DNA of 62,000 bases, taken from NCBI RefSeq assembly GCF_026151205.1, contig NC_087080.1, positions 16,095,337-16,157,336 of the forward strand, given 5' to 3'. The position numbers were made by a program, and so were the translations under genes. Shown piece by piece: positions 1-62,000 of the stretch. A model generated the notes under the pieces. That model did not search any database, was not told the DNA's origin, and saw only the letters and a list, made by a program, of their open reading frames with translations. Within the stretch, counting starts at the first letter, position 1; every line of letters starts with the position of its first letter. Source of the DNA: Bolinopsis microptera (lineage: Eukaryota > Ctenophora > Tentaculata > Lobata > Bolinopsidae).

Positions 1-9
1 AAGCATGGT

Positions 10-324
10 GCTTGTGCGAATGTAAGGTACTGGGATAGGATTCCTGGAAATACAGTGCAGGTTAGAAGCAAGCTTTGTGCGAATGTAAGGTACTGGGATA
101 GGATTCCTGGAAATACAGTGCAGGTTAGAAGCAAGCTTTGTGCGAATGTAAGGTACTGGGATAGGATTCCTGGAAATACAGTGCAGGTTAGAAGCAAGCT
201 TTGTGCGAATGTAAGGTACTGGGATAGGATTCCTGGAAATACAGTGCAGGTTAGAAGCAAGCTTTGTGCGAATGTAAGGTACTGGGATAGGATTCCTGGA
301 AATACGGTGCAGGTTAGAAGCAAG
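10..324. repeat. 63-bp minisatellite, five copies
   Basis: Five near-identical 63-bp units, each containing ggttagaagcaagctttgtg. The period is a multiple of three and the unit has no stop in one frame, so a 99-codon open frame results. It lies about 440 bp beyond the stop codon of the transporter gene. I see no other coding sign. Confidence 0.95.
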
Positions 325-354
325 TCTGAACAGTTAACAGTAGTAGTACTGTAG

Positions 355-764
355 TATTAGTAGTAGTAAACGATTATATAAACACCTCCGGGACGCAATA
401 GATAAAAAAGGGCGGCGTTATTTTTATCCGTCCCGCTGTTTTTAATAAATAATCCCACCCCTTAGCGCGGCTTGTTAATTATTAATGGGTTTACTAGGGG
501 GTGCACTACTAGTTACTAGTATCTTTGGTTCAGTTCCATACTTCCAAACCCATACTTCTAAAACCATTTTTGACGGTTAATACCGGGTTTACTTACACCC
601 CCCCCCCCCCCCCCCCCTTAATACCGGGTTACACTTGTCCGTTCAATTGTGTCGTAGCGAGTGTCCAGTTTGATATGAGCCGCAATGTATCGTTGTCTAC
701 TTAGTTATAGTATTTCAGGAGACGACATCAACTCCGCATATTTTTCTTGCCCTTTCTTCATTAC
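355..764. other. Probable transporter 3' flank/3' UTR, no gene seen
   Basis: AT-rich sequence between the 63-bp array and the proposed stop codon of the transporter. It includes a C homopolymer at about 597-617 flanked by two copies of a 'taataccgggtt' sequence. On the minus strand this would be 3' UTR. I found no clear AATAAA close behind the stop. Confidence 0.4.
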
Positions 765-832
765 CTACTGTAGTAATGTGCTACTGTGATAAACTGCGCT
801 TCTTTCGAAATTCACATTGACAAATAGAACGC
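765..832 (-). CDS. Transporter exon 11 (C-terminus)
   Basis: Acceptor AGTTACAG before 832. It completes the split Gly and encodes VLFVNVNFERSAVYHSSTLL then Q and TAG. The F-E-R-S-A pattern resembles the F-E-W-A segment that begins TM12 in relatives, but the helix would be short. The phase matches exon 10. TAG is followed directly by GTAATG, so a donor could coincide with the stop. A longer C-terminus from another exon is possible. Confidence 0.5.
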
Positions 833-3800
833 CTGTAACTTCACCCGTCAAAGTACTTAAGTTTCATCTACTTAGTAAGTTAGTAATACTAATATATCTC
901 GTCTATTACTTGATTACGTCTCTTACTTCTACAATTACATTCGCCATACCAAATAACGACAAAAAAGGCAAATTTTAAAATGAATTAATCAGTATTCCGG
1001 AGGAGTTTATAACACAACACGCTTAAAATAAACCCCCGTGCTACCCCCTCCCCCCCCCCCTTGTGCTACCCCTCCCCCCTCGTGCTACCCCCACCCCTTG
1101 TGCTACCCCCCCCCTCGTGCTACCCCCCCTTGTGCTACCCCTCCCCCTCGTGCTACCCCCCCCCCTTGTGCTACCCCCCCTTGTTCTACCCCTCCCCCCT
1201 TGTGCTACCCCCCCTCCCCCCGCCCCCTTGTGCTACCCCCCCCTTGTGCTACCCCTCCCCCCTCGTGCTACCCCCCCCCCCTTGTGCTACCCCTCCCCCC
1301 TCGTGCTACTCCCCCCCCCTTGTGCTACCCCCCCTTGTTCTACCCCTCCCCCCTCGTGCTACCCCCCCCCCCCCCCCCCTTGTGCTACCCCCCCCCCCCC
1401 CCCTCGTGCTACCTGAGGAAACTGCCCTCCCCCCTCGTGCTACCCCCCCCCCCCCTTGTGCTACCCCCCCCCCCCCCCCTCGTGCTACCCCCCCCCCCCC
1501 CCCCCCCCCCGTACTCTGGATTGTTACCTGAGGAAACTGCCCCAGCAAACGCTCCAACTGGGAATGAAGCACAGTATATCGAGGTAATGAGGTTCTGGGC
1601 TGACTGAGGCATCTTCCTGTACCGCACCTGCAATCAGAGTGGTTAGAAAAAGGGAAGTCTCTCGGGAAAACTGAAATCTATCAATGTGAATTGTGAAACG
1701 ATCATTACAGCAAGATTTCACTGTACCAAAGTAGGGGTCAGGGGACAAAGTTCCGGAAATTATGATATCATGACGAAAGTAGTACTAGGGGTCGTTCACA
1801 TATTATTACGTAATCAGCTGAGGGGGGGGGGGGTTTCCGAAAGATAACGCTAGTGTAATTTTTACACAACAGCTTTGTGTAAAACTGATTACGGAGGGGG
1901 GGGGGGGGGTAAAAGTGTTCCAAAAAATGATTACGTAATATTATGTGAACCCTACCACTGTGCAACTTTATTTTCATTTAGTATAATACTGTTGCAATGT
2001 GTTACTGGTGACTAGTAGTAATATAAATAGTAGTATTTGTGGTGTTTCGGAATTACCTTGTAAATGTCGTACATGATGATAAGGGAGGGGAAGCAAGCGA
2101 GACACATCTCCAACCCAATAAGTGCTAGAACAACTAGCAATTGTGTGATCGATGGCTGAACCAGTCCCTGTTGGTCACGGTTAATGTTATAACATTGTAA
2201 CAATATGTTCACCTTGGGCGTGCTAAGAATTTTGTTTGGTATAATTTTTAAAACATCATGTCCATTTAATTGTCCATGACTCGAAAATAACGTTCTGCAT
2301 CGAAATTGTAAATCGTTAAAATCTGCAACATACCAGAAAAAAGTGGGAAGGTCCAAGGAAGAGGTAGGTGACGGGCAGGGTGAAAGCAGATATAATGAAG
2401 AAGATATAAGGGCTGAACATGTCCATGAGTTGTCCCAGAAAGGGAGCCAGGATAATAATGCCAGCTGTGTTCACCAGCAGACAGATTCCCGCAAACACTG
2501 CTCCTTGCCCAAACTCAACCTGTCGTGTTTAATTTATTGGTACATGCACTTTCTATCTGTAATTATTAACAGTTCAGTGCAATCTAGCAATGAAGGTTCA
2601 TTTGATTGTCACTATATTTAACTTACATCATGTAATAATATATACATATTATTATTATGTTGTGTAAGTTAAATATAGTGGCTAGAGAGGTTTTATATAT
2701 ATATGATATAAAACCTAGGCCTATTAACATTAGGATTAATATGCTGACCGTGGTATAAGCCGCCAATATAGGGATGTAAAAGTTAAGAAGAGTTTGAGAG
2801 AAAGCACAATGCCACGCTGGAAAGATAATCAGGGGGTCTGTGAATACTCCCTGAGAAACACCATCTGAAATAGTAACCATGGTAACATGTTGTAAAAATA
2901 GAAATACCATCTATATCTGAAATAGTAACCATAGTAACATGTTGTCAAAATAGAAATACCATCTGAAATAGTAACCATGGTAACATGTTGTCAAAATAGA
3001 AATACCATCTATATCTGAAATAGTAACCATAGTAACATGTTGTCAAAATAGAAATACCATCTGAAATAGTAACCATAGTAACATGTTGTCAAAATAGAAA
3101 TACCATCTGAAATAGTAACCATGGTAACATGTTGTCAAAATAGAAATACCATCTGAAATAGTAACCATGGTAACATCTTGTCAAAATAGAAATACCATCT
3201 GAAATAGTAACCATGGTAACATCTTGTCAAAATAGAAATACCATCTGAAATAGTAACCATGGCAACATCTTGTCAAAATAGAAATACCATCTAAAGATTG
3301 TATCGTGATTATAATAACAATATTATTGTGTTTTAAATACTTTACGGTGACTGTTAGATAGATATAATTAATATTACATTACGTTTAAAGCCCAACTGTC
3401 GGACAACTATTTACCTGTATTTAGTTTATTTCTGATGAGTTAAAGTTTGTTACTAGCCGTAAAGATTTTAAGAGGCTTTCATCAGCCAAAATAAGAGACA
3501 ATCTTTTCAATAGTGATGATCCAGCGCCTATAACTAAGAAGTTTTGGTCACATGTTAAGTATAAATCTAACTCCTGCCGTATTCCTAATTGTGTTAGTTA
3601 TTCTGGACAGCTTCGGTTCAAACCCAAAGCTCAAGCTGAACTTTTCAATTCTTTCTTTTATAACCAGTTTTCGGATCCTTCACTTTATGACACTGACATC
3701 TCCTATGTCAATGATGTTGATTTTGATATTGACTTCGATCATCGGGATGTTCGTAAGCTTCTTTCAAATATTAATTCAAATAAAGCCCAGGGACCAGATG

Positions 3801-6800
3801 GCATACACGGTAAAATTCTCAAAAATTGTTCCGTAGGTTTAGCTTACCCTCTAACATGCATTTTTCGTGGATCTTACAACAGCGGCTACATTCCACAAGA
3901 ATGGAAACTTGCAAATGTTGTCCCAATATTTAAGAAAGGTAAGAAAAGTGAGGTTGAAAACTATAGACCAATATCCCTTACTTGTTTAGTCATGAAAGTT
4001 TTTGAGCGCATTGTTAAACGTAAACTGCTTTCTTTGACAAGTACCCTTCTTGATTCCAGGCAGCATGGTTTTCTAGAGCACAAGTCATGCACAACCAATA
4101 TGGTTGACTTTTGTGATAGCCTGGCATTGTCTCTTAACGAAAACATTATCAATCATGTTGTGTATTTTGATTTTGCTAAGGCATTTGATTCTGTAAATCA
4201 TGATATCCTTCTTCATAAGCTAAAGACCTTATATAACATTGATGGTACACTTCTCAAATTTCTTACCAATTACCTTCAAGGCCGTTACCAAAGAGTGGTT
4301 ATTGGTAATGAGATGTCATCTACCCTCTCAGTTAATTCTGGTGTCCCCCAGGGCTCTATTCTTGGTCCCTTACTTTTTGTATTGTTTATCAATGATATTC
4401 CTCTTGGCCTTTCGGTTAATACTGATATTGTTTTGTATGCCGATGATACAAAAATCTGGCGTAAAATACATTCATCTTCTGATAATACTAATTTACAAAT
4501 GGATATAGACTATCTCTCTGACTGGGCACTAAGAAACAAAATGCGATTCCATCCAGCAAAATGTAAAGTGCTTATTGTTTCAGGAAAACCATCTTTATCT
4601 CCTCCATTCGCATATAATCTTGATGGCTCTCCTCTTGTGTATGTAGAGTTAGAAAAAGATCTTGGAGTCGATGTTACTCCTAAGCTAAGTTGGAATAGTC
4701 AGTGCGACAGAATTTATACTAAGGCCTGCCAACAACTTGGTATGGTCAGAAGAGATGGCCATATTGTCATTGATCAGAAACGTCGCCGGGCGCTTTACCT
4801 CTCCCTGGTTCGTAGCCAATTCGAAAATTGTTCCATAATCTGGCACCCTTGTAATAAAGCACTTAGTGATAAATTAGAAAGTCTCCAAAAGAGAGCTATT
4901 AAATGGATTCTGTCTGAAGAGGGCCGCAGTTATCCACCTGAGCAATATGTCAAAAAGTGCAAGCTTGTCGACATTCTCCCTTTGTCTCAAAAGTTTGACT
5001 TGAATGATCTTATTTTTTTCCACAAAGTTCTTAACAATTTAATTCCTGTATCGCTGCCTCACTATCTCTCTTTATTATATCAGGGCACTTCTCGACTAAG
5101 ACGTTGCCACCTCGACAGTCTGTCTATTGTGTCATCAATTTTACCTAAGTTAAGTCAGAATTCACACACCACATGTACCTCAAATAGCCCACTGGCAAAA
5201 TCGTTTTTCTACAGAACCCATATACTGTGGAATGGACTCCCTTTACAGGTAAGACAGATTGTGTCTACTAGTCTTTTCAAAGCTGAGGTCACTAAGCATC
5301 TCTGGAAATGTTTATTGGATAGTGAAACAACAGTCTAGCCTAGCCTCTTTGCTCCCCATATTATTATTATTTTTGTTTTATTAATTTTTTTATCTACCTT
5401 CCTATACCTTCAACATCATATAACACTTCACCCGCTTCTCACACATTAATGACCATATCAGACCTGTATCTAATGTATCTGGAATTTGACGTATTGAAAT
5501 ACCAATTTTGACTCTATATCCACAGTTATTCACCATGGATTTGTTTGTTATTAAATAGTTTTTCATAAATTTTTGGATTTAGATTAATTCGATGTAATGG
5601 GTCCAAGTTACTGCGGACATAGTTCACTATGTGTTTACCGTGTTTGGGTGCCCATCATATTTTACAGATGGGGGCGATATTTTGAACGATTCTATTTTAT
5701 ATTCATATATTGCTGTACTCTGTAAAATTTGAAAAGTATTTAATAAAAAAGTTGTCACTAGTTTACCTGTATTTAGTTGTCACTAGTTTACCTGTATTTA
5801 GTTGTCACTAGTTTACCTGTATTTAGTTGTCACTAGTTTACCTGTATTTAGTTGTCACTAGTTTACCTGTATCCGATGTTCTGCAGTCTATATCTTTAAC
5901 GCAAACAATACTTGTTAGGAAGACCACGAATATGGCTGCTGCTGGAGCTACGAATGCTAGCAGAAAATTCACGTTCTGAAATATTTAATCGTTTCCAATT
6001 ATTATATCCAATCTTGACGAATATTTCTCAGTTCAAACGAAATATGTGTCGACATAAGTATCACCTTACCATGGTTTCATTTGCATACAATTATAGCTTA
6101 CCTCATAAAGCAGGGCCCCGATATAAGGACTAGTAGCTATAGCACAGTTGAGCGATGTTTCTACAACGGCTGTAGTAAGGGCTATATTGGACGGGAACAT
6201 TTTGGCTGTGACTGTGAACGCCACTACATCGACCACTCCACCTGTTATTCCCTAAAATAATACAGAAATTTATTTAAAGATGAATAACTTTACATATTAA
6301 AGATGGGGGCCATACATCAAAAAGTTCCAGCCCAAATGATCTCGTAGGAAGTTGAGTGACCATCTGGCGCACCGTTTTAACAACCAACAAATTTATTTTG
6401 AGAACACCTATTTCTGTAACCGAGCATTTCCTGGTTTGAATCCATTTTTCGAAAAGCAGTATTTGTTTTATTGAGAGGCTGTAACATTTAAGCTGAAATT
6501 TTGCACGAAGGTTGTCCACATCTTGTTCTACATGTGTTCCGCTAGAAACCGCCAATTTGAGATATTTTCTTGTGTTTGAAGTCATATCTCAAGTTTGGCA
6601 CATAGAAACTCGCCCAAAATCGCACAGAATGTCCGTGTAACAATCTGGAAAGTTTTAAGAAAATCTATCAGTCAGATCTTGAGAAAATCAAAAATATATT
6701 CTAAGTTATTCACTAAAACACTAAATTTTCGAACTTTTTATTTGGAACAGAATTGTCGAAAGTTCTTCTGGGGCAAAATACGCTCACTGCTTTGTGTTGT

Positions 6801-9800
6801 AAGGAGGGCTAGTTGAGCGCATTTTTGCCACACTTTTGCCACAAACTCAAGACGTCATAACTCGAAGATCTTTGCAGATATCATTCTGAAATTTTCACAG
6901 CAGTTTCTTCCCAAACAGTTATTTGTGACTACAAAATATGAGCTTGATGTGACCCGTAATACCATAGATACAATACCGAACACAAGGAAAAATTTCAAAA
7001 CATGTTAGGTCGACTTTTTCAAAAACTGTCCGAACGATTTTCTTTAAATTTTGTCAGTACCCTTAGCACAATAATAAGCGACTCAATTTGTGGCAAATTC
7101 TGATTTTATGTTTTTATTTGTGCTTTTGAGGCCCTAAGTCTTTTTGCTGCAACATGGAACTTTTTGAGACTCTCAACATATTTGCTGAGGTAATTAGACT
7201 ACTCCTTGAACTCCTAGTAGTCGGTATGAACGGTATGGTTTGAGTCGCGAGAAGTTAAAGTTGGTGTAAATCTGCGCCGAGGGAGTGTGGCAGATTTGCG
7301 CTCAACTATCTACGGTTGTAAGGCGCGGAGACATTTATAGATGGTAGTGAAGTTGTTTCAGCGCCCTAGCAGATTAAACAAATGCGCGCGCGTCAGAACC
7401 AAGCTAAAGAAAAACTTCAAATCCAGGACACAGTTATTAATTATAATTATAAATTATTATTATATACAGGGTGGGCCAAAAGTCAGTACCCACACGTTGG
7501 CCTTTATAGCTCAGTCACTGAGTGCCCAATTGAAATAATTCTTTCTGGTACAACTTAGTACCACCACCGATTCGAGGAATTTGTCAACTCGAAAAATATT
7601 CGTGTTCATTTTTTTTTCAAACGAAGATTTATTTGATAATTTGGATAGTCGGATCGAGCTAAATTTTATTGAATTGTATTTGGTCATTCGAATTACGTTT
7701 GTCCTGAAAAAAATTAGAGTTATAGTTGGAGGACTTCGACGCGCCTCGCGAACTAGCATTCTTGCTTCGCAGATCAACGATCTCGATGGGTTGACATCGT
7801 CAACCAAGAGTTATAGCTTCTCAGATGACCGAGATACGAAGCATAACGAGTTTATTCATTACATGTGATCAGGTGATTGGCTAACCTAATCACGTGATAA
7901 GGTGACCTTGACCATTGTTAATGATCTGTTGTAGGTTAACAACCTACTGCAGGACGCGCGCCGAGTTGGACTCGTCGACGGTCCTGGATATATGGAACAG
8001 ATATTTTACGAGTAACACCCGTTAAATGATCTGGCCCGACGCGCGCTACTTCGTAGCTCGTGCCATCGGGCCATAACATTTCGAGAAAAAAGTTAACGGG
8101 TGATACTTGTAAAATATCTGTTCCATATATTGACCGTCGGGCGTCGACGAGTCCAACTCGGCGCGCGTCTTGGTAGGTTGTAAACCTACAAGAAGAAAGC
8201 GGCGCGCGCTACTTCAAAAAATTAGACGAGTAACATCCGTCAAAGGTGACCCCGTTAATTGATTCACGATGTCAATCCTTTGCAGCTCGGTGAGGCACAG
8301 TGGTGCATCTCGCCGATCTACCGAAGTGGTTGCGAGAAGCATTATTGGATGCGCGCTCGCGACCCAGTAGTGCATCGCGCTACAACCCCGTTAACTACCC
8401 CGTTAAACATTATGGAAATCGTTAAGGCTGCCCAATTAAAGTGTTGTGTCACGGTGCGCGGTGTCACATAATCACCCAATTAATTTTAACGGGTGATACT
8501 CGTAAAATATTTGGTCCAAATATTCCAGGACCGTTGACGAGTCCAACTCACCGCGCGTCCTGGTAGGTTATAAACCTACAAAATCAATTTTGCTAACCAG
8601 ATACACAAATCGCTTGATAACTCCGTCATTTCTAATCCGTTTCATATCATTGTTCAAATCAAATGCAAATCCCAGGCTGACGGTCGGCCTCCACTTTCTA
8701 AAAATTACCTTTAGTGAAGGCCGATGGTCAACAAATAGCGATGTTAGAGCTTGATACGTGTGAACAAGTGCTGACCTCCTTTCACACTATTGGAGACGCG
8801 ACTCTGATCGCAAATGCGAAAGGAAAGATTCCGGGGAGGGCACCATTGGATTTTGTTGGTTGCATATTAAAAAAAAAGAAAAAAAGAGCAAATAAAACTG
8901 CAGTCATAGTTGTAAGTATAACATTGTAAAGAATAGTGCAAACCTGGCAGACCCTGAGGATCAAAGAAAGAGTGATGTAAAGTGTTTTGTGCTTGACATA
9001 ACCCAGAGTCGAGTAAGCAAAAGTAACTAAAGAAATTAGACCTGAAATAAAGAAGAGTTATCAAAAGTAACTAAAGTAACTACGCCTGAAATAAAGAAGA
9101 GTTATCAAAAGTAACTAAAGAAATTAGACCTGAAATAGTACGGTATATTTATAAGTCAGTTAGTTTGTTTAGCCATTAGCATTAATCATAATGGCTTTGT
9201 ATCAGAACGTAAAAGTTTAGTTCGTAAACTTGAAAGTCAAAGTTAGATATTGCTGCCTTGAGCAAACGTTTTCAAATCTTTTTTGGCAAGTATTTTAATA
9301 TTTGTGGAAAATTTTGAGTCAATTTAAATATGTACCATGGCACATGTGTTATGACATGAAATTCTTTATGTTAGCATAGTACGATTTACAATTTTATTTT
9401 AATTTATTTCTCGGTTCGTTATTACTTAATATATTCATTTAATAAGCCTGATGGTTATCAGAGAGCATTAATATAATATACTATCAAACTAGAATATGTA
9501 GCGTGTGATTAGTGAAAATAACACGAGTGCAGTTGTAATTGTATTACATATTAGAGATAGTATTAGTGTATTAGTATATTGGGCTCTATTCTTGACACCA
9601 TTAAATGTCATTAGACAGTATTAAAATCAATAATTTATCTGTTGACATAAATTGTCATAAATATGAGTTTAATGACTGGCAGGCTATGTCGGACAGTTTG
9701 CTAATATTCTGCCAGGACCACCTGTTAATGTGACCATTTAAGGTCACTTATAACATGTTGATTTATTAGTTCAATATAAACACTTATAGTTTGTCTACGA

Positions 9801-12800
9801 CTACAGTCGAACGGTTCAGTATTCGAGATGTACGAATTTATTTGGGAACTCTCTACTTTGACATTAGTAATTGTCCATTCTACGCACAGAATGAACATTA
9901 TTTTAATTTTGAAGCAGCAATTTTTCTTTAGTAACCCTGTTAGTACAGGGTGGGCCAAAAGTCAGTACCCATACGTTGGCCTTAATAGCTCCGCCGTGTT
10001 TTATATTTGAGAGCTGTTGCTTTGCAGATGGCATACTGTACTTACTGGTTCGAGGATTCCGTCGTCAAAATTTGAAAATTCGAATATTTTAGACCACGCC
10101 CATTCAATATTAAAACACCTATATTGTTTTCTCTGAACATGCTGAACGCCTAATTTTTTCAGAGACGGTAGATTATTAAATGTTGCATATGATCCGAAAA
10201 TATGAGGCAAAACGGATTAGAAATGACGAAGTTATCAAGCATTTTCTGTATCTCGTTATCAATTTTGACTGGGTGATTATGTGACACCGTGACACGACAC
10301 CTTAATTGGGCACCCTTAACAATTCCCATAATGTTTAACGGGGTAGTTAACGGGGGCACCTTATCACGTGATTAGGTAAACCAATCACCTGATCACACGT
10401 AATGAATAAACTCGTTATGCTTCATATCTCGGTCATATGAGAAGCTACAGTTCTAATTCTTTCAGGACAAACGTAATTCGAATGGCCAAACACAATTCAA
10501 TAATATTTAGCTTGATCCGACTATCCAAACTATCAAATAAATGTGAAAATGAACCTCCATTTGAAAAAAATGAACGCGAATATTTTTCGAGTTGACAAAT
10601 TCCTCGAACCAGTGGTGGTACTAAGTCATACCAGAAAGAAGTATTTAAATTGGGCACTCAGTGACTGAGCTATAAAGGCCAACGTATGGGTACTGACTTT
10701 TGGCCCACCCTGTATTATTTGTCACACTGCACTAACTTAAACTCAATTAAGCGTATCTTATAAGTTATAAATCAGTCATAATCTACGGAGTATAGTAGGG
10801 GGTTTAATTATCATTTCGCCCGTAGCCTAACATCCTCAGCTCTCAAGTTTGCTTTCAGTATTCAAAAATAGAAGCAATTGGGGGTGCACGATATTTGGTG
10901 CACGATATTTGGTGCACGATATTTGGTGCACGATATTTGGTGCACGATATTTGGTGCACGATAATTGGTGCACGATATTTGGTGCACGATATTTGGTGCA
11001 CGATAATTGGTGCACGATAATTGGTGCACGATATTTGGTGCACGATATTTGGTGCACGATAATTGGTGCACGATATTTGGTGCACGATTGGCGAGTAATT
11101 AATTTAACTAATTCATCTTTGACCACGATTATAAATAATTTGCCAAAAAACTTTTCAAAATTAGAGATTTGGTTATGACATATGAAAAAATGACTGTCCA
11201 CGGCTTCAATGCCCGCCTTTTCATCTTGAAACGATCACATGCAAGTACTTAGAGTACAAACAAAATCTGTCGGTACAAATAAAATTGGTGACTTGTTGGT
11301 CTTAAATACGGGATGATATGACTTTTACTTAGTGTAACTGTAAAGGCAAATTGAAATAAATCCATCATTATTACTTAGCTTATTTTAGTTTGATTTTTGA
11401 CATTCTTGATCTTCATGGGAGATCGTCAGATCGCCGTATTTTATAACAACGCACCGAATTTTAATTTCGCTTTGGGATAAAAACACAAGTTCTTGTTATA
11501 ATAAGTTCAACTAACCTGTACTGAGAAGTAGAAGATTTTTACTTGAATATCTGTCCAGACATTTGGCCACCAGAGGACAGATGAAAATGTAGCAAAACGG
11601 CACTGCCCCCAATATTATACCTGGGATGATAATAATAATACTAATATCAGATGATTTGTTTATTGACATTGTTTCATAGTTTGCAGTTTGTTTAAATGTT
11701 GTTACTTTCTCAAGCGTCTAACAGTAACAGTGTCACTGTCAGTAGCACTGTTACTACTACTAGGTAATAGGATTTCCACGCCGTAAATTTGAACTCAACA
11801 TGCAACCTGACTTATGCCAGCGTGGCGAGTGTGCTTACTTGGGGGGGGGGGGGGGGGGGGGCCCTTACTTGTTACTTTGCAATTGGCGTTTGGAGAGTGA
11901 GCTAGTTTCTTTTTCGAAAACTTAACTGAGGTACTAGTAAAACTGCGCGTTTTGCTCTAGAAACACACTTTTTAGAGATTTTACTGGATGATGATTAATC
12001 ACTCTACACTCGATTGTCACGTGACTTTTTCAACCCGTTCTCTAGCTGGTCCTGAATGACTATTCGAAACCTTAATCCTTTAATCTGATCCCAACCCTAA
12101 CCCTAACCCAATCCTTAAGTGCTTAACAAAAGCATATGCTGAAACCCTAACGATAAATTAGATTAACTTCCTTATATGGTCATATCACGTGATCGAGACA
12201 GTTTTTCGCCAATATCTCGTCAGGGGAGCATGTCATGGGGGGTGATTCGGAATCAGCGTCCGTAAATACATCGATTGAAGTTGGTTTCAATTGTCGGGGG
12301 CCCTTTTAGAACAATCTCGAAGATCGACTGTAGAGTGATCTAGCAATTTAATTTGTCCAATATTAGGGAAGGGCGCCAATAGGAGGGGCGATTTTTCAGC
12401 GGAGGGGGGGGGGGGGGGGGCAATAGGCAACATTACGCCATTGACAAGAATACAAGGATTCAAAGATGATAATTAAATTTTGGTAATCCTGAGATACACA
12501 TCATGAGCAAGTTTATTCAAAAAGGATCAACAACAATGTTTAAATTGAGATAAGTAAGAATCCTAATTTTAATAAGTCTTGCCTCTACTCTCTACAGACA
12601 ACAGAGCTGACTATCTTATTGTTCCTAATACGATGAAACTTGTCAGGCTCTGTAGTCCGTTTCAGTCTCAGTTCTTCTACAAGCTTTTTGTAAGCTTTGC
12701 GATCCGCGACAGTTCTATTAGGGCAGATGTAAACTGAGCTGTTCCCCTCTTTTGAGCGTAGTGTACTGGTGATTCTGATCACCTGAGTTGCAGGGACGTA

Positions 12801-15800
12801 GCCAGGATTTTTCTTTGAGGGGGGCTGTCGGCGAGCGAAGCGAGCCGACGCGTCCAATGAAGCTGCGCAGCGAGCGAAGCGAGCAAGCTGTGGCAGGGGT
12901 CTGGGGGCGCAGCCCCCAGCGGGGTCCAGGGGCGGAGCCCCTTAGCGGGGTCCAGGGGCGGAGCCCCTTGGCGGGGGCTAGGGGGGCGCAGCCCCACGGA
13001 AATTTTTTGCGAAACAGGGTGTTTTAGACGACATTTGGCATTAAAGAAATTTGTAGGACAGCAATAAACTGGGATTGAAAAGAATCAAGTACTCACGTAA
13101 ATTTGGTAACTTCACAACAGCAATCTGCATTCTCCAATCAAAATTTACAACTTACTCAGGCCTCATCGTCTTAAGATTTTTACATTTCCTACGGTCTAGG
13201 GGACACTATTGACTATAATTATAGATGTCTTCTAGAATGTTTGCTTGGATTTAATGGCATATATTTACTAATCCACAGATCAAATCTTTGACTGACTGCA
13301 GTCATAAACACAGCCCAGTTACCAGGCGACCATGGGGACTAGGGGGCTTATCTTTTTTCTGGGGTTCGATTTTTTCCGGGGGGCTGCCGCCCCCCTAGCC
13401 CCCCCCCCTGGCTACGTGCCTGCTGAGTTGCATGGTCAGAGCTGCTCAATGGGAACTTGACCGGTCTGGACACATTTTCTTGCGGAGCTTCAATACGAAA
13501 GCAGTCCCTGACTAACTTTCTTAACTGCAGCGTGGATCTTCTTCGGGGCGCAAGCAGCATTGATACTCTTGCTAACGACTGAAGGGTAGCTTTTCATCTC
13601 CATTTGTACGGTATTCTGCCATGATTTCGTCCCCTTTTCTATTATTTTACTCTGAGTCTGAAGGTTGATGATAGTACTCTGATTTGAAATCTTCTCATTT
13701 TGCAGCTTTTCAACTAATTCAACAGTGTCACCTCGCTAAGTCAGGGGATACTGAACTGATCCAATATACAACAGACAGTTTCCAACCATTCGCATAATTT
13801 CCCTTTCGTTACTGATCTCTTGTTCATCAAATTGCAAGATTGAATCTCCTCGTAATTTGTCCTGTTGATTTCAAATCCCGGAGAGAACACTATCCCTGGC
13901 ATCTGCTACAACCTATTAAAGATTTGACTTCTAACCTCGTGCAAATTCTGGCCACATGATGTATACTTATAGCAAGCACACAAAGACACAGGCTAGCTTA
14001 TCGTTAGTTACAAAAAGATAAGAGAGTTCGATAATTGCAACGTAAGCTGACTACAGTAAACCTCAGACGTTTCCAGTATCTTTATAAATCGGTACTCTGG
14101 GAGTGGCCGTAAAATTTTAGAAATATATTCGTAACATTCATTCCATTTCCTTTAAATTGAAATACGAAAATGGAGTGACATGGCGTAATTCTGCGCAAAA
14201 AGATCCAGGCGAGGAAATTAAACATGATTAAGGACGAAGTTGGTATAAATTGTTCATATCACAATTCACAGTTCCTTATAGTTATTGAGTGCGCCCACAA
14301 ACAGTGACTTGTGACTGTCATTTAATTTTAGTGATTTTCCAAGTTTTGTACTTAAAAACGCGTTATATGTCTAAAATGACGCACGTATTTACCTGTTGTA
14401 CTGATGGGGATGTTTCTTTCTAGATTGTATAGAGGTAGGAAGGAGCCTGGGAGACTGAAGAGTCCGTACGACACAAACAGCGACAGGTTCATCATAACAA
14501 ATGTAGAAATCCTGCAATTTGTGTGCATTATACTCGAGTAGTCCCACTCTATAACGCAATTTAGCGTTAAATAACCACGTTGTTTAGACTTAATTAGACC
14601 CAAGTAATCGATTATGAGATGGAGTCTTTGTATTTTGTTTTATCCATCAGTAGAATTTAATTGGCTTGAAAATGGAATAAATCTATGGTAGATAGAGTTC
14701 GTATGAAAACTCTGCACATTAACCTGCATAATTTATATTGAGAGACAATTATATAATTTACATACTTTATTTTTTGATTTTTTCACACTTCATATTTCAT
14801 AATTTTATTAATATTACTATAGGTAAGGCGTGCACGATAAAAATAAACTTGCTCGGATTTTAAAAATTTTTGTGCCACTGTTTTCTAGAGACTGTGAGAA
14901 TTTTGACAATACAAAATTTGTCATACCTTTTTGGAAAGATCAGTGAGTTTCGCCTAGGTGCCATATTTGATGGTGCGCGGCTTTTGGAGCAAAAGTCGCT
15001 GTAAAATTCGCGTAATTTGACCAAATTCGTCCAAATTTGACCATTTTTGTCGTATTATTCGGATATATCTTCAGTTCCTTAAATGAGATCATTCTGGAAA
15101 TTGGCGTCGACCTTTTAATAGGGCCAGGGCTTTCACAACTGTCCGAAAAATTTGGTGGATATCGCAGTTGATATACTTATAGTCATTAAAATGGGGCAAA
15201 ATACGCTGCTTTTAGCTGTAACATAATGTCTGATGGTTGGATATGCTTTAAATTTTTCGAACACTTTCTCACTTTCCTTGTAAGTCTATGAGTAAGCTTA
15301 CCAATTTTTGTTGCAATTGGAGGCCAGGAAGGATACTCAATATTTTTAATTGACGATGTCAATTCATGGCAGCTCGGCGCGGCACAGTAGCGCATCTCGC
15401 CGATCTAGCCAGGAAGCCTTATTAAGTGCGCGGCGCGGCACAGTAACGCATCGCGCTACAATCAATATTTATTTGTTTGAAGAAAATTGTGCTGGCCGAA
15501 ATTAGCGCTAAAAAACCATACTCAATACTACAGTCGGCATGCGCGGCTCACTGTCGATGGCGCACTACCTACTATAGGTGGATGTGATGTTACTGAGATT
15601 TACTCGTGTTTTGAAAGTTTTCCTCTGTACTTTTTTCATTGGCCCACGCTTTTTAGCATTTGCTGTACATTTTTATGATTGCTATTTTGTAAATTTTCAA
15701 CAAATCATAATAGACTAGAAAACAGGAAGGAAGCTAATCACAGTGCTGGCAAGCACGAACGCACTTATTCATTATACTATTATACCCCTTTAATGTTTTT

Positions 15801-16772
15801 CCAGGCATGAAGACTCATTGAAAGTCGTTCAGCAGGCACATTTTAAGTTCAAAACATTACAATTTAATGTCAAATATGACAGGAATAAGGAATAGTTATG
15901 TGGAGGTTTTTAAAAAACCCCAAAATCGCCATATTCAGGTGCCTTAAATACCATGTTAAAATTGAGTTAGAGATCTGAAACTTCGCAGGTCGTCTATACA
16001 TTGACCAAATCGACTACACAAAAAGTTTCAAGTTTTAGGAGTATCAGGAAGTGGGTTTTCTGGAACCCCTGTTTTACAACAGATTGTCGTGAAGTACCTT
16101 AAACGATAATCTCAGAATGTGTGTGCGTGTCTGTTTGTCTGTCTATGCGCGTGTAATTTCCGAGCGGCTTAATCAAGAAAACGGTAAGAGTTATGGAACT
16201 GGTTTTTCCGGTATAACGCCGAGAAAACTCTGACAAAGCCAAATGATAAAGGTTTTTTAAATCGGTCGGTGGTAAGTGGTTTAATTGATGGTTTTGTACC
16301 ACAAATGTGACAGAAAATGGATCACTTTTTCTCCCTCCTCGCTCTCTCTCCCAGTACTGCATAGGCAGCGTTGGTACATAAATCTTGATTAGATTAGCCT
16401 CGATATTCACTGTCATGTAATACTATAAGCTTATTAGGAGAGGGAGCACTCATTGCGGTCTGTTTGGACTGTAGAGAGAGTTCATACTTTCATACGACAA
16501 TGTTATGCGTGTTTTCAAATATAATATTAATAGGCAAGTTTCTACTCTTGAATTTCAACTGCGATAGTGAAGTCCCATCTCCCAGTCGTAGGCACGGATT
16601 ACACTAGTGTATTATATGTACACTTATACACAATGTGTGTATTACACACGCGTAAGTAAACTAACTTCCATCTGAGGGGTAATATTCCAGAGTTCCCTGC
16701 AGACGAGGAAGAGGACGATAAGGACTCTGTGTCTTCAGCTCTGCCATTGTCTATCCGATCATATCCTGACAT
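765..16772 (-). CDS. MFS transporter, SLC18B1-like, complete 11-exon gene
   Basis: Coding exons, in transcript order: 16772-16666, 14511-14393, 11620-11516, 9041-8944, 6251-6102, 5975-5867, 2864-2749, 2519-2334, 2167-2057, 1627-1528, 832-765. They sum to 1269 nt, giving 422 aa plus stop. Every junction is GT-AG and every phase joins. The predicted protein has a short acidic, Ser-rich cytosolic N-terminus and then about 12 hydrophobic segments. An MFS loop 2-3 motif (KCLDRYSSK) follows TM2, and FLGQLMD follows TM8 in the second half. The section LRVCQ-GITGGVVD through VVETSLN to YIGALLYE matches the TM4-TM5 region of SLC18B1-type vesicular amine/polyamine transporters. Family members work as proton-coupled antiporters in vesicle or plasma membranes. 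The substrate here is not inferable. Usual length is about 450 aa. MFS assignment is firm, the SLC18B1 subfamily is probable, and the first and last exons are least certain. Confidence 0.85.
1033..1510. repeat. C-rich degenerate array, unit about tcgtgctaccccc
   Basis: About 30 irregular units of (t/c)(c/t)(g)tgctac followed by 4 to 20 C, ending in a long C tract. On the minus strand each unit reads GGGGTAGCACGAGG, so it carries a GGTAGC donor-like core. One unit (1411-1428) contains a copy of the neighbouring exon end and donor. The proline-rich frames arise from C runs and are not coding. Confidence 0.9.
1528..1627 (-). CDS. Transporter exon 10 (TM11)
   Basis: Acceptor GATTGCAG, donor CCTCAG|GTAACA. 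It encodes VRYRKMPQSAQNLITSIYCA then SFPVGAFAGAVSS. S/G-rich TM11 with P-x-G-A-x-x-G is typical of this family. The last 16 exon bases and the donor are copied about 115 bp away inside the C-rich array (around 1411-1428). Confidence 0.85.
1788..1952. mobile_element. 165-bp MITE with TA target duplication
   Basis: Ends ggggtcgttcacatattatt and its approximate inverse (ataatattatgtgaaccc) are flanked by TA on both sides. The shared core is attacgtaat. It contains two G-runs and no coding sequence, and lies in transporter intron 9. Confidence 0.8.
2057..2167 (-). CDS. Transporter exon 9 (TM10)
   Basis: Acceptor CCAACAG, donor TACAAG|GTAATT, 37 codons in phase zero. It encodes GLVQPSITQLLVVLALIGLE then MCLACFPSLIIMYDIYK, one helix and a short loop. 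Confidence 0.88.
2334..2519 (-). CDS. Transporter exon 8 (TM8-TM9)
   Basis: Acceptor CACGACAG, donor TTCTG|GTATGT, 62 codons. It encodes two hydrophobic helices separated by APFLGQLMDMFSP, the second-half counterpart of the MFS motif A loop. Confidence 0.9.
2749..2864 (-). CDS. Transporter exon 7 (TM7)
   Basis: Acceptor TATTTCAG before 2864, donor CCACG|GTCAGC. It encodes DGVSQGVFTDPLIIFPAWHC then AFSQTLLNFYIPILAAYTT, the end of the central loop and TM7. The acceptor plus about 11 exon bases are repeated about nine times upstream in the transcript (2861-3295). Confidence 0.85.
2861..3295. repeat. 46-bp minisatellite spanning a splice acceptor
   Basis: Nine units start with ccatct at 2861, 2907, 2959, 3005, 3057, 3103, 3149, 3195 and 3241, with a partial at 3287. 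The period is 46 bp, or 52 bp where a ctatat insert occurs. On the gene strand every unit reads ACTATTTCAG|ATGG, the authentic exon 7 acceptor plus the start of the exon. The array therefore repeats a 3' splice site about nine times. Confidence 0.95.
3425..5338 (+). CDS. LINE reverse transcriptase ORF, N-terminally truncated
   Basis: An open frame of 637 codons with no stop or frameshift from the truncation point to TAG at 5336. The first Met is codon 190, so this is a fragment rather than a natural start. RT signatures in order are GPDGI near residue 125, NYRPISL, motif A YFDFAKAFDSVNH (about 247-259), motif B SGVPQGSILGPLLF (about 304-318) and the catalytic YADD (338-341). A C-terminal region (IWHPCNKAL, KSFFYRTHILWNGLP) is typical of CR1/jockey-like elements, which lack RNase H. 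No endonuclease remains. The clean frame suggests a young insertion. The clade is my inference from motif style. Confidence 0.9.
   Translation, partial: FISDELKFVTSRKDFKRLSSAKIRDNLFNSDDPAPITKKFWSHVKYKSNSCRIPNCVSYSGQLRFKPKAQAELFNSFFYNQFSDPSLYDTDISYVNDVDFDIDFDHRDVRKLLSNINSNKAQGPDGIHGKILKNCSVGLAYPLTCIFRGSYNSGYIPQEWKLANVVPIFKKGKKSEVENYRPISLTCLVMKVFERIVKRKLLSLTSTLLDSRQHGFLEHKSCTTNMVDFCDSLALSLNENIINHVVYFDFAKAFDSVNHDILLHKLKTLYNIDGTLLKFLTNYLQGRYQRVVIGNEMSSTLSVNSGVPQGSILGPLLFVLFINDIPLGLSVNTDIVLYADDTKIWRKIHSSSDNTNLQMDIDYLSDWALRNKMRFHPAKCKVLIVSGKPSLSPPFAYNLDGSPLVYVELEKDLGVDVTPKLSWNSQCDRIYTKACQQLGMVRRDGHIVIDQKRRRALYLSLVRSQFENCSIIWHPCNKALSDKLESLQKRAIKWILSEEGRSYPPEQYVKKCKLVDILPLSQKFDLNDLIFFHKVLNNLIPVSLPHYLSLLYQGTSRLRRCHLDSLSIVSSILPKLSQNSHTTCTSNSPLAKSFFYRTHILWNGLPLQVRQIVSTSLFKAEVTKHLWKCLLDSETTV
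3425..5755 (+). mobile_element. 5'-truncated non-LTR retrotransposon (LINE)
   Basis: The element starts directly after a ttacctgtatttag sequence and ends in an A-rich 3' region (aataaaaaa), followed by tttacctgtatttagtt again. This is consistent with a target-site duplication of about 17 bp, although the target already lay in a tandem repeat. It is antisense to the transporter in intron 6. The 5' part with endonuclease is missing, as expected of target-primed integration that stopped early. About 400 bp of 3' UTR follow the ORF. Confidence 0.85.
5755..5866. repeat. 25-bp minisatellite spanning a splice donor
   Basis: Five units of agtttacctgtatttagttg plus tcact. On the gene strand each reads ATACAG|GTAAACTAGTGAC, identical to the end of exon 6 with its donor. 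The nearest unit is the authentic site. A related copy lies beyond the LINE at about 3408-3424. Confidence 0.93.
5867..5975 (-). CDS. Transporter exon 6 (TM6)
   Basis: Acceptor TATTTCAG, donor ATACAG|GTAAAC. It encodes NVNFLLAFVAPAAAIFVVFL then a Cys-containing central loop (TSIVCVKDIDCRTSDT). The last six exon bases and the donor are repeated five times downstream (5755-5866). Confidence 0.88.
6102..6251 (-). CDS. Transporter exon 5 (TM4-TM5)
   Basis: Acceptor ATTTTAG, donor GAG|GTAAGC, 50 codons, phase zero at both ends. It encodes GITGGVVDVVAFTVTAKMFP then SNIALTTAVVETSLNCAIAT and SPYIGALLYE. The spacing of F-P, V-E-T, P-x-I-G and L-Y matches SLC18B1-like proteins and is the best family evidence in the gene. 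Confidence 0.92.
6252..7464. other. Transporter intron 5 sequence, no gene seen
   Basis: AT-rich intron sequence between exon 5 and the first mariner-type MITE. Open frames here (for example 6274-6585 minus) lack recognisable domains and splice context. Confidence 0.4.
7942..8570. repeat. Nested foldback arms (inverted repeat)
   Basis: The left arm 7942-8026 (acctactgcaggacgcgcgc...) is repeated inverted at 8092-8177 and again, diverged, at about 8487-8570. The arms are about 85 bp and GC-rich (gagttggactcgtcgacg) against an AT-rich background. This looks like a palindromic MITE with a duplicated right arm. Confidence 0.8.
8266..8392. repeat. Dispersed repeat shared with 15355-15465
   Basis: gatgtcaat, gcagctcgg, gcatctcgccgatct and gcatcgcgctacaa occur in the same order here and at 15355-15465. 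The spacing is similar and the divergence moderate, suggesting two copies of one element or element part. Confidence 0.65.
8944..9041 (-). CDS. Transporter exon 4 (TM3)
   Basis: Acceptor TTATTTCAG, donor GCCAG|GTTTGC. It encodes LISLVTFAYSTLGYVKHKTL then YITLSLILRVCQ, which joins exon 5 (GITGG) to give the conserved R-x3-G element of TM4. The acceptor and the first 24 exon bases lie in a 44-bp tandem repeat (see 9018-9140). Confidence 0.85.
9018..9140. repeat. 44-bp tandem repeat spanning a splice acceptor
   Basis: Nearly three units with splice points at 9041/9042, then 44 and 88 bp further. On the gene strand each contains TTATTTCAG|GTCTAATTTC or a close variant and about 24 coding bases of exon 4. 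The outermost copy reads CTATTTCAG. The unit holds a CAG|GT sequence. Confidence 0.93.
9141..9943. other. Transporter intron 3 sequence, no gene seen
   Basis: AT-rich, without exon-like segments or recognisable repeats on either strand. Confidence 0.4.
9946..10712. mobile_element. Mariner-type MITE, copy B, intact ends
   Basis: The 767-bp element starts cagggtgggccaaaagtcag and ends with the exact inverse, flanked by TA. The inverted similarity continues inward (tacccatacgttggcctt). There is no transposase frame, so it is non-autonomous. The terminal sequence and TA target are those of mariner-like elements. It lies in transporter intron 3. Confidence 0.88.
10883..11088. repeat. 14-bp array ggtgcacgatattt
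   Basis: About 14.7 units of ggtgcacgatattt with ata(a/t)tt variants. The unit has no stop on either strand in phased frames, so short spurious ORFs appear. It lies in transporter intron 3. Confidence 0.95.
11089..11515. other. Transporter intron 3 sequence, nothing recognised
   Basis: AT-rich sequence between the 14-bp array and exon 3, with no coding or repeat signal. Confidence 0.4.
11516..11620 (-). CDS. Transporter exon 3 (TM2 and MFS motif A)
   Basis: Acceptor TCCCAG, donor ACAG|GTTAGT. It encodes GIILGAVPFCYIFICPLVAK followed by CLDRYSSKNLLLLSTG. The D-R-x-x-S-K stretch after TM2 is the MFS loop 2-3 signature. Phase one at both ends. Confidence 0.9.
11841..11861. repeat. G homopolymer (21)
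   Basis: A run of 21 G flanked by gcttactt and cccttactt. Similar long G or C runs occur at 597-617, 12404-12420, 21445-21483 (39 G) and 21594-21617 (24 C). Several sit at likely element ends or between short direct repeats. Confidence 0.9.
11998..12339. mobile_element. Probable 342-bp MITE
   Basis: atcactctacactcga at the left and tcgactgtagagtgat at the right form a 16-bp inverted repeat with one mismatch. A single end of the same type (gattaatcactctacactcg) recurs at about 19883-19905. No coding sequence. It lies in transporter intron 2. Confidence 0.6.
12585..13750 (-). pseudogene. Degenerate LINE ORF1-like gene split by a hAT MITE
   Basis: Ignoring the insertion 12791-13422 and one copy of its 8-bp duplication, a minus-strand frame continues across the site (SSDHATQ joins VIRITSTLRS). 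The upstream part has a likely coiled coil (ELVEKLQNEKISNQSTIIN) and SYPSVVSKSINAA, then one frameshift. The downstream part has VYICPNRTVADRKAYKKLVE then ELRLKRTTEPDKFHRIRNNK and KIVSSVVCRE before a stop. This layout (coiled coil, RNA-binding fold, R/K-rich R-N-x-K-I-V tail) is that of ORF1 proteins linked to animal LINEs. The identification is an inference from pattern only. Confidence 0.6.
12791..13422. mobile_element. Non-autonomous hAT element with 8-bp TSD
   Basis: The 632-bp element is bounded by cagggacgtagccagg and its near-perfect inverse (cctggctacgtgcctg). It is flanked by the direct repeat ctgagttg on both sides (12783-12790, 13423-13430). An 8-bp duplication and CAG-type termini indicate the hAT superfamily. 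The interior has GC-rich tandem segments (gcgagcgaagcgagc; ggggcggagcccctt) and no transposase. Confidence 0.9.
13751..14392. other. Transporter intron 2, no further gene seen
   Basis: Sequence between the ORF1-like remnant and exon 2. It may include decayed LINE 5' sequence but I could not confirm a reading frame. Confidence 0.35.
14393..14511 (-). CDS. Transporter exon 2 (TM1)
   Basis: Acceptor ATTGCAG before 14511, donor ACAG|GTAAAT at 14393. It encodes one hydrophobic helix, MMNLSLFVSYGLFSLPGSFL, followed by PLYNLERNIPISTTG. This is the typical TM1 plus luminal loop of MFS transporters. It enters with two bases owed and leaves with one. Confidence 0.85.
14512..15354. other. Transporter intron 1, nothing recognised
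   Basis: AT-rich intron sequence with several repeats of a gaccaaattcgtccaaatt type near 15020. No exon-like segment. Confidence 0.4.
15355..15465. repeat. Dispersed repeat shared with 8266-8392
   Basis: Contains gcagctcggcgcggcacagt and gcatctcgccgatct in the same order as the copy at 8266. Unusually GC-rich for its surroundings. Confidence 0.65.
15740..16095. repeat. Dispersed repeat copy 1 (partner at 30340-30815)
   Basis: Shares gtgctggcaagca, cccctttaatgtttttc, gacaggaataagg, tagttatgtggaggttttta, aaccccaaaatcgccatatt and caggaagtgggttttctgga with 30340-30815 in the same order and strand. No ORF in common; probably a non-coding transposon body. Confidence 0.85.
16096..16659. other. Transporter intron 1, 5' part
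   Basis: A gtgtgtgcgtgtctgtttgt-type low-complexity patch lies near 16118-16143. I see no gene. The rest is unremarkable intron. Confidence 0.35.
16666..16772 (-). CDS. Transporter exon 1 (N-terminus)
   Basis: Starts at ATG 16772-16770 and encodes 35 codons beginning MSGYDRIDNGRAEDTESL, then a run of six Ser, ending PLRW plus two bases. The donor is AA|GTTAGT. The split codon is completed by the single G that opens exon 2, giving Lys. The acidic Ser-rich cytosolic leader fits MFS transporters. A 3' splice site (TTGCAG, ending at 16790) lies 17 nt upstream of the ATG. This implies either a 5' UTR intron or, more speculatively, a trans-splice acceptor. Confidence 0.65.
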
Positions 16773-16848
16773 GATCCTCGTAATCCTTTCTGCAATTTAT
16801 TGAATCAAACGTCGGTTAAACTTACAGCAAAACTCAACTACAACCTCC

Positions 16849-19807
16849 CAGTACACTATCAGTACACTATCAGTACACTATCAGTACACTATCAGTACAC
16901 TATCAGTACACTATCAGTACACTATCAGTACACTATCAGTACACTATCAGTACACTATCAGTACACTATCAGTACACTATCAGTACACTATCAGTACACT
17001 ATCAGTACACTATCAGTACACTATCAGTACACCATCAGTACACTATCAGTACACTATCAGTACACCATCAGTACACTATCAGTACACTTTCAGTACACTA
17101 TCAGTACACTATCAGTACACCATCAGTACACTATCAGTACACTATCAGTACACCATCAGTACACCATCAGTACACTATCAGTACACCATCAGTACACTAT
17201 CAGTACACTATCAGTACACCATCAGTACACTATCAGTACACTATCAGTACACTATCAGTACACTATCAGTACACCATCAGTACACTATCAGTACACCATC
17301 AGTACACTATCAGTACACTATCAGTACACTATCAGTACACTATCAGTACACCATCAGTACACTATCAGTACACTATCAGTACACTATCAGTACACCATCA
17401 GTACACTATCAGTACACTATCAGTACACCATCAGTACACCATCAGTACACTATCAGTACACCATCAGTACACTATCAGTACACTATCAGTACACCATCAG
17501 TACACTATCAGTACACTATCAGTACACTATCAGTACACTATCAGTACACCATCAGTACACTATCAGTACACTATCAGTACACTATCAGTACACTATCAGT
17601 ACACCATCAGTACACTATCAGTACACCATCAGTACACCATCAGTACACCATCAGTACACCATCAGTACACTATCAGTACACCATCAGTACACTATCAGTA
17701 CACTATCAGTACACCATCAGTACACTATCAGTACACCATCAGTACACTATCAGTACACTATCAGTACACCATCAGTACACTATCAGTACACTATCAGTAC
17801 ACCATCAGTACACTATCAGTACACTATCAGTACACTATCAGTACACCATCAGTACACTATCAGTACACTATCAGTACACTATCAGTACACCATCAGTACA
17901 CCATCAGTACACTATCAGTACACCATCAGTACACTATCAGTACACTATCAGTACACCATCAGTACACTATCAGTACACTATCAGTACACTATCAGTACAC
18001 TATCAGTACACTATCAGTACACTATCAGTACACTATCAGTACACTATCAGTACACTATCAGTACACCATCAGTACACCATCAGTACACCATCAGTACACT
18101 ATCAGTACACTATCAGTACACCATCAGTACACTATCAGTACACTATCAGTACACTATCAGTACACTATCAGTACACTATCAGTACACTATCAGTACACTA
18201 TCAGTACACTATCAGTACACTATCAGTACACTATCAGTACACTATCAGTACACTATCAGTACACTATCAGTACACTATCAGTACACTATCAGTACACTAT
18301 CAGTACACCATCAGTACACTATCAGTACACTATCAGTACACTATCAGTACACTATCAGTACACCATCAGTACACTATCAGTACACTATCAGTACACCATC
18401 AGTACACTATCAGTACACTTTCAGTACACTATCAGTACACTATCAGTACACCATCAGTACACTATCAGTACACTATCAGTACACCATCAGTACACCATCA
18501 GTACACTATCAGTACACCATCAGTACACTATCAGTACACTATCAGTACACCATCAGTACACTATCAGTACACTATCAGTACACTATCAGTACACTATCAG
18601 TACACTATCAGTACACTATCAGTACACTATCAGTACACTATCAGTACACTATCAGTACACCATCAGTACACCATCAGTACACCATCAGTACACTATCAGT
18701 ACACTATCAGTACACCATCAGTACACTATCAGTACACCATCAGTACACTATCAGTACACTTTCAGTACACTATCAGTACACTATCAGTACACCATCAGTA
18801 CACTATCAGTACACTATCAGTACACCATCAGTACACCATCAGTACACTATCAGTACACCATCAGTACACTATCAGTACACTATCAGTACACCATCAGTAC
18901 ACTATCAGTACACTATCAGTACACTATCAGTACACTATCAGTACACTATCAGTACACTATCAGTACACTATCAGTACACTATCAGTACACTATCAGTACA
19001 CTATCAGTACACTATCAGTACACTATCAGTACACTATCAGTACACTATCAGTACACTATCAGTACACTATCAGTACACTATCAGTACATTATCAGTACAC
19101 TATCAGTACACTATCAGTACACTATCAGTACACTATCAGTACACTATCAGTACACTATCAGTACACTATCAGTACACTATCAGTACACTATCAGTACACT
19201 AACAGTACACTATCAGTACACTATCAGTACACTAACAGTACACTATCAGTACACTATCAGTACACTATCAGTACACTATCAGTACACTATCAGTACACTA
19301 TCAGTACACTATCAGTACACTATCAGTACACTTTCAGTACACTATCAGTACACCATCAGTACACCATCAGTACACCATCAGTACACTATCAGTACACTAT
19401 CAGTACACCATCAGTACACTATCAGTACACCATCAGTACACTATCAGTACACTTTCAGTACACTATCAGTACACTATCAGTACACTATCAGTACACTATC
19501 AGTACACTATCAGTACACTATCAGTACACTATCAGTACACTATCAGTACACTATCAGTACACTATCAGTACACTATCAGTACACTATCAGTACACTTTCA
19601 GTACACTATCAGTACACTATCAGTACACTATCAGTACACTATCAGTACACTATCAGTACACTATCAGTACACTATCAGTACACTATCAGTACACTATCAG
19701 TACACTATCAGTACACTATCAGTACACTATCAGTACACTATCAGTACACTATCAGTACACTATCAGTACACTATCAGTACACTATCAGTACACTATCAGT
19801 ACACTAT
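16849..19807. repeat. 11-bp satellite cagtacactat, about 269 units
   Basis: A perfectly phased array of cagtacactat with caccat, cacttt and rare cattat or actaac variants. The variants form blocks: the cacttt-marked block at 17088 recurs at 18419 and 18760, spacings of 1331 and 341 bp, both exact multiples of 11. The unit has no stop codon on the plus strand in any phase, so an 800-codon frame is unavoidable until an actaac variant introduces TAA at 19200. It begins about 60 bp beyond the acceptor preceding transporter exon 1. Confidence 0.98.
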
Positions 19808-20290
19808 GCCGAGTAAAACATGCCTAGAAAAGTTCGATTGATCGTATCAAAACCAAATTTCTCGACAAACTAAATACGAATGATGATTAATCACTCTACA
19901 CTCGACTGTAGTGCAAAAATAATTATGTATCTTTGTTATCCATTATTTTGCTACATGTGGCATCTTCTATAAACCAAAACCAAAATCAAAAAAGGTATCT
20001 TCATTCTTGATGCAAGCAAACTACAGTGGAATTATTATTTAGAACAGTAGGTATTCTTCTACTTGAACATTTACAAACTTTAATTCAATTTAAATTTATC
20101 ACAGATCATAGTAACATCAAGATACCTCACTAGCTTGCATCAAGATATAACTTATAGTATGGTAGGTAAACTGTGCTACACTACAGTCTGTTACCATGAT
20201 CTGCGATAAATTTTAATTTAATTTAAATTTGTCACTGTTCAAGTAAAAGATAATGTGAACTGAAAAAAATGTAAGATTGAGGAGGCATTA
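19808..20290. other. AT-rich spacer
   Basis: Contains a lone MITE-like end (about 19883-19905) and an imperfect duplicated segment around 20060-20240 (atttaaatttatcacagatc; gatctgcgataaattttaat inverted). No gene seen. Confidence 0.4.
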
Positions 20291-20700
20291 CTCGGCACTA
20301 AGGGAAGAGTCGAAATATTTGATTGTCTTGATCTTTACATGAAATTCTTTGCTAAACTTTATGCCAATGCCCATAGCACCATAACTGTAGAGAACAGGAA
20401 AGAAATGCTTGAAAATGCCGAGGTTAACAACAATTATAACTGCCAACCATCCCCTGCACAATTCTCAATGGCCAGATCTCTGTGGATGAAATATCTACTG
20501 CGCTCTCTTCACTCAAAAACGGCATAAGTTCCTCGGAGGATATGATATGCAATGAAAACCCCAACATCTCTTTTGCAAAGTATTTAACCGCTGCTTGGAC
20601 TCTGGAACTTATCTGTGGAATAATAGCATTATTACACCCCTACACAAAAAGGTGACAAAGAAAATCCCGATAATTACAGAGCAGTCGCTGTGAGTGGTAT
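20290..20700 (+). pseudogene. Degenerate LINE RT, 5' portion
   Basis: Frame-shifted coding remnants in order: MKFFAKLYANAHSTITVENR, then a frame with ISVDEISTALSSLKNGISSS, then pieces equivalent to CLDSGTYLWNNSIITP, KKGDKENPDNYRAVAVSG. These are the thumb-proximal motifs that precede RT motif A in non-LTR elements. Interrupted near 20701 by unrelated CCGGAT-rich sequence. Confidence 0.7.
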
Positions 20701-21442
20701 AGAAACCGACCGGCTGAATCCGGATCCGGATTAAATATCCGGTTCCAGCTCCGGCTCCGGTTTTAAAAATTTCGCCGGATTTCTTCCGGATATTTCTTTT
20801 TAAAAATGTATTTCTAAAATTTTGAAATGCATATTTTTCGTCACATTTTAACTCGAATCCCTAAAAGATCTAAAAACTGTTGACTAGATGCAGACTAGTC
20901 AACCAAAATATTTTCGGCTAATAATGAACAGGGTAGCATGAAACGTGGAGAGAAGTGGTTTTCAGAAAAACTTCGAAGAAATTTTGAAGCACAAGTTCTG
21001 AGCAACTATCATCAGCATTGATCGACATTAATTAGTATGTACGAATAGCAGCACGCACAAATAATGAAGAAAAAATAATGACAAAAATTATGATGTCTGA
21101 AAAATAGCGTACACTGAGACAATCTGACTGTGAAGAACACATAATAATTGCACACTGGAACCAGGATTAAGGGGCCCTGCCATCCTGGAAGGAAGTTATA
21201 TGAGCCGGTAGTGACTACATCTACTTTAGTGATTTGTCAAATGTTTTACCCAGGCCACTCTACTGCAATGGCCATTCACAAGCCTCCAGAGTAAAACCGG
21301 TTTTTCTGAATATTTTATAATAATATTCTCTCTGAAAGAAAACTACCAGTGTTTACACTACCAGCCAAGCGCACTATTATACGAGACATAATATTATGGT
21401 GAAAATGTCTCGTTATTCTGAATTCTGATTATGATTCGTTAA

Positions 21443-21485
<43 letters not shown>

Positions 21486-21660
21486 ATGTTAAGAGTTCCC
21501 GATGTAACCACGTCTGGGCGGAACTGATAGCAAAAGTTTGGCATAAAATAAAGGACTCACTAAGATATCCCACCATTCATTAGCGCTAAGCTGCCCCCCC
21601 CCCCCCCCCCCCCCCCTACGTGCCTGCACACAACAGGATGTGTAATCCCTAACATCACGC
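20701..21660. other. Inserted non-coding repeat material
   Basis: Starts with CCGGAT-rich sequence, continues through ttcggctaataatgaacagg/gtagcatgaa (related to 24316-24380 and 26480-26540). It includes 39 G (21445-21483) and 24 C followed by tacgtgcctgc, the terminal sequence of the hAT MITE family at 12791-13422. No gene. Confidence 0.5.
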
Positions 21661-21704
21661 CCCTACTAAACATCATGTTTTTAGAAACTTTTAGTAACTT
21701 TTAG

Positions 21705-21881
21705 AAAGGCTAGTCCTCTGGTATCTTGAACAGGATGTCAAGATTCCGGTTAAACTAACGTCAACGAAGAGTCAACACGGTTTCGGGAAATCCACAGACT
21801 CAGCAATACATGTACTGACAAGGAAAATTGTGGACGCAGTGGTAGCAGAAACTACTCTCTAGGAATCTCTCTTGATGCAAT
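21705..21881 (+). pseudogene. LINE RT fragment (motif A region), interrupted by pogo-like element
   Basis: Reads WYLEQDVKIPVKLTSTKSQH then GFGKSTDSAIHVLTRKIVDA and, after a frameshift, LGISLDAI. The QHGF...S-A-I-H-V-L pattern is the region before RT motif A. It is cut by the transposon at 21884-22761 and does not resume cleanly. Confidence 0.65.
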
Positions 21882-21883
21882 TA

Positions 21884-22761
21884 CCTTATCGGACCTTATT
21901 TGGACGGACATTACTTGAACGCTGGAGGCCCTAGCGTTCATCTTAATGTCCGTTCAAATAAAGTCCGTTCAATTAATGTCCGTCCAAGTTAAAGTCCGTT
22001 GGAATTTTTTCAAAAATTTTTCCATTTCGAACTTTTTGTCTAGAATATGACAACTTTGAGAACTTTATTGTGCCGTAAGTTAACGATGGAAAGGTTCTCC
22101 TTGGTCTGCCGGAGGCACAGAAAACTCTACTAGTGTATGATATTTTCAAGGGTCACTTGGCGGAAAAAAGTCAACGAAATTATGGCATTCATCAACATAG
22201 TTCATGAACTAGTCCCCGCCAACATGACAAACTTGTTCCAGCCTCTAGATATTACGGTAAATCGTGTTTCCAAGGACATTGTCCGACGTTGTTATAGTTC
22301 ATATTACTCGGGGGTGGTAATGAAACAGTGCTAGGAAAGCTCCACGTGATGTTAAGGTTAACCTTAAGTTGTCTAAGATAAAACCACTTCACGCCGAATG
22401 GCTTGTAAAAGTTAACACTGAAATGCAGGACCGGGGTAGATTGATAAAAAAGGTTTTCATAAAGCTAGAAATCACTGATGCTTTAAGCATGGACGAAAAC
22501 CCATTTGATGAAGATGATATGTGATATTAGACACTGATCATGTACACATATTTTAACATTTTTACTGCTCAATGACTGCTTTTCTTACTTACTGTATAAA
22601 AATTGGATTTAAAAATCATGTGCTAAAATTTAAAAAACGTCAACAAAATGAAAAAAAATTCGGATTTTGGATGGTTTTGAATGCCTTCGAGCGTTCATAT
22701 TAATGTCCGTTCATAATTATGTCCGTTCATGTAATGTCCGTCCAAATAAGGTCCGATAAGG
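21884..22761 (+). mobile_element. Pogo-like non-autonomous element, copy 1
   Basis: Ends ccttatcggaccttatttgg and exact inverse over about 32 bp, flanked by TA. Subterminal gaacgct...agcgttc palindromes lie near both ends. The interior holds the 3' part of a pogo/Tigger-type DDE_1 transposase (22137-22334). 878 bp, internally deleted. Confidence 0.92.
22137..22507 (+). pseudogene. Pogo-like transposase C-terminal remnant, copy 1
   Basis: IVHELVPANMTNLFQPLDIT then VNRVSKDIVRRCYSSYYS. In pogo/Tigger transposases the QPLD Asp is the last catalytic acidic residue. After a frameshift (shared with copy 2), LSKIKPLHAEWLVKVNTEMQ matches the usual I-x-P-L-H-A-x-W tail. The N-terminal DNA-binding and first catalytic residues are absent, so it is not functional. 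Confidence 0.85.
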
Positions 22762-22867
22762 TAGCTCTTACACGCAGGTATTCCAGAAACAAGAACAAAC
22801 TGGATACTCTAGTAGCTCCCCGCTACTAGAGTAGGATCTACTTCATGGTAATTAACAGGATGATCAC

Positions 22868-23489
22868 AGTCACCTACAGTAAAACTACAACAGCACGGAT
22901 TTAGGTCAAGTCACCTACAGTAAAACTACAACAGCACGGATTTAGGTCAAGTCACCTACAGTAAAACTACAACAGCACGGATTTAGGTCAAGTCACCTAC
23001 AGTACAACTACAGCAGCACGGATTTAGGTCAAGTCACCTACAGTACAACTACAACAGCACGGATTTAGGTCAGGTCACCTACAGTACAACTACAGCAGCA
23101 CGGATTTAGGTCAAGTCACCTACAGTACAACTACAACAGCACGGATTTAGGTCAGGTCACCTACAGTACAACTACAGCAGCACGGATTTAGGTCAAGTCA
23201 CCTACAGTACAACTACAGCAGCACGGATTTAGGTCAGGTCACCTACAGTACAACTACAGCAGCACGGATTTAGGTCAGGTCACCTACAGTACAACTACAG
23301 CAGCACGGATTTAGGTCAAGTCACCTACAGTACAACTACAACAGCACGGATTTAGGTCAGGTCACCTACAGTACAACTACAGCAGCACGGATTTAGGTTA
23401 AGTCACCTACAGTACAACTACAGCAGCACGGATTTAGGTCAGGTCACCTACAGTACAACTACAGCAGCACGGATTTAGGTCAAGTCACA
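22868..23489. repeat. 41-bp minisatellite, about 15 units
   Basis: Unit tcacctacagtacaactaca then gcagcacggatttaggtcaag. Variants aaaac/caac and caag/cagg alternate. The flanking aacaggatgatcacagtcac occurs at both 22857 and about 23693, so the array grew from LINE sequence. Confidence 0.96.
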
Positions 23490-23990
23490 GTTGTCTAACA
23501 CAGCTCCTCCACCACTTTGACGACATCCTGGAAAACTTCCTTGATGGAAATAACACCGACTGCATATACTTGGATTATGCAAAAGCATTCGACAAAGGTT
23601 GATCATGCCCTACTCATCAAAATGTTGTCTAAGTATGGTATCCACCCACAAATCATAAAGTGGATAGAGTCGTTTCTGAGTAGGATCTAACAGGATGATC
23701 ACAGTCACCTGAACGCCCGTACTCAACAAGTAGTGGTAAAGGCTAGCCTTAATCCTTAGTGGTGTCCCACAAGGAACAGTTCTTGGTCCTATCCTGTTTC
23801 TTATCTTCATCAACCTTCTGCGTTACTTACAGTGTCATTCGTTGCAGATGACACAAGGATTACGAAAGCCATATCCCAGACTCAGGTTATGCCACTGCTG
23901 CAGCAAGACCTTGACAGAGTCACTCAGTGGTCCATTAGAAACAATATGTCACTTCATGAAGACAAATTTGTTAATTTGAGTTTCTAAGCT
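23490..23990 (+). pseudogene. Degenerate LINE RT core
   Basis: Frame-shifted RT: LLHHFDDILENFLDGNNTDC, IYLDYAKAFDK (motif A), HALLIKMLSKYGIHPQIIKW, then SGVPQGTVLGPILFLIFIN (motif B) and a remnant equivalent to FADDT. A short duplicated segment (aggatctaacaggatgatca) interrupts it. CR1/jockey-like by motif style. Confidence 0.8.
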
Positions 23991-24056
23991 ATGTTGTCAA
24001 TCGGTTTAACCCATTGCACCACTTACCATTTACATGTGAAGTCTACTAATATTCAA

Positions 24057-26858
24057 CAAGGACAAAAGGAAATCGCGGCACGTGCGGAATCGCGATTTCC
24101 CCATTCTCTGCGACAAATCGCGATTTTTCACTTTTGCCGAGACAAATCGTGTTTTTTCAGATCCTCACGACAATTCACGATTTTCCTTAAAATCTGGTGA
24201 CCGAATTCACGTATTCTCCTTTAAATCTGCGGGTCAAATATCACGTTCTCTATAAGAGTATAAGTATATGGAACCAGTCACTTCCACAGCCTTCCGAATT
24301 TAGGAACCTACGGACTTCGAAAATCGTACAAATATTTTCGGCTAATAATGATCAGGGTAGCATGAATCGTGAACAAAAGTAGTTGAAATGAAATGAAAAA
24401 AAGAATTTTTATCCCGCTTATATCAACAATAAAAAATTAAAATAAAGATTGCCGATGTCAAAGCGGCTGGCCTTGCGATATAATCCAAAAACTAGATACT
24501 CAATATATGAATATACTAGTAACAAATTTAAGAACCAAAAAATGTTGGGTTCGAGTCATCCTCGATACGTACCTCTGAAGGCAAAGCTCCCGCTTTCGAT
24601 CATCACATGGTATGAAGTGCGTTTAGACAGTGCGTTTCATCTGCTTTTTGGTGGTGTTCCAGACTTCAGCTCCATACAACAAGATGGTGAGGACAGCAGC
24701 CCTATAGATCCTGATCTTGGTTGGAGTCTTTATAGTTCTGCTATTCCAAATGTTCCAGAGCTGATGAAAGGCGCCATTAGCCTTCTGGATACGGACATCC
24801 AGGTCTCTGTTGATTGTCCCATCCCCACTGATAGTTGCACCCAGGTAGACAAAGTTGCTAACCTGCTCGACGGGTTCACCCTCAACCGACAGCTCAATAC
24901 AATCATCCTTGATGAAAGGTCGCTGGGAGAGGTACTTGCTTACAGCCATGCATTGGGTCTTCTTTGCATTTATTCTGAGCCCAGCGTAGGAGCTGTAATG
25001 AACTAATAGATCAGTTGACTCCTGTAGGCCTTCCCCTGAGTTGTCCATAATAGCCATGTCATCAGCATAATCGGTGTCCAGAATGACCTTTTCCTCGACC
25101 GTCTTCATCTCTTTCTGCAGCACTGCGCCTTGACTGATGATCTTGTTGGTCTCAGCCAGAAATGCAGAAAAGTTTAGGCAGTAATTAAAGACAGGAGGTG
25201 CTTGAATGTCACCCTGACCTGTGCCTGAGTTAACATCAAACCAGTCTGTCAGCTCCCCATTAACCCTCACGGCACTCATGGTACCCCCAAAAAATGACTG
25301 AAATATTCTGACATATTTTTCAGGCAGCCCATAGTGTCTCATACTGCACCAAATAAAGTCCCTTCTGATAGAATCGAACGCTGCCTTGAAATCGACAAAA
25401 TTAATGTAAAGAGGAATGTTAAACTCAAGACAGTTATGAATAATAGTTCGGAGAGAATAAATCTGATCAATACATGAGCGGTTCTGTCTAAATCCGCACT
25501 GATTCTCCCTGAGAAGACACTCCATACCAGCATGTAACCGCTTAAGAAGAATCATCTGAAAAAGCTTGGATGCTGTAGACCTTACGGTGATCCCTCTGTT
25601 GTTCCCGCAGACTGAAGTGTCTCCTTTCTTCCCAATAACAATGATCACACCCTTTAACCAATCTTCAGGAACAGTCTCTTCTTCCCACACTTTCTTGAAT
25701 AGACACTCTAGTTGATCAACTAGAGCACTCGCACCATACTTCAGTTGCTCGTTAGTTATCCCGTCCACTCCTGGGCTTTTGTTGTTCTTAAGCTTTGTCA
25801 GGGAATAACTAATCTCGTCTCTGGTGGGTGGTCCATCCGAACAAGAGAGAGAGTTAAAGTGGGGTTGGGGTGGTACTGTATCAAGGTCGGTAAGGTCGAC
25901 ACTTGATAATGGAGGGTTCAGAAGTTCAGTAAAGTGCTCCTTCCACCTATCACTTTGCTGTTGGGGATCCGTGATCTTCCTACCGTCCTTGTCCCGGACA
26001 CAAGATGCTTGAGGCTTCTTGTTCTCACCAGAGATCTTCTTGATCTTTGCCCATACCTCACGCTGCTGACCTTTGCTCGCTGCTTCCTCAAGATCAGTAG
26101 CTACTCTAACTGCCCAGTTATTGTCGTCTAGCTTGCTGCTTTTCTTGACTAACTTATTAAGTTTAGAATACTCTGACCTGTTAGCGTCCGAGTTTGGGTC
26201 TTTGCGCTTAAACTGTGCCCGCTGAATCAATAAATCCTTGGTCTTCCGTGACAGGTGTTGCTCCTTTGCCTTCCGGGGTCTTTTGCCTCTCCCGATCAGC
26301 AACAGTTAACACAGCACTCAGCAGCTCAATTTGCGACAATAAATAAAATAATAAACGCTATAAACCTGGATTACATTCTTTTCAGATTCATAGGCAGCGA
26401 ACAGTCAGGCCCCACGTGATCAAATCTAGACTACTACTAGACAGGATTAACTACCTGAACATTACCAGAAAACCAAAAAAATGTAGCCTCATAATGCGAT
26501 CAGGGCCTAGCATGAACCGTGGAGAAAATTGGTTTCCAGGAATCCACTTTCACAAGCATTTCTTAACCCACTCCCACTCGCCTGCTGAGTGCTGACGTAA
26601 CCTTGTTGGCCAAAGACTTGACCACTAGACATATGAAACTTAACCACAAGACATAAATTGACCACTAGACATACAATGGATTATGAAATCGTGCAGTAGG
26701 TGAAATCAGTGTTGTTATAATTTATTGTCACTCAAACGTCGTTGGATCTAAAGTTATTGATTCGTGTTTTGCTTGTTAATGAAAAATAGACCGCTTGTCG
26801 CGTCGCCGCGATTTTTGGCCAAAATAATCGCGATTTTCTTTTGTCCTTGAAGCTCATT
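24057..26858. mobile_element. TIR element hosting a LINE insertion
   Basis: caaggacaaaaggaaatcgc at the left and its inverse with one mismatch at the right (gcgattttcttttgtccttg) bound the block. Inside, cgcgattt motifs recur near both ends and the LINE ORF 24623-26302 sits in the middle. No target duplication is evident. Superfamily unknown. Confidence 0.6.
24623..26302 (-). CDS. Second LINE reverse transcriptase ORF (endonuclease absent)
   Basis: 559 codons without interruption. The N-terminal 100 residues are Lys-rich (linker). RT follows: GVDGITNEQL (about 178-187), motif A NFVDFKAAFDSI (301-312), motif B GTGQGDIQAPPVFN (360-373), catalytic YADD (412-415), then VYLGATIS and LYGAEVW near the C-terminus. 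The GTGQGDI version of motif B separates it from the CR1/jockey-like LINE at 3425. The start lacks the AP endonuclease normally encoded upstream. The stop after KKQMKRTV is earlier than the usual cysteine-containing end, so both ends are truncated. The clade is not certain. Confidence 0.9.
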   Translation of the reverse strand: MLIGRGKRPRKAKEQHLSRKTKDLLIQRAQFKRKDPNSDANRSEYSKLNKLVKKSSKLDDNNWAVRVATDLEEAASKGQQREVWAKIKKISGENKKPQASCVRDKDGRKITDPQQQSDRWKEHFTELLNPPLSSVDLTDLDTVPPQPHFNSLSCSDGPPTRDEISYSLTKLKNNKSPGVDGITNEQLKYGASALVDQLECLFKKVWEEETVPEDWLKGVIIVIGKKGDTSVCGNNRGITVRSTASKLFQMILLKRLHAGMECLLRENQCGFRQNRSCIDQIYSLRTIIHNCLEFNIPLYINFVDFKAAFDSIRRDFIWCSMRHYGLPEKYVRIFQSFFGGTMSAVRVNGELTDWFDVNSGTGQGDIQAPPVFNYCLNFSAFLAETNKIISQGAVLQKEMKTVEEKVILDTDYADDMAIMDNSGEGLQESTDLLVHYSSYAGLRINAKKTQCMAVSKYLSQRPFIKDDCIELSVEGEPVEQVSNFVYLGATISGDGTINRDLDVRIQKANGAFHQLWNIWNSRTIKTPTKIRIYRAAVLTILLYGAEVWNTTKKQMKRTV

Positions 26859-26928
26859 GTACGGAAATGTCCGTACTAACAGCTAGGAAACTAAAACTCA
26901 ACGGAAATTGGAACTGTAACATTACATT
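26859..26928 (+). pseudogene. LINE scrap duplicated from 28130-28190
   Basis: cgtactaacagctaggaaac then taaaactcaacggaaattgg is repeated almost exactly at 28138-28190. The segment codes LTARKLKLNGNWN in one frame. Confidence 0.7.
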
Positions 26929-27480
26929 GTCAGGTATTGAGGTATGACTATGAGTATTGCTGTAGAAATGTGAAGCAGTATCTGCTCAACAACCACTACC
27001 AGTGTTTACAGTACCAGTCAGGTATTGAGGTATGAGTATTGCTGTAGAAATGTGAAGCAGTATCTGCTCAACAACCACTACCAGTGTTTACAGTACCAGT
27101 CAGGTATTGAGGTATGAGTATTGCTGTAGAAATGTGAAGCAGTATCTGCTCCACTAACATTACCAGTGTTTACAGTACCAGTCAGGTATTGAGGTATGAG
27201 TATTGCTGTAGAAATGTGAAGCAGTATCTGCTCAACAACCACTACCAGTGTTTACAGTACCAGTCAGGTATTGAGGTATGAGTATTGCTGTAGAAATGTG
27301 AAGCAGTATCTGCTCCACTAACATTACCAGTGTTTACAGTACCAGTCAGGTATTGAGGTATGAGTATTGCTGTAGAAATGTGAAGCAGTATCTGCTCCAC
27401 TAACATTACCAGTGTTTACAGTACCAGTCAGGTATTGAGGTATGAGTATTGCTGTAGAAATGTGAAGCAGTATCTGCTCA
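26929..27480. repeat. 82-bp minisatellite, about 6.7 units
   Basis: Unit begins caggtattgaggtatgagta and contains agcagtatctgctcaacaac and ccagtgtttacagtaccagt. Two variants (caacaaccac or cactaacatt) alternate. Single fragments lie at about 21343-21370, 28766-28798 and 29080-29165, so the unit comes from a dispersed element. Confidence 0.95.
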
Positions 27481-27599
27481 CAGTGTGGTCACGTAACAAC
27501 AATAGGAAATCCACAAAATAAATAGTGCTAAATAAATAGAGCTAAATAGTTCATTAGCTCATAGGAATCCACATAAGTTTTGTTAAAGCTTTAGCGGAC

Positions 27600-28200
27600 G
27601 ACCTTGTAATACTAATCAGCGGAATATGTAAAACACGGTCAGGAAATTGCACATCTAACCAACATCAACAGGTGGTGTGCCTGAAAAAGACTCAAACTTA
27701 GTGCACTAAAATCTAAGGCAATTCTTTTTGCAAATAAAAGGGATAACATTCTTATTAACCCACTAATGGTTGTTGCATACTAATCCTAGAAATACTGTGT
27801 CAACAACCAGCTTCCTCAGGTAAACGACACAGTATATCTAGGAGTTTCTATCGACATCAAGTTGTCATGGTGGAAGCATATTCAGCTGAAATGCGACAAA
27901 GCGGTACATCTAGGTACAGCTGTGTGACAGAGTAGTTGGGGTATTTTACAGGAACAAGATGGATTTATAACCAAATCATTCTCACCTCTCTGTTACAGCA
28001 TAGATAGACGAAGCCCAGTACAATGTACATTAAGATGAAGATGCAAGCAATGAAGAGACACGCTAGCATCATGATTCATGATATCAAGCACCAGATAACT
28101 TGGAGATCGTGGCAGGGGTTAAAACTCAAGGAAATGGACGTACTAACAGCTAGGAAACTAAAACTCAACGGAAATTGGAACTCTAACATTAAATAGTTAC
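27600..28200 (+). pseudogene. LINE RT C-terminal remnant
   Basis: Frame-shifted pieces LKSKAILFANKRDNILI, VNDTVYLGVSIDIKLSWWKH, IQLKCDKAVHLGTAV and ITWRSWQGLKLKEMDVLTAR match the Y-L-G-V-x-I-D region after RT in non-LTR elements. Multiple stops. Confidence 0.7.
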
Positions 28201-28439
28201 ATTTTAACAGAACAGGAAACTGTAAATCAAGTTAGACAAAGCTACCAGCCCTGATATGTAAAATCACGGACAACATCGAAACCACCACAGTTTTGGACTG
28301 GAAGTTTAAAACAATAATATTCTAAGGCAATTCTTTTTGCAAATAAAAGGGATAACATTCTTACTAATGGTATCATTACAAACCACCACAGTTTTGGACT
28401 GGAAGTTTAAAACAATAATACAAGAACGGTCTGCAGCGA

Positions 28440-28720
28440 CACATTAGGTCGGGAACACCCCAACTTCACATTGGGCAATTTTGAAGGATGGCTCAAAAAT
28501 AGAAAAACTCTCAGGTGCAGGATACTGTGTAATACAAAATTCAATCGAGGTCCAGAGACAAAGTTTCCATTTAGACACTCAGAACATAGCCCCCTGGCCT
28601 ACTTCCAATACATTTTCACATCTCCTCGTTGTGAACACTGTCAGGAAGTGGAAGAAACCTCAGAACAAGCTTCACTGCGGGTGACACATGAGAACCTATA
28701 TTTCTAACCTGAGAAAACAT
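28440..28720 (+). pseudogene. LINE RNase H and zinc-knuckle remnant
   Basis: LKDGSKIEKLSGAGYCVIQN resembles the start of an RNase HI domain (D-G-S-K with G-A-G). Further on, CEHCQEVEETSEQ resembles the C-x2-C-x-E-x-E-E-T-S-E-H knuckle that ends RNase H-bearing LINEs. An internal duplicate (aaccaccacagttttggact) lies just upstream (about 28278 and 28380). Confidence 0.75.
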
Positions 28721-29085
28721 AATCTCATCTAGAATTCTGGATTAGTGCGGTTATAAAATATTTCTCGAGGCAGTATCTGCTCAACTACCACTACAATCGT
28801 CTATTAAAGGAGGATCTTTTTGACGATATTATTAACCACTAACACACCTAGGATAATTTGCAGAAGTCCCTGTCTCCACGTCGTTAACCGGGGTTGCACC
28901 ACTACCAGGGGCGGTGGTAACAGAGCTTCAAGACTCCAGGAGTCTGTTGTCGATATCTGTGTTTAATATATTTATAGCATATAATTTGGGAGTCTCTCTC
29001 CAGCAGCACGAGTTGGACGCGTTGTGAAAGCCACCGTAAAGAAGGCTTACAGTCGACCAGTCAGAAGCAGAAGAAGAAGAAGAGT
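28721..29085. other. LINE 3' UTR-like region
   Basis: agcttcaagactccagg, ttgtcgatatctg and gggagtc recur inverted around 54750-54850, next to another zinc-knuckle remnant. Probably the 3' UTR of one LINE family. Confidence 0.5.
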
Positions 29086-30339
29086 ATTGCTGTAGAAATG
29101 TAAAGCTCAAAAGCTGCTCACAGTGTGGTCACGTGACTGTCTGCTCAACTACCACTGTTTACAGTTTCAGTTTTACCTTTTTTTAAACATCCAAATTTTC
29201 TAACCCCAACCATAACATAAACATGATCGATCCTTCTACTATGTTTAGAACAGTATTCTGTTTAGAACATTATATTATTATTATACACTAGTTACACTAG
29301 TAATTAATAGTAATTACTAGTAACCCGGCTAGTGTAGTGTTAGTATTATAAGAGTAGTTGTACCTTCATAATAATTTTCGATATTTCTCGGATAACTGTG
29401 TAGTTAATTAAACCATCCGCACAATAGTCCTTGAAGTTCAAATGTACATTTCTCATTGCTAGAAGTAGAATTCATTCCTCAAAACATGTTTTCCAAATTT
29501 GTCCAGGTTCTCTCTCCTTGCACCCTCTTCGAGATCAACTACTGTAATCATAGTTCAAAAATTTCTGGGACGTCGCACCAAAACTCCTAAATTGGCACAA
29601 CAAAATCTTGCTGGGTTCATCATTTCTCATTGCCAGATTGTCATTCTGATAGCAAACCCGCTGGAAATGTACATTCCTCTTCTCGTTAGAACAACACTTA
29701 TTTCGCTTGTGTGATAGTGTAACGTTTGCTGGCAGGCCCTCATTATTTGAATCGATCTTGAAACTGTGTTTGAAAATGATCTCTATTGCCAAATTACTTC
29801 TAGGCCTTTTGCACGAGAAAAATGCTCAAAAATTTTTGCCTTAGGCAAACGTCATTATATTACTACTATTTTGCTAATACAATTTTGACATTTTGTTGTA
29901 TCGCCCCGACTCCTAACTGCACAAAATTTTGATATGATATCTTTGAAATTCTGGCTGTGGCGCACAGCATGTACACTACACAGCATATGTACTACATTTG
30001 CATGTACTACATAGCACATGTACTACATTAGCATGTACTACTGTACTACGTTATAAAAATACATCAATCAACCATCAAATTATGACATTATACCACAATT
30101 ACTAAATTTAAAAGAACAAACAACAGTGACTACACGGACCAACTACGCTAGCTAAATACTAACTAGTTTATTTACGTAGTATTATGTTTGTTTTTATTGC
30201 CATTATATTGCCGTAAGTGCTAATTGACCAGTCAATTGTTCACAATCTTAAGCAGAAGATATGGATATAATTACATATACCCAGTATGTGTATTATTATC
30301 ATCACCAGGATAATAGCTGCTAATAAATAAACTTGTTAT
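29086..30339. other. AT-rich sequence, no gene recognised
   Basis: Includes an 82-bp-unit fragment at the left and a short tandem run of gtactacatagcacatgta-like sequence near 29980-30045. Small open frames at 29499-29792 lack domains and splice context. Confidence 0.4.
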
Positions 30340-30815
30340 ATCACAATGCTGGCAAGCATTACCGTGCCTCTTATATTCACAATACTATTTACCCCCTATA
30401 CTATTTACCCCCTTTACAGTTTACTTTTATACCCCCTTCACTATTATACCCCTTTATTGTTTTTCAGGCATTAAGACTCATCGAAAGTAGTTCAGCAGGT
30501 ATATTTAAGTTCAAAACATTCTAATTCAATGTCAAAGATGACAGGAATAAGAAATAGTTATGTGGAGGTTTTTAAGAAATTTGCGCAAAATATGCGACAG
30601 CATGTTATACGAAATTCGAAAAAAACCCCAAAATCGCCATATTCACTATTCAGGTGTCTTAAAAACCATGTTAAAATTGAGTTAGAGATCTGAAATTTTT
30701 CAGGGTGTTTAGAGTTTAGAATTAGACGTTGACTGCAAAAAAAGTTTCAAGTATCAGGTGTATCAGGAAGTGGGTTTTCTGGAATCCCTGTTTTACAACA
30801 GATTGTCGTGAAGTA
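30340..30815. repeat. Dispersed repeat copy 2 (partner at 15740-16095)
   Basis: Same order of shared blocks as copy 1 but longer, with an extra segment (gcgcaaaatatgcgacagca) and a short tandem of tactatttacccccta. No ORF. Confidence 0.85.
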
Positions 30816-30909
30816 TGTATAATTAATTTACTATATGTATTGTAAATAAACTAAAGTAATGCAATAGTAAATTAAAGAACTGGGTGTTGTGTAGGGACTA
30901 CACCCGTAG

Positions 30910-31200
30910 TCCCTAGTGTTGTGGTGGGGTATTACTCACTTATCCAGCAACAAAGCATGCCTCTACGAAGCCAAAAGCGATTATGAGAAGGCTTTTAGAG
31001 ATAGCGGACATATCATCGACTATAGAGCACCAGAGTCTATAAAGAGAAAGATATCGCGGAAAAGGAACATCCTATGGTACAATCCTCCATTTAACGCAAA
31101 TGTTTCAACCAACATCGGAAGCATGGCAAGTTTTTCGCTCTCATTGATAAGCATTCCCATCTTGTATAAGTTATATATAACTCTAACTTTAACATTTAGT
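30910..31200 (+). pseudogene. Penelope-like element fragment
   Basis: NKACLYEAKSDYEKAFRDSG, then RKRNILWYNPPFNANVSTNI and, after a frameshift, FFALIDKH. The W-x-N-P-P-x-x-x-x-V-x-T-N-I-G block is, as I recall it, the segment between RT and the GIY-YIG endonuclease in Penelope-like elements. Neither RT nor endonuclease is present. Confidence 0.55.
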
Positions 31201-31974
31201 TGTTATGAACGTTAAAAACGTTATTTTCAAAACGGTCGTCAAAAACTTTTTTTTTTTTTCACATTTTTCCGTTCTAAACGATAAAAAAGTTTTGTAGGGG
31301 CACCCCAAATAGGAGGTGGGAAAGGTGGAATTCAAATTAATTCGCTTAATTTATTCATAAAAACATAAATATCTGCTGTTGAAATTGCCGACATTTTGAA
31401 AACGTCCAAAGAGATTGAGATTGAGATTTTTTGAAATCAGCCGTCCATAATAACTTGTAGATCAAAAGTTATATTCTAACTACACTCTTATATAATATAT
31501 AACAGACTTATAATTAAAACTGATAGATGGAGGCACTGATGGAGCACAGTAAATGCTGACTCACTAGTTACCTAGGCGACAGTTACCTAGGCTAAATAAG
31601 ACAGCAGTTAACCAATTAATTATCTCCGGGTGTCACAGCACGTGCCCCATACTTATTGCACGTGCAAAGCTTGTAAACAGATTTGGAGAAATTTAGCGTG
31701 CTTGAATGTTTTGTGCTGACTATGAGGTGCCGGTATATTAATCACGTGGGACATGACTGGGGAGATCTCTCTCAAGTTACTGGGTCCCCAGGTAACTCTA
31801 GTTCAATATATATATATATATATATATTGATCCGCGACATTCCTCTATCAGCCTGCTCAGTAGGAATGCTGATTTTGTCTTAGCTCGAAAACTTTACTGC
31901 TTCTTTTCTGAATTCGTCACTTGAGGATCGGCGACGACTTCGAAGAAAAATGTAAGTTTTAAAGTTTTCTTGAT
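31201..31974. other. AT-rich spacer
   Basis: Holds a small palindrome (gttactgggtccccaggtaac, about 31776-31796) followed by a (ta)n tract. A gttacctggggatcccagg relative beside a (ta)n tract lies at about 59657. No gene seen. Confidence 0.4.
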
Positions 31975-31976
31975 TA

Positions 31977-32704
31977 CCTTATCGGATATTATTTGACTAG
32001 ACATTAAATGAACGGAAATTGAAATGGACGCTGAAAGATATTCAAAACCATCAAAAATCCAAATTTGTTCATATTGTTTTGGCAGTTTTTACATTTTAGC
32101 AAATGATTTGCAAATCAATTGTTCATACAATATGCAAGAAAAGCAGTCGTTAAACAGTAAAAATTCAAAATATCAGTCAAATTTCTGTAGATCAGTGTCT
32201 ATGATTATGAAAGTTGTGTAAAAACAACAGATATGAAATATTACTAGATTTGATGATCATATCACGCAGGTTATCGTGCATTAAATATTCCATGCTTAAA
32301 GCACCAGTAATTGTAATACCCGCTTTTTCAAAACCATTTTTTATTAGATCACCTCGGTCTTGGATTGTAAATCAAAAGGCTTCGACAAGGTTAGTAAATA
32401 AATGATAATGCTTTTATGACATCGTGGTTATTGTGAAAAGGTATAATAAGTGTCTTATGCTTTTGAACGAGCATGATTGAAAGTTGGCACTATGCCACCA
32501 TAGCGCCGCCATAGTGCCACGAGAGTGCCGCGACAGTGCCTGGTGCCATGATCGGGATCCGGATGTGTGACCCGCAGTGGAATAATTTTGGAAAAAAATT
32601 CAACGGACTTTAACATGGACGGACCTAAAACGGACGGACTTTATTTGAACAGACATTAAAATGAACGCTAGGACCTCCAGCGTTCAATTAATGTCCATTC
32701 AAGG
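31977..32704 (-). mobile_element. Pogo-like element, diverged copy 3, inverted
   Basis: Flanked by TA. Left end ccttatcggatattatttga. The right end has ctagg..ccagcgttcaatta and gtccattcaagg, matching copies 1 and 2 in reverse orientation but lacking part of the terminal repeat. The minus strand retains DRGDLIKNGFEKAGITITGA then LSMEYLMHDN, homologous to the transposase tail of copy 2. Older than the other two copies by divergence. Confidence 0.8.
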
Positions 32705-33844
32705 TACATCGAAACTGTGAATACAAATTCAAAACATTTTGTCAAAAATTAAAGTGTAACCTGGTGATTGATATACGAACCTGCTCAAGTGTTAATTCAA
32801 TAAATAAGTAAGGGTGAAATTAATTATCTGTGCCTTTCAATCATAACCTTTAACTGCATTGTACACAAATTTGTTTTCTAGTCTGGTCAGTTATGCTATG
32901 CACTAAATGAGATGCTTACCTGCATTTCATAGTAGAGGGATTTGTGGGGCTCTCCATGTCCAAGTAAAGATCTTACTACTTACTGGATTACCACCTAAAC
33001 CTTCAGACAGTTATCTCAGCTTCTGATAATCGTAGAGACTTATCAAATTAGAGACTTATCAAATTAGAGACTTGTCAAATTAGAGACTTGTCAAATTAGA
33101 GACTTGTCAAATTAGCCACTATGGCCTTGTATAATAATATATCATTATATTTTCCAGTTCGCCGGATTTTGCCGGACCAGAACCAGAACCAGAAAAATCA
33201 AGGCTGCCGAAAATTACCAAAAAAATGTTAATCAATCCATATTTTTGGGATTTTATCAACAATGATACAAATTGTTGTGAAGTATATATAGTCAGAAATT
33301 AGAAAGATCTTTATAATTTAGCACATGTATCAGATCAAAACTGAAATGAAAATTATTCAAACAAACTCAGTAATCGAACAAACTCAGTAATCAAACAAAC
33401 TCAGTAATCAAACAAACTCAGTAATCAAACAAAAAATTTAAAAAATGATTGCAAGATGAACACCGATTATGGAAACTTCAAAAATCACAGCTTGCTTTTA
33501 GGAAATATTTCACGATATAAGTTGTAAATAAAATGTATAGTCTCTAGAACACGGGTCTCCTAAAATAATACATTGTACATTGTCTATTGTACATTGTCTA
33601 TTGTACATTGTCTATTGTTATTGGACAGGATGCACCAAAACTGAGCTATGACTTTTAAGGGCATCTGGAAAAAATACTCCCGAAAATTTTACCATAAATT
33701 TCTTTTACGCTTAATGTAAAAAAGCAGGGTTGCTCACATATCGCTGGTGCGATAACTTCTTTCTTTGTTCTCCCTTCACTCTCCCTGTCATTCTAGAGGA
33801 GTCCTCATCTTCTAAAATCCCTTCCTGATAAGAACAGAGTATAA
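32705..33844. other. AT-rich spacer with short minisatellites
   Basis: Contains five 16-bp units of agagacttatcaaatt (33034-33113), four 17-bp units of acaaactcagtaatcaa (33361-33428) and three 15-bp units of tgtacattgtctat-type sequence (33574-33617). No gene seen. Confidence 0.8.
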
Positions 33845-34660
33845 TAACGGGTGATGACTAAAAAATGAGACTACATGTTTTTTAGCCCTCAGCTTCCACC
33901 TGAACAAAATTTTGATATTTTACCACAACCACCAGTTACTCTGAACGATACTCGAACAGTTTCCGCCCCTATTTGATCAAATTGGTTGATCTTTGTCCCC
34001 GATAATGATCTCGAACTAAGGGAGGGGTCCTATAAAAATCTAAAAATCATACTATCCCAATTCCCATACTCTGTCCCATTTTCGGTTTTTGAAGCTGAAA
34101 TTTCCAGGGCCGAAATTTTACAGTTTTGACCAAATTTTTGACCCGCAACCAATTAGTCAGTCAACCATAAATGGCAAATGACACGATTGGGGTGCTGGAA
34201 TTTTGATTTGGGTAGGAGGGAGCTCACAGCAGAAATCTTAACAAAACGAAAAGTTGTATTTTCAAAACTCTGTCCCATTTTCAGATTTAAAATTTGTGAA
34301 CACAATTGACAGATTGGATGAAATTGTTGCCCACAAACCAATTAGTCAGTTAATTGATGATAGTATGAAACCATATTGGAGTGCTGGAAGTCAAAATCTC
34401 GAAAAAAATTGAAAAATCATACTGTCCCATACTCTGTCCCTTTTTCGGTATTTGAAGCTGAAATTTCCAGGGCCGAAATTTTACAGTTCTGACCAAATTT
34501 CTGACCCGCAACCAATAAGTCAGTCAACCATAGATGGCAAATGACACGATTGGGGTGCTGAAATTTTGATTTGGGTCGGAGGAAGCTCACAGCAGAAATC
34601 TTAACAAAACGTAAAATTGTATTTTCAAAACTCTGTCCCATTTTCAGATTTGAAAATTTG

Positions 34661-35080
34661 TATCTTATCTTATCTTATCTTATGAGGATTCGTTGCGACG
34701 CAACAAGGCCATCGAATGAGTCGACCACCTTTGTTATTTTACTTCGGCATTACCTGCATTACAATGTAAACCAGCACTTTCAAGGAAGAGCTTTACAAGA
34801 AGCCGAAGGATCGTTCCTAAGGCCAGCAACGGTTAAGGCACTATGCCACACTTTCTTCGCCCGAGGCTTCGCTGTGTTGATCAAGCACAGCTCCTCATTT
34901 AACCCTCACACCCGATTTCTCGAGCATTCGGCTGAGTGAACCGTGGGGCTACATAGACCACTCGGGATCCTTAGCAGAGCGTCAACGACGCTCACCCCAC
35001 GACTAGGCAGGCAGTGGGATTCGAACTCGCAATCTTACGATTACAAATCCGATGATCAACCAACTACGCTACCTGGCCGT
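34661..35080 (-). mobile_element. tRNA-derived SINE inserted in the satellite
   Basis: On the minus strand the element opens with a tRNA-like head (ggccaggtagcgtagttggt, then gagttcgaatccc as B box; anticodon-loop position reads TGT, suggesting tRNA-Thr origin). It has about 350 bp of body and ends in a (taaga)n tail. The head is followed by non-tRNA sequence and the acceptor stem is not paired, so it is a SINE rather than a tRNA gene. The interrupted satellite unit resumes at tgtgaacaca. Confidence 0.82.
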
Positions 35081-36009
35081 TGTGAACACACAATTGACAG
35101 ATTGGATGAAATTTTTGGCCACAAACCAATTAGTCAGTTAATTAATGATGGTATGAAACCAAATTGAGGTACTGGTAGTCATAATTAAAAAAATTTTAAA
35201 AAATCATACTGTCCCATACTCTGTCCCATTTTCGGTTTTTGAAGCTGAAATTTCCAGGGCCGAAATTTTACAGTTCTGACCAAATTTCTGACCCGCAACC
35301 AATTAGTCAGTCAACCATAAATGGCAAATGACACGATTGGGGTGCTGAAATTTTGATTTGGGTCGGAGGAAGCTCACAGCAGAAATCTTAACAAAACGTA
35401 AAATTGTATTTTCAAAACTCTGTCCCATTTTCAGATTTGAAAATTTGTGAACACACAATTGACAGATTGGATGAAATTTTTGGCCACAAACCAATTAGTC
35501 AGTTAATTAATGATGGTATGAAACTAAATTGAGGTACTGGTAGTCATAATTTCGAAAAAAATTTAAAAATCATACTGTCCCATACTCTGTCCCATTTTCG
35601 GTTTTTGAAGCTGAAATTTCCAGGGCCGAAATTTTACAGTTTTGACCAAATTTTTGACCCGCAACCAATTAGTCAGTCAACCATAAATGGCAAATGACAC
35701 GATTGGGGTGCTGGAATTTTGATTTGGGTAGGAGGGAGCTCACAGCAGAAATCTTAACAAAACGAAAAGTTGTATTTTCAAAACTCTGTCCCATTTTCAG
35801 ATTTAAAATTTGTGAACACACAATTGACAGATTGGATGAAATTTTTGGCCACAAACCAATAAGTCAGTTAATTGATGATTGTATGAAACCATATTGGAGT
35901 GCTGGAAGTCAAAATCTCGAAAAAAATTGAAAAATCATACTGTCCCATTCAGTCCCATTTTCGATTTTTGAAGCTGAAATTTCCAGGGCCGAAATTTTAC
36001 AGTTTTGAC

Positions 36010-38560
36010 CAAATTTTTGACCCGCAACCAATTAGTCAGTCAACCATAGATGGCAAATGACACGATTGGGGTGCTGAAATTTTGATTTGGGTCGGAGGAA
36101 GCTCACAGCAGAAATCTTAACAAAACGTAAAATTGTATTTTCAAAACTCTGTCCCATTTTCAGATTTGAAAATTTGTGAACACACAATTGACAGATTGGA
36201 TAAAATTTTTGCCCACAAACCAATTAGTCAGTTAATTAATGATGGTATGAAACCAAATTGAGGTACTGGTAGTCATAATTTCGAAAACATATTAAAAATC
36301 ATACTGTCCCATACTCTGTCCCATTTTCGGTTTTTGAAGCTGAAATTTCCAGGGCCGAAATTTTACAGTTTTGACCAAATTTTTGACCCGCAACCAATTA
36401 GTCAGTCAACCATAAATGGCAAATGACACGATTGGGGTGCTGAAATTTTGATTTGGGTCGGAGGAAGCTCACAGCAGAAATCTTAACAAAACGTAAAATT
36501 GTATTTTCAAAACTCTGTCCCATTTTCAGATTTGAAAATTTGTGAACACACAATTGACAGATTGGATGAAATTTTATATACTGTGGACTCGAATACTGAT
36601 ATCGCAGTTTAGTGATCATTGAATTTGCCTTTTACTACTTCCTTTTATGTTAAATTATTTTTTCAGCAATTATTTCTATTTCGGTTGTTTGTACGGGAGT
36701 TAAATTTTAAGTGATTTTGTTTTAAATTTTCATGATTCTTGAAATTCGAATTTTACTTACTCTAGATATGTTATTCATTCATGTATAGTCGAGACGATGG
36801 TGTTAGTGCCATCTCCGACAACTTTACGTTTAATTCCGTTTAATTCCGTTTAATTCCGTTTACTGTCCCATACTCTGTCCCATTTTCGGTTTTTGAAGCT
36901 GAAATTTCCAGGGCCGAAATTTTACAGTTTTGACCAAATTTTTGACCCGCAACCAATTAGTCAGTCAACCATAAATGGCAAATGACACGATTGGGGTGCT
37001 GGAATTTTGATTTGGGTAGGAGGGAGCTCACAGCAGAAATCTTAACAAAACGAAAAGTTGTATTTTCAAAACTCTGTCCCATTTTCAGATTTGAAAATTT
37101 GTGAACACACAATTGACAGATTGGATGAAATTGTTGCCCACAAACCAATTAGTCAGTTAATTAATGATAGTATGAAACCATATTGGAGCGCTGGAAGTCA
37201 AAATCTCGAAAAAAATTGAAAAATCATACTGTCCCATACTCTGTCCCATTTTCGGTTTTTGAAGCTGAAATTTCCAGGGCCGAAATTTTACAGTTCTGAC
37301 CAAATTTTTGACCCGCAACCAATTAGTCAGTCAACCATAGATGGCAAATGACACGATTGGGGTGCTGAAATTTTGATTTGGGTCGGAGGAAGCTCACAGC
37401 AGAAATCTTAACAAAACGTAAAATTGTATTTTCAAAACTCTGTCCCATTTTCAGATTTGAAAATTTGTGAACACACAATTGACAGATTGGATAAAATTTT
37501 TGCCCACAAACCAATTAGTCAGTTAATTAATGATGGTATGAAACCAAATTGAGGTACTGGTAGTCATAATTTCGAAAACATATTAAAAATCATACTGTCC
37601 CATACTCTGTCCCATTTTCGGTTTTTGAAGCTGAAATTTCCAGGGCCGAAATTTTACAGTTTTGACCAAATTTTTGACCCGCAACCAATTAGTCAGTCAA
37701 CCATAAATGGCAAATGACACGATTGGGGTGCTGAAATTTTGATTTGGGTCGGAGGAAGCTCACAGCAGAAATCTTAACAAAACGTAAAATTGTATTTTCA
37801 AAACTCTGTCCCATTTTCAGATTTGAAAATTTGTGAACACACAATTGACAGATTGGATGAAATTTTATATACTGTGGACTCGAATACTGATATCGCAGTT
37901 TAGTGATCATTGAATTTGCCTTTTACTACTTCCTTTTATGTTAAATTATTTTTTCAGCAATTATTTCTATTTCGGTTGTTTGTACGGGAGTTAAATTTTA
38001 AGTGATTTTGTTTTAAATTTTCATGATTCTTGAAATTCGAATTTTACTTACTCTAGATATGTTATTCATTCATGTATAGTCGAGACGATGGTGTTAGTGC
38101 CATCTCCGACAACTTTACGTTTAATTCCGTTTAATTCCGTTTAATTCCGTTTACTGTCCCATACTCTGTCCCATTTTCGGTTTTTGAAGCTGAAATTTCC
38201 AGGGCCGAAATTTTACAGTTTTGACCAAATTTTTGACCCGCAACCAATTAGTCAGTCAACCATAAATGGCAAATGACACGATTGGGGTGCTGGAATTTTG
38301 ATTTGGGTAGGAGGGAGCTCACAGCAGAAATCTTAACAAAACGAAAAGTTGTATTTTCAAAACTCTGTCCCATTTTCAGATTTGAAAATTTGTGAACACA
38401 CAATTGACAGATTGGATGAAATTGTTGCCCACAAACCAATTAGTCAGTTAATTAATGATAGTATGAAACCATATTGGAGCGCTGGAAGTCAAAATCTCGA
38501 AAAAAATTGAAAAATCATACTGTCCCATACTCTGTCCCATTTTCGGTTTTTGAAGCTGAA
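36010..38560. repeat. 1291-bp near-identical tandem duplication within the satellite
   Basis: About 36.01-37.29 kb and 37.30-38.56 kb are almost the same: the 193-bp insert, the unit order and single-base variants all recur at an offset of 1291 bp. Divergence rises outside these limits. Confidence 0.85.
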
Positions 38561-39373
38561 ATTTCCAGGGCCGAAATTTTACAGTTTTGACCAAATTTCT
38601 GACCCGCAACCAATTAGTCAGTCAACCATAGATGACAAATGACACGATTGGGGTGCTGGAATTTTGATTTGGGTAGGAGGAAGCTCACAGCAGAAATCAT
38701 AACAAAACGAAAAGTTGTATATTCAAAACTCTGTCCCATTTTCAGATTTGAAAATTTGTGAACACACAATTGACAGATTGGATGAAATTTTTGGCCACAA
38801 ACCAATTAGTCAGTTAATTAATGGTGGTATGAAACCAAATTGAGGTACTGGTAGTCATAATTTCGAAAAAAATTGAAAAATCATACTGTCCCATACTCTG
38901 TCCCATTTTCGGTTTTTGAAGCTGAAATTTCCAGGGCCGAAATTTTACAGTTTTGACCAAATTTCTGACCCGCAACCAATTAGTCAGTCAACCATAAATG
39001 GCAAATGACACGATTGGGGTGCTGAAATTTTGATTTGGGTCGGAGGAAGCTCACAGCAGAAATCTTAACAAAACGATAAGTTGTATTTTCAAAACTCTGT
39101 CCTCTGTCCATAGGGTTAATTTCGTTCCAAAAGTTATCAATTTTGACAATCTCAACCCATAGAGGACTTCTTTATACTTTTTTATACATACTTGTTTAAA
39201 TTTACCCGCTTTACAACGCTGTTTCATTGGTTTGAACCAAAAATAGTTTTATCGACACTAAAAAGACCCTTGAAAAAGTCTCATTTTTTAGTCATCACCC
39301 GTTACACAGTACTAGTAAGTGTAGTAACATTGGGGTAAATGTACAGTTTGTTCTGTTCTTACAAACATAAAGA

Positions 39374-39450
39374 ATTTATTTTTAATTGTAGTTGACGAAA
39401 TGTTGACTGAGTGGAGACTCTCATTTCGTCAACTATAATTAAGAATAAAT
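39374..39450 (+). ncRNA. Candidate RNA hairpin (miRNA-precursor-like)
   Basis: Arms 39374-39402 and 39422-39450 pair over 29 positions with a 19-nt loop. The only two non-Watson-Crick positions are G-U and U-G on the plus strand, whereas on the minus strand they would be A-C mismatches. Size and loop fit a pre-miRNA. A small inverted-repeat transposon relic is the main alternative. Nothing shows expression. Confidence 0.4.
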
Positions 39451-39542
39451 GATTGACCCACTCATAAGAGCAAAACAAGATTACAAATATAAAGAATAGT
39501 TACTTTATAAGTCTATACTGATTACTGATACCAGAAATAACG

Positions 39543-39782
39543 CTATACCGGCAGAAATTCGCTGGGCACTCTGTCAGGCAGAGGTCTCTGTTTGGGTAGG
39601 TTATTCTCACTCCACAGCACCTTGTTGTAGCACACACCCTGAGGAGAGGGGAGTCAAGGGTAGGTTATTCTCACTCCACAGCACCTTGTTGTAGCATACG
39701 CTTTCGGCAATGATAGGGAAATTACAAATAAGAAGTGGTAACTTACTTTAAGAGGAATACTGCTAGGGTGACAGCACCCCAT
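39543..39782 (-). CDS. Small two-exon gene, 43-aa protein with MGCC N-terminus
   Basis: Exon 1 is 39782-39747 (MGCCHPSSIPLK) with donor AAA|GTAAGT. The intron is 108 bp with a pyrimidine-rich acceptor (CCCCTCTCCTCAG). Exon 2 is 39638-39543 (GVCYNKVLWSENNLPKQRPL then PDRVPSEFLPV and stop). Both junctions are phase zero. MGCC with Ser at position 6-7 fits N-myristoylation of Gly2 plus palmitoylation of Cys3/Cys4, so a membrane-anchored peptide is plausible. I do not recognise the family. The intron holds a second copy of about 39 bases of exon 2 (39666-39705) offset by 66 bp. It could also be the 5' end of a larger gene or a chance pairing. The strong donor and acceptor and the clean frame argue for reality. 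Confidence 0.5.
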
Positions 39783-39982
39783 CTTGCTCGTGGTAATATC
39801 TAATTCCTTGAGATTATATGGTTGTTAATCCTTCACTTTGAATAGGGATGATGGATGTTAAATTTGGTTTTGAAATAAACGGTGGAAAATAATAAAATAA
39901 TGGTCGTTTTACTGATTTAATTAAATTCTTTCGAAAATTTCCAAGCTTGTCAACAATTAATTATTACACAATGCAAAAATAC
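39783..39982. other. Upstream flank of the small gene
   Basis: About 200 bp of AT-rich sequence between the MGCC start codon and the 45-bp array. It would hold the promoter. On the gene strand a TATAAT-like patch lies about 40 bp before the ATG, but I would not call it a TATA box with confidence. Confidence 0.3.
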
Positions 39983-42900
39983 AAAGCTTTAGGTTGAAGT
40001 GCTAACCCAAGGAGACATGGTAGACAAACTGCTTTAGGTTGAAGTGCTAACCCATGGAGACATGGTAGACAAAATGCTTTAGGTTGAAGTGCTAACCCAC
40101 GCAGACGTGGTAGACAAACTGCTTTAGGTTGAAGTGCTAAACCACGGAGACATGGTAGACAAACTGCTTTAGGTTGAAGTGCTAACCCATGGAGACATGG
40201 TAGACAAAATGCTTTAGGTTGAAGTGCTAACCCACGCAGACGTGGTAGACAAAATGCTTTAGGTTGAAGTGCTAACCCAAGGAGACATGGTAGACAAACT
40301 GCTTTAGGTTGAAGTGCTAACCCATGGAGACATGGTAGACAAACTGCTTTAGGTTGAAGTGCTAACCCATGGAGACATGGTAGACAAAATGCTTTAGGTT
40401 GAAGTGCTAACCCATGGAGACATGGTAGACAAAATGCTTTAGGTTGAAGTGCTAACCCACGCAGACGTGGTAGACAAAATGCTTTAGGTTGAAGTGCTAA
40501 CCCAAGGAGACATGGTAGACAAACTGCTTTAGGTTGAAGTGCTAACCCACGGAGACATGGTAGACAAAATGCTTTAGGTTGAAGTGCTAACCCACGCAGA
40601 CGTGGTAGACAAAAGGCTTTAGGTTGAAGTGCTAACCCACGCAGACGTGGTAGACAAAAGGCTTTAGGTTGAAGTGCTAACCCACGGAGACATGGTAGAC
40701 AAACTGCTTTAGGTTGATGTGCTAACCCACGGAGACATGGTAGACAAACTGCTTTAGGTTGAAGTGCTAACCCACGGAGACATGGTAGACAAACTGCTTT
40801 AGGTTGAAGTGCTAACCCAAGGAGACATGGTAGACAAAATGCTTTAGGTTGAAGTGCTAACCCACGGAGACATGGTAGACAAACTGCTTTAGGTTGAAGT
40901 ACTAACCCACGGAGACATGGTAGACAAACTGGTTTAGGTTGAAGTGCTAACCCAAGGAGACATGGTAGACAAACTGCTTTAGGTTGAAGTGCTAACCCAC
41001 GGAGACATGGTAGACAAACTGCTTTAGGTTGAAGTGCTAACCCACGGAGACATGGTAGACAAACTGCTTTAGGTTGAAGTGCTAACCCACGGAGACATGG
41101 TAACAAACTGCTTTAGGTTGAAGTGCTAACCCACGCAGCCTGGTAGACAAACTGCTTTAGGTTGAAGTGCTAACCCACGGAGACATGGTAGACAAACTGC
41201 TTTAGGTTGAAGTGCTAACCCACGGAGACATGGTAGACAAACTGCTTTAGGTTGATGTGCTAACCCACGGAGACATGGTAGACAAACTGCTTTAGGTTGA
41301 AGTGCTAACCCACGGAGACATGGTAGACAAACTGCTTTAGGTTGAAGTGCTTACTCAAGGAGACATGGTAGACAAAATGCTTTAGGTTGAAGTGCTAACC
41401 CACGGAGACATGGTAAACAAACTGCTTTAGGTTGAAGTGCTAACCCACGGAGACATGGTAGACAAACTGGTTAAGGTTGAAGTGCTAACCCAAGGAGACA
41501 TGGTAGACAAACTGCTTTAGGTTGAAGTGCTAACCCACGGAGACATGGTAGACTAACTGCTTTACGTTGAAGTGCTAACCCAAGGAGACATGGTAGACAA
41601 ACTGCTTTAGGTTGAAGTGCTAACCCACGGAGACATGGTAGACAAACTGCTTTAGGTTGAAGTGCTAACCCAAGGAGACATGGTAGACTAACTGCTTTAG
41701 GTTGAAGTACTAACCCAAGGAGACTTTGTAGACAAACTGCTTTAGGTTGAAGTGCTAACCCACGGAGACATGGTAACAAACTGCTTTAGGTTGAAGTGCT
41801 AACCCAAGGAGACATGGTAGACAAACTGCTTTAGGTTGAATTGCTAACCCACGGAGACATGGTAGACAAAATGCTTTAGGTTGAAGTGCTAACCCACGCA
41901 GACGTGGTAGACAAAAGGCTTTAGGTTGAAGTGCTAACCCACGCAGACGTGGTAGACAAAAGGCTTTAGGTTGAAGTGCTAACCCACGGAGACATGGTAG
42001 ACAAACTGCTTTAGGTTGATGTGCTAACCCACGGAAACATGGTAGACAAACTGCTTTAGGTTGAAATGCTAACCCACGGAGACATAGTAGACAAACTGCT
42101 TTAGGTTGAAGTACTAACCCACGGAGACATGGTAGACAAACTGGTTAAGGTTGAAGTGCTAACCCAAGGAGACATGGTAGACAAACTGCTTTAGGTTGAA
42201 GTGCTAACCCACGGAGACATGGTAGACAAACTGCTTTAGGTTGAAGTGCTAACCCACGGAGACATGGTAACAAACTGCTTTAGGTTGAAGTGCTAACCCA
42301 CGGAGACATGGTAACAAACTGCTTTAGGTTGAAGTGCTAACCCACGGAGACGTGGTAACAAACTGCTTTAGGTTGAAGTGCTAACCCACGGAGACGTGGT
42401 AACAAACTGCTTTAGGTTGAAGTGCTAACCCACGCAGCCTGGTAGACAAACTGCTTTAGGTTGAAGTGCTAACCCACGGAGACATGGTAGACAAACTGCT
42501 TTAGGTTGAAGTGCTAACCCACGGAGACATGGTAGACAAACTGCTTTAGGTTGAAGTGCTAACCCACGGAGACATGGTAGACAAACTGCTTTAGGTTGAT
42601 GTGCTAACCCACGGAGACATGGTAGACAAACTGCTTTAGGTTGAAGTGCTAACCCACGGAGACATGGTAGACAAACTGCTTTAGGTTGAAGTGCTAACCC
42701 ACGGAGACATGGTAGACAAACTGCTTTAGGTTGAAGTGCTAACCCACGGAGACATGGTAGACAAAATGCTTTAGGTTGAAGTGCTAACCCACGCAGACGT
42801 GATAGACAAAAGGCTTTAGGTTGAAGTGCTAACCCACGCAGACGTGGTAGACAAACTGCTCTAGGTTGAAGTACTAACCCACGGAGACATGGTAGACAAA

Positions 42901-45782
42901 CTGCTTTAGGTTGATATGCTAACCCACGGAGACATGGTAGACAAACTGCTTTAGGTTGAAGTGCTAACCCAAGGAGACATGGTAGACTAACTGCTTTAGG
43001 TTGAAGTGCTAACCCAAGGAGACATGGTAGACAAACTGCTTTAGGTTGAAGTGCTAACCCACGGAGACATGGTAGACAAACTGCTTTAGGTTGAAGTGCT
43101 AACCCAAGGAGACATGGTAGACTAACTGCTTTAGGTTGAAGTGCTAACCCAAGGAGACTTTGTAGACAAACTGCTTTAGGTTGAAGTGCTAACCCACGGA
43201 GACATGGTAACAAACTGCTTTAGGTTGAAGTGCTAACCCACGGAGACCTGGTAGACAAACTGCTTTAGGTTGAAGTGCTAACCCAAGGAGACATGGTAGA
43301 CAAACTGCTTTAGGTTGAATTGCTAACCCACGGAGACATGGTAGACAAAATGCTTTAGGTTGAAGTGCTAACCCACGCAGACGTGGTAGACAAAAGGCTT
43401 TAGGTTGAAGTGCTAACCCACGCAGACGTGGTAGACAAAAGGCTTTAGGTTGAAGTGCTAACCCACGGAGACATGGTAGACAAACTGCTTTAGGTTGATG
43501 TGCTAACCCACGGAGACATGGTAGACAAACTGCTTTAGGTTGAAGTGCTAACCCACGGAGACATGGTAGACAAACTGCTTTAGGTTGAAGTGCTAACCCA
43601 AGGAGACATGGTAGACAAAATGCTTTAGGTTGAAGTGCTAACCCACGGAGACATGGTAGACAAACTGCTTTAGGTTGAAGTGCTAACCCAAGGAGACATG
43701 GTAGACTAACTGCTTTAGGTTGAAGTGCTAACCCAAGGAGACATGGTAGACAAACTGCTTTAGGTTGAAGTGCTTACCCAAGGAGACATGGTAGACAAAC
43801 TGCTTTAGGTTGAAGTGCTAACCCACGGAGACATGGTAGACAAACTGCTTTAGGTTGAAGTGCTAACCCAAGGAGACATGGTAGACTAACTGCTTTAGGT
43901 TGAAGTGCTAACCCACGGAGACATGGTAGACAAACTGCTTTAGGTTGAAGTGCTAACCCAAGGAGACATGGTAGACTAACTGCTTTAGGTTGAAGTGCTA
44001 ACCCACGGAGACATGGTAGACAAACTGCTTTAGGTTGAAGTGCTAACCCACGGAGACATGGTAGACAAACTGCTTTAGGTTGAAGTGCTAACCCAAGGAG
44101 ACATGGTAGACTAACTGCTTTAGGTTGAAGTGCTAACCCAAGGAGACATGGTAGACAAACTGCTTTAGGTTGAAGTGTTAACCCACGGAGACATGGTAGA
44201 CAAACTGCTTTAGGTTGAAGTGCTAACCCACGGAGACATGGTAGACAAACTGCTTTAGGTTGAAGTGCTAACCCACGGAGACATGGTAGACAAACTGCTT
44301 TAGGTTGAAGTGCTAACCCAAGGAGACATGGTAGACAAACTGGTTTAGGTTGAAGTGCTAACCCACGGAGACATGGTAGACAAACTGCTTTAGGTTGAAG
44401 TACTAACCCAAGGAGACATGGTAGACAAACTGCTTTAGGTTGAAGTGCTAACCCACGGAGACATGGTAGACAAACTGGTTTAGGTTGAAGTGCTAACCCA
44501 CGGAGACATGGTAGACAAACTGCTTAAGGTTGAAGTGCTAACCCACGGAGACATGGTAGACAAACTGCTTTAGGTTGAAGTGCTAACCCACGGACACATG
44601 GTAGACAAACTGCTTTAGGTTGAAGTGCTAACCCACGGAGACATGGTAGACAAACTGCTTTAGGTTGAAGTGCTAACCCATGGAGACATGGTAGACAAAC
44701 TGCTTTAGGTTGAAGTGCTAACCCACGGAGACATGGTAGACTAACTGTTATAGGTTGAAGTGCTAACCCACGGAGACATGGTAGACAAACTGCTTTAGGT
44801 TGAAGTGCTAACCCACGGAGACATGGTAGACAAACTGGTTTAGGTTGAAGTGCTAACCCACGGAGACATGGTAGACAAACTGCTTAAGGTTGAAGTGCTA
44901 ACCCACGGAGACATGGTAGACAAACTGCTTTAGGTTGAAGTGCTAACCCACGGACACATGGTAGACAAACTGCTTTAGGTTGAAGTGCTAACCCACGGAG
45001 ACATGGTAGACAAACTGCTTTAGGTTGAAGTGCTAACCCATGGAGACATGGTAGACAAACTGCTTTAGGTTGAAGTGCTAACCCACGGAGACATGGTAGA
45101 CTAACTGTTATAGGTTGAAGTGCTAACCCACGGAGACATGGTAGACAAACTGCTTTAGGTTGAAGTGCTAACCCACGGAGACATGGTAGACAAACTGCTT
45201 TAGGTTGAAGTGCTAACCCACGGAGACATGGTAGACAAACTGCTTTAGGTTGAAGTGCTAACCCACGGAGACATGGTAGACAAACTGGTTTAGGTTGAAG
45301 TGCTAACCCACGGAGACATGGTAGACAAACTGCTTAAGGTTGAAGTGCTAACCCACGGAGACATGGTAGACAAACTGCTTTAGGTTGAAGTGCTAACCCA
45401 CGGAGACATGGTAGACAAACTGGTTTAGGTTGAAGTGCTAACCCACGGAGACATGGTAGACAAACTGCTTAAGGTTGAAGTGCTAACCCACGGAGACATG
45501 GTAGACAAACTGCTTTAGGTTGAAGTGCTAACCCACGGACACATGGTAGACAAACTGCTTTAGGTTGAAGTGCTAGCCCACGGAGACATGGTAGACAAAT
45601 TGCTTTAGGTTGAAGTGCTAACCCACGGAGACATGGTAGACAAAATGCTTTAGGTTGAAGTGCTAACCCACGCAGACGTGGTAGACAAACTGCTTTAGGT
45701 TGAAGTGCTAACCCACGCAGACGTGGTAGACAAACTGCTTTAGGTTAAAGTGCTAACCCACGGAGACATGGTAGACAAACTT
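39983..45782. repeat. 45-bp satellite, about 129 units
   Basis: Unit ggttgaagtgctaacccacg then gagacatggtagacaaactg and cttta. Because 45 is divisible by 3 and one minus-strand frame has no stop, 15-residue repeats (LPCLRGLALQPKAVC) are open for hundreds of codons. The frame breaks where units lose bases (catggtaacaaac). Substitutions are as often amino-acid-changing as silent, so I do not regard it as a gene. Higher-order structure is clear: an 8-unit, 360-bp block with ctaactgttatagg recurs at about 44750 and 45110. Confidence 0.97.
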
Positions 45783-46195
45783 TCTAGCTTTGCGAATAGC
45801 ATGCGACAGATAATGATATTAATGAAAACTGAAGACACGGAGACATGGTGATGAAGACGATTTACACATGTATTTTTAAAGCTCTGTGTGTCACAACTAA
45901 TCACACACTATCTAATCAAACTTTTAGTATCACTATGTTTAAAATAATCCCCCTCCAGATATTAATGAAATCTCTATCCTAACATTGTACCAATAGAATT
46001 ATGCTTAAGTATTAAACTAAAACAGTGTGTCACAGTTAAATCAAACACAGCAGTGTAAAAAATAGTAAAAATAGAGAAATTTATCCTTGTCAAAGTTTAT
46101 TTGATAACTATAAAGATACATGAATAAAACAAGCAACACAGTACACTAGTGCAAATACATTATTTTATTGTCATTTCATTGTCAGGCAACACAAA
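45783..46195. other. Unique spacer between two satellites
   Basis: AT-rich, no gene recognised. Contains a stray gacacggagacatggtgatg fragment of the 45-bp unit near 45834 and cagtgtgtcaca/gctctgtgtgtcacaa similarities. Confidence 0.5.
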
Positions 46196-49100
46196 GCATA
46201 CTGGTAAGCACATGTTTACAATATGACAGGGCATACTGGTAAGCACATGTTTACAATATGACAGGGCATACTGGTAAGCACATGTTTACAATATGACAGG
46301 GCATACTGGTAAGCACATGTTTACAATACGACAGGACATACTGGTAAGCACATGTTTACAATATGACAGGGCATACTGGTAAGCACATGTTTACAATATG
46401 ACAGAGCATACTGGTGAGCACATGTTTACAATATGACAGGACATACTGGTAAGCACATGTTTACAATATGACAGGACATACTGGTAAGCACATGTTTACA
46501 ATATGACAGGGCATACTGATCAGCACATGTTTACAATATGACAGGGCATACTGGTAAGCACATGTTTACAATATGACAGGACATACTGGTAAGCACATGT
46601 TTACAATATGACAGGGCATACTGGTAAGCACATGTTTACAATATGTCAGGGCACACTGGTAAGCACATGTTTACAATATGGCAGGGCATACTGATCAGCA
46701 CATGTTTACAATATGACAGGGCATACTGATCAGCACATGTTTACAATATGACAGGACATACTGGTAAGCACATGTTTACAATATGACAGGGCATACTGGT
46801 AAGCACATGTTTACAATATGACAGGGCATACTGGTAAGCACATGTTTACAATATGACAGGGCATACTAATAAGCACATGTTTACAATATGACAGGGCATA
46901 CTGATCAGCACATGTTTACAATATGACAGGACATACTGGTAAGCACATGTTTACAATATGACAGGGCATACTGGTAAGCACATGTTTACAATATGACAGG
47001 GCATACTGGTAAGCACATGTTTACAATATGACAGGGCATACTGGTAAGCACATGTTTACAATATGACAGGACATACTGGTAAGCACATGTTTACAATATG
47101 ACAGGACATACTGGTAAGCACATGTTTACAATATGACAGGGCATACTGGTAAGCACATGTTTACAATATGACAGGGCATACTGGTAAGCACATGTTTACA
47201 ATATGACAGGGCATACTGGTAAGCACATGTTTACAATATGACAGGGCATACTGGTAAGCACATGTTTACAATATGACAGGACATACTGGTAAGCACATGT
47301 TTACAATATGACAGGACATACTGGTAAGCACATGTTTACAATATGACAGGGCATACTGGTAAGCACATGTTTACAATATGACAGGGCATACTGGTAAGCA
47401 CATGTTTACAATATGACAGGACATACTGGTGGGCACATGTTTACAATATGACAGGGCATACTGGTAAGCACATGTTTACAATATGACAGGACATACTGGT
47501 AAGCACATGTTTACAATATGACAGGGCATACTGGTAAGCACATGTTTACAATATGACAGGACATACTGGTAAGCACATGTTTACAATATGACAGGGCATA
47601 CTGGTAAGCACATGTTTACAATATGACAGGGCATACTGGTAAGCACATGTTTACAATATGACAGGACATACTGGTAAGCACATGTTTACAATATGACAGG
47701 GCATACTGGTGGGCAGCTGTTTACAATATGACAGGACATACTGGTAAGCACATGTTTACAATATGACAGGACATACTGGTAAGCACATGTTTACAATATG
47801 ACAGGACATACTGGTAAGCACATGTTTACAATATGACAGGACATACTGGTAAGCAGCTGTTTACAATATGACAGGACATACTGGTAAGCACATGTTTACA
47901 ATATGACAGGACATACTGGTAAGCACATGTTTACAATATGACAGGACATACTGATAGGCAGCTGTTTACAATATGACAGGGCATACTGGTAAGCACATGT
48001 TTACAATATGACAGGGCATACTGGTCAGCACATGTTTACAATATGACAGGGCATACTGATGGGCAGCTGTTTACAATATGACAGGACATACTGGTAAGCA
48101 CATGTTTACAATATGACAGGACATACTGGTAAGCACCTGTTTACAATATGACAGGACATACTGATAGGCACCTGTTTACAATATGACAGGGCATACTGAT
48201 AAGCACATGTTTACAATATGACAGGACATACTGGTAAGCACATGTTTACAATATGACAGGACATACTGATAGGCACCTGTTTACAATATGACAGGACATA
48301 CTGATAGGCACCTGTTTACAATATGACAGGACATACTGGTAAGCACCTGTTTACAATATGACAGGGCATACTGGTAAGCACCTGTTTACAATATGACAGG
48401 GCATACTGGTGGGCAGCTGTTTACAATATGACAGGACATACTGGTAAGCACATGTTTACAATATGACAGGACATACTGGTAAGCACATGTTTACAATATG
48501 ACAGGACATACTGATAGGCACCTGTTTACAATATGACAGGACATACTGGTAAGCACCTGTTTACAATATGACAGGGCATACTGGTAAGCACCTGTTTACA
48601 ATATGACAGGGCATACTGGTGGGCAGCTGTTTACAATATGACAGGACATACTGATGGGCAGCTGTTTACAATATGACAGGACATACTGGTAAGCACATGT
48701 TTACAATATGACAGGGCATACTGGTAAGCACATGTTTACAATATTACAGGGCATACTGGTGGGCAGCTGTTTACAATATGACAGGGCATACTGGTGGGCA
48801 TCTGTTTACAATATGACAGGGCATACTGATCAGCACATGTTTACAATATGACAGGGCATACTGGTAAGCACCTGTTTACAATATGACAGGACATACTGGT
48901 AAGCACATGTTTACAATATGACAGGACATACTGATAGGCACCTGTTTACAATATGACAGGGCATACTGATAAGCACATGTTTACAATATGACAGGACATA
49001 CTGGTAAGCACATGTTTACAATATGACAGGACATACTGATAGGCATCTGTTTACAATATGACAGGACATACTGGTAAGCACATGTTTACAATATTACAGG

Positions 49101-50875
49101 GCATACTGGTGGGCAGCTGTTTACAATATGACAGGACATACTGATAAGCACATGTTTACAATATTACAGGGCATACTGGTGGGCAGCTGTTTACAATATG
49201 ACAGGACATACTGGTAAGCACATGTTTACAATATGACAGGACATACTGGTAAGCACATGTTTACAATATGACAGGGCATACTGGTGGGCAGCTGTTTACA
49301 ATATGGCAGGACATACTGGTAAGCACATGTTTACAATATTACAGGACATACTGGTAAGCACATGTTTACAATATGACAGGACATACTGATAGGCACCTGT
49401 TTACAATATGACAGGGCCTACTGGTAAGCACATGTTTACAATATGACAGGGCATACTGGTAAGCACATGTTTACAATATGACAGGGCATACTGGTAAGCA
49501 CCTGTTTACAATATGACAGGACATACTGGTAAGCACATGTTTACAATATGACAGGACATACTGGTAGGCATCTGTTTACAATATGACAGGACATACTGGT
49601 AAGCACATGTTTACAATATGACAGGACATACTGGTAAGCACATGTTTACAATATGACAGGACATACTGGTAGGCATCTGTTTACAATATGACAGGACATA
49701 CTGTTAGGCACCTGTTTACAATATGACAGGGCATACTGGTAGGCACCTGTTTACAATATGACAGGGCATACTGATAGGCACATGTTTACAATATTACAGG
49801 GCATACTGGTAAGCACATGTTTACAATATGACAGGGCATACTGGTAAGCACCTGTTTACAATATTACAGGGCATACTGGTAAGCACATGTTTACAATATG
49901 ACAGGGCATACTGGTAAGCACCTGTTTACAATATGACAGGACATACTGGTAAGCACCTGTTTACAATATGACAGGACATACTGATAGGCACATGTTTACA
50001 ATATGACAGGGCATACTGGTAAGCACCTGTTTACAATATGACAGGGCATACTGGTAAGCACATGTTTACAATATGACAGGGCATACTGGTAAGCACCTGT
50101 TTACAATATGACAGGACATACTGATAAGCACATGTTTACAATATGACAGGACATACTGGTAAGCACCTGTTTACAATATGACAGGGCATACTGGTAAGCA
50201 CATGTTTACAATATGACAGGACATACTGATAGGCAAATGTTTACAATATGACAGGGCATACTGGTAGGCACATGTTTACAATATGACAGGGCATACTGGT
50301 AGGCACCTGTTTACAATATGACAGGACATACTGGTAAGCACATGTTTACAATATGACAGGGCATACTGGTAAGCACATGTTTACAATATGACAGGGCATA
50401 CTGGTAAGCACATGTTTACAATATGACAGGGCATACTGGTAAGCACATGTTTACAATATGACAGGGCATACTGGTAAGCACATGTTTACAATATGACAGG
50501 GCATACTGGTAAGCACATGTTTACAATATTAAAGGGCATACTGGTAAGCACATGTTTACAATATGACAGGGCATACTGGTAAGCACATGTTTACAATATT
50601 ACAGGGCATACTGGTAAGCACATGTTTACAATATTACAGGGCATATTGGTAAGCACATGTTTACAATATGACAGGGCATACTGGTAAGCACATGTTTACA
50701 ATATGACAGGGCATACTGGTAAGCACATGTTTACAATATGACAGGGCATACTGGTAAGCACATGTTTACAACATGACAGGGCATACTGGTAAGCACATGT
50801 TTACAATATGGCAGGGCATACTGGTAAGCAAATGTTTACAACATGACAGGGCATGCTGGTAAGCACATGTTTACA
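46196..50875. repeat. 35-bp satellite, about 134 units
   Basis: Unit catactggtaagcacatgtt then tacaatatgacaggg. Variation is concentrated at g/a after acag, at gta/gat/ggg before the E-box-like hexamer, and inside that hexamer (cacatg, cacctg, cagctg, catctg). Units are homogeneous at both ends and most variable between about 47.7 and 50.3 kb. Confidence 0.98.
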
Positions 50876-50944
50876 CTAAAATATGCAGCTTACTTTTTAT
50901 GTACAAGACTTATATTCTTGTAGCATTATTTCATTACCACACAT

Positions 50945-53900
50945 CATACTGGTATAATACTGGTAACAGATATCATACTGGTAACAAATATCATACTGGT
51001 AACACATATCATACTGGTAACACATATCATACTGGTAACACATACCATACTGGTAACACATATCATACTGGTAACACATATCATACTGGTAACACATATC
51101 ATACTGGTAACAAATATCATACAGGTAACACATATCATACTGGTAACACATATAATACTGGTAACACATATCATACTGATAACACATATCATACTGGTAA
51201 CACATATCATACTGGTAACACATATCATACTGGCAACATATATCATACTGGTAACACATATCATACTGGTAACACATATCATACTGGTAACACATACAAT
51301 ACTGGTAACACATATCATACTGGTAACACATATCATACTGGTAACACATATCATACTGGTAACACATATCAAACTGGTAACACTAATCATACTCGTAACA
51401 CATATCATACTGGTAACACACATCATACTGGTAACACATATTATACTGGTAACACATATCATACTGGTAACACATATTATACTGGTAACACTTATCATAC
51501 TGGTAACACATATCATACTGGTAACACATATCATACTGGTAACAAATATCATACTGGTAACACATATCATACTGGTAACACATATCATACTGGTAACACA
51601 TATAATACTGGTAACACATATCATACTGGTAACACATATCATACTGGTAACACATATCATACTGGTAACACATATCATACTGGTAACACTAATCATACTG
51701 GTAACACATAACATACTGGTAACACACATCATACTGGTAACACATATCATACTGGTAACACATATCATACTGGTAACACTAATCATACTGGTAACACATA
51801 TCATACTGGTAACACATATCATACTGGTAACACATATCATACTGGTAACATATATCATACTGGTAACACATATCATACTGGTAACACTAATCATACTGGT
51901 AACACTAATCATACTGGTATCACATATTATACTGATAACACATATCATACTGGTAACACATATTATACTGGTAACACTTATCATACTGGTAACACATACA
52001 ATACTGGTAACACATATCATACTGGTAACACATATCATACTGGTAACACTTATCATACTGGTAACACATACAATACTGGTAACACATATCATACTGGTAA
52101 CACACATCAAACTGGTAACACATAACATACTGGTAACAATATCATACTGGTAACACTTATCATACTGGTAACACATATCATACTGGTAACACTTATCATA
52201 CCGGTAACACATATCATACTGGTAACACATATCATACTGGAAACACTAATCATACTGGTAACACATATCATACTGGTAACACATACAATACTGGTAACAC
52301 ATATCATACTGGTAACACATATCATACTGGTAACACATATCATACTGGTAACACATATCATACTGGTAACACATATCATACTGGTAACACATATCATACT
52401 GGTAACACATATCATACTGGTAACACATATCATACTGGTAACACATATCATACTGGTGACACTAATCATACTGGTAACACATATCATACTGGTAACACAT
52501 ATCATACTGGTAACATATATCATACTGGTAACACATATCATACTGGTAACACTATTCATACTGGTATCACATATTATACTGGTAACACATATCATACTGG
52601 TAACACATATTATACTGATTACACTTATCATACTGGTAACACATACAATACTGGTAACACATATCATACTGGTAACACATATCATACTGGTAACATTTAT
52701 CATACTGGTAACACTTATCATACTGGTAACACATATCATACTTGTAACACATATCATACTAATAACACATATCATACTGGTAACACATATCATACTGGTA
52801 ACACATATCATACTGGTAACACATACAATACTGGTAACACATATCATACTGGTAACACGTATCATACTGGTAACACATATCATACTGGTAACACATATCA
52901 TACTGGTAACACTAATCATACTGGTAACACATATCATACTGGTAACACACATCATACTGGTAACACATATCATACTGGTAACACATATCATACTGGTAAC
53001 ACATATCATACTGGTAACATATATCATACTGGTAACACATATCGTACTGGTAACACTAATCATACTGGTATCACATATTATACTGGTAACACATATCATA
53101 CTGGTAACACATATTATACTGGTAACACTTATCATACTGGTAACACATACAATACTGGTAACACATATTATAATGGTAACACATATCATACTGGTAATAC
53201 ACATCAAACTGGTAACACATATCATACTGGTAACACATATCATACTGGTAACATATATCATACTGGTAACACATATCATACTGGTAACACATATCATACT
53301 GGTAACACATATCATACTGGTGACACTAATCATACTGGTAACACATATCATACTGGTAACACATATCATACTGGTAACATATATCATACTGGTAACACAT
53401 ATCATACTGGTAACACTATTCATACTGGTATCACATATTATACTGGTAACACATATCATACTGGTAACACATATTATACTGATAACACTTATCATACTGG
53501 TAACACATATTATACTGGTAACACTTATCATACTGGTAACACATACAATACTGGTAACACATATTATAATGGTAACACATATCATACTGGTAACACACAT
53601 CAAACTGGTAACACATATCATACTGGTAACACATATCATACTGGTAACATATATCATACTGGTAACACATATCATACTGGTAACACATATCATACTGATA
53701 ACACATATCATACTGGTAACACATATCATACTGGTAACACTTATCATACTGGTAACACTTATCATACTGGTAACAGATACAATACTGGTAACACTCATCA
53801 AAATTGTTAACACATATCATACTGGTAACACATATCATACTGGTAACACATATCATACTGGTAACCCATATCATACTGGTAACACATATCATACTGGTAA

Positions 53901-54660
53901 CACTTATTATACTGGTAACAGATACAATACTGGTAACACTCATCAAAATTGTTAACACATATCATACTGGTAACACATATCATACTGGTAACACTTATCA
54001 TACTGGTAACACTTATCATACTGGTAACAGATACAATACTGGTAACACTCATCAAAATTGTTAACACATATCATACTGGTAACACATATCATACTGGTAA
54101 CACATATCATACTGGTAACACATATCATACTGGTAACACATATCATACTGGTAACAGATACAATACTGGTAACACATATCATACTGGTAACACATATCAT
54201 ACTGGTAACAAATATCATACAGGTAACACATATCATACTGGTAACACTTATCATACTGGTAACACATATCATACTGGTAACACATATCATACTGGTAACA
54301 CATATCATTCTGGTAACACATATCATACTGGTAACAATTATCATACTGGTAACACATATCATACTGGTAACACATATCATACTGGTAACAGATACAATAC
54401 TGGTAACACATATCATACTGGTAACAATTATCATACTGGTAACACATATTATACTGGTAACACATATCATACTGGTAACACATATCATACTGGTAACACA
54501 TATTATACTGGTAACACATATCATACTGGTAACACATATCATACTGGTAACACATATCATACTGGTAACACATATCATACTTGTAACACATATCATACTG
54601 GTAACACATATCATACTGTTAACACATATCATACTGGTAACACATATCATACTGGTAACA
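50945..54660. repeat. 18-bp satellite, block A, about 206 units
   Basis: Unit catactggtaacacatat with tt, aat and ag variants. 18 is a multiple of three and the unit is free of stops in several frames on both strands, giving long frames of YHTGNT, ILVTHI, ICVTSM or CYQYDM repeats that are not genes. Larger blocks repeat, for example the agatacaatactggtaacac + tcatcaaaattgtt segment at about 53775, 53918 and 54028. The core catactggtaa-cacat is shared with the adjacent 35-bp unit. Confidence 0.98.
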
Positions 54661-55221
54661 CTCTCTCTCTGTTTTGGTCAACGGTTTCTGGCCTCTTACT
54701 TTAAAGAGGGAGGTCTTATCACTGTGCCCACAGAATGCAACTCCTGCTGGCTGCATTCCAGGACTCCCAAAGTATATACGAAATCATAAAATAATAATTA
54801 TTAATGCAACAGACATCTGGAGTCTTGAAGCTGTCACTACCTGTCTCAGAGCAAACCCACTTCGGTTGTATATCTTCGGTGGGCAGACAAGGGACTTCCG
54901 AGCAAGGTCATCTCCTGGAATTTGTGCTACTATTAGTTTTTCCTGGGATTAGGTTATTTCCTGATGTTGTTTCCTGAAATTGTGTTATTTCCTGGTGTTA
55001 AATCCTAATAGGTTACCCAACGAGATTTTCCTTTTCTAGTCTTTTTGACTATTCCACAAACTTTATGATGTGGTTGAGTTTGCTGTTGATAATTTCCTCC
55101 ATCGTGAGTAGAGGTTACCAAATATCCTCAATCTGATAGTCATCAGCTGTACACATTCACAAAGGAAATGCTGTGATGTTTCTGCTTCCCCTGGGTAGTG
55201 TTCGCAGTCTTGCAGACACAT
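54661..55221 (-). mobile_element. LINE 3' end inserted in the 18-bp array
   Basis: Unique sequence splits the array. On the minus strand 55205-55066 reads CEHYPGEAETSQHFLCECVQ then LMTIRLRIFGNLYSRWRKLS and a stop. C-x-H...E-T-S-x-H-x-L-C-E-C is the terminal zinc knuckle of RNase H-bearing LINEs. The remainder (54661-55060) would be 3' UTR, matching 28721-29085 in part. Heavily 5' truncated. Confidence 0.75.
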
Positions 55222-55790
55222 GTCATACTGGTAACACAATCTATCATACTGGTAACACATACAATACTGGTAACACATATCATACTGGTAACACATATCA
55301 TACTGGTAACACATATCATACTGGTAACACATATCATACTGGTAACACATATCATACTGGTAACACATATCATACTGGTAACACATATCATACTGGTAAC
55401 ACATATCATACTGGTAACACATATCATACTGGTAACACATACAATACTGGTAACACATATCATACTGGTAACACATATCATACTGGTAACACATATCATA
55501 CTGGTAACACTTATCATACTGGTAACACATATCATACTGGTAACACATATCATACTGGTAACACATATCATACTGGTAACACATATCATACTGGTAACAC
55601 ATATCATACTGGTAACACATATCATACTGGTAACACATATCATACTGGTAACACATATCATACTGGTAACACATATCATACTGGTAACACATATCATACT
55701 GGTAAAACATATCATACTGGTAACACATATCATACTGGTAACACATATCATACTGGTAACACATATCATATTGGTAACACATATCATGCA
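55222..55790. repeat. 18-bp satellite, block B, about 31 units
   Basis: Same unit as block A but more uniform: nearly all units are catactggtaacacatat. It is separated from block A only by the LINE 3' end, so both were one array. Confidence 0.98.
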
Positions 55791-57785
55791 CCTAGTGATC
55801 AACTGAATGTGTAATTTCTACTAAGTATAGTGCTCTGTGCTTGTATAACAATATGGTGTTAGCCCGATCAGCTTATCAAACTCAAAAGTAACATTCCCAA
55901 GATAGTACGTAGGAGAGCTTTTTAATATTCAACTTAAATAACTCGCACACTTTGGGTGAATTTGACAAATACTTGACATAATTATTAAAGCTCGACATTT
56001 TCTAGAAATACCAACAACTGAGTATATTGCTCCTAACCTGCCCCTCTTTACTGTAACTGGCTCCCTGTTACTTCTGAGACCCTGTACAGAGTGACGTCAC
56101 TGCTTCTGAAGCTTCTAGAGACTTCTGGCTGTACTTAAACGAAGCAAAATCTGCATGTTTACATAAAAGTAATTAACATAATATTACCTAAAACATATTC
56201 CCCAAAAACCATTTTGGGTGTGGTGGCGTGCCCAATTTTAATAACTTTGATTAAAGGTATGGTGAGACTTGCAGATGAAAGCAAAATTGAAGAATCCCCA
56301 AAGTCATCTTAACTTTATTTTACCGACGAGTTCTCCTGATAAAATTGTTAAAGTTGTAATAACTAATAAGTAATTGCTCCATGCGCATGCTCCTATGCAG
56401 ATTGCAGATCATATAATAAATTATCTTAACTGAAAATTTTATTGATTTTGAAAATGAGTATGGGTATTTTTTTGTGAAACTTGATTTCGAGATAGCCAGT
56501 TGACCAACAAACTAAGACCAGTGACCGAACTTTTGAGGGGGTCCCGGACCCCTACCGCCAAACGGTGCCCGCGGGGCAGCCACGCCCATATTTAGCCAAA
56601 TAACCTTGAACATGTTCAAAAACCCAGGTTTATGGTGCTCTACTTGTAGCTAATGGTCTCCTGAACTTGTTTGTGAAATTTCATCAAGATTGGACAAAAA
56701 ATGACTGAGTTATGAGCCAAAATCCATATGCCCATATTTTGGCATACGCACCAAATTTGGTAGATTTCGTCCCATAAATTGGTCAAATATCAATATTTTT
56801 GAACATATTCTCTGTAAGTTATAGCTTTACATATGTTTGAATGTGGATACTAAGGCGAAAAGACTACAAAAAATGAACTAAATTGCCCGTATCTTGGTTC
56901 GCGATATTCGCGGAATTGATCTCATTAAAATTGTAACAACTCAATCAGTTTTTAAAATTTTTGCATGAAATTTTCGGAATCGACTCGAAATCGCATTTCC
57001 ACCTTATTTTGAGAACGGATTTTCGATTTAGGCCTCCAAAAATATTTGGCGGCCAAATTCTGAATTTTGCTGAGCATATAGTTACCACTGTTACTATAGC
57101 TTTTGGCCCATAGATTGATCAAATTCCAATATTTATGAATATATAATAACATAAACGAAAGAGCACCTAACGAGGCTCAGCAAAGTGGGCCTATCCGACC
57201 GTTTGGCATCATAACGTGACAAACAGTAAAGCTTGATAGGCCGGTGTATTGTCATCACTGCGGAGCACATGTCCTATCATCGTCCATAGGGCCTTCTCCA
57301 GTCTCCACGGATGAGACTAACTTTATAAGAAAGGTACACCTAAACTACATATTGTCTGTGATATAGCTCAAATCAGTCGAAAATCATTATATACTGTAGC
57401 TGTGCTATACATCATTATCTGAGATAAAACTGTTCTAAAAGCAACTGGAACAAAATCTTAAAAATATTTACAAACTAGGGAAGGGAAATAAATCTAAAAG
57501 ACAGATCTGAGTATAAAACATAATGAATGAATGTATTTACAGACTATTGAAGACTATTAAAGAGAACATATCTTGTGTATTAGTGAGGTATAACAGCTAG
57601 ATATAAATATAGGTAGATACATTAGCAGCCTATATCTACCGTTACAGTTCGCTATTACACGTCATACTCCATATACTACTATACTGGAGTAACAATATCT
57701 GTACTCAATACACTAAGTTATTGTCTCTATAATCAGTGCCTACCTGGTAACTTTAGTTCCTTGTTCTTAGCGATACACACTATAA
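55791..57785. other. AT-rich sequence, no gene recognised
   Basis: A palindromic CRE-type octamer TGACGTCA occurs near 56092, with no gene assigned next to it. The remainder has no exon-like segments I could support on either strand. Confidence 0.4.
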
Positions 57786-57787
57786 TA

Positions 57788-58672
57788 CCTTATCGGACCT
57801 TATTTGGACGGACATTACTTGAACGCTGGAGGCCCTAGCGTTCATCTTAATGTCCATTCAAATAAAGTCCGTTCATATTATGTCCGTCCAAGTTAAAGTC
57901 CGTTGAAATTTTTTCAAAAATTTTTCCATTTCGAACTTTTTGTCCAGAATATGACAACTTTGAGAACTTGATTGTGCCGTAAGTTAACGATGGAAAGGTT
58001 CTCCTTGGTCTGCCGGAGGCACAGAAAATTCTACTAGTATATAATGTTTTCAAGGGTCACTTGGCGGAAAAAAGTCAACGAAATTATGGCACTCAACAAT
58101 ATAGTTCATGAACTAGTCCCCGCCAACATGACAAACTTGTTCCAGCCTCTAGATATTACGGTAAATCGTGTTTCCAAGGACATTGTCCGACGTTGTTATA
58201 GTTCATATTACTCAGGGGAGGTAATGGAACAGTGCTAGGAAAGCTTTATGTTAAGGTTAACCTTAAGTTGTCTAAGATAAAACCACTTCACGCCGAATGG
58301 TTTGTAAAAGTTAACACTGAAATGCAGGACCGGGGTAGTTTGATAAAAAAGGTTTCAATAAAGCTAGAAATCACTGATGCTTTAAGCATGGACTATTTCA
58401 TGCACGAAAACCCATTTGATGAAGATGATATGTGATATTAGACACTGATCATGTACATATATTTTAACATTTTTACTGCTCAATGACTGCTTTTCTTACT
58501 TACTGTATAAAAAATGGATTTAAAAATCATTTGCTGAAATTTAAAAAACGTCAAAAAAATTGAAAAAAATTCGGATTTTTGATGGTTTTGAATGCCTTCG
58601 AGCGTTCATATTAATGTCCGTTCATAATTATGTCCGTTTATGTAATGTCCGTCCAAATAAGGTCCGATAAGG
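57788..58672 (+). mobile_element. Pogo-like non-autonomous element, copy 2
   Basis: 885 bp, same perfect ends as copy 1 (ccttatcggaccttatttgg) and flanked by TA. Over 95% similar by eye to copy 1, with small indels including a 12-nt segment that copy 1 lacks. Subterminal gaacgct/agcgttc palindrome present. Confidence 0.93.
58044..58435 (+). pseudogene. Pogo-like transposase C-terminal remnant, copy 2
   Basis: IVHELVPANMTNLFQPLDIT with the terminal catalytic Asp in QPLD, then a frameshift at gaacagtgctagg identical in copy 1, then LSKIKPLHAEWFVKVNTEMQ and ITDALSMDYFMHENPFDEDD. Only the last third of a pogo/Tigger transposase survives. Confidence 0.85.
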
Positions 58673-58674
58673 TA

Positions 58675-60160
58675 TATACTACTCAGGGAGTGTCTGTGTA
58701 CCTACCTAGGGACTGTGAAGCCGGATGGTTTTTAAGTGTTCAGTAGCTGTGTAATTAGTAACGGTTTTTGAGAAGTAGTATTAGTGCTTCTTTAATCTTC
58801 ATTCTCATTTTTACATCGTAAAAACAATGTTGCGATCGTTATTTCTGGCTTTAACAAGTGCTAAATGTCTACTAGTTTACTAGAGCAATCATTTACTAGT
58901 AGTAGTAATATTAACTAGTAGTAGTAGTAATATTTACTAATCGCTTATTACAGCCGCCGTTTCGTAGACTTGATTAAAAATTGACTGGTTTCTATCATGA
59001 TTCATAAAGAGCAAACAAGTGCTGGAGTATAAACATTATTATAGGGTCCAACGCTGCGTCACTCTATTACGGCTGTTTATCAACGTGCAGTATTTATTAT
59101 TTATAATAATTACTCAAGTTCTTTTCGCCTTTACCCCTGCTACTTTGTTAGGAAACCTACTTCCTGGGGGACTTCAAGACTAGTAACTTGGTGAGCAGCA
59201 GTTCCTACTATTATTATTCAATGTTAGGTATCTGGGTTCTTTTGCCATTTGCGATAGTCTAAGCGCTAGTTGGCGCCTGATCGCGCCATCTGGCGCTATC
59301 TAGTGCTAGTTACTCAGTTAGCGCCAGCTATGCGACATTGTCAAATGTGCGTTTTATGTGTCCCACGTAGTTAACTAGTTGTATACACACAATATACCAT
59401 TGAAATTTTTTGGCTGCGTCGAATATAGTATTTTGACCAGTATGAAGAAGTAAAAAATTGGCCAAGAAAATAAGAACTTAAGGTCCCGAAATGACCACTA
59501 CTTTGGGCTTAGCCGGGTTCCTGCTAGTATACCTAACATATCATTATCAGGAGAACGATTGATTATTTCCTTTTGTTCTAAGCTCTATACGATGCCCTTA
59601 ACATCAGCTGAAAAACACTGCAGCTATCTATATATATATATATTTCTTAGAATGAAGTTACCTGGGGATCCCAGGCTATTATGTTTATAAACATAAAGAT
59701 TCGGCGGAATGATGCGCCGCCCAGTAAAGAATGAAGGTGATCATCATATTATTCCTCACGTTATAGACGACCTGAAAGCCAGATAGTAATTATATATCGA
59801 CTACCTGAACTTATCAATAGACAGCTGAACAAAAGCCGTGCTCATTGTTATAGTGCACATTTGTCTGTGGATCGTTAGTAGGTGGTCCTTCTTTTTCTTG
59901 TGGACGTTTTTTCCTAGACACGACTTTAAACATTTCGCTTGTTAAAATTAGTTGCTGGTTTGATAACAAAAGGAAGAGTGGCGTAACGTTACTGATCAGT
60001 TGTATAATGTATATAGTTATATATAGTTGTATTTATAGCATACGCATACAAGTGGTTTGTATTTTTATCAATAACTTCTTTACGCATAGTTAGTCGTTAG
60101 TTAGGACTCTATTCTCTCTATGATTCTCTCTGTGGATTTTCTCTATAATAATTAATTTTA
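58675..60160. other. AT-rich sequence, no gene recognised
   Basis: Contains tagtagtag-type patches near 58900, a cluster of ggcgc motifs at about 59260-59330 (ttggcgcctgatcgcgccat) and a ccggggatccc-like palindrome at about 59660. No exon supported. Confidence 0.4.
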
Positions 60161-60210
60161 AAATAAATCCACGCGTATCAACATGAAATAAATCCACGCG
60201 TATCAACATG
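60161..60210. repeat. 25-bp direct repeat, two copies
   Basis: aaataaatccacgcgtatca then acatg, exactly repeated. Confidence 0.9.
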
Positions 60211-60770
60211 AACAAGTTGTAGGAGAATCGTTATTTTGAATTAACTAATTATGTTAATAATATTGATCAATTATCAATCTTTACATTCTTATATTTTTGC
60301 TTATCACCATTTGAAGATAAGTTTCTCGCATTTCACTTCTTCTTGAGGCTTGTTCCTGGGACTATGGAAAAGACATTTCTGCACATAATAATGACTAATT
60401 AGTTCCCAGATGGTTCTATAATTACTAAAAGAGCTATTCACGCGAATAAAAGTTGAAGTTTTGTATCGATAATTGTTCATCGAGCAACGTGAACGGAATT
60501 AAATAAGACAATAGAAATACACCTGGAAACTCCTGTGGCATGATAACATGCAACGCTTTATATAATCAACTCTATATACTGCTATCATTTCCATTATCAG
60601 TTTCTATGATAATGCCGATTGCCGCTCCCAATTATTCTATGTCAATTGTTGTTAGTTCTTTAAAATCTCGGTTTTTAATTTCAATCTTTTCTTTCTTATC
60701 ACGTTTTGTGTGGTAACATAATGACAGGTAGTACTAGTAGTAGCAGTATATTGTAGACAGGTAGTACTAG
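60211..60770. other. AT-rich sequence, nothing recognised
   Basis: No coding, RNA or repeat signal beyond low-complexity AT patches and a tagtactagtagtagcag stretch near 60727. Confidence 0.4.
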
Positions 60771-61072
60771 CTCTTTGTTTTGCTTTCTACTTTATAGGGC
60801 AAAATGCATTTCTTGAGTTTTTAATAAAACATACAAAATACGATCAACATTAATAAATGATAGCACTAATAGTAAAACTACATTTCCCTGCTCTTTGTTT
60901 TGCTTTCTACTTTATAGGGCAAAATGCATTTCTTGAGTTTTTAATAAAACATACAAAATACGAACAACATTAATAAATGATAGCATTAATAGTAAAACTA
61001 CATTTCCCTGCTCTTTGTTTTGCTTTCTACTTTATATACTTTATACAGCTCTTTGTTTTGCTTTCTACTTTA
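60771..61072. repeat. 120-bp tandem repeat, about 2.5 copies
   Basis: ctctttgttttgctttctac starts units at 60771, 60891 and 61011, and a partial follows at about 61050. The first two units differ at only a few positions. Confidence 0.95.
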
Positions 61073-61349
61073 TAGTAGTACTAATACTTTTAAGGGCTCT
61101 ATTAATAATTGGGAAGTTCTTATCCACCACACAGAGAGTATTTTAATAATTGGTAAGTTCTACTTATAGGAATCTAATCTAATCTGTACTTACAGTACAC
61201 TATGTTGTACACGCAATGGTAGACATAGTTGATTGCCTCTGAAAGGTCTTACTATATTATATAAAGCATTATATAAAGCATGGATACTAAAGTATTGATT
61301 AGGCAATTATTATTATGGATATTTACTAGCAGTATTACTTTGTTCATGC

Positions 61350-61618
<269 letters not shown>

Positions 61619-62000
61619 CAAGATCATGTTAAAGGCTGTTGAAAAGTTTTTGATCCAGTTTTTCGAGCATATGTTAAAATCTTAAAGTCTACTGTATTTA
61701 AAATATCAGGATAATAATAATAATCATATTTTATACATTATTCATATTTTATACATTGTGTGCATATATTTATATTTGATTGTAATTAAAGATTTTAAGG
61801 TGTTAGTGCCGAGTAATGCCTTTGGGTAGTGCTTCTCAATCAATCAAGCTTTGTTACCATTACAAGTACAAGCTTTTCAGTCCTGTTCTATTTGACTCCT
61901 GAAAACTTTCGTAATGTTTGATATTCCTCAAAATGTTCTGGAAAGGTCTGTGAGGATGGGACTGTATTCCGAATAGGATACGTTCCCCGGGCTTCTCGGA
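61619..62000. other. Window end, nothing recognised
   Basis: AT-rich with short direct repeats (catattttatacatt twice near 61725-61758). No supported exon. Confidence 0.4.

Follow-up and report, generated by a model that had tools for sequence, protein, structure and literature searches.

Minisatellites at five splice junctions of one SLC18B1-like transporter gene in the ctenophore Bolinopsis microptera

Human internal tandem repeats at exon–intron boundaries, which comprise on average four copies of 30-bp units, vary between primate paralogs, have RNA support and in some cases gave rise to new introns (De Grassi and Ciccarelli 2009, PMC2812944). In a potato RdRp gene, tandem duplication crossing an intron–exon boundary led to intron gain, and the new intron is used (PMC4974935). 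Near intron pairs and intron sliding have been described in Drosophila, with a limit under 32 nt (PMC2891723). Among the matches listed in a literature search on ctenophore minisatellites at splice junctions, no title was on the subject. Here we describe an SLC18B1-like transporter gene in which 5 of 20 modelled junctions, together with 6–35 exon bases, have been copied into the adjacent intron. As in the human case, these are border minisatellites of similar unit size that change gene structure; unlike the human repeats, they lie mostly at old introns and affect five junctions of one gene. Like the potato duplication, the 63-, 46- and 44-bp units span the junction and copy the acceptor and the exon start, but a new intron is not evident in the transporter.

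The gene lies on the minus strand of the window, the whole 62,000-nucleotide stretch analysed. Its product matches Pfam MFS_1 (4.4e-23) and, across residues 50–410, PDB 9d7u (SLC18B1 fusion; E 2.8e-8), and similarity over this MFS core places it with SLC18B1, an MFS transporter. The predicted Mnemiopsis ortholog, P0001, is 81% identical and colinear, without an inserted repeat, and the protein alignment contains no indel at any of the ten splice joins. All eleven exons below come from the gene model and its alignment to P0001.

16666..16772, minus strand: exon 1, start ATG at 16772
14393..14511, minus strand: exon 2
11516..11620, minus strand: exon 3
8944..9041, minus strand: exon 4, acceptor boundary 9041/9042
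6102..6251, minus strand: exon 5
5867..5975, minus strand: exon 6, donor boundary 5867/5866
2749..2864, minus strand: exon 7, acceptor boundary 2864/2865
2334..2519, minus strand: exon 8
2057..2167, minus strand: exon 9
1528..1627, minus strand: exon 10, donor boundary 1528/1527
1..43, minus strand: start of exon 11 (43 bases), truncated by an N run adjoining the window

Tandem Repeats Finder (TRF) delimited the following arrays; a retroelement is given with them.

9011..9137, minus strand: 44-bp array at the exon 4 acceptor, 2.9 copies, 24 exon bases
5750..5872, minus strand: 25-bp array at the exon 6 donor, unit GTAAACTAGTGACAACTAAATACAG, 4.9 copies, 100% identical
2854..3292, minus strand: 46-bp array at the exon 7 acceptor, 9.3 copies
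1033..1510, minus strand: C-rich array in intron 10 (G-rich on the transcript)
12..324, minus strand: 63-bp array at the exon 11 acceptor, 5 copies, 99%
3425..5749, plus strand: LINE-type retroelement, ends approximate (Pfam PF00078)

An earlier note on this DNA had placed repeats at the exon 4 acceptor, exon 6 donor, exon 7 acceptor and exon 10 donor. TRF and the gene model confirm all four, and the 63-bp array at exon 11 adds a fifth that the note had missed. Its statement that each unit contains the junction holds for exons 4, 6 and 7. Each 25-bp unit carries six exon bases (ATACAG), each 46-bp unit about 11 with one mismatch, and the 63-bp unit combines a branch-like CTAAC, the acceptor and 32–35 exon bases; copies thus include the junction and exon bases at four junctions. 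Exon 10 is the weaker case: the C-rich array starts 17 bp into intron 10 from the donor, its unit is devoid of the junction, and only one copy of the end of exon 10 with its donor, GGCAGTTTCCTCAG|GTA, lies within the array, around 1410–1427. A site scan identified decoy acceptors at 9085 and 9129 (exon 4), decoy donors at 5841, 5816, 5791 and 5766 (exon 6), eight decoy acceptors between 2916 and 3244 (exon 7) and four at 106, 169, 232 and 295 (exon 11). As had been claimed for three of the first four junctions, CAG|GT is present at exon 4 (2 of 3 copies), at exon 6 and in the exon 10 copy; the site scan did not find it in the exon 7 and exon 11 arrays. The affected junctions are both ends of introns 6 and 10 plus one more, a pattern with P = 0.046 under random choice.

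Misassembly might be suspected of having created the arrays, given that the 63-bp array adjoins the N run, with homopolymer-rich sequence beyond, and that the exon 11 piece at the edge of this run is one base off its own array copies. The remaining arrays, however, lie well inside the window, two show internal variation (matches of 87% and 92%) and a retroelement splits one array; we regard an artefact as extremely improbable. The interrupting LINE, which has a stop-to-stop RVT_1 frame at 3425–5338, separates the 25-bp array from an outlying unit near 3411–3430 (decoy donor 3414). A LINE target-site duplication was considered as the seed of this array, but the flanks suggest instead that the element inserted where two units met; judging from them, the array looks older than the insertion.

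Genome searches, whose counts are lower bounds, reported no other locus for the 46-, 63- and 44-bp units; a 23-base exact pattern taken from the 25-bp unit was likewise reported from this locus only. The regular units therefore look locally seeded, and a dispersed satellite inserted at junctions was rejected, because these units were reported at the transporter locus only. The array units differ in both length and sequence, and the proposal of the earlier note that the events were independent stands: independent, locally seeded duplication across exon–intron borders is supported. Given that the copied bases at exons 4, 10 and 11 encode residues conserved with Mnemiopsis, copying ran from the exon edge into the intron.

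Two post hoc tests compared the transporter junctions with chance. When the eight arrays of the gene were re-placed at random, a mean of 0.32–0.53 touched a junction under strict contact, against 4 observed, and 0.52–0.73 fell within 20 bp, against 5 observed (P from 0/20,000 to 0.00125). A position test, which scored local copies of a 20-mer, found them at 5 of 20 junctions as against 10.8% of intron positions of the same gene (13.2% with 15 bp slack), giving P = 0.057 at the 10.8% rate.

For other genes, exon edges were taken as the ends of HMM or tblastn hits from three protein families, as distinct from annotated junctions, and some of these hits contain stops and do not correspond to clean exons. 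The paralog sample began with 38 matches, of which twelve exon hits entered; ten matches of the window gene, eight long single-frame matches (other paralogs) and eight without a locus were left out, and the hits among the twelve that belonged to one paralog, L068, were replaced by ten L068 exons. From the kinesins, 43 of 109 matches entered; the myosin set took in all 73 matches, to the extent that their DNA was available, and kinase matches, which brought no DNA, were left out. Edges less than 200 bp from a fetched end were dropped from the position test, whereas array re-placement kept all 228.

A local copy was present at 10 of 226 exon-hit edges, compared with 11.1% and 8.7% of intron or flank positions in two samples, so that by position local copies are scarcer at exon edges than in introns. 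With whole arrays re-placed, 9 touched edges against 6.6 expected (P = 0.22), and the counts were 16 against 8.6 with 10 bp of slack (P = 0.012) and 17 against 10.7 with 20 bp (P = 0.028), a 1.6–1.9-fold excess. The position-based and array-based nulls disagree, the former giving fewer copies at edges and the latter none-to-modest excess. The suggestion that border duplication is unusually frequent here is not supported by the comparison with intron positions that the earlier note had named as its refutation, although there may be a modest excess within 10–20 bp of edges. Something beyond chance may act. The ten flagged edges were sorted by eye into five clear cases, one doubtful and four not counted.

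C10:4044964, donor: 38 bp × 16, 26 exon bases; clear case, paralog
C5:9864626, donor: 12 exon bases; clear case
C7:4102749, donor: 8 exon bases; clear case
C6:3708622, donor: 18 exon bases, copy 149 bp off; clear case
C12:14835345, acceptor: 57 exon bases, 2 mismatches, copy 158 bp off; clear case
C12:14835015: doubtful
C9:11716967: not counted, at a stop codon
C3:9157378: not counted
C3:11064166: not counted
C12:14833825: not counted, donor repeated in the array without six exon bases

Clear cases, which copy at least six exon bases, thus make up 5 of the 226 sampled edges, and four of the flagged edges belong to one C12 kinesin gene. Set against this rate, the 5 of 20 junctions of the transporter give a post hoc Fisher P = 0.0004; the gene is an outlier picked after the fact. 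Were exon–intron borders true hotspots of minisatellite birth, through splice-signal microhomology or transcription-linked breaks, for example, the five transporter junctions, the excess of arrays near edges in other genes and the clustering in the kinesin gene would be accounted for. Against this, strict overlap gives no clear excess, local copies are rarer at edges than in introns by position, and the tested edges are hit ends of three protein families; we consider such hotspots unlikely.

Nine of the ten intron positions are common to the transporter and L068, which is about 50% identical, in a gap-free alignment (intron 1 was judged from the acceptor side only). These nine introns therefore predate the paralog split; three of the five arrays lie at two of the nine, introns 3 and 10. 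This counts against the earlier idea that the gene captures an early stage of intron birth. Tandem duplication of AG|GT segments is a published route to intron gain (PMC4974935, PMC2891723), CAG|GT occurs in copies at three of the five junctions, and intron 6 lacks a counterpart at the exact position in the examined paralogs. Yet the arrays lengthen existing introns, the Mnemiopsis ortholog protein is colinear and the two array units of intron 6 are unrelated in sequence; no transporter intron was found to be both absent from relatives and flanked by duplicated segments. Intron gain is largely refuted at introns 3 and 10, and for the arrays as a group we judge it very improbable. A cause common to the whole family was also discarded, with one flagged edge of 20 in L068, at a stop codon. 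The array units of the C10 paralog read TTCTTAG|GTGAGT; a new intron born there by AG|GT duplication was rejected, as an exon break occurs at the same place in the C4, C6 and C9:3976k relatives.

Intron 6 is the sole displaced intron of the ten, lying 16 nt from its L068 counterpart (alignment column 229, phase 1, versus column 234, phase 2). Exons 6 and 7 measure 109 and 116 in the transporter and 125 and 100 in L068, both summing to 225, and with an offset below 32 nt and total exon length conserved the two introns form a near intron pair. The offset is inside the Drosophila limit (PMC2891723); unlike the Drosophila pairs, this is a single case between paralogs, not orthologs, and the distance is not a multiple of three. 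The corresponding stretch has no intron in the C10, C4, C6 and C9:3976k paralogs. The same offset pattern is equally expected from two separate gains. Because the only displaced intron is one of the two with arrays at both ends, junction-spanning minisatellites might let introns move, a duplicated splice site and exon edge allowing the border to jump, a speculative and rather doubtful reading.

The rows of decoys might themselves be functional, either tuning splicing (by competition or nonsense-mediated decay, for example) or, in the 63-bp row, adding in-frame 21-residue repeats. Scored with a rough matrix, the majority of decoys in the regular arrays come out similar to the real site, and the 63-bp unit is a multiple of three in length with an open frame (GILSQYLTFAQSLLLTCTVFP). 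The 44-, 25- and 46-bp units would shift the frame, however, and the predicted Mnemiopsis ortholog is free of any inserted repeat, which leaves a functional role improbable.

We favour, with a probability of about 0.7, the reading that these are ordinary minisatellites, born by chance at existing borders and tolerated beside mostly old introns. A short local tandem duplication would by chance have crossed an existing exon–intron border, and the array would then have grown into the intron, presumably by slippage or unequal exchange. It would survive where the exon-adjacent copy preserves the frame and leaves a site that can be used, the intronic copies being decoys that are probably mostly ignored or of little harm. 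Tolerance through one good site fits, because the coding sequence of the conserved protein runs through the copy next to the exon; the assertion that one working site always remains is consistent with this. In a genome rich in tandem repeats, such events would affect a few percent of junctions, and the transporter, with five, would be an extreme draw.

In these arrays, splice sites have been duplicated naturally at their own positions in units of 44, 25, 46 and 63 bp and, in the paralog, 38 bp; such a series can help to study how the spliceosome chooses among many near-equal sites. The frequency of clear cases at sampled edges suggests that border duplication happens often enough in this genome for border shifts to arise from it realistically. 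If minisatellite-mediated movement of introns were general in this repeat-rich genome, it would offer a concrete mechanism for intron sliding.

The window gene, on the minus strand, is SLC18B1-like as judged from its sequence. Its closest protein is Mnemiopsis leidyi ACHWQZ_G017075 (81% identical, entire query covered), its Pfam domain is MFS_1 (4.4e-23), and the single PDB sequence matched at E up to 0.01 was 9d7u, an SLC18B1 fusion (2.8e-8). In alignment with the Mnemiopsis ortholog used as reference (P0001), 0 of the 10 exon joins in the following model carried an indel.

Exons of the window gene (gene model; window positions)
16666-16772, minus, exon 1
14393-14511, minus, exon 2
11516-11620, minus, exon 3
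8944-9041, minus, exon 4
6102-6251, minus, exon 5
5867-5975, minus, exon 6
2749-2864, minus, exon 7
2334-2519, minus, exon 8
2057-2167, minus, exon 9
1528-1627, minus, exon 10
initial 43 bases, minus, exon 11

Exon 11 is incomplete: it is cut off by a run of N, possibly a gap or withheld sequence, next to the low end of the window. One of its bases nearest the run does not match the copies of this exon in the array; the reading would be F-A-Q-S versus F-A-N-S in Mnemiopsis, probably through an edge error. The run occupies 7501-10000 of the adjoining locus L005 (within region 6000-10000); the sequence beyond it has many long homopolymers and appears poorly assembled.

Tandem Repeats Finder (TRF) and a direct site scan revealed that five junctions of this gene have copies in the adjacent intron. 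Both methods bore out the junction-spanning repeats described in an earlier note, which were real and well described; the four junctions named there were confirmed, but the count was short by one, the exon 11 acceptor with its 63-bp unit. Units of 44, 25 and 46 bp shift the reading frame, and the 63-bp unit preserves it and is open.

Arrays with junction copies, all on the minus strand (decoys, intronic copies of the splice site; scores for decoys and real sites from a rough matrix)
Exon 4 acceptor: 44-bp unit with 24 exon bases; two decoys (9085, 9129), scoring 8.6 and 3.7; real site 8.6
Exon 6 donor: 25-bp unit with 6 exon bases; four decoys inside the array (3.8) and a fifth, outlying one past a LINE (5.4); real site 3.8
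Exon 7 acceptor: 46-bp unit with 11 exon bases, one mismatch; eight decoys; every site 3.0
Exon 10 donor: C-rich array starting 17 bp into the intron; exon end and donor copied once; copy 0.9, real site 3.5
Exon 11 acceptor: 63-bp unit (99%) with 32-35 exon bases; four decoys, of which three score 4.7 and the other 3.4; real site 4.7

As the earlier note proposed, the arrays were apparently seeded locally, because genome searches with the four regular units matched the arrays themselves. For the 25-bp unit, a 23-base stretch was matched exactly four times in 264,652,675 bases (232 contigs), every time at this locus, and the sole matches reported for the 46-, 63- and 44-bp units were their own arrays; the latter counts are lower bounds, with very common words skipped. 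The copied exon bases at exons 4, 10 and 11 encode residues conserved in the Mnemiopsis alignment, so the copies derive from the junctions. A retroelement with an RVT_1 frame splits the 25-bp array, which is probably older than this insertion because one outlying unit sits past it.

A second retroelement frame (RVT_1 and DUF6451) lies at 24623-26305 on the minus strand. TRF also found a 3-kb array of the 11-bp unit CAGTACACTAT at 16849-19807, starting 76 bp before the start codon of the gene, in what is either its 5′ flank or its 5′ UTR, and near-continuous successive satellite arrays of 45-, 35- and 18-bp units over about 15 kb (39986-55787). Copies of CAGGGTGGGCCAAAAGTCAGTACCCA, spotted by eye around 7466 and 9945, with an inverted one around 10700 (10676-10715), resemble dispersed-element ends and lie in introns 3 and 4.

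Two tests of the window gene, both post hoc because it was picked for its arrays, bear on frequency: random re-placement of the eight arrays in the gene span (TRF, period at least 10, score at least 50) gave a mean of 0.32-0.53 junction-touching arrays under strict overlap (4 observed) and 0.52-0.73 within 20 bp (5 observed), with P from 0 of 20,000 up to 0.00125 across variants; and a position test, which sought a copy of at least 18/20 within 700 bp for each 20-mer over a junction, flagged 5/20 junctions versus 10.8% of the gene's own intron positions (binomial P = 0.057; rate 13.2% with 15 bp slack).

For comparison, we used exon hits to myosin heads, MFS paralogs and kinesins. Local copies occurred at 5/146 edges versus 11.1% of 14,433 intron or flank positions in the myosin and MFS set, and at 5/80 edges versus 8.7% of 4,898 positions in the kinesin set (pooled, 10/226), counts that underestimate edges because arrays cannot extend into the exon. 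Whole arrays were therefore re-placed as a second test (228 edges, 97 arrays, 148,806 bp), with 9 edge-touching arrays versus 6.6 expected under strict overlap (P = 0.22), 16 versus 8.6 with 10 bp slack (P = 0.012) and 17 versus 10.7 with 20 bp slack (P = 0.028). In fairness, strict overlap shows no clear excess in these genes, and the near-edge excess is modest. Sorted by eye, the 10 flagged edges comprised five clear cases (junction plus at least 6 exon bases), one doubtful and four that were not.

Clear and doubtful cases in other genes
C10:4044964, donor, 38 bp x16, 26 exon bases
C5:9864626, donor, 12 exon bases
C7:4102749, donor, 8 exon bases
C6:3708622, donor, 18 exon bases
C12:14835345, acceptor, 57 exon bases, 2 mismatches
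C12:14835015, doubtful

In a transporter paralog (C10:4044381-4044990), the listed donor with its 26 exon bases is repeated about 16 times, most units having acceptor-like and donor-like ends (TTCTTAG/GTGAGT). In an MFS paralog (C6:3706867-3710115), the listed donor and its 18 exon bases recur 149 bp downstream, and the following exon is apparently present in a second copy. One kinesin gene (C12:14833000-14837000) has four flagged edges, including the listed acceptor, copied into the intron with 57 exon bases, and such events may therefore cluster by gene. Post hoc, the window gene exceeds the sample in clear cases (5/20 versus 5/226, Fisher P = 0.0004) and in any copy (5/20 versus 10/226, P = 0.0038). 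That exon–intron borders are array hotspots is a weakly open proposal.

The earlier note further saw possible early stages of intron gain, a reading not supported by comparison with a paralog of about 50% identity (L068, C9:11714500-11724499). Modelled from its second exon onward, with AG preceding all ten exons and GT following the first nine, L068 aligns without gaps across the shared core and has 9/10 intron positions in common with the window gene (phase computed from both genes for eight; intron 1 judged from the L068 acceptor side). Because their positions agree, these nine introns, including introns 3 and 10 with three of the five arrays, predate the paralog split, and the arrays therefore did not create them.

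Intron 6 differs in position by 16 nt between the two genes: it lies at column 229, phase 1, in the window gene and at column 234, phase 2, in L068, and exons 6 and 7 add up to 225 nt in each (109+116 in the window gene, 125+100 in L068). No intron was found in this stretch in the C10, C4, C6 and C9:3976k paralogs. The two positions fit the definition of a near intron pair in PMC2891723, and arose by sliding or by two gains. Arrays occupy both ends of two of the ten introns, intron 6 included; since the displaced intron would coincide with such arrays by chance at about 0.2, a link between arrays and displacement is a lead, not a result.

Tandem repeats at exon–intron boundaries in human segmental duplications change splicing or create introns (PMC2812944), and a duplication across an intron–exon boundary created a new intron in potato (PMC4974935). 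The window gene is of the same kind, but unlike those cases it has mostly old introns and five arrays in one gene. Our literature search returned no title on junction-spanning arrays in ctenophores among the matches listed. Most likely, the arrays are neutral by-products in a genome with abundant repeats, and intron sliding is the reading worth testing.
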